The notes below the pieces were generated by a model. The model had not been told where the DNA came from and ran no database searches. It saw nothing but the letters and a program-made list of their open reading frames with translations. From Massilia sp. Root335 (GTDB lineage: Bacteria > Pseudomonadota > Gammaproteobacteria > Burkholderiales > Burkholderiaceae_D): a stretch of DNA of 64,000 nucleotides. The stretch lies in contig NZ_LMCY01000033.1 of assembly GCF_001425685.1 (NCBI RefSeq), positions 116,221 to 180,220 of the forward strand. Direction: 5' to 3'. A program made the position numbers and the translations under genes. Shown here in pieces: positions 1 through 64,000 of the stretch (the first letter of the stretch is position 1; each line of letters opens with the position of its first letter).

Positions 1-69
1 AGTGGCATCCCGAATGAGGAAGTCTTAATTTTTCTCAACATTTTCGGGTGTTCTGGTAGATTAGGGCCC

Positions 70-3000
70 GTGTCCTGGAAATCCGAAATCATGCAGCCCG
101 TGAGCCGAGGGCCACGTCCGCCGGCGTACGCGCTGGCGTTGCTGCGCATGGTCTGCGGCGTCGTGCTGGCGTGCCTGTGTTCGGCGGCGCTGGCCAGCGG
201 GCCGCGCAGCCTGCGCTTCGAGCGCGTCGGCCTGGAAGAAGGGCTGTCGCAGGAATCCGTGCTCGCGATCCTGCAGGACCGCGACGGCTTCATGTGGTTC
301 GGCACCCAGGCCGGCCTGAACCGCTTCGACGGTTACCGCAACCAGATCTTCCGCAACGATCCCAATGACCCGTCCAGCCTGGCCGACAATTTCGTCCAGG
401 CCGCGTACGAGGATGGCCAGGGCCGTCTGTGGTTCGGTACCCGCGGCGGCCTCGTGCGGTTCGATCCCGCGACCCGGAAATTCGTGCGCCTGCCGTTCCT
501 CGCCGGCAGCGAGCGCACCGCGCGCAACAGCGCCGTCACGGCGATCATCGGCGATGGCGCCAGCGGCCTGTGGGTCGGCACCGGCGACGGCCTCGTGCAC
601 GTCGATCCCGCCACCGGGCGCTTCCACCCGCTGCGCCACGACGGCGCCGACGCCGGCAGCCTGCGCGACGACCGCGTCACGGCGCTCGCCCTCGACCCCC
701 GCGGCGGCCTGTGGATCGGCACCGGCGTCGGCCTCGACCACCTGGCGGCAGGCGCCGTCCGCTTCGACCATTTCGACATCGACGCCGCCGGCGGCAGCAA
801 GCGCAACGCCGTGGTCGCGTTGTCGATGGGGCCGCGCGATACGCTCTGGATCGGCACCGACGCCGGCCTGGACGCATGGCGCATCGGCCAGGGGCCGCCG
901 CAGCGCCACCACGTCGGCGCCGACGAAGGCATGAACGACGGCCGCGTGCGCACCCTCTATCACGACCAGGGCAGCAACCTCTGGGTGGGCACGGAACTCG
1001 ACGGCCTCAAATGGCGCGACCCGACGAGCGGACGCTTCGTCGCCTACACCAGCCAGCCGCTCGACCGCCACACGCTGTCGGACAACCAGATCACGTCGAT
1101 CTGGGTCGACCGCACGGGCACGCTGTGGGCCGGCACGATGTTCGGCGGCGTCAATCGCGCGGACCTGGCCAGCGGCGGCTTTTCCCGCTTCTCGATGCTG
1201 CAGGGCCAGGTGGACGACGTCAGAAGCGCGCGCAAGATCCGCAGCATCGCGATCGGCGCCGACGGCCGCCTGTGGCTGGGCACGACGGGCGGCGGCATCC
1301 TGCATCTCGACCCGGACAGCGGCCGCGCCCGCGTGCTGCGCCACGACCCGGCGAATCCGGCCAGCCTGCCGGACGACGTCGTCAACAGCGTGCTGCCGGG
1401 GCGCGGCCGGCTGTGGGTGGGCTCGCCGAGCGGCCTGTCCTGGCGCGACCCGACGACCGGCCGCTTCACGCCGATGCCGCTGGGCCGCGAGGCCGGCGCG
1501 AACTGGATCCAGTCGCTCACGCTCGATCGCGCCGGGGCGCTGTGGATCATCACCCGCGGCGGCCTGTTCATGGTGGAGCCGGACGGCCACACGCTGCACG
1601 GCTGGCGCCACGATCCGGCCGATCCGCGCAGCCTGGGCGAGAATTTCGGGTTCGACGTGCTCGAGGATCGCGCCGGGGCGATCTGGATCGGCACCGAGAA
1701 TGGCCTCGACCGCTACGACCGCGCGACCGGCACCTTCACGCACTACCGCCACGATCCGCGCGACCCGGCCAGCCTGGGCCACAACCGCATCTACTATCTG
1801 TACGAATCGGCGCGCGGCGACCTGTGGGTCGGCACGGCGGGCGGCCTGCAGCGCGTGGAGCGGGACGCCGGCGGCAAGGTGACGTTCCGCCTGTTTCCGG
1901 TCACGCCCGCGCGCGAACAGGTGCCGATCGGCGCCATCCTCGAAGACGGCAACGGCCAGATCTGGGCCAGCACGACGGTCGGCCTGACCCGCGTGGACCC
2001 GGAGACGGGGCGCTACAAGAATTACAGCGCGAAGGACGGCCTGACGGACGGCTCGTACTTCGTCGGTTCGGCGGCGCGCGGCGCCGACGGCGAACTGCAT
2101 TTCGGCGGCATCAACGGCATGACGTCGTTCCAGCCGGAGGACATCCGCGACAATCCGTTTCCGCCCACGGTGGTCATTACCGACTTCCTCGTGTTCAACC
2201 GGCCGCGCGCGCTGCCCGTCGCCGTCGACCGCCTGCACGACATCCGCCTGAGCTACCGCGACACCGTGTTCACGCTGGAATTCGCCGCGCTGCATTACGC
2301 CGACCCGCAAGCGAACCGCTACGCCTACCGGCTGCGCGGCTTCGACCGGGACTGGACCGAGACGGATGCCCGCAAGCGCTTCGCCACCTACACGAACCTC
2401 GATCCGGGCGACTACGTGTTCGAGGTGCGGGCCGCCAACAAGGACGGCGTGTGGAGCGACAAGCCGACCACGCTCGCCATCTCGATCCCGCCGCCGTTCT
2501 GGATGACGTGGTGGTTCCGCCTGTTCGCGGCGAGTGTCCTGGCCGGGTGCGCCGTCGCCCTGTACCGCCTGCGCGTGCGGGTGCTCGTGCAGCAGAAGGA
2601 GCGCCTGGAGCGCCAGGTCGGCGCGCGCACGGCGGAACTCGTGCTGCAGAAGGAGCACGCGGAGCGGCGCAAGCAGGAGGCCGAGGCGCAGAAGGAAGCG
2701 GTGGAGCAGGCGCGGCGCAACATCGCGTTGTTGTCCGACATCGGCCGCGAGCTGACGGCGAACCTGGACAGCGAAGCCATCATGGCGAATGTGTTCGGCC
2801 AGGTGCGCCAGCTGATGGACGCGCCCCTGTTCGCGATCGGCATGGCGCGCGCCGACGGGCCGCCGGACTATCCGTACGTCGTCGAGGACGGGCGCCGCGT
2901 GCCCGCGGCGGGCCGCTTCCCGGCGCGCGTGCGCGGGCTCGCCGAGTACTGCCTGGCGACCGGCGAGGAGATCCTGATCGGCGACCTGGCCCGCGATTAC

Positions 3001-4023
3001 GCCCGTTTCGCGGGCCTCGTGCGCGACGTGCTCGGGGGCGACGCGGCCGGCACGGACGGCGCAACGCTGCCGTCGCCGCGTTCCCTGCTGATCGTGCCGA
3101 TCCTCGTCGGCAGCCGCGTGCTGGGCGTGATCACGGTGCAGAGCGGCCGTCCCGGCGCCTACCAGAACGTGCAGCTGGACATGCTCAGCACCCTTGCGTC
3201 GTACGTCGGCGTCGCGCTCGACAACGCCGACGCCTACCGCCAGCTCAAGGAAACCCAGGCCCAGCTGGCGGCGCGCGAAAAACTCGCGTCGCTCGGGTCC
3301 CTCGTCGCGGGCGTCGCGCACGAATTGAATACGCCGATCGGCAACAGCCTGCTGATGGCCAGCACGCTGGAGGAAAAGACCGACGCGCTGGCCGATCGCT
3401 TCACGCGCAACGCGCTGAAGAAATCGGACCTGGAAACGTGGATCGCGGCGGCGCGCGAAGCGGCAAGCCTCATCGTGCGCAGCCTGAACGCGGCGGCGGA
3501 CCTCGTGAACAGTTTCAAGCAGGTGTCGGTGGACCAGGCCAGCACGCAGCGGCGCCGCTTCGACCTCGGCCAGGCCTGCCACGAGATCGCGGCGACGATG
3601 ATGAACCAGGTGCGCCGCGCCGGCCACACGCTCGAGCTGCGCGTCCCGCCGGGGATCGCGATGGACAGCTATCCCGGGCCGTTCGGCCAGGTCGTCATCA
3701 ACTTCATCAACAACGCGCTGCTGCACGGGTTCGACGCGCCGGGCGGCCGCATGCTGCTCGAAGCGAAGGCGCTGGACGGCGAGCGCGTACGCATCGAGTT
3801 CCGCGACGACGGCCGCGGCATCGCGCCGGAGCACCTGTCGCGCATCTTCGATCCGTTTTTCACCACGCGGATGGGGCAGGGCGGCACGGGCCTGGGTCTC
3901 AACATCGCCTACAACCTCGTGACGACGCTATTGCAGGGGACGATCCGGGTCGAGAGCGCGCCCGGCCAGGGTACGGCCTTCATCCTCGAGCTGCCGCTGC
4001 GCGCGGCGCCCGGCGGCGCGTAA
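70..4023 (+). CDS. Beta-propeller two-component sensor histidine kinase
   Basis: Large membrane sensor kinase, 1317 residues from a GTG at 70. An in-frame ATG at 91 (residue 8) is an equally good start. An N-terminal hydrophobic signal (about 20-42) precedes a long series of Reg_prop repeats (about 50-650), seen as recurring LWIGT/LWVGT and GLNRFD-type blades. A Y_Y_Y domain (about 700-790), a membrane helix (about 800-820), a coiled coil and a GAF-like domain (about 880-1040) follow. The kinase core has the phospho-acceptor His1084 in AHELNTP, an N box NFINNAL, and G boxes DDGRGI and GTGLGLNIA. The architecture suggests that a periplasmic propeller senses a ligand, often a carbohydrate in this family, and signals to a cytoplasmic kinase. 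There is no receiver or output domain and no response regulator nearby, so it is an orphan kinase here. Confidence 0.93.
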   Translation: MSWKSEIMQPVSRGPRPPAYALALLRMVCGVVLACLCSAALASGPRSLRFERVGLEEGLSQESVLAILQDRDGFMWFGTQAGLNRFDGYRNQIFRNDPNDPSSLADNFVQAAYEDGQGRLWFGTRGGLVRFDPATRKFVRLPFLAGSERTARNSAVTAIIGDGASGLWVGTGDGLVHVDPATGRFHPLRHDGADAGSLRDDRVTALALDPRGGLWIGTGVGLDHLAAGAVRFDHFDIDAAGGSKRNAVVALSMGPRDTLWIGTDAGLDAWRIGQGPPQRHHVGADEGMNDGRVRTLYHDQGSNLWVGTELDGLKWRDPTSGRFVAYTSQPLDRHTLSDNQITSIWVDRTGTLWAGTMFGGVNRADLASGGFSRFSMLQGQVDDVRSARKIRSIAIGADGRLWLGTTGGGILHLDPDSGRARVLRHDPANPASLPDDVVNSVLPGRGRLWVGSPSGLSWRDPTTGRFTPMPLGREAGANWIQSLTLDRAGALWIITRGGLFMVEPDGHTLHGWRHDPADPRSLGENFGFDVLEDRAGAIWIGTENGLDRYDRATGTFTHYRHDPRDPASLGHNRIYYLYESARGDLWVGTAGGLQRVERDAGGKVTFRLFPVTPAREQVPIGAILEDGNGQIWASTTVGLTRVDPETGRYKNYSAKDGLTDGSYFVGSAARGADGELHFGGINGMTSFQPEDIRDNPFPPTVVITDFLVFNRPRALPVAVDRLHDIRLSYRDTVFTLEFAALHYADPQANRYAYRLRGFDRDWTETDARKRFATYTNLDPGDYVFEVRAANKDGVWSDKPTTLAISIPPPFWMTWWFRLFAASVLAGCAVALYRLRVRVLVQQKERLERQVGARTAELVLQKEHAERRKQEAEAQKEAVEQARRNIALLSDIGRELTANLDSEAIMANVFGQVRQLMDAPLFAIGMARADGPPDYPYVVEDGRRVPAAGRFPARVRGLAEYCLATGEEILIGDLARDYARFAGLVRDVLGGDAAGTDGATLPSPRSLLIVPILVGSRVLGVITVQSGRPGAYQNVQLDMLSTLASYVGVALDNADAYRQLKETQAQLAAREKLASLGSLVAGVAHELNTPIGNSLLMASTLEEKTDALADRFTRNALKKSDLETWIAAAREAASLIVRSLNAAADLVNSFKQVSVDQASTQRRRFDLGQACHEIAATMMNQVRRAGHTLELRVPPGIAMDSYPGPFGQVVINFINNALLHGFDAPGGRMLLEAKALDGERVRIEFRDDGRGIAPEHLSRIFDPFFTTRMGQGGTGLGLNIAYNLVTTLLQGTIRVESAPGQGTAFILELPLRAAPGGA

Positions 4024-4031
4024 TGCGCACT

Positions 4032-4085
4032 GGGCGCGGGGCGCCCGCGCAACGTACTTGCGTTGGGTGGGCGGCCTCCGCCCAC
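4032..4085. repeat. Two GC-rich hairpins downstream of the kinase
   Basis: Two perfect short palindromes lie between the convergent ends of the kinase and the dehydrogenase. The first is GGGCGC/GCGCCC (4032-4046, 3-base loop). The second is GTGGGCGG/CCGCCCAC (4067-4085, loop CCT). The second shares the GTGGGC...GCCCAC core with the repeats near 7.5 kb and 43.5 kb. No T-run follows, so terminator function is uncertain. Confidence 0.5.
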
Positions 4086-4140
4086 GCGGACGCCGGCACC
4101 ACGCGAACGTCACGCGCGGGCACGGCGTGCGCACGCAACA

Positions 4141-5085
4141 TCAAACGACGTTGGTCGGGCTGCCGGCCGCCCACGCCTCCAGGTTGTCGACCAACATATC
4201 GGCCAAGGTCTGCATCGCCCCGGCGCTGGCCCACGCCACATGCGGCGTGAGCACGAAATTCGGCAGGCGCAGCTGCAGCAGCGGATTCTCCGGCACCGGC
4301 GGCTCCTTGCTCAGGACGTCGAATCCGGCGCCCGCGATCGTGCCGTCCGTCAGCGCCCGCGCCAGCGCCGCTTCGTCCACGAGGCCGCCGCGCGCCGTGT
4401 TGATCAGGATGGCGCTGCGCTTCATCGTGGCCAGCTCGCGCGCGCCGATCATGTGGCGGGTCTGGTCCGTCAACGGCAGGTGCAGGCTCACCACGTCCGA
4501 CGTGGCCAGCAGCTCGGCCAGCGGCAGCGGCGTGACGTCGGTGTCGGCGACCGCAGAACGCGACGCGACGGCGACCTCCATGCCGAACGCCCGCCCGATC
4601 TGCGCCACGCGGCGCCCCAGCGCGCCGTAGCCGACGATGCCGAGGCGGCTGCCGGCCAGGTCGCCGATCGGGTGGTCGAGCAGGCAGAAGCGCGTCGACC
4701 GTTCCCAGCGGCCCGCCTCGACGTCGGCCGCGTAGGCGCGCAGGTTGCGGCGCACGGCCAGGATCAGCGCGAAGCAGTGCTCGGGCACGGAGACGAGCGA
4801 GTAATTGCGGATGTTGGCGACGACGATGCCCCGTTCGCGGCAGGCGGCGAGATCGACGTTGTCGGTGCCGGTGGCGGCCACGGCGATCATCTTCAGGTCC
4901 GGCAGTTGCGCGATCGCGTCCGCGCGCAGCGGCACCTTGTTCGTGATGGCGATGGCGGCGCCGCGCAGGCGCTCCACGACGTCGGCGGCGTTCGTGGCGG
5001 GGTAGTCGCGCCAGCGGTGGTCGAAGGCGGGCTTGCGGATGTCGGCGATCAGGCTGTCGCGGTCGAGGAAGACGATGTCGTGCAT
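4141..5085 (-). CDS. D-2-hydroxyacid dehydrogenase (NAD-dependent)
   Basis: Cytoplasmic oxidoreductase of the D-isomer 2-hydroxyacid dehydrogenase family, 314 residues, a full-length size. It interconverts 2-hydroxyacids and 2-oxoacids with NAD(H). The Rossmann motif GYGALG is at 152-157. The family's catalytic triad is visible as Arg232 (NTARGG), Glu261 (SKEPP) and His282 (LTPHVAW). The sequence style is closest to glycerate/hydroxypyruvate dehydrogenases, but substrate cannot be assigned from sequence alone. The gene is convergent with the sensor kinase and is probably transcribed alone. A terminator for the next upstream leftward gene lies just before its start. Confidence 0.9.
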   Translation of the reverse strand: MHDIVFLDRDSLIADIRKPAFDHRWRDYPATNAADVVERLRGAAIAITNKVPLRADAIAQLPDLKMIAVAATGTDNVDLAACRERGIVVANIRNYSLVSVPEHCFALILAVRRNLRAYAADVEAGRWERSTRFCLLDHPIGDLAGSRLGIVGYGALGRRVAQIGRAFGMEVAVASRSAVADTDVTPLPLAELLATSDVVSLHLPLTDQTRHMIGARELATMKRSAILINTARGGLVDEAALARALTDGTIAGAGFDVLSKEPPVPENPLLQLRLPNFVLTPHVAWASAGAMQTLADMLVDNLEAWAAGSPTNVV

Positions 5086-5128
5086 GGTAGGCCCGGATGA
5101 GGAGGGACCGCCATTGTAGAACGCAGAC

Positions 5129-5156
5129 GAAAAAAAGACAGGGCGAACCCTGTCTT
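5129..5156 (-). terminator. Rho-independent terminator
   Basis: A perfect 9-bp stem (AAGACAGGG/CCCTGTCTT, loop CGAA) is followed on the minus strand by seven T residues (the A-run at 5130-5136). It lies 43 bases past the stop of the Ala/Lys-rich protein gene and fits as its terminator. Confidence 0.85.
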
Positions 5157-5198
5157 CCGAGGATGGGGGGCTTGAGCCGGTTCTGCGCCGCCGGCGGA

Positions 5199-5543
5199 TT
5201 ACTTGGCGGCGTCGGCTTTCTGGTCTGCGTGTGCCGCGGCCTTGTCGGCTGCGGCGTCCACCTTGGCTTTGGTGGCTTTCTTGTGTGCCTTGGCTTTCTT
5301 CTTCGCGGCGTCGGCCTTGGCGACGGCGACGTCGGAATTGGCTTCGGCGGCTTTTTTCTCCAGCTTCGCGTCGGCTTTCACGTCGGCCTTCTCTTCCTTG
5401 GCTTCGGCCTTGGCGGCTTTCTTGTCGGCCTTGACCTCGGCCTTGGTGGCCGGCGTCATCGTCGTGGCCGGGGTGGCCGTGGTCTGGGCGTACACCGACG
5501 TTGCGAACAGGCCTGCGATCAGGGTGGCGACGATTTTGCTCAT
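5199..5543 (-). CDS. Small exported Ala/Lys-rich protein
   Basis: A 114-residue protein. The start was chosen at 5543 because a GAAGGA ribosome site sits about 8 bases upstream and the protein then begins with a good signal peptide (about 1-19, ending VYAQ). The mature part is almost wholly Ala, Lys, Asp and Glu in repeated KADKKAAKAEAK-type stretches and should form charged helices. It resembles histone-H1-like or phasin-like low-complexity proteins only in composition. Function is unknown; an exported envelope or stress protein is plausible. It is monocistronic, with its own terminator downstream. Confidence 0.75.
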   Translation of the reverse strand: MSKIVATLIAGLFATSVYAQTTATPATTMTPATKAEVKADKKAAKAEAKEEKADVKADAKLEKKAAEANSDVAVAKADAAKKKAKAHKKATKAKVDAAADKAAAHADQKADAAK

Positions 5544-5765
5544 GGCGATGTGTCCTTCAGGGCTTGTTGAGAGAGGGATGATTCCCGTGCTACTGGGCGA
5601 GAAACGCGGCCCGTCCACGACCCGTTGACGATCCTTTACATCCGGTTACAAAGTACGTACGGCAATACGTTTGCCAGCATGCGGTTTGACACTGGAAATT
5701 ATTCCAACGATACTCTGGCGGCACTACCAGTGCACCCCAACAACATCGACACCACAGAGACGCCC

Positions 5766-7436
5766 GTGAGAACACAACACTCCCTCCGTACGACCCTGAC
5801 CGCCATCGCGCTCGCCACCGCGGCGCTGGCGGCACAGGCCGCAGACACCGTCCACATCGATCCGCAGCACCTGTCGCAGGACGTCAAGGTCCTGTCCTCC
5901 GACGCGTTCGAAGGCCGCGGCCCGAACACGGCCGGCGAGACCAAGACCGTCAACTACCTCGTCGAGCAGTTCAAGGCCGCCGGCCTGCAGCCGGGCGGCG
6001 ACCTCGTCAACGGCAAGCGCGGCTGGACCCAGGACGTGCCGCTGGGCCGCTTCGAGATCCAGGGCCCGGTCCGGATGACCGTGAACGCGGGCGGCAAGAC
6101 GCAGACCTATGCGCAAGGCAACGAAGTCGCCGTGCGCGCCGCGATGACGGGCGCGAAGACCGTCGATTTCAAGAATGCCCCGCTGGTGTTCGTCGGCTAC
6201 GGCGTGACCGCGCCGGAACGCAAATGGGACGATTTCAAGGGCCAGGACCTGAAGGGCAAGCTGGCCGTCGTGCTGATCAACGACCCGGACTTCGAGACGG
6301 GCAAGGGCGATTTCGGCGGCAAGGCCATGACCTATTACGGCCGCTGGACCTATAAATACGAGGAGATGGCACGCCGCGGCGCGCTGGGTACGCTGATCGT
6401 CCACGAGACGGCGCCGGCCTCGTACGGCTGGGCCACGGTGAAGAACTCGAACACGAACGTCCAGTACGACATCGTGCGCAAGAACCCGCTCGAGACGCAT
6501 GCGCCGGTCGAAGCCTGGATCCAGCGCGACGTTGCCGTCGACCTGTTCAAGCACGCCGGCCTGGACTTCGACAAACTCAAGAAACAGGCCCAGACCCGCG
6601 CGTTCAAGCCGGTCGAACTGAAGGGTGTGACGATGTCCGCGCACTACGCCGTCGACGCCAAGGTCATCACGTCGAAGAACGTGCTGGCGATCCGTCCGGG
6701 CAGCGAGCACGCGGACCAGGTCGTGATGTACAGCGCGCACTGGGACCACCTGGGCGTCGGCCTGCCGGACGCGAAGGGCGACAAGATCTACAACGGCGCC
6801 GTCGACAACGCCACCGGCATCGCCGCGCTGCTGGAGCTGGCGCGCGTCTACGCCAAGGCACCGGCGCCGCAACGCAGCGTCGTGTTCCTGGCGGTGACGG
6901 CGGAAGAGAAGGGCCTGCTGGGTTCGGAATACTATGCGAACAACCCGGTCTATCCGCTGGCGAAGACCGCCGGCGTGATCAATATGGATGCGCTGAGCCC
7001 GTACGGTCCGGCGCGCGACTTCACCATCTCCGGCAGCGCCAAGCTCGACCTGCTCGACCGCCTCGTCGCCAAGGCGAAGCAGAACGGCATCAGCTATGCC
7101 GCGGATCCGAAGCCGGAAGCGGGCCACTTCTTCCGCTCCGACCACTTCTCGTTCGCCAAGCACGGCGTGCCGGCGGTCTCGTTCGGTTCGGGCGAGGACT
7201 GGGAGCAGGGCGGCGTCGCGGCGGGCAAGGCGGCCGAGGAGAAATACGTGGCGGTCGCCTACCACCAGCCGGCGGACGAGTGGAGCGCGGCGTGGCCGTT
7301 CACGGGCATGGCGCGCGACCTCGGCGTCCTGTATTCGGTGGGACGCGACCTGGCGGATTCGTCGGCGTGGCCGAACTGGTCCAAGGACTCCGAGTTCCGC
7401 GCGGCGCGTGACGCGAGCGCCGCCGAACGCAAGTAA
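5766..7436 (+). CDS. Exported M28 family metallopeptidase
   Basis: Zn-dependent aminopeptidase-type hydrolase of 556 residues, starting at a GTG at 5766 behind CAGAGA. Upstream in-frame codons would place non-signal residues before an otherwise clean Sec signal peptide (about 1-25, ending AAQA). A PA-type insert (about 85-270) interrupts the fold, as in other M28 proteins. The two-zinc site is intact: His325 (SAHWDH), Asp347 (GAVDNATG), Glu380/Glu381 (TAEEKG), Asp408 (NMDAL) and His460 (SDHFSF). It probably acts in the periplasm or outside the cell on peptides. It is monocistronic, with repeats downstream. Confidence 0.93.
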   Translation: MRTQHSLRTTLTAIALATAALAAQAADTVHIDPQHLSQDVKVLSSDAFEGRGPNTAGETKTVNYLVEQFKAAGLQPGGDLVNGKRGWTQDVPLGRFEIQGPVRMTVNAGGKTQTYAQGNEVAVRAAMTGAKTVDFKNAPLVFVGYGVTAPERKWDDFKGQDLKGKLAVVLINDPDFETGKGDFGGKAMTYYGRWTYKYEEMARRGALGTLIVHETAPASYGWATVKNSNTNVQYDIVRKNPLETHAPVEAWIQRDVAVDLFKHAGLDFDKLKKQAQTRAFKPVELKGVTMSAHYAVDAKVITSKNVLAIRPGSEHADQVVMYSAHWDHLGVGLPDAKGDKIYNGAVDNATGIAALLELARVYAKAPAPQRSVVFLAVTAEEKGLLGSEYYANNPVYPLAKTAGVINMDALSPYGPARDFTISGSAKLDLLDRLVAKAKQNGISYAADPKPEAGHFFRSDHFSFAKHGVPAVSFGSGEDWEQGGVAAGKAAEEKYVAVAYHQPADEWSAAWPFTGMARDLGVLYSVGRDLADSSAWPNWSKDSEFRAARDASAAERK

Positions 7437-7445
7437 TTTGCGGCG

Positions 7446-7619
7446 AACGCGGGCTCGTGGGGCCGCCCTGCGAGCTGCGGCATCCGTAGGGTGGGCACCC
7501 CGTGCCCACGAGCGCACCACCACACGGTGAGAAACGCGGGCTCGGGGAGCCCGCCCTACGAGCTGCGGCATCCGTAGGGGGGGCACCCCGTGCCCACGAG
7601 CGCACCACCACACGGTTAA
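7446..7619. repeat. 87-bp tandem duplication with palindromic core
   Basis: Two direct copies of an 87-bp unit (7446-7532 and from 7533) are nearly identical. Each carries GGGCACCCCGTGCCC, a hairpin flanked by CATCCGTAGG and CACGAGCGCACC. The same GTGGGCAC-GTGCCCAC-type core recurs at 43.45-43.74 kb. The copies lie between the M28 peptidase and ligD and encode nothing convincing. Confidence 0.75.
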
Positions 7620-7683
7620 CTGGCGAACAGTCGCGTCCGCACCGCTTGCCTACACTGAGGCAAATAGATGCCGAGGTGATGCC

Positions 7684-10260
7684 ATGCCCGACCCATTAAA
7701 GCTGTACAAGGCCAAGCGCGATTTCAAGATCACGGCCGAGCCCAAGGAAGGCGGCGAGGCCAGCAAGGGGCTTCTCACCTTCGTGATCCAGAAGCACTGG
7801 GCCACCCGTCTGCACTACGATTTCCGTCTGGAACTGGACGGCGTCATGAAGAGCTGGGCCGTGCCCAAGGGCCCCAGCTTCGACACCCACGACCGCCGCA
7901 TGGCCGTGCACGTGGAAGACCATCCCATCTCGTATTCCGACTTCGAAGGCACGATCCCGCCGCAGCAGTACGGCGCCGGCAAGGTCATCGTCTGGGACAA
8001 GGGCACGTGGGAACCCGTCGGCGACCCGCGCAAGGGCTTCGCGAAGGGCGAGATCAAGTTCGAGATGCATGGCCACAAGATGCACGGACGCTGGGTGCTC
8101 GTCCGGCTGCGCGGCCACGAGGACGACAGGCAGGAGCCCTGGCTGCTCATCAAGGAGAACGACGAGTACGCCCGTCCGGCCGCCGGATTCTCCGTCGTCG
8201 ACGAGATGCCGGACAGCGTCAGGGACCTGCCGATGCCCGCGTCGGGCGCCGCCGCGGCCGCGAAGCCGGCGCGCAAGGCCGCGGCCAAGCCGAAGCGCGG
8301 CGCGCCGCCCGACGGCGCCGTCAAGGCCGACCTGCCGGCGACGCTGGCGCCGGAACTGGCCACGCTCGTCGACGGCCCGCCGGCCGACACCGAAAACTAC
8401 ATCTACGAAATCAAGTTCGACGGCTACCGCATGCTCACGCGCGTGCAGGGCAAGGACATCCGCTTCGTCACCCGCAACGGCAACGACTGGACCGCCAAGC
8501 TCGGCCCGCTGCAACAGGAGGTCCGGCGCATGAAGCTGCCGGACGGCTGGTACGACGGCGAGATCGTCGTGCACGACGAGAACGGCAAGCCGAACTTCAA
8601 CCTGCTGCAGCTCGCGTTCGACGGCTCCAACACGGCGCGCATCGTCTACTTCGTGTTCGACGTCCCGTACTGCAAGGGGTATGACCTGCGTGACGTGCGC
8701 CTCGATGCGCGCCGTGCGTTGCTGCAGGACGTGCTGGCGGCAAAGCCGTCCGACATCGTCCGGTTCTCGACCGAGTTCGGGACCGACCCGGCGCAGCTCG
8801 TCGTCGCCGCGTGCCAGATCGGGCTGGAGGGCGTGATCGGCAAGCGGCGCGACTCGCGCTACGTGACGCGCCGCTCGCCCGAGTGGATCAAGCTGAAATG
8901 CGGGCAGCGCCAGGAATTCGTCATCGGCGGCTATACCGATCCGCAGGGCTCGCGCACGGGCATCGGCTCGCTGCTGCTCGGCTACTACGACAAGGATGGC
9001 GTGCTGCGCTACGCGGGCAATTGCGGCAGCGGATTCAATGGCGCGTCGCTGCGCCACATGCGCGCCGCGCTGGAACAGATCGCGACGGACAAGAGCCCGT
9101 TCCCGCCGCGCGCCGTGCCGGGCCGCACGAACCACTGGGTCAGGCCGGAGCTCGTCGCCGAGGTCAGCTTCTCGGAATGGACCGCCACCGACTCCATCCG
9201 CCACCCCGTGTTCCAGGGCCTGCGCAAGGACAAGCCGGCGCGGAGCGTCGTGCGCGAGCTGCCGAAGCACATGCAGGCCGAGGCGCCGCCGGCGGATGCG
9301 AAGCCCGCGCGCAAGCGGGCGGCGAAGAAGGCCCCGGCCGCGGACGACGCGTTGCCCGGCAACCTGCCCGCCACGTTCAAGGTCACGCACGGCGAGCGCG
9401 TGATGGATGCCGAGAGCGGCGTCACGAAGGTCGAGATGGTGCGCTACTACGCCCTCGTCGGCACCTTGATGATGGCATACCTGAAAGGCCGGCCCGTCTC
9501 GCTCGTGCGTGCGCCCGAGGGCGTGGGCGGGGAGCTGTTCTTCCAGAAGCACGTCGGCGACACGCGCAAGATGCCCGGCGTCGTGCGGATGGACCAGGCG
9601 CTCGATCCCGACCACCCGAGCATGACGGCGATCGCGACGACCGAGGGCCTGCTGTCGAGCGCCCAGTGGAACGTCGTCGAGATCCACAGCCAGAACGCGA
9701 CGGCCGGCCACTACGACACGCCGGACCGCATGGTGTTCGACCTCGACCCGGGCGAGGGCGTCGAATGGCCGGCGGTGCAGGAAGCGGCGCAGCTCGTGCG
9801 CGCCTTCCTGCAGGAGCTGGGGCTGAACCCGTTCCTCAAGACCAGCGGCGGCAAGGGCCTGCACGTCGTCGTCCCGCTCAAGCCGAAGCTCGACTGGGAC
9901 ACGGTGAAGGATTTTTCGCACGCGATCGTGGACCACCTGGCGCGGACGCTGCCCGAACGCTTCTCGGCCAAGAGCGGCGCGAAGAACCGCGTGGGCCGCA
10001 TCTTCATCGACTACCTGCGCAACGGCCGCGGCGCGACGACCGTCGCCGCGTGGTCGGCGCGGGCGCGCCCCGGCCTGGGCATCTCCGTGCCCGTGCGCTG
10101 GGAAGAGCTGCCCGGCCTGAAGTCGGGCAGCCATTGGACCGTCAAGACCGTGCACACGCGGCTCGACGAAGGCAATGCGCCGTGGGCGGACTACGCCAGG
10201 AGCGCGACCACCCTCACCAAGGCAATGAAGGCGCTCGGGTTCAAGCCCGGCAAGCAGTAA
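7684..10260 (+). CDS. ligD: ATP-dependent DNA ligase D (NHEJ)
   Basis: Multifunctional bacterial NHEJ enzyme, 858 residues, with the order phosphoesterase - ligase - polymerase, as in Pseudomonas-type LigD. The PE domain (about 1-180) has KHWATRLHYDFRLE and the later HVEDHP. An Ala/Lys/Pro linker follows. The ligase domain carries the nucleotidyl lysine Lys244 in EIKFDGYR and the motif EGVIGKR, ending about residue 530. After a second Lys-rich linker, the primase-polymerase domain (about 560-850) has catalytic Asp686 and Asp688 in FDLDPG plus SGGKGLHV. It trims, fills and seals double-strand ends recruited by Ku. Ku is about 4.3 kb away on the other strand. Confidence 0.97.
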   Translation: MPDPLKLYKAKRDFKITAEPKEGGEASKGLLTFVIQKHWATRLHYDFRLELDGVMKSWAVPKGPSFDTHDRRMAVHVEDHPISYSDFEGTIPPQQYGAGKVIVWDKGTWEPVGDPRKGFAKGEIKFEMHGHKMHGRWVLVRLRGHEDDRQEPWLLIKENDEYARPAAGFSVVDEMPDSVRDLPMPASGAAAAAKPARKAAAKPKRGAPPDGAVKADLPATLAPELATLVDGPPADTENYIYEIKFDGYRMLTRVQGKDIRFVTRNGNDWTAKLGPLQQEVRRMKLPDGWYDGEIVVHDENGKPNFNLLQLAFDGSNTARIVYFVFDVPYCKGYDLRDVRLDARRALLQDVLAAKPSDIVRFSTEFGTDPAQLVVAACQIGLEGVIGKRRDSRYVTRRSPEWIKLKCGQRQEFVIGGYTDPQGSRTGIGSLLLGYYDKDGVLRYAGNCGSGFNGASLRHMRAALEQIATDKSPFPPRAVPGRTNHWVRPELVAEVSFSEWTATDSIRHPVFQGLRKDKPARSVVRELPKHMQAEAPPADAKPARKRAAKKAPAADDALPGNLPATFKVTHGERVMDAESGVTKVEMVRYYALVGTLMMAYLKGRPVSLVRAPEGVGGELFFQKHVGDTRKMPGVVRMDQALDPDHPSMTAIATTEGLLSSAQWNVVEIHSQNATAGHYDTPDRMVFDLDPGEGVEWPAVQEAAQLVRAFLQELGLNPFLKTSGGKGLHVVVPLKPKLDWDTVKDFSHAIVDHLARTLPERFSAKSGAKNRVGRIFIDYLRNGRGATTVAAWSARARPGLGISVPVRWEELPGLKSGSHWTVKTVHTRLDEGNAPWADYARSATTLTKAMKALGFKPGKQ

Positions 10261-10523
10261 CCCACCGAACGGCGGCGCGGGCCCGGGCGGCCCGCCGCAC
10301 GCCTCCCCGGCGGCGGAGCCGCGTACAGGTCCGGCTACCAGATTCCCGCGCCGCACGGGACTACCTGTCCATTTGTTAATTCGCTGGCAAATTTCATTTG
10401 TCGGTTTGGTGATTTTGCGAATTGCTGCTCTTCCATTAAAACTCACAGAATGTCTTCGGCGTGGGGGTCGTCCAACTTCACTTCATTCGATCAAAAATAC
10501 GAACTACGACGGAGATAACTGGA
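10261..10523. other. Intergenic region upstream of the GH74 gene
   Basis: 263 bases without a gene. The first part is GC-rich with a stem GCGGGCC/GGCCCGC just after ligD. The second part (about 10370-10510) is markedly AT-richer and should hold the GH74 promoter. An inverted repeat CAAAT-TTC-ATTTG (10388-10400) could be a regulator site. I could not assign -35/-10 boxes with confidence. Confidence 0.4.
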
Positions 10524-12833
10524 ATGAAAATCAATCGGTGCACAAAGGCGCTCATCGGGAGCGTGTTCGGCGGCGTCCTCATGGCCGGGCTGATCGCGGC
10601 ACCCGCGCAGGCCCAGGGCTACACCTGGCAAAACGTGCAGATGGTCGGCGGCGGCTATGTCGACGGCATCATCGCCCATCCCGGACAGCAGGGCCTGTTC
10701 TATGCGAAGACCGACGTGGGCGGCGCCTACCGCTACAACGCGGCCACCGCCACCTGGGTCCCGCTGAACGACTGGACGCCGAGCGCCAACAATAACTGGA
10801 TGGGCGTCGACAGCATCGCCGTCGACCCGAGCAATCCCAGCATGGTCTTCATGTCCGTCGGCGCCTACGACAGCTGGGCGTACGTCCCCGCCGGCGCGAT
10901 CCTCGTGTCGTCCAACCAGGGCGCCACCTTCACCGCCCACCAGATGCCGTTCCCGATGGGCTCCAACAACACGGGCCGCGACGCCGGCGAGCGCCTGCAG
11001 GTCGACCCGAACAACGGCAACGTGCTGTTCTACGGCACCCGCAACGACAACCTGCCGACGCCGTACAACAACGGCATGAACGGGCTGTGGACCAGCACCG
11101 ACAAGGGCACCACGTGGACCCAGGTCGCGGCCGGCAATGCCCCGCCGCTGTCCAGCGACGGCACCGGCGCCGGCATCGTCTTCACCGCGTTCTACAAGCC
11201 GTCGCTGGCCAACGGCCGTACGCAGACCATCTTCGCCGGCGTCTCCGACAGCAAGGCGCCGTCGACCCTGTACGTCAGCACCGACGCCGGCGCCCACTGG
11301 AGCGCCGTCAGCGGCGGGCCGGGCGCGACGAGCGCCGGCGGCATGTATCCGAACCACGGCCTGATCGGCCCGGACGGCAACCTCTACATCACCTATGGCA
11401 ATTCGCCCGGCCCCTACGGCATGAGCAGCGGCCAGGTGTGGAAGTACAGCGTCGGCCAGAATACCTGGCAGAACATCACGCCGCTCGCTCCCACCTCGTC
11501 CGATTCGTTCGGCTACGACGGCCTGGCGCTCGACGCGAAGAAGTCCGGTACGCTCATCGTCACCACGGTCGACCGCTACTCCAACGGCGACACGATCTTC
11601 CGTTCCACGAACAGCGGCAACTCCGGCAGCTGGATCGACCTGAAACCCAAGGCCACGATGAGCTGGACGCAATCGCCGTGGGCGCCGTGGGGCCATCCCA
11701 CCGGCTTCCAGGGCTGGATGAATCCGGTCATCGATCCGTTCAACTCGAACAACGCCTTCTACGGCACGGGCGGCGGCATCTTCGGCACCACCAACCTGAC
11801 CGCCGCCGACAGCGGCCTGGCCACCAACTGGGCCGTCGCCGCCAAGGGGATCGAGGAGACGGTGCCGCAGACGATCGCGTCGCCGACGTCGGGCGCGCCG
11901 CTGATCGCCGCGATCGCCGATGTGTGCGGCTTCGTCTTCAATTCGCTGACGACGCCGCCCAACTCGATGATTTCCACGACCAGCGGCACCGGCGTCGGCG
12001 GCGCCTGCACGTTCGGCAGCGGCATCGACTTCGCCCGGGGCAATCCGGCCAAGATGGTCATGGTCGGCAGCAATCCGTACTCGAGCCCGGTGCCCGTCGG
12101 CGTCGTGTCCTCCAACGGCGGCAGCAGCTGGACCGCTTTCCCGACCCTGCCGGCCGGCATGAAGAAGGGCGAAGGCTCGGTCGCCGTCAGCTTCGACGGC
12201 AACTCCATCGTCTGGTCGCCGCACACGGACGACAACCTGCACCCGGTCTACACGACCAATGGCGGCGCGTCGTGGACCACCATCTCGTTCTGGGGTAACA
12301 CGCTGCCCGTCGGCGCGAAGGTCCTGTCGGACGGCGCGCAGAACGTGTTCTACGCGTGGCAGTCGGGCACGACGAACTTCTACGTCGGGAACGGCGCCGC
12401 GAGCTGGTACCAGGCGGCCGCGCTGCCGGTCGCGCCGACGCAGGTGACGGCTGTGCCGGGCCGCGGCGGCGAAGTGTGGATGGCGGCCGGCTCGGGACTG
12501 TACAAGAGCACCAACTCGGGCTCGTCGTGGAATGCGCCCATCACGATCACCTATTTCGGCTACGCCTTCACCCCGACGTCCATCGGCTTCGGCAAGGCGG
12601 CCGCGGGCGCGAGCTACCCGGCCATCTACTCGGGCGGGCAGTTCTCCGACGGCACGACGGGCCTGATGCGCTCCATCGACGGCGGCACGACGTGGACGAA
12701 GATCAACGACGGCAACCACCAGTGGAGCGGCATCAGCCAGGTCGTCGGCGACATGCGGACCTTCGGTACGGTCTACCTGAATGTCGCGGGCGGCATGGGC
12801 CGGGGCATCATCTACGGCACCTCGGCGAACTGA
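10524..12833 (+). CDS. Secreted GH74-type xyloglucanase-like protein
   Basis: A 769-residue secreted glycoside hydrolase. The start at 10524 has GGAG 10 bases upstream and gives a Sec signal peptide (about 1-29, ending AQAQ). The mature N-terminus has the GH74 hallmark segment VQMVGGGYVDGIIAHP, then YAKTDVGGAYR and MGVDSIAVDP. Repeated BNR/sortilin-like blades (STDKGTTW, STDAGAHW, SNGGSSW, STNSGSSW, SIDGGTTW) fit the twin seven-bladed propellers of this family. A DVCGFVF segment near residue 465 matches the region of the second family catalytic Asp, although the flanks differ from classic enzymes. The likely substrate is xyloglucan or a related beta-1,4-glucan. No carbohydrate-binding module is seen. 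Confidence 0.85.
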   Translation: MKINRCTKALIGSVFGGVLMAGLIAAPAQAQGYTWQNVQMVGGGYVDGIIAHPGQQGLFYAKTDVGGAYRYNAATATWVPLNDWTPSANNNWMGVDSIAVDPSNPSMVFMSVGAYDSWAYVPAGAILVSSNQGATFTAHQMPFPMGSNNTGRDAGERLQVDPNNGNVLFYGTRNDNLPTPYNNGMNGLWTSTDKGTTWTQVAAGNAPPLSSDGTGAGIVFTAFYKPSLANGRTQTIFAGVSDSKAPSTLYVSTDAGAHWSAVSGGPGATSAGGMYPNHGLIGPDGNLYITYGNSPGPYGMSSGQVWKYSVGQNTWQNITPLAPTSSDSFGYDGLALDAKKSGTLIVTTVDRYSNGDTIFRSTNSGNSGSWIDLKPKATMSWTQSPWAPWGHPTGFQGWMNPVIDPFNSNNAFYGTGGGIFGTTNLTAADSGLATNWAVAAKGIEETVPQTIASPTSGAPLIAAIADVCGFVFNSLTTPPNSMISTTSGTGVGGACTFGSGIDFARGNPAKMVMVGSNPYSSPVPVGVVSSNGGSSWTAFPTLPAGMKKGEGSVAVSFDGNSIVWSPHTDDNLHPVYTTNGGASWTTISFWGNTLPVGAKVLSDGAQNVFYAWQSGTTNFYVGNGAASWYQAAALPVAPTQVTAVPGRGGEVWMAAGSGLYKSTNSGSSWNAPITITYFGYAFTPTSIGFGKAAAGASYPAIYSGGQFSDGTTGLMRSIDGGTTWTKINDGNHQWSGISQVVGDMRTFGTVYLNVAGGMGRGIIYGTSAN

Positions 12834-12841
12834 CGGTGCGC

Positions 12842-12872
12842 GGCACGGTGGTATGCTGTCTGCCACCGTGCC
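12842..12872. other. Hairpin between GH74 and GspC-like genes
   Basis: A perfect 10-bp stem GGCACGGTGG/CCACCGTGCC with an 11-base loop, starting 8 bases after the GH74 stop. It lacks a T-run, so it may slow rather than end transcription or protect the mRNA 3' end. Confidence 0.5.
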
Positions 12873-12903
12873 CGCTCACCGCAACGAATCTCGAAAGACA
12901 GAC

Positions 12904-13572
12904 GTGAAACACTTGCCCCTCGCCGCCGCCGTCACCCTGTTCAGCGCCGCGTGCGCATCGGGCGCCTACTGGGGGCTGCCATGGTTCCAGCCGCCCGTGC
13001 GGGCGGTCGTGGCGGCATCGCGGGCGGGTGTGGCACCACCCTCCATCGACGCCGCCGCGGGACTCTTCGGCGGCGCGCCGGCCGGTGCGGCGGCCAGCGC
13101 GTTCCAGCTGAAGGGCGTCATCGACGCCGGGCCGGAAGGCGTGGCGATCCTCGCGATGGACGGCAAGCCGGCGCAGGCGGTCGGCATCGGCAGGGAGGTC
13201 GCACCGGGCGTGCGCGTGCGGGAAATCCACCAGCGCTACGTGCTGCTCGACGACGGCGGCGCGCTCAAGCGCCTCGACCTGCCGGACAGCGCGATCGCCG
13301 GCCTGGCGCTCGTCGCGGCAGCGGCGCCGCTGTCCGACACGTCCGCGTCCGCGCCCGCGCGCGCCGAGGCGCCGCGCACACCCGTCACGGTCGCGCGGTC
13401 CGGCGGACCGATGCCGCCGCCGGTCATGAATCCGAACCTGGCCAGGACGCCCGGCCAGGTGCCGGACCAGATACGGCAGATGCAGGAGATGCAACAAATG
13501 CAACAAATGCAGCGGATGCACAGGCCGTCCGGCATCGGCCCCGCGGCGTTCGGCGCGAAGCCGGTGGGCTGA
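12904..13572 (+). CDS. Orphan type II secretion GspC/N-like protein
   Basis: A 222-residue inner-membrane-anchored protein; the GTG start at 12904 follows a weak AAGACAG. A hydrophobic N-terminus (about 4-22) precedes a small beta domain (about 70-145) containing FQLKGVIDAGPEGVAILAMDGKPAQAVGIGREV and YVLLDDGGALKRLDLP, characteristic of the homology region of GspC/PulC. The C-terminal part is Pro/Met/Gln-rich, with a run of EMQQMQQMQRM repeats. The PDZ or coiled-coil domain of full GspC is absent and no other gsp genes are near. A role linked to export of the preceding glucanase is possible but unproven. Confidence 0.7.
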   Translation: MKHLPLAAAVTLFSAACASGAYWGLPWFQPPVRAVVAASRAGVAPPSIDAAAGLFGGAPAGAAASAFQLKGVIDAGPEGVAILAMDGKPAQAVGIGREVAPGVRVREIHQRYVLLDDGGALKRLDLPDSAIAGLALVAAAAPLSDTSASAPARAEAPRTPVTVARSGGPMPPPVMNPNLARTPGQVPDQIRQMQEMQQMQQMQRMHRPSGIGPAAFGAKPVG

Positions 13573-13582
13573 GCGGCGCGGC

Positions 13583-14275
13583 TCAGGGGGCCGGCGGCGC
13601 CGGCATCGTGAAGCGGGCCAGGTCGTCGATGCCGAGGCGCGTCTCGATGGCCGCGATCCGCTTGACGGCATCCTCGAAGCCGTCGTGTCCGAACATCCGC
13701 TTCTCGATCTCCTCGAACCGTTCCGACATCTCGTCGTAGGCCTTGCCGGACAAGGCATCCTTCCAGGCCGGGAAGACGATCGTGTCCTCGCGCGCCGCAT
13801 GGTGTTCGTACATCAATTCGAAGGCCTCGAGCGCCTGCGCGAGCGGCAGCGCGTTGCCGCTCGCGATCCGGCCCCGGGCCGTTGCGCGCAGCACGTACGC
13901 CGTGAGCTGGCGGCCGCGGTCGTGCTGGGCATGCAGCACATCGACGTAGCCCGCGGCCGGGCCCTTCGTCCTGCGCACGGCGGGAAAGATGTGCTCTTCC
14001 TCCAGCTTGCGTTCGTGGTAGTCCTCGCCGAACGTGCGGAACAGCTGCGCCGTCTGCGTCAAGGCGTCGGCCGGCACCCGGGCCGGATCGCTGCGCAGGC
14101 GCGCCGCCGCGGCGCGGTAGACGAGCAGGGCGCGGCGCAGCACGCCGTGCTCGCGCATCAGGTCTTCGGCGGCGCCGACGTCCTTGCTCCTGTCCTCGGC
14201 CGCACCCGCGGCCGCGGCGATGCCGCCCGCCGCCAGGACGAGGAAACCGCGCCGCTCACGTCGAATGTCGTCCAT
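13583..14275 (-). CDS. Hemerythrin-domain protein with Tat-like signal
   Basis: A 230-residue protein. The N-terminus RRERRGFLVLAAGGIAAAAG looks like a twin-arginine signal. The rest is a four-helix hemerythrin/HHE domain with metal-binding His/Glu in MREHGVLRR, DYHERKLEEEHIFP, HAQHDRG and YEHHAAREDTIVFP. Such proteins bind a di-iron centre and act in oxygen, NO or redox handling. It is the last gene of the leftward SDR - Ku - small membrane protein - hemerythrin run and overlaps the preceding gene by 20 bases, so it is probably co-transcribed with Ku. Confidence 0.85.
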   Translation of the reverse strand: MDDIRRERRGFLVLAAGGIAAAAGAAEDRSKDVGAAEDLMREHGVLRRALLVYRAAAARLRSDPARVPADALTQTAQLFRTFGEDYHERKLEEEHIFPAVRRTKGPAAGYVDVLHAQHDRGRQLTAYVLRATARGRIASGNALPLAQALEAFELMYEHHAAREDTIVFPAWKDALSGKAYDEMSERFEEIEKRMFGHDGFEDAVKRIAAIETRLGIDDLARFTMPAPPAP

Positions 14276-14543
14276 GCGTCACTCCGTTGTCGTCCACGGG
14301 GTCGCCCCGCTCGTTGCGCACGATGGCGCGGATGTTCATCGCCGCGAGCCCGGCCTGCAGCGCGATCAGCGCCCATGCGCCGTCGTGCAGGCCCCACACG
14401 ATCCACAGGACGTTACTCGCGATGAAGGTCCAGAACCCGACGACGCGCTTCCTGGCGTGGCGCGCGCCGACGAGGAAGGCGGCCGCCAGCGTCACGGCCA
14501 TCGCCGGCCATTGCAGCAGGTCCAGCAGCGTGTCGACATCCAC
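14256..14543 (-). CDS. Small three-helix membrane protein
   Basis: A 95-residue protein with hydrophobic stretches at about 12-28, 36-53 and 57-72, separated by short basic loops (GARHARKR). Size and layout recall SemiSWEET or PnuC-like half-transporters, but no diagnostic motif is present and function is unknown. Its ATG directly abuts the Ku stop codon, and its 3' end overlaps the hemerythrin gene by 20 bases, so it sits inside the Ku operon. Confidence 0.7.
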   Translation of the reverse strand: MDVDTLLDLLQWPAMAVTLAAAFLVGARHARKRVVGFWTFIASNVLWIVWGLHDGAWALIALQAGLAAMNIRAIVRNERGDPVDDNGVTHGRHST

Positions 14544-15629
14544 TCAGGCGGCCTTCCTGCGCCGCGCCGGCGCCGTCTTTGCGGCCGTCTTCGGCGCAGC
14601 CCTGGCGGCCGTCTTCGCCGCTGTCTTCGTCGCCGTCTTTGCCGACGTGGACTTCGCGGCCGTCGTCCGCTTCGCACCCGCATGCGTGGCCGCGTGCGCG
14701 GGGGCCTTGCGCGCGCGCGGCGGCGGGGTGTCGTCCGTGTCGTCGGCGGCGGCGCGCGCCGGCTTCTTCGCCCTGGCCGGCGGCGGTTCGTCGTCGCCGT
14801 CGTCGCCGTCGTCGTCCGCCGCGGCTCGCGCGGGCTTCTTGCCCAGGCTGGCCTGCAGCAGCGAGACGAGGTCGATGACGTTCGTTTTCGCCGGCTTCTC
14901 TTCCTCCGGCTCCGGTTCCGTCAGGGTCTTGGTCTGGTTGGCGGCGACCTTTTTCTTGATCAGCGCCAGCACGTCTTCGCGGTAGGTGTCGTGGTACTGC
15001 TGCGGCTTCCACTTCTCGCTCATGCCTTCGACGAGCGCCTTGGCCATCTGCAGTTCCTTGTCCGTGACCTGCGCCGCCTTCGAGTCCGCGCCCGGGATCT
15101 TCAGCTCGTCGATGGGGCGGATCTCGTCCGGATAGCGCAGCGTGTTCAGCACGATCGTGTCGCCCACGCACACGAGGGCGGCGAGATGCTGCTTGACGCG
15201 GATGACGACGTTGGCGATGCCGATCTTGCCCACTTCGCGCAGGGTCTCGCGCAGCAGCGCATAGACCTTGTCGCCGCCCTTGCCGGGCGCGAGGTAGTAG
15301 GGCTGCTCGTAGTAGATCAGCGGGACCTGCTCGGCGTTCACGAACGCGATGATGTCGATCGACTGCGTCGCTTCCGGATTGGCGCGGCGCAGGTCTTCGT
15401 CCGTCAGCACGACGTATTCGCCTTCCTTGTATTCATAGCCCTTGACGATGTCGTCCCACGACACTTCCTTGCCGGTCGCCTTGTTGTAGCGCTTGAAGCC
15501 GATCGGCGCGAAGTCGCGCCGGTCGAGCATCGTCAGGTCGAGCCCCTGGTCGCTCGCCGCCGGATACATCTCGACCGGGATGTGCACCAGCCCGAAGCTG
15601 ATCGCACCTTTCCACATGCTGCGTGCCAT
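14544..15629 (-). CDS. ku: Ku homodimer protein for NHEJ
   Basis: Bacterial Ku, 361 residues, starting MWKGAISFGLVHIPVEMY-like after MARS, with AGGAG upstream. The DNA-encircling core spans about 1-260. A long Ala/Lys/Pro/Arg-rich tail (about 270-361, with KKPARAAADD and [13 protein letters not shown]) is typical of extended Ku C-termini that bind DNA and help recruit LigD. It binds double-strand ends and works with LigD encoded at 7684-10260. It is 16 bases downstream of the SDR gene and directly upstream of a small membrane protein and a hemerythrin, which suggests a stress-response operon. Confidence 0.97.
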   Translation of the reverse strand: MARSMWKGAISFGLVHIPVEMYPAASDQGLDLTMLDRRDFAPIGFKRYNKATGKEVSWDDIVKGYEYKEGEYVVLTDEDLRRANPEATQSIDIIAFVNAEQVPLIYYEQPYYLAPGKGGDKVYALLRETLREVGKIGIANVVIRVKQHLAALVCVGDTIVLNTLRYPDEIRPIDELKIPGADSKAAQVTDKELQMAKALVEGMSEKWKPQQYHDTYREDVLALIKKKVAANQTKTLTEPEPEEEKPAKTNVIDLVSLLQASLGKKPARAAADDDGDDGDDEPPPARAKKPARAAADDTDDTPPPRARKAPAHAATHAGAKRTTAAKSTSAKTATKTAAKTAARAAPKTAAKTAPARRRKAA

Positions 15630-15645
15630 CTGGCTCTCCTCGAGG

Positions 15646-16629
15646 TTATTCGCCCACCGATCCCGTGATCGGCAGGACGACGCCGGTGACGTAGCCGGAA
15701 CACACGTTCGACGCGAGATAGACGTATGCCGGCGACAGCTCTTCCGGCTGGGCCGGACGGCCGAACGTCGTGCTCTGGCCGAACTTGGTGATGTCTTCCG
15801 GCGACTGGTCGGCCGGATTCAGCGGCGTCCACACGGGGCCCGGCGCGACGGCGTTCACGCGGATGCCCTTGTCGAGCAGGTTGGCGGCGAGGGACATCGT
15901 GAACGCGTGGATCGCGCCCTTCGTCGTCGAATAATCGAGCAGCTTCTTCGACCCCTTGAGACCCGTCACGGAGCCGGTGTTGACGATCGACGCGCCGCGC
16001 TTCATGTACGGCAGGCAGGCCTTCGCCATATGGAAGTAGCCGTAGATATTGGTCCGCATCGTCTCGTCGAAACGGTCTTCGGTGAGGTCGAGCAGCGACT
16101 CGGCGTGTTCCTGGAACGCGGCGTTATTCACCAGCACGTCCAGACGGCCCCACCTGGCGACGATCTGGTCGACGGCCTGCTGGCAGAATTCCATGTCCTT
16201 GACGTCGCCCGCGATGGTCACGCACTTCTGGCCCTCGGCTTCGATGTAGCGCTGGGTCTCGGCGGCGTCCTCGTGTTCGTTCAGGTACAGGACGGCCACG
16301 TCGGCGCCTTCGCGCGCGAACAGGACGGCGACGGCGCGGCCGATGCCGGAATCGCCGCCCGTCACGATCGCGACCTGGCCCGCCAGCTTGCCGCTGCCCT
16401 TGTACTGCTCGGCCATGAACCTGGGCTTGAGCTCCATCTGCGCCTCGAGGCCCGGCTTGGCCAGGTGCTGGGCGGGGAAGTCGCCGCTCGGCTGCTGGAT
16501 GCCGGTCTGGGCCGCATTGCTCCCGCCCGCGCCGCTGCCCTGGTCGCCCTTCTGCATGCTGGCGTCGCGCTGGTCCTGGCGGTTCTGGATCGCCTTCTGC
16601 TTGTTCGCTGCATCGTCCTGTGTTGCCAT
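15646..16629 (-). CDS. Short-chain dehydrogenase, YghA-like
   Basis: A 327-residue SDR. The start at 16629 is set by GGAGAGGACC directly upstream. A hydrophilic Gln/Asp-rich N-terminal extension (about 1-60) precedes the Rossmann domain with VTGGDSGIGRAVAVLF, NNAA and catalytic YSTTK. Extended SDRs of this type (E. coli YghA, Bacillus general-stress glucose-1-dehydrogenase-like proteins) are NAD(P)-dependent and often stress-induced; the true substrate is unknown. First gene of the leftward run that includes Ku. Confidence 0.88.
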   Translation of the reverse strand: MATQDDAANKQKAIQNRQDQRDASMQKGDQGSGAGGSNAAQTGIQQPSGDFPAQHLAKPGLEAQMELKPRFMAEQYKGSGKLAGQVAIVTGGDSGIGRAVAVLFAREGADVAVLYLNEHEDAAETQRYIEAEGQKCVTIAGDVKDMEFCQQAVDQIVARWGRLDVLVNNAAFQEHAESLLDLTEDRFDETMRTNIYGYFHMAKACLPYMKRGASIVNTGSVTGLKGSKKLLDYSTTKGAIHAFTMSLAANLLDKGIRVNAVAPGPVWTPLNPADQSPEDITKFGQSTTFGRPAQPEELSPAYVYLASNVCSGYVTGVVLPITGSVGE

Positions 16630-16743
16630 GGTCCTCTCCTTGTGCATGATCCCGCCAGTATTCCCGCGCCGGCCGGACGCTGACGGTGCGCTTCCACACA
16701 TTGCGAGCATTTGCTAGGCGTTACAGGTGCTTTGTGGCAAACT

Positions 16744-16755
16744 TGTTACGTAACA
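16744..16755. promoter_or_regulatory. Perfect 12-bp palindrome in divergent promoter region
   Basis: TGTTACGTAACA is perfectly self-complementary and lies between the divergent SDR (start 16629) and diguanylate cyclase (start 16769) genes, 13 bases before the cyclase start. The location fits an operator for a dimeric repressor. The regulator is unknown. Confidence 0.4.
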
Positions 16756-16768
16756 GTGCCAGGGGTGG

Positions 16769-18235
16769 ATGATGGTGGAGCAAACGGAACAGGAAGCAGG
16801 GCGGACCGGGATTTACCTCAGTCCGATGGCGCAGCGGCGCGCCGAATTCGCGGATGCGTGCGCGTCCCTGTTCGCGCGCCTGCACCTGGCCGACAGCGCC
16901 GACGTCGCCGCCAGCCTGCTGGCGCGCGCGCAGCCGGACCTGCTCGTCATCGACCTCGACCGCTTCGAACCGAGCATCGACCTGGATGCGCTGGGCGACC
17001 TCGTCTCCCGCCGCGCCGGCCTGCCCACCTTGCTGCTGTGTCCCTTCGGCGGCGCCGGGTGGCTGCCTGAGCTGATGGCGCGCGGGCCCGTCGGCTATGC
17101 CGTCACGCCGCTCGATGCGGCCGCGCTGCGCGCGGCGGTGGAGGTGCGCCTGGCGGCGCCGGACGCCGCCGGGGCGGCCGCCGATGCGGTCGACCTGCGC
17201 ACCTTGCTCGACCTGCGCGCCCGCGTGCAGGCCGCCGTGATCGATGCGGAGGATGCGCACACGCTGTCCGAAGCCCTGTGCGCCGCCCTGTGCGCGTGGC
17301 CGGGCGTGCTGCACGCCGGCGTGTTCCTGCTCAAGGACGGCAACGACTTGCAGCTGGTCGCCCAGCAGGGACCCGACGGCCTGCTGCTCGGCGCGCTGCT
17401 GCAGCGCACGGACCGCCTGCTGCAGGCGCCGCTGCGCCACGCCTTCCCGGGCCTGCTGGCCGCCGCCGGCGGCGTCGCCGCGCTCGTCGAGGCGCCGGAA
17501 CAGCCGGGCGAACCGGCGCTGGCGGCGGGCTTGCGCGCGCACGGCGTCGCGCAGGCGCTGGGCCTGCCGATTCCGGCCGACGGTCCCGGCGCGCCGCGCG
17601 GCGCGCTGTCGCTGCTGTTCGGCGCCGCCCGCGCATTCTCCATCGACGAGTGGAACACCTTGCTCGACGTGGCGCGCCTGGCCGCGCTGGGCCTGCGCCA
17701 CGCCGCCCTCGGCCAGGAAAACGACCACCTGCTGGCGCGCCTGACCTACATCTCGACGACGGACGCCTTGACCGGCGTGGCCAACCGCCGCCACGGCGAG
17801 GAATTGCTGGACAAGGAAATCAAGCGCGCGCGCCGCTATCGCGTGCCGCTCGCGCTGCTGTCGTTCGACATCGACCGCTTCAAGGCCGTCAACGACACCT
17901 ATGGCTATCCGGTCGGCGACGTGGCGCTGCGCACCGTGGCCGACACGGCGCGCGCCGTGCTGCGCGCCAGCGACATCCTGGTGCGCTCGGGCGGCGAGGA
18001 ATTCCACATCATTGCGCCGCACACCAGCGCCATCGACGGCCTCAAGATGGCGGAAAAGGTGCGCGTGGCGATCGAGCAGGCCGAGATCCCCGGCTGCGAC
18101 CACGTGACGGTGAGCCTCGGCGTGGCCCAGCTGGGGGACCAGGAGAGCGGCGATTCGCTGACCCAGCGCGCCGACGCCGCCCTCGCGCGCGCCAAGCGCG
18201 CGGGGCGCAACTGCGTAGAACTGGCGATGCAGTGA
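16769..18235 (+). CDS. Diguanylate cyclase (receiver-like, GAF, GGDEF)
   Basis: A 488-residue cytoplasmic protein that should make cyclic di-GMP. The N-terminal 130 residues look like a degenerate response-regulator receiver (LLVIDLDRF, then LPTLLLCPF). A GAF-like region follows (about 150-310), then GGDEF (about 325-485) with the active-site motif GGEEF. An RxxD inhibitory site (RASD) lies exactly five residues before it, so product inhibition is expected. DALTGVANRR marks the domain start. Its stop overlaps the start of the SulP gene (GTGA), so the two are translationally coupled. Confidence 0.93.
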   Translation: MMVEQTEQEAGRTGIYLSPMAQRRAEFADACASLFARLHLADSADVAASLLARAQPDLLVIDLDRFEPSIDLDALGDLVSRRAGLPTLLLCPFGGAGWLPELMARGPVGYAVTPLDAAALRAAVEVRLAAPDAAGAAADAVDLRTLLDLRARVQAAVIDAEDAHTLSEALCAALCAWPGVLHAGVFLLKDGNDLQLVAQQGPDGLLLGALLQRTDRLLQAPLRHAFPGLLAAAGGVAALVEAPEQPGEPALAAGLRAHGVAQALGLPIPADGPGAPRGALSLLFGAARAFSIDEWNTLLDVARLAALGLRHAALGQENDHLLARLTYISTTDALTGVANRRHGEELLDKEIKRARRYRVPLALLSFDIDRFKAVNDTYGYPVGDVALRTVADTARAVLRASDILVRSGGEEFHIIAPHTSAIDGLKMAEKVRVAIEQAEIPGCDHVTVSLGVAQLGDQESGDSLTQRADAALARAKRAGRNCVELAMQ

Positions 18236-19875
18236 GCGGCCGCGGTGTGCCGGCGCCGCGCCGCGCCGACTTGGCCGGCGATGTGGGCGCGGGCATCGTC
18301 GTCGCCATGATGATGATCCCGCAGGGCATGGCGTACGCCCTCGTGGCCGGCCTGCCGCCCGTGGCGGGGCTGTACGCCAGTATCGTGCCGCCGCTGTTGT
18401 ACGCCTTGTTCGGCACGAGTTCCACGCAGTCCGTGGGGCCGATGGCCATCATCTCGCTGATGACGGCGTCCGCGCTGGCGCCGCTGGCGGTCCCCGGCAG
18501 TGCGCTGTACGGCGTGCTCGCGGCCCAGCTGGCGCTCGTATCCGGCGCCGTGCTGCTCGCGTGCGGCCTGCTGCGCGTGGGCTTCCTCGCGAACTTCTTT
18601 TCGCGCCCCGTGATGAGCGGCTTCACGCTCGGCTCGGCCGTCGTGATCGCGCTGGGCCAGGCGCGGACCTTGCTGGGCGCGGTGCCGCCGCAGGTGCACG
18701 GCCCCAGCGCCATGCTGGGCGTCGGCAGCATCGCGCTGCTGCTGTTCGCACGCCGCTGGCTGGCGCCGCTGCTGCGCCGGCTCGGCATGCCGCCCGGCGC
18801 GGCCGATGTCGCGGCGAAGCTGGCGCCGATGCTGCTGGTGCTGGGCGGTATCGCACTCGTCGCGGCGCTGCGCCTCGACCGCATGGGCGTGCAGGTGATC
18901 GGCGCGGTGCCGGCCGGCCTGCCGCGCCTGGCCCTGGCGACGTCCGCCGTGCATTGGCAGGCGCTCGTCAAGCCGGCCTCCCTGATCGCCTTCATGAGCT
19001 TCCTGATCGCGATGTCGGGCGCACAGGCGCTGGCGCTCAAGCGCGCGGAAAAGCTGCACACGAACCGCGAACTGGTGGGCCTGGGCCTCGCCAATATCGG
19101 CAGCGCGCTGTCCGGCGGGTTTCCCGTGACGGGCAGTCTGTCGCGTTCCGCCGTGAATTTCGCGGCCGGCGCGCGCACCCGGCTGGCGGGCGTCGTGACG
19201 GCGGCGCTGCTGGCCGGCGCGCTCGTGCTGCAGACCGGATGGCTCGCGCTGCTGCCGCTGCCGGTACTGGCCGCGACGATCATCGTCGCCGTGCTGGGCC
19301 TGCTGGACTGGTCGACGCTGCGCACGTCATGGCACTACGACCGCGCGGACGCGCTGGCGCTGCTGGCGACGGCCGGCGGCGTGTTGCTGCTCGGGGTGGA
19401 GGCGGGTGTCGTGCTGGGCCTGCTGCTGTCGCTGGGGACCATGATCTGGCGCGAGAGCCGGCCGCACATCGCCGTGCTGGGCCGGATTCCGCACACTGAG
19501 CATTTTCGCAATGTCGACCGCTACACGGTCGACACGGACCGCGGCGTACTGTTGCTGCGCATCGATGCGGGCCTGTTCTTCGGCAATATCGAAGCCGTCA
19601 CCCGGCGCATCGAGGAAGCACTGGCGGCGCATGGCGACGCGCGCGAGCTCGTGCTCGTGCTGTCGGCCGTGAACGCCATCGACAGTTCGGCGCTGTTCGG
19701 CCTGCTGGACCTGAACCGGGTGCTGGCCCGGCGCCACATCCGCCTGCACCTGGCCGAAGTCAAGGGGCCGGTGCTCGACCGCCTGCGCGCGTCGACACTC
19801 TTGCGTGAGCTCAGCGGCCGTCTCTTTTTGAGCACAGCCAATGCCTGGGATGCCCTCGCACGGCACGACACATGA
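18232..19875 (+). CDS. SulP family anion transporter with STAS domain
   Basis: A 547-residue inner-membrane transporter. The GTG start at 18232 overlaps the cyclase stop codon and gives the normal SulP N-terminus; any longer frame reads antisensical Arg-rich sequence. The SulP signature region MMIPQGMAYALVAGLPPVAGLY is followed by about 10-12 hydrophobic helices. A cytoplasmic STAS domain (about 425-540, with AIDSSAL) ends the protein. It probably moves sulfate, bicarbonate or another small anion. Coupling to a diguanylate cyclase is notable, but no functional link can be shown from sequence. Confidence 0.92.
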   Translation: MSGRGVPAPRRADLAGDVGAGIVVAMMMIPQGMAYALVAGLPPVAGLYASIVPPLLYALFGTSSTQSVGPMAIISLMTASALAPLAVPGSALYGVLAAQLALVSGAVLLACGLLRVGFLANFFSRPVMSGFTLGSAVVIALGQARTLLGAVPPQVHGPSAMLGVGSIALLLFARRWLAPLLRRLGMPPGAADVAAKLAPMLLVLGGIALVAALRLDRMGVQVIGAVPAGLPRLALATSAVHWQALVKPASLIAFMSFLIAMSGAQALALKRAEKLHTNRELVGLGLANIGSALSGGFPVTGSLSRSAVNFAAGARTRLAGVVTAALLAGALVLQTGWLALLPLPVLAATIIVAVLGLLDWSTLRTSWHYDRADALALLATAGGVLLLGVEAGVVLGLLLSLGTMIWRESRPHIAVLGRIPHTEHFRNVDRYTVDTDRGVLLLRIDAGLFFGNIEAVTRRIEEALAAHGDARELVLVLSAVNAIDSSALFGLLDLNRVLARRHIRLHLAEVKGPVLDRLRASTLLRELSGRLFLSTANAWDALARHDT

Positions 19876-19936
19876 TTGCAAGCAAATCCCAGCTGTGGCA
19901 GGATGGAACCAAGGTTTTAGAGAAAAGGTGGATATC

Positions 19937-20125
19937 ATGCCGCGCCCCAGCACTATCGTTATTCTGTTGTCAACCGTCGTCCTGGTCGCCCTCGGTTTCG
20001 CCGCCGCCGTCCCGGCCGGCATCGCCCTCGCGCTGACGTTCGAACTGGCCGCTTCCAAACGCGACGCCGACCGCGCGCGCGCCCTGCGCCCCGTCCGCGT
20101 GGCCCGGCCACTGCGCCGCCGCTGA
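19937..20125 (+). CDS. Small single-pass membrane peptide
   Basis: A 62-residue frame starting at 19937 behind AAAGGTGG. One hydrophobic helix (about 6-36, VILLSTVVLVALGFAAAV then IALALTFELA) is followed by a basic tail (KRDADRARALRP...RRR). The ribosome site and the helix plus positive-inside tail support expression; no family is recognised. Confidence 0.5.
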   Translation: MPRPSTIVILLSTVVLVALGFAAAVPAGIALALTFELAASKRDADRARALRPVRVARPLRRR

Positions 20126-20287
20126 TCGGCGCCGGCCTTCCTCCGCCCGCCTGACCGGTATCCGCTGCCGGCCGGGCTCGCCGGCACGCTCCGGGTTTCC
20201 CTCGTCGCCGCGCGCGACCGTCCCGCGGCTTCACGCTCGTGTTGCCGTTATTGCATCCCTCAGAAATTGACCGGCGCCGAGGCCGGC

Positions 20288-20920
20288 CTATGCCTGCTTG
20301 CGCGCGCCGTCCGCCCGCTGCGCCGGGTCGCCCAGGCGGATCGGCGCCGCGTCCTGCGGGTACAGCGCACGCACGCCGTCATAGACGTGGGCGATGGCGG
20401 CCATGTCGGCGGCTTCGTCGCCCGTCATCGTCAGCGTGCGGGTGACGTCGATGATCTTCCGGCCATAATCCAGCGACACCAGCAGCACCGGCACGTCCGC
20501 GGCCAGCGCGATGCGGTAGAAGCCGCTCTTCCAGTGCGGCCGGTAGCCGCGCGTGCCTTCCGGCGTGATGGCCAGCCAGAACCAGTTCGACGCGTGCATC
20601 GTCTGCGCGAGGCGCAGGATCGCGCCCTGCGGCGCGCTGCGGTCGACGGCCACGCCGCCCCAGTAGCGCATGATGGCGCCCATCGGGCCGCGGAACAGCG
20701 AATCCTTGGCGAGCCAGCGGAACTGCAGGCCGACCGCCCATTTGGCCAGCAGGCCGACGAAGAAATCCCAGTTCGACGTGTGCGGATACACGACGGCGAT
20801 GCCGTGCGGGCCGGGCAGGGGCTTGAAGTAGAGATTCCAGCCGATCGCGTTCAGCATGCGCAGCGCGGTGCGCTGGCCCCAGGTCGGCATCGCCTCGGGG
20901 CGCATCAGGTATTCTTCCAT
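20288..20920 (-). CDS. Lysophospholipid acyltransferase (PlsC-like)
   Basis: A 210-residue 1-acyl-glycerol-3-phosphate acyltransferase-type protein. The start at 20920 was chosen for GGAGAG 6 bases upstream. The catalytic HX4D motif is HTSNWD, and the substrate motif is PEGTRG. The fold and the VVYPHTSNWDFFVGLLAKW context match the small PlsC-like subgroup found as stand-alone proteins. It probably acylates a lysolipid at the inner membrane. It is divergent from the ArsC-like gene, with about 205 bases between them. Confidence 0.85.
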   Translation of the reverse strand: MEEYLMRPEAMPTWGQRTALRMLNAIGWNLYFKPLPGPHGIAVVYPHTSNWDFFVGLLAKWAVGLQFRWLAKDSLFRGPMGAIMRYWGGVAVDRSAPQGAILRLAQTMHASNWFWLAITPEGTRGYRPHWKSGFYRIALAADVPVLLVSLDYGRKIIDVTRTLTMTGDEAADMAAIAHVYDGVRALYPQDAAPIRLGDPAQRADGARKQA

Positions 20921-21125
20921 GTTCTCTCCATGCGGGCGGGCCGTATGCGGCCTCTGGTCTGGGCTTGACAGTGTTTCAACCGGGGCGTCTCCGCGCAATA
21001 TCGATTGCGCCCCAGCAAGCAAACCGGGCATTTTATAGCGCTACCAAACGAGGGACAAGCGAAAATACTGGAAGCGTTGCGGTCCCGTCGGTATCATCCT
21101 TGCCTCTCGAACAAGGATTTTCAAG

Positions 21126-21473
21126 ATGGACATCACGATTTTTCACAACGCACGCTGCGGCACGTCGCGCACGACACTGGAAACCATCCGCGCGGCCGGC
21201 GTCGAGCCGCGTGTGGTCGATTACCTCGCGCAGCCGCCTTCGCGGGACGAACTCAGGGATATGATCGCCCGTGCGGGCCTGACGGTGCGCGCCGCCGCGC
21301 GCAGCAAGGAAGCGCTGTTCACGGAACTGGGCCTGGATGATCCCGCGACGACCGACGACGCCCTGCTGGACGCCATGGTCGCGCATCCGATCCTCATCAA
21401 CCGGCCCTTCGTCGTGACGCCCAGGGGCGTGCGCCTGTGCCGGCCTTCCGAGCTGGTGCGCGAGATCCTGTAA
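21126..21473 (+). CDS. arsC: ArsC/Spx-family arsenate reductase-like protein
   Basis: A 115-residue thioredoxin-fold protein matching glutaredoxin-linked ArsC. Cys11 in HNARCGTSR is the arsenate-attacking cysteine, and NRPFVVTPRGVRLCRP carries the expected Arg near the C-terminus. The start is supported by AAGGA about 9 bases upstream. It would reduce arsenate to arsenite with glutathione/glutaredoxin. No arsR, arsB or acr3 lies nearby, so it is a solitary housekeeping-type copy. Confidence 0.88.
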   Translation: MDITIFHNARCGTSRTTLETIRAAGVEPRVVDYLAQPPSRDELRDMIARAGLTVRAAARSKEALFTELGLDDPATTDDALLDAMVAHPILINRPFVVTPRGVRLCRPSELVREIL

Positions 21474-21552
21474 GCGAGCCCGCCAAGGCGCGTCGCGGCA
21501 GGCTCGCGCTCGCCGGGAACCGTTCCGGCAGGCTCGCGCCCGCGCGGTCCGT

Positions 21553-22722
21553 TCAGTGCTGGGCGGCGCCGATATCCACGGGCTCCTTCGCGGGGCGTAC
21601 CTTGCCGTAGAAATCCGGCCCGGTATCGCCCTCCGGCAACCCCTTGCCGATCGCCGGCGAATCCTGCTCGAGGGCGAAATCGGGTGTCCCGTCGCGCGTG
21701 TATGCGACGAAGCGGGGCGGGGCGTCCACCGTGCCGCTGTGCGTCATGCCGTCGGCCAGGTGCCAGTCGCCTTCCGGGTTTCCGAACACGAGGTTGTTGC
21801 GGTAGATGTTGTGGGGGCCCGTCGCGCCCTGTTCCGAAATGCCGTAGCGGTTGTCGTACACGATGTTGTTGACCACCCGCGTGTGGTCGTTCGGCCCCTC
21901 GGTGTGATAAAAATCGCCGCCGCCGACGACGATGCCCGTGTTCGACGCCGTCACCGTATTGTTCGCGACGACGACGTCGTGGGCGTCGTGCCACAGGTGG
22001 ATGCCCGCCTCGGCGACGCGGTAGACGACGTTGTTGCGGATCGTGGCCGGCGTGTTCACGTAGATGCCCTGCACCCAGCGGCAGCCGGGCGGGCCGATGT
22101 CGTGCACGCTGTTGCCGATCACGTCGGAATGGGTGCCCTTGTAATAGCTGTCCACGCCGATGCCGGAGCCGCCCGCGCTCGTGCACGGCACGGTGATGGC
22201 GACGTGGTGGACGTGGTTGCCGACGATGCGGTTGTACGACCCGCCGCTGTAGATGCCCGTGGTCCAGCGGATGCCGGCGCTGGCCTCCGGCCCGTCCAGC
22301 CCGGAGCTGCCGTCGACGTCGAACCCTTCGATGTCGACGTAGCTGGCGCGGTTGTCCCAGCCCTGCGCGGTGGTGGACACGGGCGGCGGCACGATGCGCG
22401 CGCGCCAGCGCTCGGTCGCGCGGAACACGATGCGGGCATTGGCCCGGCCGTCGACCGCCGTGCGGAACCCGCCGCGGTAGGTGCCGGGCAGGACGTTGAC
22501 GATCGTGCCCGGCGTCACGAGCTGGGCGGCGCGTGCCAGCGAGCGCAGCGGCGCGGCGCGCGTGCCGGGATTCGTGTCCAGGCCGTCCGGCGCGACGTAC
22601 AACTCGGTGGGGACGATTTCGGGCGCGACCGTCACGGCGGGCGCGTCCTTCATCGTGCAGGCGGCGAGCAGGGCGCAGGCGAACATGTACAGCAAGGTGC
22701 GCAGGTGGCGGATCGGTGTCAT
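21553..22722 (-). CDS. Right-handed beta-helix lipoprotein
   Basis: A 389-residue lipoprotein. The start at 22722 gives a signal ending in the lipobox LLAAC. A short spacer leads to ELYVAPDGLDTNPGTRAAPLRSLARAAQLVTPGTIVNVLPGTY, the usual entry to parallel beta-helix proteins. Many short NxVxxN-type coils follow (NRIVGNHVHHV, DVIGNSVHDI, ATIRNNVVYRV, DVVVANNTVTA). Such folds are common in polysaccharide lyases and cell-surface polysaccharide-binding proteins. It is divergent from the GH30 gene, so a shared role in glycan use is plausible. Catalytic residues cannot be assigned. Confidence 0.82.
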   Translation of the reverse strand: MTPIRHLRTLLYMFACALLAACTMKDAPAVTVAPEIVPTELYVAPDGLDTNPGTRAAPLRSLARAAQLVTPGTIVNVLPGTYRGGFRTAVDGRANARIVFRATERWRARIVPPPVSTTAQGWDNRASYVDIEGFDVDGSSGLDGPEASAGIRWTTGIYSGGSYNRIVGNHVHHVAITVPCTSAGGSGIGVDSYYKGTHSDVIGNSVHDIGPPGCRWVQGIYVNTPATIRNNVVYRVAEAGIHLWHDAHDVVVANNTVTASNTGIVVGGGDFYHTEGPNDHTRVVNNIVYDNRYGISEQGATGPHNIYRNNLVFGNPEGDWHLADGMTHSGTVDAPPRFVAYTRDGTPDFALEQDSPAIGKGLPEGDTGPDFYGKVRPAKEPVDIGAAQH

Positions 22723-22881
22723 GGCGGGGCCCGGGACGGTCGCTAACGGCGCAAGTTTGCCGTACATCCCCGGCGGCGCGGCTGTCTGCCTCAATCGAAC
22801 GTTTGATGCCGCTTAAACCGGACGCGCGCGGGCGGCGGCGGTGCGATATCGCTTGCCGCTGCGCAATGGATCAGATTCGTT

Positions 22882-22911
22882 TTGACATCGGGAAAGCACG
22901 GGTGGTATAGT
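22882..22911 (+). promoter_or_regulatory. Sigma-70 promoter of the GH30 gene
   Basis: A perfect -35 TTGACA (22882-22887), an 18-base spacer and -10 TATAGT (22906-22911). Transcription should begin near 22918, immediately before the operator, giving a leader of about 55 bases. It is the best sigma-70 promoter seen in the window. Confidence 0.8.
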
Positions 22912-22921
22912 CGTCCGGCTT

Positions 22922-22943
22922 CGATTGGTAACGTTTCCAATCG
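22922..22943 (+). promoter_or_regulatory. LacI-family-type operator
   Basis: A 22-bp near-perfect palindrome with core TTGGTAACGTTTCCAA; only one mirrored pair of positions mismatches. The central AACGTT and length resemble sites of LacI/GalR-family sugar repressors. It sits just downstream of the expected transcription start of the GH30 gene, an arrangement that fits roadblock repression relieved by a sugar. No lacI-type gene is in the window. Confidence 0.65.
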
Positions 22944-22972
22944 CGCGCCGAACATCAACAACGGGAGACACG

Positions 22973-24466
22973 ATGACGACGAGACGAGACGCAATGCGGC
23001 TGCTGGGTGCCGCGACCCTGGCGGGCGGGCAGATGGCCGTGGCCGGCCGATCCGCGGCAGCGCCGGCGCCCGCGCAAGGCGCCGGCGCTGCGGCGGAGCC
23101 GGGTGCCGGCTGGCAGGCCGTCACGTCCGCCCCGGGCGCCGGGCGCTTCGTCGCGCGCCCGCTCGGCGCGTTCCAGCCGGCCGGCCAGCCGCCCGAGACC
23201 GACATCGACGTGTTCGTCGACACCACGAAGCGGTTCCAGGAAGTGTTCGGTTTCGGCGGCGCCGTCACCGACGCCGTCGCCGAGGTCCACGCGGCGCTCA
23301 CCCCGGCGCAGCAGCAGGCTTTCCTGACCGCGTACTTCGACCCGCGCGCCGGCCTGGGCTACAGCGTGCTGCGCACCACGATCCACAGTTCCGACTTCGG
23401 CAGCGGCAGCTACACGTACGTGCGCGACGGCGACCGCGCGCTCGCCTCGTTCAGCATCGCCCCCGACCTGAAGCTGCGCGTGCCGCTGCTGCGCGCGGCG
23501 CTGGCGGCCGGGCGCGCGCACGGCACGGCCGTGCGCGTGTTCGCCAGTCCCTGGAGCGCGCCGGCGTGGATGAAGTCGAACGGCAGTATGGTCGGCGGCG
23601 GCAGTCTGCTGCCGGAATACCGCGACACGTGGGCGCGCTACGTCGTCAAGTTCGTGCAGGCGTACGAGGCGGCCGGCGTCCCGCTGTGGGGCCTGAGTGT
23701 GCAGAACGAGCCGATGGCGAAGCAGACGTGGGAATCGATGATGTTCAGCGCCGAGGACGAAACCCGCTTCCTCGGCGACCATCTCGGACCGGCGTTGAAG
23801 GCGGCGGGCCTGGGCGGCAGGAAGATCATCGTCTGGGACCACAACCGCGACCTGCTGCCGCAGCGCGCCGCGCACATCCTGCGCGATCCGAAGGCGCGGC
23901 CCTACATCTGGGGCGTCGGCTACCACTGGTACGAGACGTGGGCCGGGGGCGAACCCATGCACCGCAACGTCGCCGCCGTGCACGAGGCCTGGCCCGACGT
24001 CAACCTCCTGATGACGGAAGGCTGCATCGAAAAATTCGATCCGGCGCGCCTGCAGGACTGGGCCAATGGCGAGCGCTACGGCAGCCAGATGATCGCCGAC
24101 CTGAACGCCGGCGGCGTCGGCTGGGTCGACTGGAACATGCTGCTCGACAGCCGCGGCGGCCCGAACCACAAGAACAATTTCTGCTTCGCGCCGCTGCATG
24201 CGAGCGACGACGGCCAGCTCGTGTTCACGCCCATCTACACGGCCATCGGCCATTTCAGCCGCTACATCCGTCCCGGCGCGCGCCGGGTGAGCGCCGCGAC
24301 GAGCCGCAGCACCCTCGACGCCACGGCATTCCGCAATGCCGACGGGCGCCTGGCGGTCGTCGTCATGAACCGCAGCGACCAGCCGGTGCGCTACCGGCTG
24401 TTCGTCGACCGGCGCGAGGTGGCGGTCGAGATTCCGGCGCGGGCGATCCAGACCGTGGTCGGTTGA
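22973..24466 (+). CDS. GH30 family glycosidase (glucosylceramidase-like)
   Basis: A 497-residue exported glycoside hydrolase; the start at 22973 has GGGAGA upstream. The N-terminus [18 protein letters not shown] resembles a Tat signal. The (beta/alpha)8 domain begins with [10 protein letters not shown]. The acid/base Glu246 is in LSVQNEP and the nucleophile Glu349 in LMTEGC, as expected for clan GH-A family 30. A short beta domain ends the protein ([19 protein letters not shown]). Likely activity is a beta-glucosidase, 1,6-glucanase or xylosidase; subfamily is uncertain. Regulation by a sugar-responsive LacI-type repressor is suggested by the operator upstream. Confidence 0.92.
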
Positions 24467-24479
24467 TTCATCCGTAGTG

Positions 24480-24597
24480 CATGCGCCGTCGTTCCCGGCC
24501 TGGCCGGCCGCCGTGGCGGGAACCCGGGTGCGGGCAGTCGCCGCGCATGCAAACTTGGGCCCCCGCCTGCGCGGGGGCGACGGCAAGATCGATGCGG
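24480..24597. repeat. REP-type palindromic element upstream of EF-G
   Basis: Paired inverted GC-rich units with TTCCCGGCCTGGCCGG on the left and CCCCCGCCTGCGCGGGGGCGACGG on the right halves of the element. The right unit has the CCCGC-CTGC-GCGGG hairpin of a widespread repeat class; the left is degenerate. A better preserved pair lies just after the EF-G gene. Confidence 0.6.
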
Positions 24598-24696
24598 GAG
24601 GATTTCCGCAAAGAGCGTCGTCTCCAGCACAAACTCCGCACTTCAGTTACATTGTGCGGCACGCCCTGCATGTAGACCAGGTCGCGCCGCCCGGCC

Positions 24697-24725
24697 TTGA
24701 AAATACGGGTATATACACTTACATT
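24697..24725 (+). promoter_or_regulatory. Candidate promoter of the EF-G gene
   Basis: TTGAAA (24697-24702), a 17-base spacer, and TACATT (24720-24725), ending 27 bases before the EF-G start. It matches consensus at 5/6 and 4/6 positions. The local AT-rich GTATATAC sequence offers alternative -10 choices. Confidence 0.35.
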
Positions 24726-24752
24726 GGCGTTCCGTATCCACAGGAGATTGTG

Positions 24753-26861
<2,109 letters not shown>

Positions 26862-26881
26862 CCTGAATCGGCTACCTTGAC

Positions 26882-26971
26882 CCGTCATCCCCGCGCAGGC
26901 GGGGATCCAGTTTTGCGTGCGTGGCAAGCGGCGTTACCGGGTTCCCGCCTGCGCGGGGACGACGGTGTTTT
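26882..26971. repeat. Paired inverted REP-type repeats after EF-G
   Basis: Two inverted units: GTCATCCCCGCGCAGGCGGG at about 26884 and its reverse-complement form CCCGCCTGCGCGGGGACGAC at about 26944, about 40 bases apart. Each can fold alone (CCCGC/GCGGG) or the two can pair with each other. The second is followed by GTGTTTTTGTTTT, so it could also terminate the EF-G transcript. Confidence 0.7.
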
Positions 26972-27012
26972 TGTTTTGCGGTATCGTCGTGTTTTTGACC
27001 ACGGAGACCGCG

Positions 27013-27867
27013 ATGAAACAACTTCCCCTCCCGTCCGGCCGCACGATCCCCATCCTCGGCCAGGGCACCTGGAACATGGGGGAGGACCCGGCCGCGCGCG
27101 CGGCCGAGGTGGCCGCGCTGCGGCTCGGCATGGACCTCGGCATGACCCTGATCGACACGGCCGAGATGTACGGCGAGGGCGGTGCCGAGGAAGTGGTGGG
27201 CGAGGCCATCGCCGGGCGCCGCGACGACGTGGTCCTGGTCAGCAAGGTCTATCCGCACAACGCCTCGCGCGCGGGCGTGCGCGCCGCGTGCGAGCGCAGC
27301 CTGCGCCGCCTCGGCACCGACCACCTCGACCTCTACCTGCTGCACTGGCGCGGCGGCGTCCCGCTGGCGGAGACGCTGGAGGCCTTCGAGCGCCTGCGCG
27401 CCGAGGGCAAGATCCGCGACTACGGCGTGTCCAACTTCGACGCGGACGACATGCTGGAGGCGGCCGCGCTGCCCGAAGGCGGCGCCATCGCGGCGAACCA
27501 GGTGTTGTACAACCTGGTCCAGCGCGGCATCGAATGGGACTTGCTGCCGTGGTGCCGCGCACGCGGCATCCCCGTGATGGCGTATTCGCCGCTGGAGTCG
27601 ACGCCGGCCGAACAGGGGCCGCTGCTGGCCCGTCCGCAGCTGGGCGAGGTGGCCCGCCGCCACGGCGTGACGCCGGCCCAGGTGGCGCTGGCCTGGCTGC
27701 TGCGCCAGGACGGCGTCGTCACGATTCCGAAGGCCGTGCAGCCGGCCCACGTGCGCGCCAACCGCGCGGCGCTCGACCTGGCGCCGCAACTGACGGTCGA
27801 TGACATGGCCCTGCTGGACGAAGGCTTTCCGCCGCCGGGCCGGCGCCGGCCGCTGGCGATGCGCTGA
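27013..27867 (+). CDS. Aldo/keto reductase
   Basis: A 284-residue NADPH-dependent reductase of the AKR superfamily; the start at 27013 has GGAGACC upstream. The catalytic tetrad is complete: Asp48 (LIDTAEMYG), Tyr53, Lys78 (LVSKVYP) and His111 (YLLHW). The C-terminal NADP-binding segment is [18 protein letters not shown]. The short form lacking long loops resembles bacterial YeaE/AKR proteins that reduce small aldehydes such as methylglyoxal. Probably monocistronic. Confidence 0.9.
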
Positions 27868-27903
27868 GCGGCGGCAGGTGTTCAGCGGGTGCCCAGCGGG
27901 TGC

Positions 27904-28645
27904 TCAGTGGGTGCTTAGCCAGTGCAGCAGGTCGCCCGCGGCGAGGGGGCGGCTGAACAGATAGCCTTGTCCCTTGGCGCACGCCTGGGCGCGCACGGCG
28001 GCGGCCTGCGCCTCGGTCTCGATGCCTTCCGCGACGGTGCCCATGCCGAGGCTTTGCGCCACCTTCACCGTCGCCTCGATCAGCACGCGGTGGTGATGGC
28101 TCGTGTCGGCCTGGCAGACGAACGAGCGGTCGATCTTGACCGTGTCCACGGGCAGCTGGTGCAGGCTGGAGAGCGACGAATAGCCGGTGCCGAAATCGTC
28201 CAGCGCGAGCGCGACGCCGAGCGCCTTCAGTTCGTGCAGGCGCTGCTGCACCTGCTGGTCCTGCGCGGCCAGGCTTTCCGTCACTTCGAGCTGCAGCTGG
28301 TCCGCGCGCATGCCGTTCTCGTGCAGCACGTCGCGCACGACGTCGGGCCATCCCGGCTCCGCCAGTCGGGGGCGCGACAGGTTCACGGCCAGCAGCCGCG
28401 GCGCGCGCGCCCAGGTCGCGCTGCCACGCGCCGAAGTCGCGGCAGGCGCGGCGCAGCACGAAGTCGCCCAGCGGCCCGATGAGCCCCGATTCCTCGGCCA
28501 CCTGGATGAATTCGATGGGCGGCACGACGCCGCGCACCGGATGCCGCCAGCGCACGAGCGCTTCGACGCCGGCCGCGTGGTCGGTGGCGCCGTCCGCGCC
28601 CAGGCCCACGACGGGCTGGTAGGCGACGAACAGCTGCTCTGTCAG
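27904..28645 (-). pseudogene. Frameshifted stand-alone EAL phosphodiesterase
   Basis: Two overlapping frames together encode one EAL domain. The N-terminal half (28645 to about 28410) reads QLFVAYQPVV...GVEALVRWRHP...FIQVAEESGLI...VLRRACRDFGAWQRDL. The C-terminal half (about 28410 to 27904) reads LLAVNLSRPRLA...LEVTES...ALDDFGTGYSSL...VKIDRSF...VAEGIE...GYLFSRPL. A single extra base in the GC-dinucleotide run at about 28397-28412 joins them; removing it restores about 246 residues. No ATG or GTG starts the first half. A CTG at 28645 overlaps the thioesterase stop (CTGA). The cyclic-di-GMP hydrolase residues are otherwise present, so the break is recent or a sequencing error. Confidence 0.75.
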
Positions 28646-29091
28646 GAGGCGGTCGACAGGTCGGACACCACCGCCGTCATGTACGCCGCGAGGAATTCCT
28701 GCGGCATGCGGCGCGGCCGGCCGCTCGAGAGCTCGATGCAGACGAGGTCCCAGCGACCGCGCAGCACCGTCGCGCCGTCGCGTTCGCGCACGAGCTGGAA
28801 GCGCCGTTCCATCGCCAGCTTGCCGTCGCCCGCGACCAGCCACGTGCCGAGCACGAGCGCTTCGCCGGCGCCGGTCGGCAGCAGGTAGTCGTATTCGCCG
28901 CGCCGGATGGCCATCGCCCGGTCGAGGCGCCGGTAGTCGTCCAGCGACAGGCCGAGCGCCTCCGAATGCGCCCAGCCGGCCTGTTCGCACCAGCGGACGT
29001 AGACGGCATTGTTGGTGTGGTTCAGTCCGTCGATGTCGGCCGCTTGCGGGACACGGGGCAGGGTGAACGGGTGCGGGTAATCCCAATCCAA
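28642..29091 (-). CDS. Hotdog-fold acyl-CoA thioesterase
   Basis: A 149-residue 4-hydroxybenzoyl-CoA thioesterase-type protein. It starts with TTG at 29091, 8-9 bases after GGAAGGA; no ATG fits better. The hotdog helix motif DIDGLNHTNNAVYVRWCEQAGW contains the family's catalytic Asp and the conserved NHxxY-like stretch. It hydrolyses acyl-CoA or acyl-ACP thioesters in the cytoplasm; substrate unknown. Its stop codon overlaps the putative start of the broken EAL gene, so the two formed one unit. Confidence 0.85.
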   Translation of the reverse strand: MDWDYPHPFTLPRVPQAADIDGLNHTNNAVYVRWCEQAGWAHSEALGLSLDDYRRLDRAMAIRRGEYDYLLPTGAGEALVLGTWLVAGDGKLAMERRFQLVRERDGATVLRGRWDLVCIELSSGRPRRMPQEFLAAYMTAVVSDLSTAS

Positions 29092-29502
29092 GGTGGTTCC
29101 TTCCGGATGCTGCGGGTGGATGCGTGCCGCGCGGGCGCGGGGCGTCCATTTTACGTCGAGGCATGGGAAGCGGGGTCTTTACGCGGGGGCTCATGCCGGC
29201 TCCGGCAGCAGCGGCTGGTGATCGGAACCGGTCGCGTCCGCGGCCACGCGTACCGCGCGCACGTTCGGCCTTCAGGCGCGCGTGGCAGTCGAATCCGGGC
29301 AGCCGTTCGACGACACGGTCGAGGTCGGCTCCTCCCTCCGGCGTGCGGGCGCACTGCATGTTCGAGGTGATCGGGCGTAGCATGGCGGTCCTTTCGAGAA
29401 GCACAGGCTAGCGTGGCACCGGTGGCGCGGTCTGATGCAGGTCAGGCGTGCGCGGCGAACCGCGCGATCGGCACACGGTCTATGCAAATGATGGAGGCGG
29501 CG
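29092..29502. other. 411-bp region with no convincing gene
   Basis: No protein family is recognisable on either strand. A leftward ATG at 29383 has a good GAAAGGA site, but the frame then runs through the thioesterase gene as Arg/Pro-rich shadow sequence. A fragment or a short unknown peptide cannot be excluded. Promoters for the thioesterase (leftward) and the next rightward gene should lie here. Confidence 0.35.
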
Positions 29503-29889
29503 ATGTACACGATGATTCTTTTGCTGTACCTGCAGCAGGGCCTGGACGTGACGCTGGACCAGGCCAATCTGCGCGGCCAGTACATGAAGCAGGGCGAATG
29601 CGAAACGGCAGCGCGCAGGCTGCGCGGGCCGGTTCCCATTCCCCGCAATTACTCGGCGGCCTGGCAGGACGTCATGTGCATCAAGGTGAACACCAACGTC
29701 CGGGTCAACGGCATGAAGCCGGTCGACCTGTCGAAGGCGTTGCAGGCGTACGCGCCCCTGCATTGCCAGGCGGAGGGTGCGTGGGAAAGGGTGGCCGAGC
29801 TGTGCCGTGCGCCTGAACCGCCGGGCACCGGCGAGGGCGGCGGCGCAAGCGGCACGGGCGACACGCCTGCCAGGTCGGCGGGGCGCTAG
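29503..29889 (+). CDS. Hypothetical protein with four cysteines
   Basis: A 128-residue protein; the start at 29503 is set by GGAGG five bases upstream of the ATG. The N-terminus MYTMILLLYLQQGLDVT is weakly hydrophobic. Four Cys (QGEC, VMC, LHC, ELC) could form disulfides if exported. The last 30 residues are Gly/Pro-rich low complexity. No family is recognised. Even codon bias and the ribosome site support a real gene. Confidence 0.6.
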   Translation: MYTMILLLYLQQGLDVTLDQANLRGQYMKQGECETAARRLRGPVPIPRNYSAAWQDVMCIKVNTNVRVNGMKPVDLSKALQAYAPLHCQAEGAWERVAELCRAPEPPGTGEGGGASGTGDTPARSAGR

Positions 29890-29967
29890 CTGTGGGCGTG
29901 GCAGCGGCGCGGGGCGATCGACGCGGCTGGCAGGGCGATGAGCGGCGGCTGCCGGACGCAGCGCCGG

Positions 29968-30768
29968 TCAGGGATCGTCGCGGTTCCAGGTGACGCCTTT
30001 CGGGCAGTCGCTCGCCGCGGCCGAGCCGACGCCCGGCATGGTGGACGCGGCGCCGTCGGGCATCCCGCGCAGGGGCATGCCCGCGCTGCCCGACCGGCGG
30101 CAACGGACCCGGTCGCCCTGGCGGAAGCGATAGATGACGACACCGTCCGGTGACGTGTAGGTGTCCGTCTGCAAGGTCAGCGTGCGGTCGATGTGGGCGG
30201 ATTCGACGCCGCGCCGGAAGCGGGCCCATGGTGTGTCGGCCTCGTCGGGCACACCCGGCTTGCCCTTGCGCAGTTCGTGGTCGATGCGTCCGGCCTGATG
30301 CTGCGCGAGGCCGACCGCGAAGCCGCCTCGTGTCGACGCCGGTGCCGTGTCCGCCGGCCTGGCGGTGTCGAAGACGTCGGGCACCGATGCGGCGGCGGCC
30401 GGCGCGGGGACGGCCGCAGCTTGCGTGCCGGCGTGGGCGCGCGTGAGGTCGTCCGGCCTGGGCATGGGCGTGGCCTGCGTCGGGGGCGCGGCGCGGACAG
30501 GTGCGGCCGGCGCCGGGGCCGGGCGGGACGGCGCGGGACGCGGATGCGGATGCGGATGCGGATGCGGATCGTTCCGCGCCGGCGGCCGTGCAGTGTGGCC
30601 GCCAGCGGTTTGCAGGAAGAAGGTGACGACACGGGATGGCCGGGCGGGCTGCGGACGCCGTTCCTGCGTCCACAACCACAGTGCCAGCAGGTGGACGGCG
30701 CAGGTGAAGGCCAGCACGCCGCGCCGCCGGGTGTCCGGGGCCGGTGCGAAGGTGGCGCCGGGCGTCAT
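29968..30768 (-). CDS. Membrane-anchored Pro-rich hypothetical protein
   Basis: A 266-residue protein; the start at 30768 is supported by GGAG eight bases upstream. A single N-terminal helix (about 17-35, GVLAFTCAVHLLALWLW) is followed by a long Pro/Ala-rich segment with an HPHPHPHP run. This layout is like TonB-type or periplasm-spanning proteins. A small C-terminal domain follows (about 165-266), with WARFRRGVESAHIDRTLTLQTDTYTSPDGVVIYRFRQGDRVRCRR and two further Cys. No TonB C-terminal motif is seen. Function unknown; probably periplasmic, anchored in the inner membrane. Confidence 0.68.
   Translation of the reverse strand: MTPGATFAPAPDTRRRGVLAFTCAVHLLALWLWTQERRPQPARPSRVVTFFLQTAGGHTARPPARNDPHPHPHPHPRPAPSRPAPAPAAPVRAAPPTQATPMPRPDDLTRAHAGTQAAAVPAPAAAASVPDVFDTARPADTAPASTRGGFAVGLAQHQAGRIDHELRKGKPGVPDEADTPWARFRRGVESAHIDRTLTLQTDTYTSPDGVVIYRFRQGDRVRCRRSGSAGMPLRGMPDGAASTMPGVGSAAASDCPKGVTWNRDDP
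30541..30570. repeat. Hexanucleotide microsatellite
   Basis: Four perfect and one partial tandem copies of CGGATG within the Pro-rich gene. They encode alternating His and Pro. Length changes would add or remove His-Pro pairs without changing frame. Confidence 0.8.
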
Positions 30769-30885
30769 CCGCGCTCCACCGGGCACCGCCGCGGGTGCGG
30801 GTGCGGCGGGCGTGCCGGCTGCCGTGGGGTAGCCGGCGCCGCCGTCCCGGTCATATGCGCATCAAGCATGCCCGGCGCGACGCGC

Positions 30886-33543
30886 TCAGTGCGCCGTCAT
30901 GGCCTGCCGGATGGCCACGCAGCGCTGGTCTTCCTGCACGGCGTCGAGCAGGGCGCGGCGAGTGCCGGCGGAGAGGTCCTTGTCGGCGTCGGCGGCCGCC
31001 TGCAGGCGCCGGACGCTGGCCGCCGTGCAGCCGGCCGGGATCAGCGCCGGGCCATAGGCGCGCATGTAGACGGGGCCGGCCGCCTTGTCGAGTTGCGGCA
31101 GGCGTGCGAGGCGCGCGTCGGCGGTCTGTTCGCCCAGGCCATGCTGCTCGGCCGGGTACAGGTGCCCCATCGCCGTGCGTACCTTCGAAAACGGCAGCCT
31201 GGTCTGCAGGTCGTGCACGGTGCTTAGCCACTGCGTCTTGACGGCCGGGTCGGGGCGGCTGACGACGGCGGCCAGGGCGGCGTCCTGGCCCGTGTCCGAC
31301 TTGTCGCGCGCCAGTTCGGCGTCGACGAGGGCTGCGGCGCCCGGATAGCCGTAGCGGTTCAGGCGGCCGATGATCGCCCAGCGCAGGTCCTGGTTGATCG
31401 CGAGGCCGTCGACGTGTTCCTTGCCGTCGAGGATGGCGGCGAGGCGGGCCAGCGCGGCCGGCGAGCTGGCGACGTCGACGTAGGTGCCGAACCAGCGGCG
31501 CTGGAAGTTGTCGTCGCCCTTGCTTGCGAGCGCGCCGGTCCAGGCCATGTCTTCCAGCTGGCGCGTGACCGCCTGCGCGTAGGCGGCCTGCGGGTCCATC
31601 AGGTCGAGGTAGCGCTTGGCCGCGAGGACCTTGCCCGACACGTCGCCCAGCAGTGTGTAGTCTTTTTCTTGCGGTACGTTGTTCAGTGCAGTGGCCAGGA
31701 AATCGTTCAGCGGGAGCTTGCCGTCGCGTACGCCGTCCCACAGGCTTTGCCACAGCATCGCGCGCAGCAGCGGATCGGCCACCGCGGCCAGGTGAGTGCG
31801 CGCGCTGTCGAACGAGCGCGGATCGAGCCGTACCTTGACGAAGCCCCAGTCGTCGTAGTTCGGGTAGACGAGGTCCGGGCAGGCGGCGCCGTTCATGGCC
31901 GGCACTGCCGTCTTCGCGCCCTTGTAGGTGACGGCAATGTTGCGCTCGAGTTTGTAGTCCTTGCCGTCCAGGCGGAACGCGGCCACCTGCACGCGCTGCT
32001 CGCGCAGGGTCGGCAAGGCCTTGCCGGGCACGCTCTGCTCGAGGGTGAAGCCGGCGATCTTGCCGGCCTTGCAGGTGTAGTTGGCGGCGATGGTGTCCAC
32101 GCCCGGCTGGTACAGCCATTCGTTGGTCCAGCCCTTCAGGTCGCGACCGGCGGCGTGGCCGAGGCTGCCGATGAAGTCTTCCAGCTTCGCGTTGCGGTAC
32201 TGGTATTTGACGAGGTAGTCGTGCACGCCCTTGCGGAACACGTCGGCGCCCAGCAGGTGGCGCAGCTGGATCAGTGTCGATGCGCCCTTCGCATACGTGA
32301 TGGCGTCGATGTTGTCGAAGGCATTGCGCGTCGACGGCACCGGCACTTCGATCGGGTGCGTGGTGGTCTTCTGGTCCTGGTCGTAGGCGCGCTGCTTGCC
32401 TTCGGAATAGAAGGCGCGCCAGGCGTCCTTGAATTCCGTCGCGTCGGCCGTGGCGAGCGTGCCCATGAACGAGGCGAAGCTTTCGTTCAGCCACAGGCCG
32501 TTCCACCACTGCATCGTGACGAGGTCGCCGAACCACTGGTGCGCCATCTCGTGCATGATGACGTAGGCGAGGCGCGCGCGCTGCTCGGCCGTCATCTCGG
32601 CCTTGTACATGAAGCCGCGCTCGGCGAACGTGATCGCGGCGGCGTTTTCCATCGCGCCGTACAGGAAGTCGGGCACGAGGACCTGGTCGTATTTTTCGAA
32701 CTGGTAAGGGATGCCGAAATAGTCGTCGAAGAAGGCGAGGCCGGCCTTCGTGTACTTGAACCATTCCGCCGGCTTGATCTGCGCGGCCACGGACTGGCGC
32801 GCGAACAGGCGCATCGGGTACTTGCCGCTCTTGTCTTCCCACATCTTGTAGGGCCCGGCGTGCATCGAGAAATTATACGGACTCAGTTTCTTGGTACGGG
32901 CGAAGGTCCAGCGGCGCAGGTCGCCGGCGGGGGCGACGTTCGTCTCGCGCGTCGTCGAGATCACCTGCCAGTCGGCCGGCACGCTCACGGTCACCTGGTA
33001 CGTGGCTTTCAGGTCGGGCTGGTCGAACACGGCGAACATCTGGTGCGCGGCGGCCGGCTCGAAGTGGGAATACGTGTAGACGCGGCCGTCGACCGGGTCG
33101 ACCATGCGGTGCAGGCCCTCGCCGTTGGTGCTGTGCGGGCGTTCGTACGCGACGACGACCGTGTTGCGGCCACGGGTGAGGTCGTGCGGCGCCAGCGTGA
33201 TGAACCAGCCGTTGTACTGCGGCGTGACGGTCTTGCCGTTGACGGTCAGCGACTTGATCGTGGCCTTGTCGAGGTCGACGGTGAGCGGACTGTTCACGTC
33301 CTTGAGGTCGAAGGTCAGCGTCGTCGTGCCGCTGAACGTTTCCTTGCCGGTGAGCGTGAAATCGAGCGCGTAGTCGACGTTGGACACGCGCGCCGAACGG
33401 GCGGCGGCGTCGGCCTGCGACAGGAAAGCGTCCTCGGCCCGTGCCGCGGTGGCGGTCGTGGCGGCGTGGACGAGTGGGGTAGCGGCAAACGCCAGCGCGG
33501 TGGCGGCGGCGAGCGGCATCAGGCGAAACAGGCAGGTCTTCAC
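30886..33543 (-). CDS. Exported M1 family aminopeptidase
   Basis: An 885-residue Zn-metallopeptidase with a Sec signal peptide (about 1-27, ending VHA). The exopeptidase motif is GAMEN (296-300). The zinc site is HEMAHQW (His331, His335, catalytic Glu332) with Glu354 in WLNESF, the exact HExxH-x18-E spacing. A C-terminal ERAP1-like helical domain (about 560-880) closes the active site. It removes N-terminal residues from peptides, here in the periplasm or outside the cell, unlike cytoplasmic PepN. Downstream of a 212-base intergenic region holding its promoter. Confidence 0.95.
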   Translation of the reverse strand: MKTCLFRLMPLAAATALAFAATPLVHAATTATAARAEDAFLSQADAAARSARVSNVDYALDFTLTGKETFSGTTTLTFDLKDVNSPLTVDLDKATIKSLTVNGKTVTPQYNGWFITLAPHDLTRGRNTVVVAYERPHSTNGEGLHRMVDPVDGRVYTYSHFEPAAAHQMFAVFDQPDLKATYQVTVSVPADWQVISTTRETNVAPAGDLRRWTFARTKKLSPYNFSMHAGPYKMWEDKSGKYPMRLFARQSVAAQIKPAEWFKYTKAGLAFFDDYFGIPYQFEKYDQVLVPDFLYGAMENAAAITFAERGFMYKAEMTAEQRARLAYVIMHEMAHQWFGDLVTMQWWNGLWLNESFASFMGTLATADATEFKDAWRAFYSEGKQRAYDQDQKTTTHPIEVPVPSTRNAFDNIDAITYAKGASTLIQLRHLLGADVFRKGVHDYLVKYQYRNAKLEDFIGSLGHAAGRDLKGWTNEWLYQPGVDTIAANYTCKAGKIAGFTLEQSVPGKALPTLREQRVQVAAFRLDGKDYKLERNIAVTYKGAKTAVPAMNGAACPDLVYPNYDDWGFVKVRLDPRSFDSARTHLAAVADPLLRAMLWQSLWDGVRDGKLPLNDFLATALNNVPQEKDYTLLGDVSGKVLAAKRYLDLMDPQAAYAQAVTRQLEDMAWTGALASKGDDNFQRRWFGTYVDVASSPAALARLAAILDGKEHVDGLAINQDLRWAIIGRLNRYGYPGAAALVDAELARDKSDTGQDAALAAVVSRPDPAVKTQWLSTVHDLQTRLPFSKVRTAMGHLYPAEQHGLGEQTADARLARLPQLDKAAGPVYMRAYGPALIPAGCTAASVRRLQAAADADKDLSAGTRRALLDAVQEDQRCVAIRQAMTAH

Positions 33544-33712
33544 GGGACTCCTTGCGACGATGAACGAAGGCGGCGGCTTGTGGCCACGCCCAGTAGGAAT
33601 CTCACAAGAATATCATGTCAGCAATAGCATTCGTACCCGTGAGGCGCGCTGACGAAGGTTTTTTTTACTGGATTATATGCATGCGGAAGGAAGGGGGTAC
33701 TCTGCCGCCGGA

Positions 33713-33737
33713 ACGCGTCCGCGCGGTGCGGACGCGT
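33713..33737. terminator. Strong hairpin between OYE and aminopeptidase genes
   Basis: A perfect 10-bp stem ACGCGTCCGC/GCGGACGCGT with loop GCGGT, 19 bases past the stop of the leftward OYE gene. There is no T-run, so it may be a weak or Rho-assisted terminator. Confidence 0.5.
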
Positions 33738-33755
33738 CCGTAAAACGCGACGGCG

Positions 33756-34820
33756 TCAGCCGTTGGCCTGCAGGGCCGGGTAATCCGTGTAGCCTTCGGC
33801 GTTCGGGGCGTAGAACTTGTCAGGGCGCGGCGCATTCAGCGGGGCGTCGCGCTTGAGCCGCTCCGGCAGGTCCGGGTTGGCGATGAACCATTGGCCGAAG
33901 GCGACGGCGTCCGCGTCTCCGCTCGTCAGCAATTGCGCCGCGCTCTCTTTCGTCAGCTTTTCGTTGGCAATGTAGACGCCGCCGAAGATACGCTTGAGCT
34001 GCGGGCCCAGGCGGTCGTCGCCGATCGCTTCGCGGGCGCAGATGAACGCGATGCCGCGCTTGCCCAGTTCACGCGCCACATGGCCGAACGTTTCCAGCGG
34101 CGTGGAATCGCCCATGTCGTGGACGTCGCGGCGCGGCGCGAGGTGCATGCCGACGCGGTCGGCACCCCAGACGGCGATGCACGCGTCCGTCACTTCCAGC
34201 ATCAGGCGCGCGCGGTTTTCGATCGGGCCGCCGTACGCGTCCGTGCGCCGGTTGGTGCTGTCCTGCAGGAACTGGTCCAGCAGATAGCCGTTGGCGCCGT
34301 GGATTTCCACGCCGTCGAAGCCGGCCTTCTTCGCGTTCTCGGCGCCCTTGCGGTAGGCGGCGACGATGCCCGGGATTTCCTCGAGCGCCAGTGCGCGCGG
34401 CGTGACGTATGGCTTCGTCGGGCGCACGAGGCTGACGTGGCCCTGGGGCTGCAGGGCCGACGGCGCGACGGGCACGTCGCCGTCCAGGAACAGCGGGTCG
34501 GAGATGCGCCCCACATGCCACAACTGCAGGAAGATGCGGCCGCCGGCCTCGTGCACGGCGCCGGTGACCTGCTTCCAGCCCGCGACCTGCTCGTCGGACC
34601 AGATGCCCGGGGTGTCGGCATAGCCCACGCCCATCGGCGTCACCGAGGTCGCTTCCGACAGGATCAGACCGGCCGACGCACGTTGTGCGTAGTATTCGGC
34701 CATCAGGGCGTTCGGCACGCGGCCTGCGCCCACGGCGCGCGAGCGGGTCAGCGGCGCCATGATGATGCGGTTCGGCAGTTCGAGGCTGCCGACCTTGATC
34801 GGGTCAAACAAAGTCGTCAT
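33756..34820 (-). CDS. Old Yellow Enzyme alkene reductase (NemA-like)
   Basis: A 354-residue FMN-dependent NAD(P)H:flavin oxidoreductase. The start at 34820 has AGGAG eight bases upstream. Family marks include NRIIMAPLTRSRA at the N-terminus, LQLWHVGRIS, the HGANGYLLDQFLQDSTNRRTD active-site segment and YGGPIENRARLMLEV. It reduces activated C=C bonds, nitro compounds or nitrate esters in the cytoplasm. Probably transcribed alone. Confidence 0.93.
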   Translation of the reverse strand: MTTLFDPIKVGSLELPNRIIMAPLTRSRAVGAGRVPNALMAEYYAQRASAGLILSEATSVTPMGVGYADTPGIWSDEQVAGWKQVTGAVHEAGGRIFLQLWHVGRISDPLFLDGDVPVAPSALQPQGHVSLVRPTKPYVTPRALALEEIPGIVAAYRKGAENAKKAGFDGVEIHGANGYLLDQFLQDSTNRRTDAYGGPIENRARLMLEVTDACIAVWGADRVGMHLAPRRDVHDMGDSTPLETFGHVARELGKRGIAFICAREAIGDDRLGPQLKRIFGGVYIANEKLTKESAAQLLTSGDADAVAFGQWFIANPDLPERLKRDAPLNAPRPDKFYAPNAEGYTDYPALQANG

Positions 34821-34984
34821 TGGTACTCCTGTTTCTCGTTGGTCCGCCGCACTGTCGCGGCGAAGAGAGGGCATCTTAAAGCAGCGCCGGAAATCCTGCA
34901 GAGGACGCCGCGATTTCCGCCTGCCGGCGTGACCGGGCGGCGCTGATGCTATACTGGAGGGTTGGGTAGCGGCCGGATGCCGGA

Positions 34985-35749
34985 TCAGGGCATCTCGGCC
35001 CAGCGCACGTGGATGCGATCCAGTTCGCCGCTGGCCTTGAGCTTGTCGAGCGCGGCGCCCAGCAGCGGCGCGAGCGCGGGATCGGCCCGGCGGCCGACCC
35101 AGAAATACGTCGGCTCGTCGGCCAGGACGACCGGCAGCACGCGCACGCGGTCTTCCAGCCCGTCCTTGCGGATCAGGTAGCGCACGGTCAGGTCGTTGAT
35201 GTAGGCGAAGCGGCCGTGGCCGGCCAGGATCTTGCGCAGGTTCACGCGGTTGTCGTCGGTCGCGTCGTCGACGCGCACGCCGGCGTCGCGCAGCCGCTCC
35301 GTGAACACCGATGCCCGCTGCGACGTGACGAGGTCGCCCAGCCGGGCCAGGTCTTCGGTCGACTCGATCGTGACCGGGTCGTTCCTGCGCACCACCAGGT
35401 AGTGGCGCACCAGATAGATCGGCTTGCCCACCGGCTCTCCGATGGCCAGCCGGTGCGGCGACGACACCAGGCCGCAGGCGGCATCCAGCGAGCCGGTCTC
35501 CAGCCCGGCCTCGATGCCCGACAGCGAGCGGCTGCTGTGGCGGTAGCCGGTGAAGTGCAGGCGCGGTTCGATCCGTTCGATCGCGGCCATGATGTCCGGA
35601 CAGATCCCGGTGACACGGCCGTCCTCATGGATCCACTTGGGTTCCAGGACTTCCTGCGACGCGACGCGGACTTCCAGCGCCCGTGCGCCGCTGCCCGCGA
35701 ACGCGAGCGCCAGCAGCGCGCAGCGCACCGTTCTTGCGTATTTCCCCAT
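34985..35749 (-). CDS. Periplasmic solute-binding-like protein
   Basis: A 254-residue protein of the bacterial extracellular solute-binding family 3 type, with a signal peptide (about 1-24, ending GARALEV). The body shows the two-lobed pattern: RVTGICPDIMAAIERI early, then GSLDAACGLVSSPHR, and a C-terminal ALDKLKASGELDRIHVRWAE typical of this family. No permease or ATPase is adjacent, so it may be a stand-alone sensor or orphan binding protein. The leader has no good Shine-Dalgarno; an ACAACAACAAC stretch precedes the ATG. Confidence 0.8.
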   Translation of the reverse strand: MGKYARTVRCALLALAFAGSGARALEVRVASQEVLEPKWIHEDGRVTGICPDIMAAIERIEPRLHFTGYRHSSRSLSGIEAGLETGSLDAACGLVSSPHRLAIGEPVGKPIYLVRHYLVVRRNDPVTIESTEDLARLGDLVTSQRASVFTERLRDAGVRVDDATDDNRVNLRKILAGHGRFAYINDLTVRYLIRKDGLEDRVRVLPVVLADEPTYFWVGRRADPALAPLLGAALDKLKASGELDRIHVRWAEMP

Positions 35750-35985
35750 TGGTGTTGTTGTTGTCGTTCGTGCCAGGGGCCGATTGTCGCACGATCCGGC
35801 CCCGTTTTCCCAACCGGGCGCGGCCGCGTGTCGATTCGGCAACGGGCGCGTACCCGCGCACGTTTGACCTGCATCGTCGTCGCATCCCGTCCGCACGCGA
35901 AGATACCGCTGCCAGTCCGGCGCGGCCGGCACCGACAAGGAGAATGGGATGATGGTCATCAGCGCGACTGGCCGGGAGGCTTGCC
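35750..35985. promoter_or_regulatory. Divergent promoter region
   Basis: 236 bases between the leftward solute-binding gene and the rightward lipid A operon. Both promoters should be here, but I could not assign clear -35/-10 pairs. GGGAGG at about 35974 is the ribosome site for the glycosyltransferase. Confidence 0.4.
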
Positions 35986-37026
35986 ATGCATGAGTCCGAC
36001 GGGCACTTCCTGTCCGTCGTCGTGCCGCTGCGCGACGAGGAAGACAACGTGCTGCCGCTGGCGACCCAGGTACAGGCGGCGCTGGCCGGCGCGCCGTGGC
36101 CGTGGCAACTGATCCTCGTCGACGACGGCAGCCGCGACCGCACCGGCGAGCGCATCCGCGAAGCCGTGGCCGCCAGTCCCCGCCACCTGAGCGGCGCCAT
36201 CCTGCGGCGCGGGTTCGGCCAGACGGCCGCCATGCAGGCCGGCATCGACCTCGCGCGCGGTACCGTCATCGCCACGCTCGACGGCGACCTGCAGAACAGT
36301 CCGCACGACATCGTGCGCATGGTGCGCCGCCTGCTCGACGACGACCTCGACCTGCTGGTGGGCTGGCGCCGCGCCCGTCGCGACGGGCTGCTGCGGCGGC
36401 TGCCGTCGCGGCTGGGCAACCGCCTGATCGGCGTGCTGACGGGCGTGCCGCTGCATGACTACGGCTGCACGCTCAAGGTCTACCGCACCGCCGTGCTGCG
36501 GCGGGTGCGGCTGTACGGCGAGATGCACCGCTTCATCCCGAGCTGGATGGCCACGCTGACGTCGCTCGACCGCATCGCCGAGGAAGAAGTCAGCCATTAT
36601 CCGCGCCGCCACGGGCGGTCGAAATACGGCGCGTCCGGCCTGTCGCGGGCCGTGAAGGTCTTGCTGGACCTGCTCACGATGGCGTTCTTCGTGCGCTTCC
36701 GCGCCAGTCCCGGCCATTTCTTCGGGCGCATCGGGCTCGCGTGCGGGGGCGGCGGGCTGCTCGTACTGGCCTGGCTCAGCTGGCTGAAGCTGGGCGAGGG
36801 CGCCGCCATCGCCGGCCGGCCCCTGCTGCTGCTCGGCATCCTGCTCGTCGTGATCGGGGTGCAGTTCGTCTGCACGGGCATCCTGACCGAGATGCTCGCC
36901 CGCACCTGGTTCGAGGCCGGCGCCGCGCCCGCCTATCTCGTGGGCGAAACCGTCGGCGGTGGCGGCGGCGACGACGACGGCGCGCCGTCCCACCGGCGCC
37001 CGCGCGCGGTGCGGGAGCGCCCATGA
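35986..37026 (+). CDS. GT2 polyisoprenyl-phosphate glycosyltransferase
   Basis: A 346-residue ArnC/dolichol-phosphate-mannose-synthase-like enzyme. The GT-A domain (about 1-240) has ILVDDGSRD, TLDGDLQNSP (the DxD metal site) and RHGRSKYG. Two C-terminal membrane helices (about 245-265 and 275-300) anchor it. It should load a sugar onto undecaprenyl phosphate on the cytoplasmic face. Its stop overlaps the ArnT-like start (ATGA). Together with that gene it forms the donor half of a lipid A sugar-modification pathway. Confidence 0.92.
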   Translation: MHESDGHFLSVVVPLRDEEDNVLPLATQVQAALAGAPWPWQLILVDDGSRDRTGERIREAVAASPRHLSGAILRRGFGQTAAMQAGIDLARGTVIATLDGDLQNSPHDIVRMVRRLLDDDLDLLVGWRRARRDGLLRRLPSRLGNRLIGVLTGVPLHDYGCTLKVYRTAVLRRVRLYGEMHRFIPSWMATLTSLDRIAEEEVSHYPRRHGRSKYGASGLSRAVKVLLDLLTMAFFVRFRASPGHFFGRIGLACGGGGLLVLAWLSWLKLGEGAAIAGRPLLLLGILLVVIGVQFVCTGILTEMLARTWFEAGAAPAYLVGETVGGGGGDDDGAPSHRRPRAVRERP

Positions 37027-38726
37027 GCACCGCGCGCAGCGGACCGGATGCCGAGGTGACGGCACAGCTGCGCGCGCAGGGGGCGCCCGGGCGCTGGTCG
37101 CGCCTGCGTGCCGCGCTGACGCCGTGGACGTGGCCGCTGCTGCTCGCGGCGGCGGTCTGGCTCGGCCTGTTCCACGGCCTCGGCGCGATCCCGCTGTTCG
37201 ACGTGGACGAGGGCGCGTTCGGCGAAGCGACGCGGGAAATGCTGGCCCGCGGCGACTACGTATCGACGTGGCTGAACGGCCAGCCGCGCTTCGACAAGCC
37301 GATCCTGACCTATTGGCTGCAGGCCGCGTCCATCCGGCTGTTCGGCCTGGACGAGTTCGCGCTGCGGCTGCCGTCCGCGCTCGCGGCCGCGGCCTGGATC
37401 GGCGCCATCCACGCCTTCGCGCGCCGCGCCGTCGACCGCGGCACGGCCCGCGCCGCCGCCTTCATCGCCGCCACGAGCGCCGGCGTCGTCGTGATCGGCC
37501 GCGGCGCGATCGCCGACGCACTGCTGAACCTGTTCCTGGCGCTGGCGATGTTCGACGTCTACCGCGAACTCGTCGATCCGCGCCCGCGCTGGCGCCGCCG
37601 CGCCTTTCTCTGGATTGCGTTGGGCGTGCTGACCAAGGGCCCCGTCGCGCTGCTCGTGCCGGGCGCCGCCAGCGCCATCGCGTTCCTGCTGCAGCGGCGC
37701 ATGGCGGGCTGGTGGCGCGCCGTGCGCGATCCGGTCGGCTGGCTGATCCTGCTCGCCGTCGCGGGGCCGTGGTACGTCCTGGAGTACGCGCGGCAGGGCG
37801 ACGCGTTCCTGGCCGGCTTCTTCATGCGCCACAACGTCGAGCGCTTCCTCGTCCCGCTGCAGGGCCATGGGGGCAGCGCCCTGTACTACCTGCCGGCGCT
37901 GCTGCTGCTCGTCCTGCCGTACACGGGGCTGCTGCTCGCCACGCTGCCCGGACTGCGCCGGCTGCGCGCGACGCCCCTCGACACGCTGCTGTGGTGCTGG
38001 TTCCTGTTCGTGCTCGGCTTCTTCACGCTGGCGGGCACGAAGCTGCCGCACTACCTGCTGTACGGCGCGACGCCCCTGTTCATCCTGATGGCGCGCCGGC
38101 GCCACGCGCTGCACTTCCGGGTGTGGGCCCTGTTGCCCGCGCTGCTCGCGTGCGGCGCCGTCGCCGCACTGCCGCTGGTGTTGCGGCATGCCGCGCCGGG
38201 CGCGCGCAACGCGTACGTGCGCGAGGCGCTGTCCAGGGGCGACGTCCTTGGTCCGGCATGGCAGGCGCAGGCGCTCGTGGCGGCCGCCGCCGTGCTGGCG
38301 CTCGTGCTGTGGCCCGGTCGGCCGCGTACCGGCTGCACCGGCGCGGCGCCGGCGCCATGGACGGACGCCGACCCCGTCCGCCGCGCCGCCGCGGACGCCG
38401 GCAAAGGTGCCTGGCCCCGCCTCGCCGCGGCCGCGCTGGCCTGCTCGTACGCGCTCGGCGGCCTGCTGCTGCCGGCCGCGGCCGAGCTCCAGCAAGGGCC
38501 CGTCAAGCGTGCCGCGCTGCTGGCCAGGCAGGCCGGGTGGCCGGTGCGCAGCTGGCGCATCGACGCGCCCAGTTTTTCCGTGTACCGCGCCGCAGTCACG
38601 CCGGCGGCGGACGTGCCGCGCGCGGGCGACGTCATCCTCACCCGCAGCGATGCGCTGGACAGCCTGCCGCCGGCGCGCGTGCTGTTCCGCGAGGGCGGCG
38701 TGCTGCTGGTCCGCATCGGCGGGTGA
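37023..38726 (+). CDS. ArnT-like GT39 lipid A glycosyltransferase
   Basis: A 567-residue inner-membrane protein with about 11-13 helices. The first periplasmic loop begins DVDEGAFGEATREMLARGDYVSTWLNGQPRFDKPILTYW, the acidic catalytic loop of the ArnT/PMT family (Asp-Glu). It should move a sugar from undecaprenyl phosphate to lipid A on the periplasmic side. The start at 37023 overlaps the GT2 stop by 4 bases. In Bordetella and Francisella similar gene pairs add amino sugars to lipid A phosphates; the sugar here is unknown. Confidence 0.92.
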   Translation: MSTARSGPDAEVTAQLRAQGAPGRWSRLRAALTPWTWPLLLAAAVWLGLFHGLGAIPLFDVDEGAFGEATREMLARGDYVSTWLNGQPRFDKPILTYWLQAASIRLFGLDEFALRLPSALAAAAWIGAIHAFARRAVDRGTARAAAFIAATSAGVVVIGRGAIADALLNLFLALAMFDVYRELVDPRPRWRRRAFLWIALGVLTKGPVALLVPGAASAIAFLLQRRMAGWWRAVRDPVGWLILLAVAGPWYVLEYARQGDAFLAGFFMRHNVERFLVPLQGHGGSALYYLPALLLLVLPYTGLLLATLPGLRRLRATPLDTLLWCWFLFVLGFFTLAGTKLPHYLLYGATPLFILMARRRHALHFRVWALLPALLACGAVAALPLVLRHAAPGARNAYVREALSRGDVLGPAWQAQALVAAAAVLALVLWPGRPRTGCTGAAPAPWTDADPVRRAAADAGKGAWPRLAAAALACSYALGGLLLPAAAELQQGPVKRAALLARQAGWPVRSWRIDAPSFSVYRAAVTPAADVPRAGDVILTRSDALDSLPPARVLFREGGVLLVRIGG

Positions 38727-38732
38727 ATCGTC

Positions 38733-39683
38733 ATGCCGGCTTCGCTCCGTTCCCCCTGGGCCTGGCTGCCGCCCGCGGCCGCACTGGTGCTCGTGGCTGC
38801 CATCCTCGCGACCGGCAGCAACCGCGCGCTGTTCCTGTGGCTGAACCATGGCGGCCATGCCGTCGGCGATCTCGTCTGGTTCCACCTGACCATGCTGGGC
38901 GACGGGGCCATGGCGCTTGCGCTCGTGCTGCCCTGCATCCGGCGGGCGCCGCGCCTGTTCTGGGCGGCGCTGCTGGCGGCCGTCGTGGCGGGCCTCTGGA
39001 CCCAGGGCACGAAACAGGTGATCGACGTGCCGCGGCCGCTGTCCGTGTTCGCGCCCGGCGCCTTCCACCTGGCGGGGCCGGCCTATCGCCACGTGTCGTT
39101 CCCGTCCGGCCACGCCGCGGCCGCGTTCGCGCTGGCCGGCATCTGGATCCTGGGCGTCGAGGGCCGGCGGCCGTGGCGCGGCCTGCTGTTCGTGCTGGCC
39201 GGGCTCGTCGGGCTGTCGCGCATCATGATCGGCGTGCACTGGCCGCTCGACGTCGTCTGGGGCATGGCGGGCGGCTGGCTGGGCGCATGGTCCGGTCTCG
39301 CACTGCAGGCGCGCTGGCGCTGGCCGACGGCGGGACGGGGCGGCCGGCTGGCCGGCGCCGTGCTGCTGGCCGTGACGGCGAGCCTGCTGGTGAGCCGCCA
39401 CATCGGCATCCCGGCCGTGATGCCGGCGCAGCGCCTGGTCGCGGCGGTCTGCCTCGCGTGGGGCGCGTGGGAGATCCGCTGCCTGGGCCGGATGCGCGGC
39501 GCCGGGGCGCTTGCGCCGCGCGGTACGGCGCCGTACGCGGCCCAGGCGCCGCCGTGGCGCGCCGCGCTGGCCCGGGCGGTGGGGATGGCGCGGGCCTGGT
39601 GGGCTGGCCGGCTGGGCGTCGCCCGGCTCGTGCAGCGCGTACAGCGCGATCAGCGCGATCAGCAACGGAGGAACGATGGCTGA
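38733..39683 (+). CDS. PAP2-family membrane phosphatase
   Basis: A 316-residue inner-membrane protein with the full PAP2 signature: KQVIDVPRP, FPSGHAAAA and SRIMIGVHWPLDVV. It starts 6 bases after the ArnT-like gene and overlaps the next gene by 8 bases. In this operon it may remove a phosphate from lipid A or from undecaprenyl diphosphate, so preparing the acceptor or recycling the carrier. Its C-terminal 60 residues are an Arg/Ala-rich extension. Confidence 0.9.
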   Translation: MPASLRSPWAWLPPAAALVLVAAILATGSNRALFLWLNHGGHAVGDLVWFHLTMLGDGAMALALVLPCIRRAPRLFWAALLAAVVAGLWTQGTKQVIDVPRPLSVFAPGAFHLAGPAYRHVSFPSGHAAAAFALAGIWILGVEGRRPWRGLLFVLAGLVGLSRIMIGVHWPLDVVWGMAGGWLGAWSGLALQARWRWPTAGRGGRLAGAVLLAVTASLLVSRHIGIPAVMPAQRLVAAVCLAWGAWEIRCLGRMRGAGALAPRGTAPYAAQAPPWRAALARAVGMARAWWAGRLGVARLVQRVQRDQRDQQRRNDG

Positions 39684-39960
39684 CGAGGACGGGTGGCTGC
39701 TGGTGGGGTTTGGCGGACAGGCCGTGTTCATGGGCCGTTTCGTCATCCAGTGGATAACCAGCGAGCGCTATCGCCGCAGCGTGATCCCGGTGTCGTTCTG
39801 GTATCTGAGCATCGTGGGCGCACTGGTCCTGCTCGTCTACGCGCTGCACCGGCGCGATCCGGTGTTCGTCGCCGGACAGGGCATCGCGGTCGCGATCTAC
39901 CTGCGCAACCTGCAGCTGATCCGGCGCGCGCGCGCAGCCGACGCGCTGCGCACGGAGTGA
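39676..39960 (+). CDS. Small LAB_N (lipid A biosynthesis N-terminal) protein
   Basis: A 94-residue membrane protein. The start at 39676 follows GGAGGAACG and overlaps the PAP2 gene by 8 bases. It matches the LAB_N domain found at the N-terminus of some LpxB proteins: GGQAVFMGRFVIQWITSERYRRSVIPVSFWYLSIVGALVLLVYALHRRDPVFVAGQG. Three short helices are likely. Stand-alone LAB_N proteins accompany lipid A glycosyltransferases in several proteobacteria; a role in flipping the lipid-linked sugar is a hypothesis. Confidence 0.88.
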   Translation: MADEDGWLLVGFGGQAVFMGRFVIQWITSERYRRSVIPVSFWYLSIVGALVLLVYALHRRDPVFVAGQGIAVAIYLRNLQLIRRARAADALRTE

Positions 39961-39977
39961 GCGGCGGCGGGGCGCGT

Positions 39978-40010
39978 CAGCGCATGGTCAGCGCATGGTC
40001 AGCGCACGGC
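39978..40010. repeat. Three 11-bp tandem copies at a gene 3' end
   Basis: CAGCGCATGGT repeated at 39978 and 39989, with a diverged third copy at 40000. The third includes the stop codon of the LysE gene, so a TCA (stop on the minus strand) is present at each copy. Confidence 0.7.
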
Positions 40011-40610
40011 CAGGATCGAGACCTTGGCGGCCAGCACGAGCAGCACGGCGCCCACCGTCCGGTCGAGCCAGACGAGCCGCGCCCGCAGCCAGGCCAGCAC
40101 CGGACGCGACGAGAACAGCAGCGCCACGAGCGCGAACCACAGCAGCGACTCGGCGACGAGCAGGGTCCAGAGGAGGGCGACGTCGGCCGCCGCCAGGCCC
40201 GGCTTGAGCGCCTGCGACAGCACCGACCCGAAGTACAGCATGGCCTTGGGATTGAGCAGGTTCGTGAGGAAGCCGCTGACGAACGTCCTGCCCCCGCCCT
40301 GCGCCGCCTGCGCGTCCGGCAGCTGGCCCTTGGAGCGCAGGCACTGGATGCCCAGCCAGGCGAGGTACAGCGCGCCGACGACGGCCAGGATGCGGGACAG
40401 GCCCGGCAGCGCCGCCAGCACGAGCGACATGCCGAGGACGGAGATCAGCACATAGATGCCGATTGCCGTCGCCACGCCGGCGGCGGCCCACAGGCCGGCG
40501 CGGCGGCCGGAGACGATGGCGGTGCGCGTCACGACCGCGAAGTCGGGCCCGGGCGAGATCAGGGCCAGTGCGTGGATGCTCAGGATGAGCAGCAGGGTGT
40601 TCGGCGTCAT
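39999..40610 (-). CDS. LysE/RhtB-family amino acid exporter
   Basis: A 203-residue inner-membrane protein with six hydrophobic helices. The start at 40610 matches the family N-terminus MTPNTLLLILSIHALALISPGPDFAVV, which includes the conserved SPGPD-F motif. An upstream ATG at 40649 would add 13 residues. LNPKAMLYFGSVL is another family mark. Likely exports amino acids or derivatives such as homoserine lactone or threonine. Confidence 0.88.
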   Translation of the reverse strand: MTPNTLLLILSIHALALISPGPDFAVVTRTAIVSGRRAGLWAAAGVATAIGIYVLISVLGMSLVLAALPGLSRILAVVGALYLAWLGIQCLRSKGQLPDAQAAQGGGRTFVSGFLTNLLNPKAMLYFGSVLSQALKPGLAAADVALLWTLLVAESLLWFALVALLFSSRPVLAWLRARLVWLDRTVGAVLLVLAAKVSILAVR

Positions 40611-40685
40611 GGCGGTCGGTGCGGCGGCGTGGTGGACGGTGCCGGACATCGTAGCACCGTCCCGGCCGCGCCGCAGGCCGCCGCG

Positions 40686-41660
40686 TTATTCGCGTCCGAA
40701 AGCCGGGTTCGGGCGCGTGAGGTAGTACCACTCGTGGTTCGGCGCGGCGTTCACGTCCGGGAACAGGATGCGGCCCGCGAATTCCGCGACGACGGGCGTG
40801 CCGTCCGCGCGCACGCCGATCTGCTCGCCCTCCGCGACGGGATCGAAGCTGGCCCATTGGCGCGTGAAGCGGTCGTCCGCATGCAGCTTGTCGTGCACGA
40901 CGACCATCTGCAGCGCTTCCATCTCGTCGAACGGCACCGGCTGCGGTTCCGGCGCATCGATGATCTTCAGGAAGGCGAGGGTGTTCATGATGGCCGTGTA
41001 GGCGACGTCCGGCGCGCGCGGGTCGAGGTGCTGGCCGCATTCGAGGGTCAGCGCATAGCCGCCCGTGCTGCGCATGTATTCCGTCGTGCCCATGCCGTAG
41101 CGCAGCACGGTTTCCAGTTCCGCCGCGTTGCCGCGCGACCGGCGCTGCACGCCGCCGCCGTACGCGGCCATCCAGCCCGTGACGAAGCGGCGCACGCCGA
41201 GGCGGCGCGCCAGCGCGCGTTCGGCCCGCATGTGCGCGAAGGGTTCGAGGGGGCCGTCGTTGTCGAGGGGGCCGACCATCACGAACGGCTCGCCGTGCGC
41301 GGCATTGAACGAGTGGAGGTCGAGCAGGACGTCGTGCCGGGCCAGCAGTGGGCACAGCCAGTTGGCCACATGGTCCTCGAAGTCGTGCGGTTCCGCTTTC
41401 GGGGACAGGTCGCGGTTCAGGTTGCGGTCGCCCGAGCGCGTGTCTTTCGCGTACGCCAGCGGGTTGACGATGGGGACGAACGTCACGCCGCCGTTGACGA
41501 TGCGGAGGGTGCCGGCGTCGATCTCCGCCATGATCCGCTGGATGGCCTGGGTGCCGCACTTCTCGTTGCCGTGCGTGGCGCCCATGATGATGACGTTGGG
41601 GCCGGCGCCCTGGCCGGTGTAGTTGACGGACTTGAAGTGCAGCTGGCTGGCGGGGATCAT
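40686..41660 (-). CDS. AstE/aspartoacylase-family Zn hydrolase
   Basis: A 324-residue cytoplasmic amidohydrolase. The start at 41660 (MIPASQLHF) follows a weak ribosome site. Zinc ligands are visible in ATHGNEKCG (His, Glu) and DVLLDLHSFN (His). NRDLSPKAEPHDFED carries the substrate-binding Arg. The general-base Glu is probably in TLECGQH. Related enzymes remove succinyl or acetyl groups from N-acyl amino acids; the substrate is unknown and no arginine catabolic genes are adjacent. Confidence 0.85.
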   Translation of the reverse strand: MIPASQLHFKSVNYTGQGAGPNVIIMGATHGNEKCGTQAIQRIMAEIDAGTLRIVNGGVTFVPIVNPLAYAKDTRSGDRNLNRDLSPKAEPHDFEDHVANWLCPLLARHDVLLDLHSFNAAHGEPFVMVGPLDNDGPLEPFAHMRAERALARRLGVRRFVTGWMAAYGGGVQRRSRGNAAELETVLRYGMGTTEYMRSTGGYALTLECGQHLDPRAPDVAYTAIMNTLAFLKIIDAPEPQPVPFDEMEALQMVVVHDKLHADDRFTRQWASFDPVAEGEQIGVRADGTPVVAEFAGRILFPDVNAAPNHEWYYLTRPNPAFGRE

Positions 41661-41750
41661 GCGTCTTGTTCCAAAAAAAATGAATGCGGGCATTGTAGCG
41701 TGCCGGCCCCCGGCGTGGCATCATCCGTGTTTTCGTAAAAGAATGCCAAC

Positions 41751-42899
41751 ATGGACGGCGTCAATACGGGAGGCCCGCCGCGCATCCACGGCCTCGACAC
41801 CTTGCGCGCCCTCGCGGTGTCGCTCGTGGTGCTGCACCACTACACGCTGTTCGTCAGCGACGCCCCGACTTTCGGCTGGATCGGCACGATGGGCTGGGCG
41901 GGCGTCGACCTGTTCTTCGCGCTGTCGGGCTACCTGATCGGCAACCAGATCTTCGGGGCGCTCGGCAGCGCGCGCGGATTCGGGCTCGGACGCTTTTACG
42001 CGCGCCGCCTGCTGCGCACGCTCCCCAACTTCTGGGTCGTGCTGGCGCTGTACGCGCTGTGGCCGGCCTGGCGCGGCGCCACGCCCATGCTCCCGCTGTG
42101 GCAGTACCTGACCTTCACGCAGAATATCCATCTGCAGCCGGGCACCGCGTTTTCGCATGCGTGGTCGCTGTGCATCGAGGAGCAGTTCTACATGCTGCTG
42201 CCGGCCGCCGCCATCGCCGGCGCCGCGCTCGGACGAGCGGGCGTGCGCCTGCGCTGGGCGTGGATCGCGCTGCTGCTGGCCGTCGCGGGCGGGATGCTGG
42301 CCCGCGCGACGATCTGGCACGACGGGCAGCACGCCGCGAACCGGCTCGGCTACTACTACCAGTACATCTATTACTCGAGCTGGTGCCGCTGCGACGAATT
42401 GCTGGCGGGCGTCGCGCTCGCGCTGCTCAGGCGCCGCGCGCCCGGATCGTGGCGGCGCCTCCTCGCGCACGGCAATGCGCTCCTGGCGGCCGGGTTGTGC
42501 GTCACCGCCGGAACCTGGGCGTGGTTCCTCGGCGATCATTATGGCCTCGCACAGACCGTTGCCGGCTATCCGCTGCTGGCCCTCGGCTGTTCCTTGCTGA
42601 TCCTGGCGGCGCTGGCGCCCGACTCGCTGCTGCACCGCGTGCGGGTGCCGGGCGCGGCCAGCCTCGCCCTGTGGTCGTACGCGATCTACCTCACGCACAA
42701 ATCCGTCAGCATCCTCGTCGCGGGGCGCATGGCGCGCGCGGGCTTCGGGGCCGGGGACGGGGCCACGATCGCCGCGTGCCTGCTGGCGTCGCTGCTGGCC
42801 GGGTGGCTGCTGTTCGTCTGCGTCGAGACGCCGTTCATGCGGCTGCTCGCACGGTGGGACAGCGCGCTCAGCCCCGTACCCGCACCGGCGCTTCGATGA
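41751..42899 (+). CDS. Acyltransferase 3 family (OafA/YrhL-like)
   Basis: A 382-residue inner-membrane O-acyltransferase with about 10 helices. It has HGLDTLRALAVSLVVLHHYTLF (the conserved RALAVxxVVxxH entry), GVDLFFALSGYLIG, and RRLLRTLPNFW with WSLCIEEQFYMLLP. It should transfer acetyl or similar groups to exopolysaccharide, LPS or peptidoglycan sugars. Its 3' end overlaps the convergent hypothetical gene by 32 bases. Confidence 0.92.
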   Translation: MDGVNTGGPPRIHGLDTLRALAVSLVVLHHYTLFVSDAPTFGWIGTMGWAGVDLFFALSGYLIGNQIFGALGSARGFGLGRFYARRLLRTLPNFWVVLALYALWPAWRGATPMLPLWQYLTFTQNIHLQPGTAFSHAWSLCIEEQFYMLLPAAAIAGAALGRAGVRLRWAWIALLLAVAGGMLARATIWHDGQHAANRLGYYYQYIYYSSWCRCDELLAGVALALLRRRAPGSWRRLLAHGNALLAAGLCVTAGTWAWFLGDHYGLAQTVAGYPLLALGCSLLILAALAPDSLLHRVRVPGAASLALWSYAIYLTHKSVSILVAGRMARAGFGAGDGATIAACLLASLLAGWLLFVCVETPFMRLLARWDSALSPVPAPALR

Positions 42900-43353
42900 C
42901 GTCGAAGGCGACCGGCATGTCGGCCAGCCATGCCTGCAGGTGGGCGATGCGCATCGACGGGTCGTAGCCCGCCGTCGACGCCAGCGCGGCGCGCAGGCCG
43001 GGCAGGGCTTCCGGCGTGTGCGGGCTGTCGCAGGCGTCGATCAGCATGGCGACGAGGTCCGTCGGCGCCGTGCCGCCGCGGCGCAGGCGCGCGTGGATCA
43101 CGCCGAGCAGCGCGCGCTGCATGCGCGGCGTCGGGTGGGTGATGTGGGCGAAGACGGTAGGCGTGTTGGCGATGGCTTCGCAGATCGCCGTCTCCATCTG
43201 TTCGGGCTTGAGGTCGGAGGCGATGTCGAAATAGGCGCGGTCCCAGCGCGTACGGGCGTACCGGTGGCCGGGCGGGAAGGCGTCGACGCTTTCCAGGCCG
43301 AGTGCGCGGCTGGCGCGGGACAGCAGGGACGACAGGACGGGAAGCAGCGGCAT
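42868..43353 (-). CDS. Hypothetical protein, C-terminus overlaps acyltransferase
   Basis: A 161-residue protein; the start at 43353 (MPLLPVLSSLLSRASRALGLESVDAFPPGHRYARTRWDRAYFDIASDLKPEQM) was chosen because the upstream sequence is repeat-derived. It is soluble and mostly helical, with no signal peptide and no recognised family. The final 32 bases overlap the convergent acyltransferase 3 gene, so transcription from both sides would make antisense RNA at the ends. Function unknown. Confidence 0.62.
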   Translation of the reverse strand: MPLLPVLSSLLSRASRALGLESVDAFPPGHRYARTRWDRAYFDIASDLKPEQMETAICEAIANTPTVFAHITHPTPRMQRALLGVIHARLRRGGTAPTDLVAMLIDACDSPHTPEALPGLRAALASTAGYDPSMRIAHLQAWLADMPVAFDVIEAPVRVRG

Positions 43354-43419
43354 CGTGGATGAAAGGCGAAGTGCGATCCCGCTAGTGTAGACCAAGAAGC
43401 GGAAACGCGCGGCCGTCGC

Positions 43420-43738
43420 GTGGCCGCCCCGCGCCCACGCGTAACACACGCGGTGGGCGAACGTCCGCGTGGGCACAGGGTGCCCACCCTACCGGGACAT
43501 TCGGCATAGGCACAGACCGTGGGGTGGGCGCGCCGCGCCGTCGCGTAACGCACATGGTGCGCGAACGTCGGCATAGGCACAAACCGTAGGGTGGGCGCCC
43601 CGCGCCCACGCGTAACGCACATGGTGCGCGAACGTCCGCATAGGCACAAGCCGTAGGGTGGGCGCCCCGCGCCCACGCGTAACGCACGTGGTTCGCACGC
43701 GTCCGCGTGGGCACGGGGTGCCCACCCAACCGGCACAG
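43420..43738. repeat. 67-bp tandem repeat array with palindromic ends
   Basis: Units starting with GTGGGCG at 43524, 43591 and 43658 are exactly 67 bases apart and nearly identical. Each contains GTGGGCG-CCCGCGCCCAC hairpins, CGTAACGCACATGG and GTCCGCATAGGCAC. A diverged copy precedes them. The array is bounded by GTGGGCAC...GTGCCCACC hairpins at about 43468-43492 and 43707-43728, which match the core of the 7.5-kb repeats. It sits between two leftward genes and encodes no protein. Confidence 0.8.
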
Positions 43739-43741
43739 GTT

Positions 43742-44641
43742 TTAAGCCGCCGCCGCAGCAGCCGCCGTGCTGTCCGTGAACTTCCCGTTGCGGAAATCCT
43801 CGACGGCCTGGAACACCTCGGCCTGCGTGTTCATCACGAACGGGCCGTATTGTGCGATCGGCTCGTTCAGCGGCCGGCCCGCGATCAGCAGCAGGCGGGC
43901 GGGCGCGCCGGCCTTGATGCGCACGCCGTCGGCATCCCGGGCGTTGTCGAGGATGGCCATGCGCGCCTGCGGCACCGCCTTGCCTTCGACGATGACGTCG
44001 CCGCGGAACACGTACAGGAAGGCGTTGTGCCCGGCCGGCAGCGGCTGGTCGAACGCGGCGCCGGCGGGCAGCTCGATGTCCAGGTACAGCGGCTCGGTGA
44101 CGTCGCGCCGGACGGCGCCGTCGACGCCGTGCGTGCTGCCGGCGATCACCTGCACGGCCGCGCCGGAGGCCAGCGTGAAGCGCGGCACGTCCGCGGCCGG
44201 GATGTCGCGGTACCAGGGCGCGCGCATCTTGTCCTGCGCGGGCAGGTTGAGCCACAGCTGGAAGCCTTCCATCAGCCCCTCGTCCTGCTCGGGCATCTCC
44301 GAGTGGACCACGCCGCGGCCGGCCGTCATCCACTGCACGCCGCCGCTCGAGATCGAACCTTCGTGGCCGGCGCTGTCGCGGTGGCGCATGCGGCCCTCGA
44401 GCATGTAGGTGACGGTCTCGAAGCCGCGGTGCGGGTGCTCCGGGAAGCCGGCGATGTAGTCGCCCGCCTTGTCGCTGCCGAAGGCGTCCAGCATCAGGAA
44501 CGGGTCGAGGCGACGCTGCAGCGGCTGCGTCAGCACGCGGTTGATCTTGACGCCCGCGCCGTCCATGACGAACTGGCCGCCGACCAGGCGTTCGACACCG
44601 CGGCTCGTGGCCACGGTCTGTGTTTGCACTTGCTGGGTCAT
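43742..44641 (-). CDS. Pirin family protein
   Basis: A 299-residue bicupin. The N-terminal cupin keeps the metal ligands: PEHPHRGFETVTYMLEG (two His) and HSEMP (His, Glu). The C-terminal cupin is followed by the usual LIAGRPLNEPIAQYGPFVMNTQAEV. Bacterial pirins may act as quercetin 2,3-dioxygenase-like enzymes or redox regulators. It lies 42 bases downstream of the azoreductase gene and is probably co-transcribed with it. It ends in an Ala8 run. Confidence 0.92.
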   Translation of the reverse strand: MTQQVQTQTVATSRGVERLVGGQFVMDGAGVKINRVLTQPLQRRLDPFLMLDAFGSDKAGDYIAGFPEHPHRGFETVTYMLEGRMRHRDSAGHEGSISSGGVQWMTAGRGVVHSEMPEQDEGLMEGFQLWLNLPAQDKMRAPWYRDIPAADVPRFTLASGAAVQVIAGSTHGVDGAVRRDVTEPLYLDIELPAGAAFDQPLPAGHNAFLYVFRGDVIVEGKAVPQARMAILDNARDADGVRIKAGAPARLLLIAGRPLNEPIAQYGPFVMNTQAEVFQAVEDFRNGKFTDSTAAAAAAA

Positions 44642-44683
44642 GATGTTCTCCTTACGGTGCGCGTTCCCGGGATATGAAAGCGT

Positions 44684-45277
44684 TCAGGCCAGGGCCGCCA
44701 CTGCGGCATCGGCGTCGGCCTGGCCCTGCGCGGCCGCTTCCGGGCCCATCGCCTGGGCCGCCGAGTAGATGAACGCGTGGTCCGCCAGGCCCAGGAAGTT
44801 CAGCAGCATGCGGATGTGCGGCACTTGCGGGTCGGCGTCCGCCGGGTAGACGCCGCCGCGCGCGGTGGCCACGTATACTTTCTTGTTCTTGAGCAGGCCT
44901 TCCGGACCGTTCTCCGTGTAGCGGAACGTCACGCCGGCGCGGGCAACCGCGTCGAACCAGGCCTTCAGCTGGATCGGCATGCCGAAGTTGTACATCGGCG
45001 CACCGAGCACGATCACGTCGGCGGCCTGCGCTTCGGCGATCAGCGTGTCGTCCAGGGCCACGCGGGCGGCCTGGGCGGCCGTGCGCTGGTCGGCCGGGGT
45101 GAACAGGGCGCCGAGCGCCGCTTCGTCCAGTACCGGATGCGGGTTCGCGCCCACGTCGCGCACCGTGACCGTCGCGCCCGGATTGGCGGCGGCCAGCTTG
45201 GCGACGATCGCGTTGGCCACGCGGGTCGATTCGGATTGGGTGCCGCGCAAGCTCGAGTTGATCTGCAGGATGTTCAT
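44684..45277 (-). CDS. azoR: FMN-dependent NADH azoreductase
   Basis: A 197-residue flavodoxin-fold quinone/azo reductase. The start at 45277 has AAGGAA upstream. FMN-binding parts include [15 protein letters not shown] (phosphate loop), [23 protein letters not shown] (the MYNF motif) and TARGGVYP. It reduces quinones and azo dyes with NADH and guards against electrophile stress. Divergent from a LysR gene that probably controls it together with pirin. Confidence 0.93.
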
Positions 45278-45393
45278 GGTGGTATTCCTTCGTGTCGGTT
45301 TGTGTTGCGATGGAGTCACTTTAGCGGGTCCATATATCGAGCGGAAGGCGGTAGAATGGATAACATTATTCAACCGATGGAACAATCAACACC
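45278..45393. promoter_or_regulatory. azoR - lysR divergent control region
   Basis: 116 bases between divergent starts, the usual layout for LysR autoregulation and control of the neighbour. It is AT-richer than its flanks (ATGGATAACATTATTCAACC near 45356). A T-N11-A box cannot be fixed with confidence. Confidence 0.45.
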
Positions 45394-46305
45394 ATGAACG
45401 TCGAACCGAACGACTTGCTGCTGTTCGCCCGCATCGTCGAGGCAGGCAGTTTCAGCATGGCGGCGCAGCGCCTCGACCTGCCCAAGTCGACGGTTTCGCG
45501 CCGCATCGCGATGCTGGAGGCGAGCGTGGGCGAGCGCCTGCTGCAGCGCACGACGCGCCGCCTGATGCTGACGGAGTTCGGCGCGAGCCTGCTGGAGCAC
45601 GCGCGCAAGGTGGCGGAAGAAGTGGAGGCGGCCGGCGCGCTGGCGCAGCACCGCCAGGCCGAACCCAGCGGCAAGCTGCGCATCTCGATGCCGCAGGATT
45701 TCGCCAACGTCGTCATGGTCGAGATGATTCCGCGCTTCGTCGAGCGCTATCCGGCCGTGTCGCTGGAACTGGACCTGTCGCCGCGGCGCGTGGACCTCGT
45801 CGCGGAGAACTTCGACATCGCGATCCGCATGGGCGACCTGCCGGAAGACTCGACCCTGGCCGCGCGCCGCATCGCCCTGCAGCGTTTCGGCTTGTACGCG
45901 GCGCCGTCCTACCTCGCGCGGCGCGGCCTGCCCGAACAGCCGGACGATCTGCTGCGGCACGACCTGCTGTGCATCCTCAGCCGCACGGGCGGCGCCGCGC
46001 CGTGGGTCCTGCAGCGCGGCAAGGTGCGGTGGGAAAAGGAACTGACGGCGCGGCTGACGGCCAATTCACCCCAGCTGCTGGCGCGCATCGCGTGCAGCGG
46101 GGTCGGCATTGCGGCGAGCACGGATTTCATCGTGGCGAAACACGTCAACAGGGGCGAGCTGGTGCGGGTGCTGCCGGAATGGGAGATGCCGGTCGCGACC
46201 GGCTGGGCCGTGTTTCCGGGCCGGCGCCTGATGCCCGCGAAGACGCGGGCGTTCCTCGACATGATGGACGAGATGTTCTGCAAGGACCAGGACAAGCCGG
46301 CCTGA
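45394..46305 (+). CDS. LysR-family transcriptional regulator
   Basis: A 303-residue regulator. The winged HTH (about 1-62) reads LLLFARIVEAGSFSMAAQRLDLPKSTVSRRIAMLEASVGERLLQRTTRRLMLTEFG, the canonical LysR pattern. The rest is a two-lobed effector domain (about 90-300). Divergence from azoR-pirin suggests that it senses quinones, electrophiles or a related signal and activates that operon. Confidence 0.93.
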   Translation: MNVEPNDLLLFARIVEAGSFSMAAQRLDLPKSTVSRRIAMLEASVGERLLQRTTRRLMLTEFGASLLEHARKVAEEVEAAGALAQHRQAEPSGKLRISMPQDFANVVMVEMIPRFVERYPAVSLELDLSPRRVDLVAENFDIAIRMGDLPEDSTLAARRIALQRFGLYAAPSYLARRGLPEQPDDLLRHDLLCILSRTGGAAPWVLQRGKVRWEKELTARLTANSPQLLARIACSGVGIAASTDFIVAKHVNRGELVRVLPEWEMPVATGWAVFPGRRLMPAKTRAFLDMMDEMFCKDQDKPA

Positions 46306-46308
46306 GCG

Positions 46309-46896
46309 TCAGGCGGATACGTGCGCCGTGCCCTTCGTGCCGCGCATGCCGGCCAGCAGGATGCAGCCGAACACGATCTCGACGGCCGCGCCCGTGAATG
46401 CGACGGCGGCCGGCGGCGCGTGCCGCGCGGCCAGCGCATAGCCAGCCAGCGCCAGCACGGCGCCGCACACCCAGAACAGCTTGCGGCCGAACAGCGTGGC
46501 GAACGTCAGGTAGCGGCCGCCGATCACGAACAGCATCGCGGGGAAGAACAGATCGATGCGCCACACCGAGATGCCGTAGACGAGGGCCAGCATCATGATC
46601 ATCCAGATGGTCGTCGCGAAGGCCAGCATGCCCAGCGGGTTGCCGGCCGCATGGCGCGCGGAGCGGCCCAGCGCGCGCGTGAGCAGCGCGGAGACTGGAT
46701 GGATCAGTACGCCGCCCGCGTACAGCGCCCAGACGGCGGCTTGCGGCGAGCGCGTCAGGCAGACGGCGCCGGCGATGGCCCAGACCGACCCGGACACGAA
46801 CAGGCCGGGCGCGCCGCCCAGGTAGGCCGTGCGCATGTCCTGCTGCGCGGCGGCGAACGTCAGTGAGGCGGGAGGCGGTGATGGCGTGGCGTGCAT
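46309..46896 (-). CDS. Multi-pass membrane protein of unknown function
   Basis: A 195-residue protein; the start at 46896 has GGAG nine bases upstream. About six hydrophobic helices are visible, with motifs AYLGGAPGLFVSGSVWAIAG, LTRALGR, NPLGMLAFATTIWMIMML and FWVCGAVLALAGY. The pattern resembles uncharacterised DUF7010-type membrane proteins, but I am not certain of the family. Convergent with the LysR gene, whose stop is 3 bases away. Confidence 0.72.
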   Translation of the reverse strand: MHATPSPPPASLTFAAAQQDMRTAYLGGAPGLFVSGSVWAIAGAVCLTRSPQAAVWALYAGGVLIHPVSALLTRALGRSARHAAGNPLGMLAFATTIWMIMMLALVYGISVWRIDLFFPAMLFVIGGRYLTFATLFGRKLFWVCGAVLALAGYALAARHAPPAAVAFTGAAVEIVFGCILLAGMRGTKGTAHVSA

Positions 46897-46960
46897 GGCG
46901 TGCTCCGTGAAAGAGAAATGCCATGCTGACACGAAACAGTTGTCAGTACAATATCTTTTT

Positions 46961-47812
46961 TTACGCCGGCCGGTTGCCCATCATCTCGCCCAGGCGCACG
47001 GCACGTTCCGGCGCCCAGTCCGGGTTGAAGCGGATCGTGCCGGGACGGAACAGCATGACGATCGTCGAGCCGAGCAGGAAGCGGCCCATTTCCTCGCCTT
47101 TTTTCAGGACGATCTCGCGGTCCGCGTACGTCCATTCCGTCACCTTCTGCATGCGCGGCGGATTCACGACGCCGTGCCAGACGGTCGCCATGCTGCCCAC
47201 GATCGTCGCGCCCACGAGCACCAGCGCGAACGGGCCGTGCTCGGGCGATTCGAACACGCACACGACGCGTTCGTTGCGCGCGAACAGGTTCGGCACGCCG
47301 CGCGCCGTCGTCGGGTTGACGGAGAACAGGGCGCCCGGCACGTAGATCATCCGCATCAGTTTGCCGTCGCACGGCATGTGCAGGCGGTGGTAATCCTTCG
47401 GCGACAGGTACAGGTTGGCGAAGCAGCCGTGGCGGAATTGACTTGCCAGCGTGGCGTCGCCGCCGACCAGTTCGGTCGTCGTGAAGCGGTGGCCTTTCGC
47501 CTGCAGGATGTGGTGGTCGTCGATGGCGCCGAACTGGCTGATGGCGCCGTCGACCGGGCAGACGAAGTCGGCGTCGGCCAGCGGACGCACGCCTTCCCTC
47601 AGCGGCCGCGTGAAGAATTCGTTGAAGCTTTTATAGCTCGCGATATCGGCATTCTCGGCCTCGGCCATGTTGACGCCATATTTGGCGACGAACCAGCGGA
47701 TCAGGCGCGTCGTGATCGTGCCGCCCTTGGCACCGGCCACGCGGCCGGCGAAGGTCGTGAGGCGCCTCTTCGGCAGCAGATACTGGGGCAGGACTTTCAG
47801 GCGATCGGACAC
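46961..47812 (-). CDS. psd: Phosphatidylserine decarboxylase proenzyme
   Basis: A 283-residue Psd that makes phosphatidylethanolamine at the inner membrane. It starts with GTG at 47812 after CGAGG. Self-cleavage at LGST (Gly248-Ser249) yields the pyruvoyl group on Ser249. The catalytic partners are Asp88 (CPVDGAIS) and His145 (DYHRLHMP). Length matches the short beta/gamma-proteobacterial type. The upstream AT-rich stretch at 47.87-48.04 kb probably holds its promoter. Confidence 0.96.
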   Translation of the reverse strand: MSDRLKVLPQYLLPKRRLTTFAGRVAGAKGGTITTRLIRWFVAKYGVNMAEAENADIASYKSFNEFFTRPLREGVRPLADADFVCPVDGAISQFGAIDDHHILQAKGHRFTTTELVGGDATLASQFRHGCFANLYLSPKDYHRLHMPCDGKLMRMIYVPGALFSVNPTTARGVPNLFARNERVVCVFESPEHGPFALVLVGATIVGSMATVWHGVVNPPRMQKVTEWTYADREIVLKKGEEMGRFLLGSTIVMLFRPGTIRFNPDWAPERAVRLGEMMGNRPA

Positions 47813-48044
47813 GGTGAACCTCGAAATAAAGACGCGCCATTATAGCGGCGCGGGCGTTCGCGAAAATGGTTTTGCCAAAAAGCATTAATTATTCGGCAAA
47901 GTGGCCGGAATGCTTCGCTTATGCATATCAAAAATATTTACGCTTAGGCAACAATGCGTCGGAAATCTGGTGGACAATGGCGGCCGTGCTATTTTTTGCC
48001 ATTCTGACATGCATATCGTGATGACGCCATCCCGCTTGACCACC
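47813..48044. other. AT-rich intergenic stretch upstream of psd
   Basis: About 230 bases, unusually AT-rich for this window (AAAAAGCATTAATTATTCGG, CAAAAATATTTACGC). They contain two ATGCATATC copies near 47919 and 48010. No gene is seen. It should hold the psd promoter and may bind nucleoid or global regulators. Confidence 0.5.
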
Positions 48045-48134
48045 GGGGTCAGAGCCCGTTTTTGAGCAATAGCTTGACTGGAATTTCAAGCGGCATGGCC
48101 TGCGAGCAAAGTCTCGAAAAAGGGCTCTGACCCC
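48045..48134. mobile_element. 90-bp inverted-repeat element (MITE-like)
   Basis: Perfect 13-bp terminal inverted repeats GGGGTCAGAGCCC (48045-48057) and GGGCTCTGACCCC (48122-48134), extended inward by a TTTTT/AAAAA match. The 64-base interior is non-coding. The size and ends suggest a miniature inverted-repeat element or a large stem-loop. No transposase is near, and no clear target-site duplication was seen. Confidence 0.55.
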
Positions 48135-48219
48135 GAATTCACGACTTCAGGCCAGCCGCATCGCGACGGCCCCGCAGGCGATGAGGGCGACGGCCGCCAG
48201 GCGATGGCGGCGTCCGGCG

Positions 48220-49479
48220 TCACGCCTGCTCGGCGACCGGTGCCGTCTCCGGTATGCCGTGGCGACGGAAGTAGCGGTGCGCGACCAGCAGCGCCGCGGC
48301 CTGCATCGCCGCGCACAGGAAGAACGGCCCGCCCATGCGCCAGTCCAGCGGCGGCAGGTGGCTCGCCGCGCGCAGCAGCTCGGTGCCGACGAGGGGCATG
48401 ATGACGAGGCCGATGCTGCTGACCGATTGCAGGGAGCCCATCAACTCGCCCTGTTCGCGCGGCGACGACGATTTCGACAGGATGCCCTGCAGCGCCGGGC
48501 CGGCGGCGAACGACAGCAGGTTGCACACGATGAAGACGTACATCATCCAGCCGTGCGTCGCGACCGCGTACAGGAAATAGGTGACGGCGCCGGATGCGAG
48601 GCCGATCAGCGACAGCCGCACTTCGCCGAAGCGCCGGATCAGCCGTGCGAGCAGCCCGGCCTGCACGACGATCGAGCACACGCCCACGCAGAACAGGGCG
48701 ATGCCATTGTCGCCCGGGGTCCAGTTGAACCGGAACGTCGTGTACAGGACCCACGTCGTCTGCAGCGTCATCTGGGCGAAGGCGACGAGCGCGTAGACGA
48801 CGATGAGGCCCCGGATGTCGGTCCGCCGCACGAGGCGCAGCAGGGCGCCGAACGGATTGATGCGCGCCCACAGGAACGGCGTGCGGCGTTCGCGCGGCAG
48901 CGATTCCGGCACGGCGATCCAGCCGTACACGAAGTTCGCGGCGGACAGCGCGGCCGCCAGGTAGAACGGCAGGTGCAGTCCCATATTGCCCAGCAGGCCG
49001 CCCAGCATCGGGCCGCAGATGAAGCCGAAACCGAACGCCGCGCCGATCTTGCCGAAGCTTTTCGCGCGGTTCTCCGGCGTCGACACGTCCGACGCGTACG
49101 CCGACGCCACCGACATGCTGGCCGACGACGCGCCGCCGATGATCCGGCCGATGAACAGGCAGGCGAGATTCGGCGCCCACGCCGTGGCGAGGAAGTTGAT
49201 GCACATGCCGCCCATCGAATACAGCAGCACGGGACGGCGTCCGATGCGGTCGGACAGCGCGCCGACCAGCGGCATGAACAGGAATTGCATCAGGCCGAAC
49301 GTGGAGCCGAGCACGCCGTACCACAGCGCCTGCTGCTCGCGGTCGGCGACGAATGTGCCGACGAGGTTCGGCAGCACGGGCACGATGAGGCCGATGCCGA
49401 GCATGTCGATGAACACGCAGATCAGGACGAAATTCAGGTTGCCGGACGGGGTCCTGGCAAGAGTCGTGCTGCTGGTCAT
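48220..49479 (-). CDS. MFS drug efflux transporter, TetA-like
   Basis: A 419-residue, 12-helix major facilitator. Motifs [18 protein letters not shown] (helix 1), [14 protein letters not shown] (loop 2-3 signature) and [13 protein letters not shown] (antiporter motif C) place it in the DHA1 group with TetA-type proteins. It should export a drug or other toxic compound by proton antiport. No tetR-like gene is adjacent, so real tetracycline resistance cannot be inferred. Confidence 0.9.
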
Positions 49480-49551
49480 GGCCTTCCCGGAATGAAGCGG
49501 AAAGCGCTTATGGTAGCACCGATTGCCCTGCCGGCAACACCGGCCGTCCCG

Positions 49552-50244
49552 TCAAACGCCGGCCTGCGGCATGCCGCTCCATTCGCGGGCGAAGGCGCCG
49601 CGGAAGTCCGTCAACGCGGCCAGCCGCGCCTCGGCGAGCGTGCGGCCGGCCACCGTCTGCATCATGGCCGGGAGGCGCGCCAGCTTGGCCTCGATGTGGT
49701 CGAGGGCATAGGCTTTGTCGTCGAGCGGACGGTCGTGCGCGAGCGGATCGCTGCCGTGGGCCAGGCTGCTGCCCATCCGGCCCGCGATGTAGAACATGCG
49801 CGCCAGGCCGACCAGGCCAAGGCCGTCCAGGCGGTCGGCGTCCTGCACGATGCGCGCCTCCAGCGTCGTCGCGGGCACGGCGGCGGAAAAGCTGTGCGCC
49901 TCGATCGCGTGGGCGACGCCCGCCAGTTTATCGGCCGGAAAATCGAGCGCGGCCAATCTCTCGCCGGCCAGTTCCGCCGACAGCCGCGACGCCACGCTGC
50001 GGCGCGGATCGTCCTTCGGCACGTTGACGAGATCGTGCAGATAGCAGGCCGCCAGCACGACGAGCGCGTCCGCCTGCGGGTAATGCGCCAGCAGCGCCTG
50101 CGCATTGCGCCACACGCGCTCGAAATGGTTCAGGTCGTGGGCGCCGTCCGGGCCCTGTTCCGCGACCGCGGCGGCGGCCAGCGCGGCCAGGCGCGCCTGC
50201 CAGGCAGCGAGTTCAGGAGGGCGTTCGTAGTGCGTCGTCTGCAT
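49552..50244 (-). CDS. HD-domain phosphohydrolase
   Basis: A 230-residue cytoplasmic protein; the start at 50244 gives the natural HD-family N-terminus, whereas longer frames read Arg/Cys-rich shadow of the RNase H-like gene. Metal ligands appear in HDLNHFERVW, CYLHDLVN and VQDADRLDGLG, typical of YedJ-like HD hydrolases. The substrate is probably a nucleotide or phosphate ester. The 5' end overlaps the RNase H-like gene by 32 bases, so the two are co-transcribed and coupled. Confidence 0.85.
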   Translation of the reverse strand: MQTTHYERPPELAAWQARLAALAAAAVAEQGPDGAHDLNHFERVWRNAQALLAHYPQADALVVLAACYLHDLVNVPKDDPRRSVASRLSAELAGERLAALDFPADKLAGVAHAIEAHSFSAAVPATTLEARIVQDADRLDGLGLVGLARMFYIAGRMGSSLAHGSDPLAHDRPLDDKAYALDHIEAKLARLPAMMQTVAGRTLAEARLAALTDFRGAFAREWSGMPQAGV

Positions 50245-50914
50245 CGGATTCGTCGAAGGAAAAGTTCGCGAGCGCACGCTGCGACAGCGCGTCCGCATCG
50301 GTGTTCTTGTGGCGCGGCACCCAGCGCAGGCGCACGTCGGGCAGGCCGGCGAGCAGGGCATGCACGCGGCTGCGGTAGGGCGCCAGCGCCGGCGCGGCGT
50401 ACAGGTCGGGGCCGGCGACGTCGTCAATCACGACCCGGCTGTCGCCATGGATCGTGAGGTCGCGCGCGCCGTGCGCGACGGCCGCTTCCAGCAGGGCGAT
50501 CAGGGCGCGGTATTCGGCCTCGCTGCTGTTGCCGTGGCCGGCCGGGCGGGCGATCTCGACCCGGATGCCGGCGGGCCCGTCGAGCCGGGCGCCGATGCCG
50601 CAGCGGCCCGGGTTCGGCTTGGCGGAGCCGTCGAACCAGCCGCGCCAGGCGCTGGGCGGGCCGTCGTGGCGGGCCGCGCGGCGCGCGTCGGCGGCGGCTT
50701 TCCCGGCGGCGCGGGCGGCGTCGCGTGCCGCCTGGGCGGCCAGCATGCCGGTGCGCGCGGCGACGAGGGCGGCGAGGCCCTGGGTGCCGGCCGCTGCTTC
50801 CAGGGTGCGGCGCAGCGCCTGGTCGGCCGGCAACCCGGCGGCGCGCGCCAGGCGGCGGCTGGCGGCGCGCTCGGCTTTATAGGCGATCCGGTCCAGGTCA
50901 GGGAAGTCGTTCAT
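50213..50914 (-). CDS. RNase H-fold protein with helical N-terminus
   Basis: A 233-residue protein. The N-terminal 90 residues are Ala/Arg-rich helix. The C-terminal RNase HI fold (about 93-215) has the acidic residues in WFDGSAKPNPGRCGIGARL, SSEAEYRALIALLEA, IHGDSRVVIDDV and HKNTDADALSQRA, so the active site seems complete. It probably cleaves RNA in RNA:DNA hybrids. The YRALI/reverse-transcriptase-like style marks the non-RnhA subgroup often found besides true RnhA. Confidence 0.82.
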   Translation of the reverse strand: MNDFPDLDRIAYKAERAASRRLARAAGLPADQALRRTLEAAAGTQGLAALVAARTGMLAAQAARDAARAAGKAAADARRAARHDGPPSAWRGWFDGSAKPNPGRCGIGARLDGPAGIRVEIARPAGHGNSSEAEYRALIALLEAAVAHGARDLTIHGDSRVVIDDVAGPDLYAAPALAPYRSRVHALLAGLPDVRLRWVPRHKNTDADALSQRALANFSFDESDADDALRTPS

Positions 50915-50956
50915 GCCGTGAGGATACCTGCTTTTCGCTGACGTCGTGTCCGCGAA

Positions 50957-50984
50957 GAAAAACAGCACCGGGCGGTGCTGTTTT
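50957..50984 (-). terminator. Bidirectional-type rho-independent terminator
   Basis: A perfect 11-bp stem AAAACAGCACC/GGTGCTGTTTT with loop GGGC. On the minus strand it ends in a U-run (five A on the plus strand at 50958-50962), 10 bases past the stop of the WxxGxW protein gene. Confidence 0.85.
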
Positions 50985-50993
50985 CATGGTGCA

Positions 50994-51542
50994 TCAACGG
51001 CGGTAGGGATTGTCCGGCCGGTGATCCCGGCGGTTCGGCACGCCGTCGCCGTCGCGGTCGCGGTCGTAGCGGTTCGGCACGCCGTCGCGGTCTTCGTCGT
51101 GGCGCCGGCCGCCGCGTTCGTAGCGGTCGGGGACGCCGTCGCGGTCGCGGTCGCGGTAGTAGGCGCGGTCGCCGTAGTAGCGGTCGCCGCGGCGCTCGAA
51201 GCGATCGGGCACGCCGTCGCGGTCGCGGTCACGGCCGTATGGCGCCCACGCGGCCGGCTGCATATACCAGCCGCCATTGCCTTGATACCAGGCGGGTGCG
51301 CGGTAGACATAGCCCGGACGCTCGACCACCCAGAACCCCGGCGCCCAGACGTGGCGGCGGCCGTTCCATTCCCAGTGGCCGGGCGCCCACACATAGCCGT
51401 GGCGCGGCGCGGGGACGCGTTCGTACAGCGGGGCCGGCGGCGCGGTGCCGATGTAGAGGCTGACGTTGCTGTAAGCCATCGAAGGGAGCGGTGCTGCGGC
51501 GGCGCCGATGGCGATCAGGGCGGCAAGAGTGAGGTGTTTCAT
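50994..51542 (-). CDS. Exported WxxGxW / calcium-repeat protein
   Basis: A 182-residue protein with a Sec signal peptide (about 1-23, ending SMA); the start at 51542 follows GGAGACC. The middle has WVWAPGHWEWNGRRHVWAPGFW-type WxxGxW repeats (about 50-75), as in many beta-proteobacterial envelope proteins. The C-terminal half is made of Asp-rich DRDGVPDR and DGDGVPNR repeats, like thrombospondin type 3 calcium-binding units. It is likely a periplasmic or surface protein that binds calcium. Function unknown. Confidence 0.85.
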   Translation of the reverse strand: MKHLTLAALIAIGAAAAPLPSMAYSNVSLYIGTAPPAPLYERVPAPRHGYVWAPGHWEWNGRRHVWAPGFWVVERPGYVYRAPAWYQGNGGWYMQPAAWAPYGRDRDRDGVPDRFERRGDRYYGDRAYYRDRDRDGVPDRYERGGRRHDEDRDGVPNRYDRDRDGDGVPNRRDHRPDNPYRR

Positions 51543-51691
51543 GTTGGTCTCCAATCCGGACTGCGGATGAAACCAATATAGCGCGGGGTGCTGCTGGATT
51601 CAGCAGTTGAAGCAGATGCTTACATCTGAAACAGATTACGTCGAGGAACGTGCGGACGGCGGCGCGGGCGCGCGGCCGTCCACGGTGCACG

Positions 51692-51910
51692 TCATGCGCG
51701 GCTCCGCACGCGTTCCAGCGCCAGCATCTGCTGTTTTTCGACCGGCGTCAGGCGCTTGGCGGTGACGTGCACGACCGGGATGCCGGCCGTCGTCGCGTAG
51801 ACCGGGGCGGTCGCTTGCGCGGGCTTGACGCTGTCGGCGGCGACGCTCGCGACGCCGGCCAGGCTCAGTGCGACCAGGAAGGCGGCTTCCATGTGCTTGA
51901 TGACGTTCAT
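51692..51910 (-). CDS. Small exported protein
   Basis: A 72-residue protein; the start at 51910 is fixed by GAGGAGAA upstream. A signal peptide (about 1-26, LVALSLAGVASVAA) is followed by a short mature part with VVHVTAKRLTPVEKQQMLALERV. No family is recognised. Gene order and ribosome site support it as real. Confidence 0.7.
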   Translation of the reverse strand: MNVIKHMEAAFLVALSLAGVASVAADSVKPAQATAPVYATTAGIPVVHVTAKRLTPVEKQQMLALERVRSRA

Positions 51911-52107
51911 GATGTTCTCCTCGGGGTGGTGGGTGGATGAAGCGTTTGTCGATGTGTGTACTGTAGCCACAAGGCTTCCCGGTCTCCAGCGGCGTGCGAC
52001 GGACCGCAAGAAACGCGGGATGAAGCGCACGAAATCGCGACCGGCGTGCCGTTCCTTTCACCCGCCCCCGGCTAGGTGCGCACGGGCACAACAGAGGGGG
52101 AATACCG

Positions 52108-55100
52108 ATGATCGGAGCGCTCGTCGAGGCCGTTGCGGCAAACCGGACGCGCTGGCGGCGCGCGCGCAACCTGCGCGCCGCCAAGCGCCCGCCGGCGCCC
52201 GCGCGCGCACGGGCGCGCGTGGCCGGCCCGGCACCGCTGCGCTGGCTCACGGCCGGCTGCGTGCTGATGGCCGCGGCGGGCGCCGTCCTCATCGTCGTGC
52301 ACGCGCGCTGGCTGGCCGCGGCCGGCGCGATTGCGCCCGGTGACGGCGCCGCGCGCTTCCAGTCTGTGCTGCCGGGCCTCGCGTTCACCGTGCCGCAAGC
52401 CGAGGGCGCAACGGTGCGCACGCGCGGCGCGGCGGCGCTGCTCATCCTGTCCGGCATGCGCGCCGGCCCCGTGCACCGCGTCGACCTGTGCGGCCAGCTC
52501 GCGGACCGCACGCGCCCCGGCCGCCTGCTGCCGCTGCGTATCGGCTGGACGTTCGCCGACCTGGCCGGCCTCGAAGCGCCGCGCAACGTGCTGCTGACCG
52601 ACCGGCCGATGCCGCGCGTGCGCATCGACGGCCGCGCCGCGCCGGATGCGCCCGACCTGAGCCTGCGCTGGGACGGCCAGGCGCAGTGGCTGGCCGCCGG
52701 CGCCGGGCCGGTGGGCGGGGCGACGGGCCAGGCCGCGCTGCGCGGCGACGGCTGGCTGACGTGGCAGGGCGGCGCGCTGCGCCTGCAGCGCCGGGCGAGC
52801 GGCGCGTGTCCGCTGGCCGGCGAACTGCTCGTGCAGCCCTATAGTCCGGCGCCCGCACGGCGCGCCCTCGTCGTCGCGCTGCCTGCGGACGGCCCGGCCG
52901 TCGAGGCGCTGCTGGCGCCGGGCGACTATCGCGTGCCGGCGGCGTCCGCGCCGGCGCTGGAAGACGAGCAGTTGTTCGCGCAACTGAGCGCCCGCGGCCT
53001 CGTGCGCCTCGGCGCGAACGGCCTGGCCGAGCTGGCCCCGCCCGACCTGGCCGCGTGGCGCGCGGCCGGCAAGACGCCGTGGGATGGCGTCACGCTCGAC
53101 GGCGACGCGCTGCGCCTGCTGGAGCGCCTGTACCGCCGCGCCGACGGCGATTTCGTGCGCGAGCAGGTACGCATCTTCAATGCCGAACGGCGCCTGCTCG
53201 CCTGGCGCGTGCCCGGCGCGGACGCCGCGAGGATGCCCGGCACCTGGCGCGCCGACGCCGTGCTGGGCGCGGCAACGGCGGCGACGACGGCGCCGGTGCC
53301 GCTGGCGGACGACATGCCGCCCTCGATGGCGCGCCTGTTCGCGCGGCTGCCGCAGGGCTGGGCCCCGTGGCAGCGCGTGGACGCGTGGCCGGCGGGCGCC
53401 TTTGCTGCGCGCGTGCACCTGCATCTGGCGGCGCCGGCCCGTGCCGGCGACAGCATCCGGCTGATGCTCGCGGGCCGCCTGCGCCACGTGGCGGGCGCGC
53501 GGCTGCGTAGCGATCCGCAGCCCGCTTGCGACGGCCGCGCGTGCGGTGCGCCCGACGAGGTGCAGGTGCTCGACCTGCTGCCGGACGCGGGCGCCGGCGA
53601 GATCGTGCTGGACGCCGACCCGCTGCCGCCCGCGGCCCTCGCCACGCCGGGCGATGCGCGCTACCGCCACCTCGTCGTGCGCGCCGGCCGCCTCGCCTGG
53701 CAGGCGCTCGGCCCGGCCGCGGCCCGCGCGCCGGCGCCACTGGCCGACGTCGTGCTGGCCGACCGCGCCGGCGTCCCGCTGTGGCGCGCCGGCGCCCCGA
53801 CCGATGCGGCGCGCGCGGCCGGCCTGGCGACCTTGCTGGGCGTGCGGGCGAACCAGCCCGGCAGCGTCGCCGCGATGCTGGGCCGGCTTCCGGGTGCCCA
53901 TCACGCGGCGCGCCTCACGCTGGACGCCGGCCTGCAGGCGGCCGCGCAGGCCGCGCTGGAGTGCATCGCCATGCGCCGCGGCCGGTGGGACGGCGCGGCG
54001 TGCAGCGGCGCCGGCGCCGTGCCGGCCGGGCGGCAGGCGGGCGTCGTCCTGCTCGACACGGAGACGGGCGCCATCCTCGCGGCGGCCGGGGCGGGCATGC
54101 CGGCGGTGGATGCCGCGAACTGGCGCGAGGCGCGCGACTTCGACCGCGTCGACCCGGCCGCGAGCCCGCTGCGCCTGCCCGCGCTGCAGCACGACGGCGG
54201 CGCGGAACGGGCGCCGGGGTCGACGTTCAAGATCGTCAGCGCCCTCGGCCTGGAGCTTGCGGCGCGCTCCGACCAGCAACTGGACGCCTTGCTGGACGGC
54301 CTGCCGCTGGCCGGCATCAACGCCGTGGCGCGCGCGCGCGGCTTCGCGTTCCGCACCGACGCGCCCACCTATCCGCTGGACGGCCGCGCCCACATCACGA
54401 ACTTCCGCGACCAGGGGCTGGACCGGCGCGCGCACGACGGCCGGCTCGGCGTCGCGCAGGCGCTGACGTACAGCCTGAACACGTGGTTCGCATGGATGGG
54501 CGAGTTGTCGGACCGGAGCCTGCGCGGCCGGCCCGACGGCGGCGTTCCCGACCTGCAGCCATTGGCGCCGGATGCGCTGGATGCGGTGCGGCCGATCGTC
54601 GCGATGGCGCGCCGGCTCGGCTTCGGCCAGGCGCTGCGCCTCGACGGCGGGCTGCTGCCGGCGGACTACCCGTGGTCGGCATGGGATGCGCTGCAGGCGA
54701 CGCCGGCCGGCATCGACCCGATCCACACGCGCCACGAGCTGCGCCAGATGGCGATCGGGCTGCGCATGCAGGCGACGCCGCTGCAGATGGCCCTCGCGGC
54801 GGGCGCCGTCGGCCAGGGGCGGGTGATCGTGCCGCACTTGCTGGGAGAGCTCGACGGCGTCGCGGCGGCGCCCGTCGCCGGGCCGGCGCTGGGCGTGCGC
54901 CTGGACCGCATCCGCGCCGGCATGAAGGGCGTCGTCGACGTAGGCACCGCATCCGGCGCGTTCCGTGCCCCGGAACTGGCCGGCATCCGCCGTGGCCTGT
55001 CCGGCAAGACGGGGACGGCGCCGGTGGGCGACGGCACGCTCGCCACGGTCTGGTTCACGGGCTGGCTGGAGCCGCACAGCGTGCCGGGGCAGGACCACCG

Positions 55101-55215
55101 CCTGGCCGTCGCCGTCTTCGTCAGCCGCTCGGAAGCGACCGGCGGCGCGCACGCGGCGCCCGTCGCGGCGGCCGTGCTGGGCGCGCTGGCCCGCCGGAAT
55201 CCGCCAACGCGTTGA
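52108..55215 (+). CDS. Penicillin-binding transpeptidase with unknown N-terminal region
   Basis: A 1035-residue membrane protein with GAGGGGG before the ATG. One membrane helix (about 45-68) leads to a 550-residue periplasmic region of no recognised family. No GT51 glycosyltransferase signature (EDxxFxxH, GGSTITQQ) was found. The transpeptidase domain begins with TLDAGLQAAAQAALE (about 610). The active site is complete: Ser705-Thr-Phe-Lys708, Ser789-Leu-Asn791 and Lys967-Thr-Gly969. It should cross-link peptidoglycan or act as a beta-lactam-binding sensor. It opens a rightward set of seven genes ending in a Ser/Thr kinase fusion; 103 bases separate it from the next gene. Confidence 0.85.
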   Translation: MIGALVEAVAANRTRWRRARNLRAAKRPPAPARARARVAGPAPLRWLTAGCVLMAAAGAVLIVVHARWLAAAGAIAPGDGAARFQSVLPGLAFTVPQAEGATVRTRGAAALLILSGMRAGPVHRVDLCGQLADRTRPGRLLPLRIGWTFADLAGLEAPRNVLLTDRPMPRVRIDGRAAPDAPDLSLRWDGQAQWLAAGAGPVGGATGQAALRGDGWLTWQGGALRLQRRASGACPLAGELLVQPYSPAPARRALVVALPADGPAVEALLAPGDYRVPAASAPALEDEQLFAQLSARGLVRLGANGLAELAPPDLAAWRAAGKTPWDGVTLDGDALRLLERLYRRADGDFVREQVRIFNAERRLLAWRVPGADAARMPGTWRADAVLGAATAATTAPVPLADDMPPSMARLFARLPQGWAPWQRVDAWPAGAFAARVHLHLAAPARAGDSIRLMLAGRLRHVAGARLRSDPQPACDGRACGAPDEVQVLDLLPDAGAGEIVLDADPLPPAALATPGDARYRHLVVRAGRLAWQALGPAAARAPAPLADVVLADRAGVPLWRAGAPTDAARAAGLATLLGVRANQPGSVAAMLGRLPGAHHAARLTLDAGLQAAAQAALECIAMRRGRWDGAACSGAGAVPAGRQAGVVLLDTETGAILAAAGAGMPAVDAANWREARDFDRVDPAASPLRLPALQHDGGAERAPGSTFKIVSALGLELAARSDQQLDALLDGLPLAGINAVARARGFAFRTDAPTYPLDGRAHITNFRDQGLDRRAHDGRLGVAQALTYSLNTWFAWMGELSDRSLRGRPDGGVPDLQPLAPDALDAVRPIVAMARRLGFGQALRLDGGLLPADYPWSAWDALQATPAGIDPIHTRHELRQMAIGLRMQATPLQMALAAGAVGQGRVIVPHLLGELDGVAAAPVAGPALGVRLDRIRAGMKGVVDVGTASGAFRAPELAGIRRGLSGKTGTAPVGDGTLATVWFTGWLEPHSVPGQDHRLAVAVFVSRSEATGGAHAAPVAAAVLGALARRNPPTR

Positions 55216-55318
55216 ATTAAGGGGTATTTTCCACTCAGCTGGGCGCCTCCCCGGTGTGTTTCTATGGCATCATCTATTACGGTCCTGTCATTGGGGATCG
55301 AGCCATCGAAGAGGATTT

Positions 55319-56572
55319 ATGCGTTTGCCGGGGACCCGGTACCAGGAACCGGGGTGGGAGGAAGTGCGCAAATTGCTGGGACAGTGCTCGCTCGCCGCAC
55401 TGCGCGGCGAGGGCGGCGCGCGCCCGGACCGGCTGGACGACTACGTCGAGTGCATGGCCGCGCAGCTGCTGGCCCAGCGCCACGGCGCCCGCGCCCGCGC
55501 GCCCGCCAACGGCTACGGCGACACCGTGTACGAGCTGGCCGTGGCCCTCGTCGTCGAACTGCGCGCCCGTCCGGCCGACTGGGACGCCTTGTGCGCCGCG
55601 CTGGCCGGCCAACCCGCGGGCGACGCGCTGCTGCGCAAGAAGGTGAACGATATGTTTGCCGTGCTGCGCGACCGCGTCGACGCCGACAATTACCAGGCCG
55701 CCTGCGGCCGCCCCTGCAGCCCGAACCGCATGTACGCCTACCGCATGCTGGATACCGCCTACCACGACGTCGCGCGCCTGTTCGCCGGCTGGCGCGCGCA
55801 CCGGGCGCAGGTCGGCGCCATCCTCGGCCGCGCGATCGACGACGGCGCCGCGCCCATCGAAGTGCGCCAGCTGCGCACCATCGCGGACTGCCGGCCCGAG
55901 TGGGTGCTGCGCTGGAGCGCGTCGCTGGAAGCGTTCGGCGGCGGCCCCGGGCCGCTGCACACCCGCTCCAAGCGCTTCGCGAGCCTGAAGACGAGCCCCG
56001 ACAAGATCGCCGCCATGCTGCGCGAGATCGGCGACTACGAACAGTTGTCCGCGAACCGCGACCAGGACTGGCTGCAGGACCTGGACGACGCCTCGGCCTG
56101 GGTCGAGGATTACTGGCGCGTGCTGCAGGAATCGGACAGCGCCGCCACGCCCGGCCCGGACCGCATCCTCGAGGCGCGCCAGGACGCGCTCGACCTGGAA
56201 GAACCGGAACCGGACCCCGTGCCCCCCGAGGCTCCGGCCGACCCGCGCCTGGAAACGCTGGCGCTGAGCGTTTCACTGCCCCCCGGCTATCTGCGGGAGG
56301 CGGCAGCGGCCGCGCCGGCGGACGGCCAGGTCGCGCGCCTGCTGGCCGCCGACGGCCTGCCCGTGCGCCTCGCCGTGTTCGCGCGGCTGCTGGGGCAGGA
56401 CGACGACGTCTATCCGGACGCGTGGCGCGACCCGGCCACCGGCGCGCTGCCGACGATGCAGCAGCTGGCGGCGCTGGCCGAGGTCTCGCTGCCGACATTG
56501 CGCAAGCGGCGCGACGCGGCCATCGCCCGCCTGGGCGCGGCCATCAACGACAAGCGAGGAAGCGATGCATAG
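55319..56572 (+). CDS. Unknown protein with C-terminal HTH (sigma region 4-like)
   Basis: A 417-residue soluble protein; GAGGA lies a few bases before the ATG at 55319. The helical N-terminal part (about 1-250) has LLGQCSLAALRGEGGARPDRLDDYVECMAAQLLAQRHG and CGRPCSPNRMYAYRMLDTAYHDVARLFAGWRAHR. An acidic Pro-rich linker (about 285-310) is followed by a C-terminal domain. That domain ends PTMQQLAALAEVSLPTLRKRRDAAIARLGAAI, which reads like a helix-turn-helix of sigma-70 region 4. I do not recognise the full family. It overlaps the next gene by 8 bases. Confidence 0.7.
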   Translation: MRLPGTRYQEPGWEEVRKLLGQCSLAALRGEGGARPDRLDDYVECMAAQLLAQRHGARARAPANGYGDTVYELAVALVVELRARPADWDALCAALAGQPAGDALLRKKVNDMFAVLRDRVDADNYQAACGRPCSPNRMYAYRMLDTAYHDVARLFAGWRAHRAQVGAILGRAIDDGAAPIEVRQLRTIADCRPEWVLRWSASLEAFGGGPGPLHTRSKRFASLKTSPDKIAAMLREIGDYEQLSANRDQDWLQDLDDASAWVEDYWRVLQESDSAATPGPDRILEARQDALDLEEPEPDPVPPEAPADPRLETLALSVSLPPGYLREAAAAAPADGQVARLLAADGLPVRLAVFARLLGQDDDVYPDAWRDPATGALPTMQQLAALAEVSLPTLRKRRDAAIARLGAAINDKRGSDA

Positions 56573-57125
56573 CGACGACACCACCTCCCGCCGGCTGCAG
56601 GAAGCCCTGCTGCTGGAGCGCCGCAGGGCCGGCGACCGGCTGATGCTGGACGACGCCACGCTGGCCGCCGCGCTGGACGGCAGCCGGCCGCTGACGGCGG
56701 GCGAGCGGGCCGCGCTGCAGGCGTCGCCGCTGACGGCGCGCCGGCTGCGCCATTTGGCGCTGGAACGGCGCGCGGCGGCCGTCGCATGGCGCGGCAGCCG
56801 CGGCGTGCTGCGCGCGGCCAGCAGCGGCACGCCGGCCGCCCTCGTCACCGAAGACGGCTGGTGGACGCTCCATTTCGTGGACGCCGGCGGCGCCTGGCGC
56901 GCGATCCTGCAACTGGCGCCGCAGGCCCCGTTCGCGGAAGCGCTGCTGGTGGCGCGCGCGCCGCTGCGCGTGGCGGACGGCGCCGGCGCCACGATCCTGG
57001 CCGCGCAACTCGATGCCGACGGCGAGTGCGAGGCCCCGTGGCCGTTCGCGGCCGCGCCGGGCGACCATTTGCAGGCGCACGGCGCCCGCTTCACCGTCGA
57101 ACCGCTGGAGGCGGACACACCATGA
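56565..57125 (+). CDS. Unknown protein, anti-sigma-like N-terminus
   Basis: A 186-residue soluble protein that overlaps genes on both sides (8 and 4 bases). The first 70 residues (TLAAALDGSRPLTAGERAALQASPLTARRLRHLALERR) resemble the helical sigma-binding part of anti-sigma factors, but without the zinc-binding His/Cys. The C-terminal 100 residues are predicted beta-rich (TEDGWWTLHFVDAGGAWRAILQLAP). No membrane helix is visible. Pairing with the HTH protein upstream is suggestive only. Confidence 0.6.
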   Translation: MHSDDTTSRRLQEALLLERRRAGDRLMLDDATLAAALDGSRPLTAGERAALQASPLTARRLRHLALERRAAAVAWRGSRGVLRAASSGTPAALVTEDGWWTLHFVDAGGAWRAILQLAPQAPFAEALLVARAPLRVADGAGATILAAQLDADGECEAPWPFAAAPGDHLQAHGARFTVEPLEADTP

Positions 57126-58177
57126 TCCCATTCTTCAAGCGCGCCGCACCCGCCCACGACGCGTGCAGCCTCGGACGCACGGCCGTCGCGGTGCCCCTGC
57201 AGCCCGGCTGCGGCACGCCGCCGGGCTGCCCCATCGTGATCGTCGACGCCGACGGCCGTCCGCGCCGCGCCACCACGCCGCCCGGCAAGAAGGTCGAGCT
57301 GCGGCCCGGCGAACTGGCGTGGGCGTTCCACCCGGGGCCGTACACGATCGCCATCGTCCCGTTCGCGCAGGCGCCCGAGATCGGCCTGCGCACCACGTTC
57401 GCCATCGACCCGCTCGACCCGGCGCCGGCCGGCAAGCGCTTCGACCTGTATCTCGCGGCGGAAGCGGACGGCCGCGTCGACCTGGCGGCGCTGGGCGCCG
57501 CCGTCGAGGGCGCCGTGCGCAGCGCGCTGGAGCAGGGCGCGCTGGACCTGCCGCCGTGCGCCGACATCGACGAGTGGAACGCGTTCCGCCTGGGCCTGAA
57601 CCAGTTGCTGTACCTGCGTTTCGGCCTGAGCGTGGACGATTGCGTGCCCGTCGAGCTGGACGACGTCGATTACGCGGCGCAGCTGGCCGCCCGCGCCGCC
57701 GGGGGTGCCGTCGCCGTGGCCCCGGCGTCGGTCGCCGAACGCGTCGAACGCGTCGAGCCGGCGCTGGCCGATGCGAAGGCCTTGCGCCGGATGTTCCTGG
57801 AACTGCCTTGCCTGATGTGCGGCCTGCGCCTGGGCGCGCTGCCGTCCGGGCAGGACCAGTTCCGCCAGCAGCAGGCGTTGTTGCAGCGCCTGGACCGCCT
57901 GTCGGTCGAGATCACGACGATGCCGGCGCTGGTGCTGGCCGCGCCGGGCCAGCCGCTCGCCATCGACGACCAGCTGCGGCGCATGCGCCACAGCCGCCGC
58001 GCGACGGTCGCGCTGGACGAGGCGTGGGCGCTGCTGGCCCGTCTCGACGGCGCCGACAAGGACGAAGGCGATGCGCGGCTCGCGGCGCTGTACGACGAGG
58101 CCGAGCGCATCGTCGCCAACCTCGAAGCGGAATGCGCCGGCCGCCGCGCCGTGCACGCGGCGAAGGAACCGGCATGA
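57122..58177 (+). CDS. Degenerate SPFH-like protein
   Basis: A 351-residue protein starting at 57122 (ATGA overlap). The segment PPGKKVELRPGELAWAFHPGPYTIAIVPFAQAPEIGLRTTFAIDP, then a helical stretch, then LNQLLYLRFGLSVDDCVPVELDDVDY follows the order of strands and helices seen in the SPFH domain of the 59214 gene. I therefore read it as a diverged SPFH paralogue. The C-terminal 120 residues are helical (QDQFRQQQALLQRLDRL, LYDEAERIVANLEAEC). There is no signal peptide or membrane helix. It may co-assemble with the larger SPFH protein. Confidence 0.6.
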   Translation: MIPFFKRAAPAHDACSLGRTAVAVPLQPGCGTPPGCPIVIVDADGRPRRATTPPGKKVELRPGELAWAFHPGPYTIAIVPFAQAPEIGLRTTFAIDPLDPAPAGKRFDLYLAAEADGRVDLAALGAAVEGAVRSALEQGALDLPPCADIDEWNAFRLGLNQLLYLRFGLSVDDCVPVELDDVDYAAQLAARAAGGAVAVAPASVAERVERVEPALADAKALRRMFLELPCLMCGLRLGALPSGQDQFRQQQALLQRLDRLSVEITTMPALVLAAPGQPLAIDDQLRRMRHSRRATVALDEAWALLARLDGADKDEGDARLAALYDEAERIVANLEAECAGRRAVHAAKEPA

Positions 58178-59175
58178 CGGCCCCGCAGCAGGCGACCTGC
58201 CGCAGCCGCCTCGCCGACGGCACGCTGCTCACGGTGACGGCCACGCGGCGCGAGCGCGCCGGCCGCGCCGACGTCAAGTGCACGGTGCCGGGCGACCCGC
58301 AGCGCGCCGAGCGCTTGCAGCAGGCCGTGCGCCTCGCGCGCCACACGGAAGCGAAGATCGACAGCCGCGACCAGGTCGTGCTCAGCGCCGACCGCGCACC
58401 GTCCGGACGCGACTGCGAACTCGCGTTCGTCCTGGCCGACCGCATGGTGCGCGGCGTGTGGCATGGACGCGGCGGCGTGGTCGCGAACGGCTGGTCCGAC
58501 GCGTGGCAGCTGGGGCGTGTCGACGGCCACGACGTCGCCGACGCGTCGCCGGACGCGCTGCTGGGCGGCCCGGACGGCCTCGCGCACCTGGGCCAGCTGG
58601 ACGGCCACCCCGATCCCGGCGCACGCGTGTCCAGCGCACGCGCGTGGTTCCCGCTGCACAGCGGCGGCGACGGCGACGCCCTGGCATGGGTCGAGGTGAG
58701 CGTCCAGCCGCTGGCACCGGATGCGGAGCGGGTGGACGAGGAACAGACGATCGTCGTGCCGGGTGCCGATGCGGCGCGCCAGTCGGCCGTGCGCCAGGCG
58801 CTGGCCGGCGCCCGCCATTTCGACGGCCGGGGCCTGCACCGCTGGCGCACGACGGTGCGATTCGGCGCCGCCGGTTTCGCGGGCCGGTCGTACGAACTGG
58901 CGCTGGTGCTGGCCGACCGCATGGCGCGCGGCCGCGAATTCCTGCCGCGCGCGCGGCTGCTGGCGACCGGCTGCTCGGATGCCTGGCACGTTGGCCGCGT
59001 GGACACGGTCGACGGCCTCGCGCCGAAATGCGCGCTGCTGCTGCGCGAGGCCGGGCCGGGCGACCGGATCGTGCTGCCGCATGCGTGGCGCGACGGCTTG
59101 CCGCTGGGGTTCGTGGACGACGTCCGCGCGCGCGGCGCGAGCGTCGCCTGCGTCGAGCGGATCGGGATCATTTGA
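58174..59175 (+). CDS. Duplicated-domain protein resembling Lon protease fold
   Basis: A 333-residue soluble protein starting at 58174 (ATGA overlap). It contains two similar halves: GRDCELAFVLADRMVRG...ANGWSDAWQLGRVDGHD (about 70-120) and GRSYELALVLADRMARG...ATGCSDAWHVGRVDTVDG (about 233-285). The second half ends LAPKCALLLREAGPGDRIVLPHAW, which follows the order of the S16 Lon proteolytic domain (GPSAG helix, TG...GxVxxVGG, K, ILP). A Ser sits at the nucleophile-like position of the second half and a Cys in the first. The usual Lon lysine position is Ala. It may be an inactive or altered protease. Confidence 0.6.
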   Translation: MTAPQQATCRSRLADGTLLTVTATRRERAGRADVKCTVPGDPQRAERLQQAVRLARHTEAKIDSRDQVVLSADRAPSGRDCELAFVLADRMVRGVWHGRGGVVANGWSDAWQLGRVDGHDVADASPDALLGGPDGLAHLGQLDGHPDPGARVSSARAWFPLHSGGDGDALAWVEVSVQPLAPDAERVDEEQTIVVPGADAARQSAVRQALAGARHFDGRGLHRWRTTVRFGAAGFAGRSYELALVLADRMARGREFLPRARLLATGCSDAWHVGRVDTVDGLAPKCALLLREAGPGDRIVLPHAWRDGLPLGFVDDVRARGASVACVERIGII

Positions 59176-59213
59176 GGTAGGCTTTGCGCGTGGGCGGAAA
59201 CGGGAAGGAGTCG

Positions 59214-61310
59214 ATGATGTTGCGGATGTTCGGATTAGGCGGTGCCAGGTGCCCGCGCTGCGCGCAGGCCCACGAGGCGGCCGACGGCTATTGCGCCGGC
59301 TGCGGCCTGATGCTGGGGACGCCGCGCCATGCGCCCATGCTGGTCGAGAACCGCTGGGTGCCCGGCCCGGACGAACTGGCCGTGTTCTTCGGCGTGCGCG
59401 CGCTGTCCGGCGTGTTCGTCAAGACCTTGCGCGTGCCCGCCACGGCGCGCGCCTATATCCTGCAGGGCGAGGACGCGACGGAAGTGCCGCAGGGCGAGTA
59501 CGAGATCGAAGGCTTCTTCACGCGCCTGAACCACCTGCTGCGCGACCAGCATGCCGAGATCCTCGTCACGCGCAGCAGCGCGCTTCCCGTCGAATTCGAG
59601 CTTGCCGGCCTGCGCAGCGCGGAACACCTGGAGGTGTCGGCGCGTCTCGCGCTGTCGGTGCGCATCGAGAGCGTGCCCGCGTTCGCGCGCTACTTCATGA
59701 CGATGCCGGGCACGGTCAAGGCGGACCAGCTGCGCGAACTGCTGGCGCAGCCGGTGCGCCAGCTCGCCGCCGAATTCGTCGCCGCGCGCTCGCTGCGCGA
59801 GATGGCGGGGCAGCGCGAATTGCGGCCGGAACTCGACCAGCACCTGCAGGGCGGCCTCGCGACGCTGCTGGCCGATTACGGCCTGGGGCTGGTGCGCGTG
59901 GAGACGCTGGCGCTGCGCCACGACCGCTTCGACGCCAACCGCGCGCGCATCGGCAGCCTGTGGCTCGCCGCCGACGAGCAGCGGGTGAAGGTCGAGCATG
60001 CGCGCCAGCTGGACGAGTTGTACACGGAAGACGAGTGGCGCCGCATCGCGCGTGAGGAAAGCGAGGCGCGCCTCGCGCACCGCCGCGCCGAACTGCGCCA
60101 GGGTGCGAGCCTCGAGCGCGCCGACATGACCCTGCAGAACGCCGAGCGCGCGCAGGCGATCCGCGCCCGCGAGATCGAGCTGTATGGCCGCATCGTCGCG
60201 GCCCGGTCGCGCAAGCAGGCCATCGAGCGCGGCGCGCAGGATCTCGTCGCGGAACTCGAACACGAACTGGCGCAGAAGCGCGGCGCGCGCGCGGACCAGG
60301 AAACGGAATGGGCGCACCTGCGCGAACTGGCGGCCGTGCGCATGCGCGAGGAAGTGGCGCTGGCGCGCGAGGACGCCGCGCAGGCGCGCACCGTCGCGGC
60401 GCAGCGCTTCACGCACCAGTTGCTGCAGCAGCAGATCCGCAACAAGATCGAGCAGGCGCGCGGCATCGAGGACGCGGTCCGCCAGCGCGCGGAACTGGCG
60501 CGCCTTGCCGCGGCCGAGGAAGACGCGGCGCGCCGCATGCGCGCGATCGACGCGGAAGAACACGCGGGCCGCCTGAAACTGCTGGAGCTGGCGAATGCCG
60601 CGCGCCGCCGCGGCGCCGAGCGCGCGCTGGAATGGGACGACGCGCAGGCGGCGGCGCGGCTGCGTGCGGCCGAGCGGGGCGAATCCGTCGATGCCGAGAC
60701 CGTGCGCCAGCGCGTGGAAGCGCTGCGCCGCGACGGCACCCAGGCCGATGCGCTGGCCCAGCACGAAAAGCTGCTGCGCACGATCGCCGCCGACGCGTCG
60801 CTGCAGCGGGCGGCGCTGGACGGCGAGCAGGCGCGCGCCGCGCTGCAGGCCGACGCCGTGGCCGCCGAGCGGGACCACGAGCTGCGCCGCATGGAGGCGC
60901 TGGGCGCCGTCGACGACGCGACCAAGCTGGTGCTGGCGGCCAGCCCGAACGCGGCGCTGCTGGCGGACGTGCTCAAGGCGCGCACGCAGGCCGGCATGAG
61001 CGCGGAGCAGCTGGCGGCGCTCGCGTCGGTGCCGCCGCAGGAGGCGCTGCGGCTGGCCGAGGAACACGTGGCGCGCGAACGCGAACGGCGCGACGCGGAG
61101 CTGGAGCGCGAACGGCGCCACCAGCTCGACCTGCTCGCGTTGCAGAACGACGTGAACAAGGGCGCGCTGGCCACGCAGGCGCAGTTGGGTTCAGGCCTGA
61201 TCGCGGGCGCCGCGGCGCTGGCGCACGGCCAGGCGTGCCGCCACGCGGACGCGCAGGCCGGCGACCGTTTCTGCGGCAGTTGCGGCGCGCCGCTGCCGGC
61301 GCGGGGATGA
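59214..61310 (+). CDS. SPFH/coiled-coil protein with two zinc ribbons
   Basis: A 698-residue protein. AAGGAG precedes two adjacent ATGs (59214, 59217); the second has better spacing. An N-terminal zinc ribbon uses Cys13, Cys16, Cys27 and Cys30. An SPFH-like domain (about 45-260) resembles the virion-core-protein-like branch of the stomatin family (VPGPDELAVFFGVRAL, ALRHDRFD). A long Ala/Arg/Glu coiled coil (about 260-640) and a second zinc ribbon (Cys675, Cys687, Cys690) complete it. It should form large oligomers, perhaps on the membrane under the transpeptidase. It overlaps the kinase gene by 4 bases. Confidence 0.8.
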   Translation: MMLRMFGLGGARCPRCAQAHEAADGYCAGCGLMLGTPRHAPMLVENRWVPGPDELAVFFGVRALSGVFVKTLRVPATARAYILQGEDATEVPQGEYEIEGFFTRLNHLLRDQHAEILVTRSSALPVEFELAGLRSAEHLEVSARLALSVRIESVPAFARYFMTMPGTVKADQLRELLAQPVRQLAAEFVAARSLREMAGQRELRPELDQHLQGGLATLLADYGLGLVRVETLALRHDRFDANRARIGSLWLAADEQRVKVEHARQLDELYTEDEWRRIAREESEARLAHRRAELRQGASLERADMTLQNAERAQAIRAREIELYGRIVAARSRKQAIERGAQDLVAELEHELAQKRGARADQETEWAHLRELAAVRMREEVALAREDAAQARTVAAQRFTHQLLQQQIRNKIEQARGIEDAVRQRAELARLAAAEEDAARRMRAIDAEEHAGRLKLLELANAARRRGAERALEWDDAQAAARLRAAERGESVDAETVRQRVEALRRDGTQADALAQHEKLLRTIAADASLQRAALDGEQARAALQADAVAAERDHELRRMEALGAVDDATKLVLAASPNAALLADVLKARTQAGMSAEQLAALASVPPQEALRLAEEHVARERERRDAELERERRHQLDLLALQNDVNKGALATQAQLGSGLIAGAAALAHGQACRHADAQAGDRFCGSCGAPLPARG

Positions 61311-63565
61311 TGCAGACGGCCATCGACAAGCTGCGCGAACTGCGCGCGCTGCACGAGGACGGCCTGTTGAGCCGCCAGGAGTTCGACAGCCGCAAGAATG
61401 CGATCCTGGACGCGGCGTATGCCGTCAACCCTTCCGTCAACCCTGCCGCCGACTCGTCCGCGCACGCCGAGGCGCCCGCGCGCGCCGGCACCGAGATCGG
61501 CCTGATGGCCACGCAGGAAGTGGGGCCCGCGCACCGCCGCTATCGCCTCGAACGGCTGATCGCGCAAGGCGGCATGGGCGAGGTGTGGCAGGCGACCGAC
61601 CTCGCCACGCACGCGGAACTGGGCCACAGCGCCCAGGTGGCATTGAAAATCCTGCCGCCGCGGCTCACGGAAAATTCGCTGCACGCGAAGCTGCTGATCG
61701 AGGAAGCGGCCCGCGCGCGCCAGCTGGCGCACGAGCACATCGTGCGCGTCTACGACTGGGCGCAGGACCCGGCCACGGGCAGCTATTTCATCATCATGGA
61801 ATGCCTCGAAGGCGAAGACCTCGACACGCTGCTCGCGCGCGAAGGCCGGCTTGCCCTCGACCGCGCGCTCGACATCCTGGCGCCGCTGGCCGATGCGCTC
61901 GACTACGCGTGGGAGCGGCACCACCTCGTCCACCGCGACATCAAGCCCGCCAACGTGTTCCTCGCGCGCGGCGGCGACGTCAAGCTGCTCGACTTCGGCA
62001 TCGCGGCGCGGGCACGCGCCGGCGGCCTCGCGCTGGAGGCGCCGGCCAGCTCGGGCACGGCCGGCTATCGCGCGCCCGAGGCCGGCGGCGGCGGCGTGGC
62101 GGGCGTGCCGGAGCGCGGGCTCGACGTGTATGCCGTCGCCGTCATGTTGTACCGGATGCTGGCGGGCGCGTTGCCGGCGCATGCCGGTCCGGCGCGGCCG
62201 GACGGCGTGAACGACGCCCAGTGGGACGTGCTGCGCGCGGGATTTGCCCCCGAACCGACGCGGCGTCCGGCCAGCGTGGCGGAGCTGCTCGCGCGCCTGC
62301 GCGCCGCGCAGGGACCCAGCGCGGACGAGCTGCGTGCCCGCGCGGAAGCGGAACAGCGTGCGCAGGCCGACGCCACCCGCGAACGCGCCGCGCAGGCCGC
62401 GCGCGACGTCGCGGCGCGCAAGCTGGCGGAGGCGCGCGCCCAGGCCGAGGCGGCCGCGAAAGCCCAGCTGGACCGCCAGCGCCGCGAACACGAACGGGCG
62501 GCGAAGGCGGCCGCCGAAGAGGCGCGGGCGGCGCGCAAGGAAGCGCTGCGCCAGCAGCTCCTCGAGCGGCGCGCGGCGGAAGCGGAAAAGGCGCGGCTGG
62601 AGCGCGAGGAGACGCAGCGCAAACTGGCCCAGGCCAAGGCGGCGGCCGTGTATCTCGCCGAGCAGAAGCGCGCCCGTCTGGAGGAAGCGGCGCGTGCCCA
62701 GGCCGTCCTCGAGCAGCTGCTGCCGACGCCGGCCAGTCCCGTCGCCGATACCGAGGGCGTGCTGCGCGACCGTTTCGAAGGCGGCGAGAGCCGCGGTCCT
62801 GAACTCGTGCTGGTGCCGACGGGCCGCTTCCAGATGGGCTCCCCCGAACACGAGCGCAGGATCGCGATGGAGGCGGGCTCGCAACCGGGCTGGCTGGCGC
62901 GCGAATTGCCGCAGCACTGGGTCGGCATCGAGAAGCCGATCGCGATGGGCCGCTATCCCGTGACGGTCGGCGAATGGCGCCTGTTCGTGCTGGCGACCGG
63001 CTGGCGCACGAGCGGTGAAGTCGACTGGGACGCGCCCGGCTTCGCGCAGACCGACCGCCATCCCGTCGTCGGCGTGAACTGGTTCGACGCGATCCGCTAC
63101 GTGCGGTGGCTGTCGGAGGCGACCGGAAAATCGTACCGCCTGCCCAGCGAGGCCGAATGGGAGTACGCCTGCCGCGCCGGGACGAAGACGGCGTTTTCGT
63201 TCGGCGACACGATCACGACGGAGCAGGCCAACTACGACGGCAACTTCACGTACAACGGCAGCCCGCGCGGCGCGTACCGCCGCGGCACGACGCCGGTCGG
63301 CATGTTCGCGGCGAACCCGTGGGGCCTGTTCGACATGCACGGCAACGTATGGGAATGGGTGCAGGACGTGGTGCACGACAATTACGACGGCGCGCCGCTG
63401 GACGGCAGCGCGTGGGACGAGGGCGGCGACCAGGCCCGCCGCATCCTGCGCGGCGGCTCGTGGCTGTACAACCCGCGCTATCTGCGCTCAGCCTTGCGCA
63501 ACGGCTTTTCGGCCGCGCTGTCGAACGACATCGTCGGCTTTCGTGTCGTGCGCGACCTGATGTAA
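61307..63565 (+). CDS. SHOCT - Ser/Thr kinase - FGE-like fusion
   Basis: A 752-residue protein. The N-terminus IDKLRELRALHEDGLLSRQEFDSRKNAIL is a SHOCT-like motif. The Hanks-type kinase (about 75-340) is complete: GGMGEVW loop, Lys114 (VALKIL), His209-Arg-Asp211 with Lys213 and Asn216, and Asp229-Phe-Gly. A charged coiled coil (about 345-480) follows. The SUMF1/formylglycine-enzyme-like domain (about 498-752) has ELVLVPTGRFQMGSP, RLPSEAEWEYACRAGT, HGNVWEW and LRGGSWLYNPRYLRSALRNG. Both positions of the oxidase Cys pair are replaced (Tyr, Leu), so this domain probably binds rather than oxidises. There is no membrane helix. Confidence 0.92.
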   Translation: MMQTAIDKLRELRALHEDGLLSRQEFDSRKNAILDAAYAVNPSVNPAADSSAHAEAPARAGTEIGLMATQEVGPAHRRYRLERLIAQGGMGEVWQATDLATHAELGHSAQVALKILPPRLTENSLHAKLLIEEAARARQLAHEHIVRVYDWAQDPATGSYFIIMECLEGEDLDTLLAREGRLALDRALDILAPLADALDYAWERHHLVHRDIKPANVFLARGGDVKLLDFGIAARARAGGLALEAPASSGTAGYRAPEAGGGGVAGVPERGLDVYAVAVMLYRMLAGALPAHAGPARPDGVNDAQWDVLRAGFAPEPTRRPASVAELLARLRAAQGPSADELRARAEAEQRAQADATRERAAQAARDVAARKLAEARAQAEAAAKAQLDRQRREHERAAKAAAEEARAARKEALRQQLLERRAAEAEKARLEREETQRKLAQAKAAAVYLAEQKRARLEEAARAQAVLEQLLPTPASPVADTEGVLRDRFEGGESRGPELVLVPTGRFQMGSPEHERRIAMEAGSQPGWLARELPQHWVGIEKPIAMGRYPVTVGEWRLFVLATGWRTSGEVDWDAPGFAQTDRHPVVGVNWFDAIRYVRWLSEATGKSYRLPSEAEWEYACRAGTKTAFSFGDTITTEQANYDGNFTYNGSPRGAYRRGTTPVGMFAANPWGLFDMHGNVWEWVQDVVHDNYDGAPLDGSAWDEGGDQARRILRGGSWLYNPRYLRSALRNGFSAALSNDIVGFRVVRDLM

Positions 63566-63692
63566 GCGGCCCGGCACGATACGAAGCAGCAACTCCACGG
63601 CAGTGACATAATGAAATGGCACGCGGGCGAGGCCGGCCGTGCCGTCCGCGTCCTGCGCGTCTTGCGCGCATTTCGGATACGAGGAGGTTGCC
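63566..63692. other. Short gap after the kinase gene
   Basis: 127 bases with no stem-loop terminator evident. The end holds GAGGAGG, the ribosome site of the small peptide gene. Read-through from the kinase gene is possible. Confidence 0.4.
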
Positions 63693-63797
63693 ATGCGCAT
63701 TCCCAAGGACATCCAGATCCCGTTCATCGTGCTGTCGCTGGAGGCGGTCCTGCTGACCGGCGCGGCGCTGATCTTCCTGATACTGCGCCCCGGTTGA
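63693..63797 (+). CDS. 34-residue single-pass membrane peptide
   Basis: The ATG at 63693 has a near-perfect GAGGAGG five bases upstream. The peptide starts MRIPKDIQIPF and is followed by a hydrophobic helix (about 10-31) ending LILRPG, then TGA at 63795-63797. The strong ribosome site, the amphipathic basic start and the clean helix argue for expression. It lies 127 bases after the kinase fusion on the same strand and may be the last member of that gene set. It matches no peptide that I know. Confidence 0.6.
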   Translation: MRIPKDIQIPFIVLSLEAVLLTGAALIFLILRPG

Positions 63798-63806
63798 GCG
63801 GGACAC

Positions 63807-64000
63807 TCAGGCGTCGAGCAGGCGGGCGGCCGCGCGTCTAAGGTCGCCGGCCTGTCTTGGCTCGTCCTCGCGCCCGGCCTGGTCTTCCGGTCGCGCCCTG
63901 CAGGCGAAGCGCACCCGGCCCGTGAAGCGGGCGAGGCGTTCCAGCACGGTGGCGGGACCCAGCACCGTTTCCTGGCCGGTTCCCGGGTCGAGGTGCCAGA
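63807..64000 (-). CDS. C-terminal end of an unidentified protein (partial)
   Basis: An open frame runs leftward from the window edge to a TGA at 63807-63809, giving about 63 residues: it opens WHLDPGTGQETVLGPATVLE and ends RRAAARLLDA. The other two leftward frames give Pro/Arg/Cys-rich nonsense, so this frame is preferred. Too little is present to name a family. It is convergent with the small membrane peptide gene, with 9 bases between them. Confidence 0.5.
   Translation of the reverse strand, partial: WHLDPGTGQETVLGPATVLERLARFTGRVRFACRARPEDQAGREDEPRQAGDLRRAAARLLDA

What the first reader, a model, noticed from the sequence alone, without database searches (positions are those of the whole stretch)
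52108..63797. Seven-gene array joining a transpeptidase, SPFH, Lon-like and kinase-FGE proteins
Seen: consecutive rightward genes, of which the last six large ones overlap by 4-8 bases or nearly touch. The set is a PBP-type transpeptidase, an HTH protein, an anti-sigma-like protein, an SPFH-like protein, a duplicated Lon-like fold, a two-zinc-ribbon SPFH protein and a SHOCT-kinase-FGE fusion, plus a 34-residue membrane peptide. Known: Hanks kinases and PBPs meet in cell-wall signalling, and SPFH proteins build membrane scaffolds. Inference: this is one envelope-stress or defence-type signalling system in which wall state is read by the transpeptidase, relayed through an SPFH scaffold to the kinase, and acts on the HTH/anti-sigma-like pair. 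I know of no described system with this composition.
Basis: partly seen in the sequence, partly recalled or inferred. Interest (0 to 1): 0.78.

Follow-up and report, generated by a model that had tools for sequence, protein, structure and literature searches.

The report
Kinase-linked extra cell-wall synthesis system
Soil bacteria of the Massilia group carry a two-operon gene set that puts a spare pair of cell-wall-building enzymes beside protein kinases, a phosphatase and several proteins of unknown family; one distant bacterium carries relatives of most of the set in what looks like a mobile island with death-type proteases, so this may be an unrecognised wall-linked stress or defence system.

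Summary
The seven-gene array is real but is half of the system. Just past the window end a convergent operon encodes a divergent SEDS (FtsW/RodA-like) polymerase, a second Ser/Thr kinase, a PP2C-like phosphatase, an SH3b membrane protein, an FHA-like protein, an MFS transporter and a 520-residue unknown. Of ten fetched relatives, five hold all 14 genes, two hold 12-13, three hold subsets. Transpeptidase and SEDS form a third, divergent pair beside the genome's canonical ones, catalytic motifs kept. In five examined genomes, genes from both outer ends (PBP to Lon-like; SH3b to kinase) are missing together while SPFH-like, kinase-FGE and FHA-like genes stay. A genome of another family holds relatives of 11 components (27-44% identity) near an integrase and tRNA-Leu, with caspase-FGE where Massilia has kinase-FGE. 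Structure prediction supports the Lon-like fold. Most likely: a phospho-controlled, conditional wall-synthesis module with conflict-system-type kinase/caspase-FGE parts; function is untested. My searches of held papers found no described system of this composition.

The parts
52108..55215 (+). Class B PBP-type transpeptidase, 1035 aa: one N-terminal TM, about 500 residues of unknown family (presumably periplasmic), transpeptidase domain with STFK / SLN / KTG motifs
   Evidence: PF00905 E 4.7e-16; motifs in 8 aligned sequences, window included; KTG in 7 of 8; N-terminal domain alignment
55319..56572 (+). 417-aa all-helical protein; C-terminal HTH weakly like sigma region 4
   Evidence: pLDDT 83.4, pTM 0.57; best Z 4.8 over about 60 residues
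56565..57125 (+).
   Evidence: 44% identical in G679
57122..58177 (+). 351-aa protein of unknown family
58174..59175 (+). Two tandem Lon-like domains, 333 aa; C-terminal copy keeps a Ser/Lys pair (S239, K285) invariant in 44 of 44 aligned sequences
59214..61310 (+). 698-aa protein with N- and C-terminal zinc ribbons (below cut-off) and a possible, weakly supported SPFH region (about 140-234)
61307..63565 (+). SHOCT - Ser/Thr kinase (VALK, HRD, DFG kept) - FGE/C-type-lectin-like domain, 752 aa, no TM
63693..63797 (+). 34-aa single-TM peptide
   Evidence: 39 of 80 named loci; 9 of 13 other fetched loci
63807..64000 (-). 3' end of the FHA-like gene (501 aa; G000:C33:180027-181532, L009:4028-5533), the first visible piece of the convergent operon. 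Beyond the window, same strand: PP2C-like C33:181667-182659, MFS 182695-183963, SH3b 184574-185065, 520-aa unknown 185073-186635, SEDS 186605-188956, Ser/Thr kinase 188953-189915

Best explanation
The array is one half of a two-operon, roughly 15-gene envelope system whose working part is its own SEDS polymerase plus class B PBP transpeptidase, additional to the cell's two canonical SEDS genes and other PBPs. Shown by computation: both halves are conserved together, blocks at the two outer ends are absent together, catalytic motifs are kept, and one distant genome carries relatives of 11 components in one region that looks like an island. Inferred: the two Ser/Thr kinases, PP2C-like phosphatase and FHA-like reader switch the synthase or its scaffold on and off; the SH3b membrane protein and the FGE (lectin-fold) domain detect wall or foreign ligands; the SPFH-like protein organises the complex; the Lon-like protein and the 417/186/351-residue proteins form a cytoplasmic control unit, possibly regulated proteolysis of a sigma-like factor. 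The output would be conditional wall building or remodelling under envelope attack.
For: Motifs, window's sequence included: PBP STFK 8 of 8, SxN 8 of 8, KTG 7 of 8; SEDS VQDDF 8 of 8; PP2C and kinase motifs. The genome has three PF01098 places, two at 340 and 330 bits and this at 68, and seven PF00905 places, this the weakest. Synteny in ten fetched genomes: all 14 genes in five, 13 in G012, 12 in G164, subsets in three. Named loci: genes 3-7 in 71 of 71 and PBP in 68 of 68 assessable of 80. One sample of 145 family genomes: SPFH-like 36, HTH 25, SEDS N-terminal region 24 at E 5e-8 or better (G150 only partly) plus two weak short matches; 24 of 25 HTH+ genomes have it and all 11 SPFH+ HTH- genomes lack it. 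Both outer blocks are absent in the fetched loci of G181, G099, G126, G065 and G131. G679: relatives of 11 components at 27-44% identity with PBP, SEDS, kinase, PP2C and Lon-like Ser/Lys motifs kept, an integrase and tRNA-Leu nearby, PBP N-terminal profile in 1 of 43 genomes of its family. Known analogy: the actinobacterial pstP-rodA-pbpA-pknA-pknB-fhaA-fhaB locus (PMC6554272, passages).
Against: No function is tested; phospho-control of this synthase is analogy. Neither kinase has a clear TM or a PASTA match. SEDS and PBP lie far below NCBIfam cut-offs of known subfamilies, so activity could be altered. In G061 the 417-, 186-, 351-, 333-residue and SPFH-like genes occur without PBP or kinase-FGE in 37 kb and without the SEDS N-terminal region in the genome; elsewhere SPFH-like, kinase-FGE and FHA-like genes occur without the wall enzymes: the modules are separable. 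Independent changes are few: four supported pairs, median sign-test p 0.125. FHA-like and SPFH-like assignments are weak. Outside the family, samples found only G679. Caspase-FGE in G679 may point to defence instead.
Confidence: 0.5

Rival explanations
1. It is primarily a conflict (anti-invader or programmed-death) system of the FGE-centred kind: the C-terminal FGE/lectin domain senses an invader, the N-terminal kinase or caspase acts, and the dedicated wall enzymes are a protective or abortive effector.
For: Kinase-FGE in Massilia and caspase-FGE in G679 directly follow the SPFH-like gene; three caspase-FGE proteins (one with only part of the caspase profile), an FtsK/SpoIIIE-type ATPase and an integrase lie in the G679 region. 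Published conflict systems place varied effector domains N-terminal to FGS domains and call FGS an invader-sensing lectin-like domain (PMC7159879 and PMC8195603, passages).
Against: PADLOC gives kinase models and one weak PP2C-region match (E 0.059) for the 10 of 14 proteins scanned. The 333-aa gene is in 36 of 37 genomes of the window's genus, which is less patchy than I would expect of defence genes. No match on plasmids with three of its proteins. No vWA or MoxR domain in the 14 proteins.
Confidence: 0.28
2. A housekeeping or developmental wall machine (for example for resting cells or stationary phase) whose neighbours regulate its expression; the kinase-FGE/SPFH-like part is a separate neighbouring system.
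For: Inheritance at one site with similar flanking genes, judged by eye; SPFH-like, kinase-FGE, FHA-like and usually PP2C genes persist alone in several genomes.
Against: G679 carries SPFH-like and wall-enzyme genes interleaved in one region. Relative to kinase-FGE, the SPFH-like protein is further from the window's in 5 of 6 reduced loci than in any of 64 complete ones, as if partners had been lost; three of those five are one genus, and G183 does not show it.
Confidence: 0.15
3. No functional unit: linked genes kept together by vertical descent in one family.
For: Outside G679, relatives were found only in the window's family as sampled.
Against: Correlated absence of two blocks at opposite ends of the locus, and joint presence in another family at 27-44% identity with gene order reshuffled.
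Confidence: 0.05

Closest known systems
Actinobacterial pstP-rodA-pbpA-pknA-pknB-fhaA-fhaB locus (PMC6554272, passages)
   Same: SEDS polymerase, class B PBP, Ser/Thr kinases, PP2C-type phosphatase and FHA-type protein encoded together
   Different: Gram-negative; kinases without PASTA match or clear TM; a third, very divergent SEDS-PBP pair with large extra N-terminal domains; two convergent operons; adds SPFH-like, Lon-like, SH3b, 417/186/351/520-residue proteins and an FGE fusion. Common descent of the two loci was not tested.
FGS/FGE-centred conflict systems (PMC7159879, PMC8195603, passages)
   Same: Effector-type domains (kinase, caspase) N-terminal to an FGE/C-type-lectin-fold domain; peptidoglycan-binding SH3 domains occur in some of those systems
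   Different: No vWA or MoxR domain in the Massilia set; a dedicated SEDS-PBP pair is not mentioned there ('FtsW' and 'penicillin' 0 occurrences in PMC7159879; 'FtsW', 'transpeptidase' and 'peptidoglycan' 0 in PMC8195603)
Chlamydial kinases with a C-terminal FGE-like (DUF323) domain (PMC1262709, passages)
   Same: Ser/Thr kinase followed by an FGE-like domain
   Different: Described there as single proteins; no linked wall synthase in the passages I saw
Lon/RadA/ComM Lon-like (S16) domain
   Same: Fold of residues 153-333 (RadA 5lkm_C: Z 17.0, rmsd 2.6, 160 aligned)
   Different: Stand-alone tandem pair, no ATPase; N-terminal copy lacks the Ser/Lys pair; proteolysis untested

Membership tests
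SEDS (FtsW/RodA/SpoVE) polymerase | PF01098 domain over cut-off | tested here: met
   C-terminal half of the 783-aa protein, E 1.6e-18, 67.3 bits against 26.4
SEDS (FtsW/RodA/SpoVE) polymerase | conserved catalytic-loop Asp (recalled) | tested here: met
   VQDDF in 8 of 8 aligned sequences, VQNDF in G679; that this is the catalytic Asp is by motif; activity untested
Class B penicillin-binding protein | transpeptidase domain with SxxK, SxN, KTG | tested here: met
   PF00905 E 4.7e-16; STFK 8 of 8, SxN 8 of 8, KTG 7 of 8; the G164 gene appears split
Actinobacterial PknB-PstP-RodA-PbpA-Fha type locus | SEDS, class B PBP, kinase and PP2C encoded together | tested here: met
   PP2C below Pfam cut-off (E 0.0012) but motifs kept
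Actinobacterial PknB-PstP-RodA-PbpA-Fha type locus | transmembrane kinase with extracellular PASTA domains | tested here: not met
   no PASTA match in either kinase; the one hydrophobic stretch (residues 213-231 of the 320-aa kinase) lies inside the kinase domain
Actinobacterial PknB-PstP-RodA-PbpA-Fha type locus | FHA-domain protein | tested here: inconclusive
   GR and SxxH motifs in 9 of 9 aligned sequences, window included; no Pfam match to E 10; TagH E 0.049
Actinobacterial PknB-PstP-RodA-PbpA-Fha type locus | common descent of its SEDS and PBP | not tested
   no actinobacterial sequences were compared
Lon-like (S16) domain | Lon protease-domain fold | tested here: met
   AlphaFold pLDDT 89.2; best Foldseek E 1.7e-8; listed Z 14.4-17.0 to RadA, ComM, Lon and BrxL
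Lon-like (S16) domain | Ser-Lys dyad | tested here: inconclusive
   S239 and K285 invariant in 44 of 44, 46 apart against 43 in the genome's own Lon (sequence); matched by motif, not coordinates; a profile comparison with that Lon aligned nothing relevant
SPFH / Band 7 | Band_7 or Band_7_1 profile match | tested here: inconclusive
   no such Pfam match to E 10; hhalign with 16 Band_7_1 proteins collinear over 92 columns, E 0.005, probability 7%
Sigma factor / anti-sigma pair | sigma regions 2 and 4; anti-sigma domain | tested here: inconclusive
   C-terminal 80 residues of the 417-aa model like region 4, Z 4.8; no Foldseek hit under 1e-3; no Pfam for either protein
vWA-MoxR (VMAP) ternary conflict systems | vWA and MoxR components | tested here: not met
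   Pfam scans of the 14 Massilia proteins show neither; the VMAP component itself was not looked for
Named anti-phage systems (PADLOC) | match to system-specific models | tested here: not met
   10 of the 14 proteins scanned; only kinase models and one weak PP2C-region match

The most novel reading that the evidence does not exclude
A transferable immune-like system whose effector is construction rather than destruction: an invader- or damage-sensing kinase-FGE (caspase-FGE in the distant version), held on an SPFH-type scaffold and gated by a Lon-like and sigma-like control unit, switches on a private SEDS-class B PBP synthase that walls off or repairs the attacked envelope.
Probability: 0.25. 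Interest if true: 0.92.

Novelty: categorically new. Interest (0 to 1): 0.76.

Why it matters
SEDS-class B PBP pairs are the core of cell-wall growth, and genetic linkage of such a pair to Ser/Thr kinases and a PP2C phosphatase is documented for Actinobacteria (PMC6554272, passages). A divergent extra pair in Gram-negative soil bacteria, present or absent together with five proteins of unknown family, and once found with caspase-FGE proteins, makes directly testable whether wall synthesis can be a signalling-controlled stress or defence output. Complete, reduced and island forms give a natural deletion series for assigning roles to the parts.

Tried and rejected
Homology between the PBP and SEDS N-terminal domains, suspected by eye: hhalign 0.3%, rejected. 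No pair among 11 component profiles scored over 30%. PDB sequence searches: none for PBP, SEDS, SPFH-like, 417- and 351-residue proteins at the limits used, one chance-level match (E 0.22) for the 333-residue profile. Cargo between the operons: the genes there differ between genomes and by eye look unrelated. Mobile spread in the home family: no match on plasmids with three proteins, one end-of-contig match in viral contigs. ARAGORN's tRNA-Val at 52213-52306 lies inside the PBP gene and is taken as false. Promoter scan: none found; terminators no more than chance. The second look at the 417-residue model gave nothing above Z 5, which does not exclude a known fold.

Errors of mine: the tree mistranslated minus-strand loci and is replaced; Band_7_1 alignments were partly out of frame and are replaced; one search read a wrong record for the window sequence, so its small-ORF and start-site part is replaced (its gap arithmetic does not use that record). 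In one search the codon training may have used only part of the intended genes; the absences there rest on tblastn in the same call. Not in the tree: 2 of 36 SPFH+ genomes (G107, G151), for which no locus was returned. The identities of reduced loci were entered by hand; G183's kinase value covers only part of the gene.
Full report
What is there. The window is G000:C33:116221-180220 of a 7.11-Mb genome. Its nearest named relatives in the scan are Massilia (89% identity in the 417-residue protein to Massilia rhizosphaerae). The 34-residue membrane peptide at 63693-63797 is also real: tblastn finds it in 39 of 80 named loci, many of which end before its place, and in 9 of 13 further fetched loci.

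The missing half. The window stops 194 bases into a convergent operon. Read from G000:C33:176000-195999 (L009), it encodes, from its far end: a 320-residue Ser/Thr kinase (PF00069 E 1.4e-24); a 783-residue protein with a C-terminal SEDS domain (PF01098 E 1.6e-18) and some 250 residues of unknown family after a first TM; a 520-residue protein without Pfam match; a 163-residue membrane protein with an SH3b domain (below cut-off, E 4.2e-5); an MFS transporter; a PP2C-like phosphatase (E 0.0012, below cut-off); and a 501-residue protein without Pfam match but with FHA-type GR and SxxH motifs in 9 of 9 aligned sequences.

A third wall-synthase pair. The genome has three PF01098 places, two scoring 340 and 330 bits and this one 68, and seven PF00905 places, of which this PBP scores lowest. 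Against NCBIfam the PBP is nearest PBP2 (74.6 bits, cut-off 455), and the SEDS protein is about equally near FtsW (59.3) and RodA (52.0), both far below cut-off. The PBP keeps STFK and SxN in 8 of 8 and KTG in 7 of 8 aligned sequences (the eighth, G164, looks split); the SEDS keeps a VQDDF motif in 8 of 8. That this Asp is catalytic in SEDS proteins is recalled.

Conservation. The 333-residue gene is in 36 of 37 genomes of the genus (own included) and 0 of 24 genomes of other families. A scan of the genome collection with the 417-residue profile gave 124 relatives among 150 candidate stretches; the best 80 kept are records of Massilia, Telluria, Duganella, Pseudoduganella, Rugamonas, Janthinobacterium, unnamed Burkholderiaceae/Oxalobacteraceae, one labelled Herbaspirillum and one a Pseudomonadota bin. 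In these 80, genes 3-7 follow in 71 of 71 with at least 7.8 kb downstream (9 not assessable) and the PBP precedes in 68 of 68 with at least 3.5 kb upstream (12 not assessable). Of ten other genomes fetched with 37-40 kb each, five hold all 14 genes (G197, G134, G129, G138, G169), G012 holds 13 (no MFS), G164 holds 12 (no MFS and no PP2C found), and G181, G190 and G061 hold subsets. A class-wide sample of 369 genomes had the 417-residue gene only in the window's own.

Correlated absence. One sample of 145 family genomes was searched with three probes. SPFH-like: 36. 417-residue: 25. SEDS N-terminal region: 26, of which 24 at E 5e-8 or better (G150 only over 68 residues) and two weak short matches in genomes lacking the other two genes (G062 E 5.9e-4, G094 E 7.8e-5). 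All 25 with the 417-residue gene have the SPFH-like gene; 24 of them have the SEDS region (G061 does not). The 11 with SPFH-like but no 417-residue gene all lack the SEDS region. Reading the loci shows why this matters: in G181, G099, G126, G065 and G131 the flanking genes look the same by eye, but PBP-417-186-351-333 at one end and SH3b-520-SEDS-kinase at the other are both not found, while SPFH-like, kinase-FGE, FHA-like and (except in G126) PP2C remain. Three of these five (G181, G065, G131) are one genus. G183 is on a 4.8-kb contig: the PBP-to-333 block is absent there, the other end cannot be seen. On a tree of the SPFH-like protein from 34 of the 36 genomes, four independent pairs on supported branches differ in the first block; the second block goes the same way in 3.5 on average, never the other way; the median sign test is 0.125, so the number of events is small. 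Relative to kinase-FGE, the SPFH-like protein is further from the window's in 5 of 6 reduced loci (-15.0 to -17.9 points) than in any of 64 complete ones (minimum -14.6); G183 is not (-8.7).

A distant, probably mobile version. An order-wide sample of 399 genomes gave the SPFH-like gene in 7, one outside the family: G679. About 42 kb of G679 encode relatives of 11 of the components: PBP 37%, SEDS 39% (C-terminal part; 29% N-terminal), kinase 34%, 520-residue 32%, PP2C 44%, SH3b 32%, SPFH-like 36%, 417-residue 33% (N-terminal 237 residues only), 186-residue 44%, 351-residue 27%, 333-residue 34-39%, with PBP, SEDS, kinase, PP2C and the Lon-like Ser and Lys motifs kept. No FHA-like gene and no kinase-FGE were found there, nor an MFS relative. 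Instead three caspase (PF00656)-FGE proteins occur, one of them matching only part of the caspase profile and one directly after the SPFH-like gene, where Massilia has kinase-FGE; an FtsK/SpoIIIE-type ATPase (PF01580 E 6.2e-21) and three roughly 100-residue proteins lie between the 333-residue and SH3b genes. A phage-type integrase and a tRNA-Leu lie beyond the 417-residue gene, and transposase genes lie beyond the other end. The PBP N-terminal profile matches 1 of 43 genomes of that family. The simplest reading is acquisition as a block; island ends were not mapped, and this rests on one genome.

Structures. The 333-residue model (44 sequences, pLDDT 89.2, pTM 0.84) matches Lon, RadA, ComM and BrxL Lon-like domains, mainly over residues 153-333 (Foldseek E 1.7e-8; Z 17.0 to RadA over 160 residues at 2.6 A), and its halves match each other. 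S239 and K285 are invariant in 44 of 44 and are spaced like the Ser and Lys of the genome's own Lon (46 against 43); a direct profile comparison with that Lon aligned nothing relevant, so the dyad is an inference. The 417-residue model (pLDDT 83.4, pTM 0.57) has no Foldseek match under 1e-3; sigma factors fill many of the weak hits and its last 80 residues resemble sigma region 4 at Z 4.8, which is not enough to call it a sigma factor.

Mechanism. Shown: composition, linkage, correlated absence, intact motifs, a distant co-occurring set. Inferred: the SEDS-PBP pair makes wall under control of the kinases and phosphatase, by analogy with the actinobacterial pstP-rodA-pbpA-pknA-pknB-fhaA-fhaB locus (PMC6554272, passages); the FGE domain, which lacks the cysteines of a true FGE at the motif I looked at (recalled criterion; sequence), is a ligand-binding lectin-type domain as proposed for conflict systems, where effector domains stand N-terminal to it (PMC7159879 and PMC8195603, passages); the SPFH-like protein is a scaffold; the Lon-like protein and its three operon mates are a control unit.

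Known or new. Searches of the held library for SEDS/kinase/FHA/PP2C/SPFH combinations, for Massilia-group wall signalling, for Lon-like/anti-sigma/SPFH and for caspase/FGE/FtsW combinations list no paper whose title or abstract start describes this composition; one search listed 15 of 47 papers, and most subscription papers are not held, so this is a limited negative. The set fails a defining trait of the actinobacterial locus (PASTA membrane kinase) and of the vWA-MoxR ternary systems, and shares parts with both. I therefore rate the system as new in kind, with individual parts from known families, and leave the choice between wall-stress and conflict function open, leaning to the former.

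Noticed in passing
L227:10621-11676 (G679): An open frame reads sigma-70 region 1.2 and part of region 2 followed directly by an FGE domain, as if an FGE cassette had recombined into a sigma factor gene; other similar FGE domains lie nearby.
   Followed up: no
L011:1265-18365 (G000:C4, about 101-118 kb): A second kinase cluster in the same genome: a 776-aa Ser/Thr kinase, an FGE-type protein, PP2C-like, FHA-like and sigma-54-activator-like frames and an ABC transporter; identities by eye except the DNA matches.
   Followed up: no
L009:6696-7964 and equivalents: An MFS transporter sits between PP2C and SH3b in 5 of 7 complete or near-complete fetched loci at 66-81% identity, not found in G012 and G164; role in the system unknown.
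   Followed up: partly
L228:4130-6923 (G679): Three roughly 100-residue proteins beside an FtsK/SpoIIIE-type ATPase recall type VII secretion substrates, but have no such Pfam match.
   Followed up: partly
L214:2001-2420: The 417-residue gene begins at the end of a 46-kb contig in the viral collection, probably chromosomal DNA.
   Followed up: no
L078 (G164) 4339-7200 and 8981-10002; G063 and G166 loci: Split frames in the PBP and 351-residue genes of G164, and a TGA within the 417-residue match of G063 and G166, hint at decay or sequencing error.
   Followed up: no
L111: A record labelled Herbaspirillum sp. SJZ107 stands among the Massilia records by identity (72%) and may be mislabelled.
   Followed up: no
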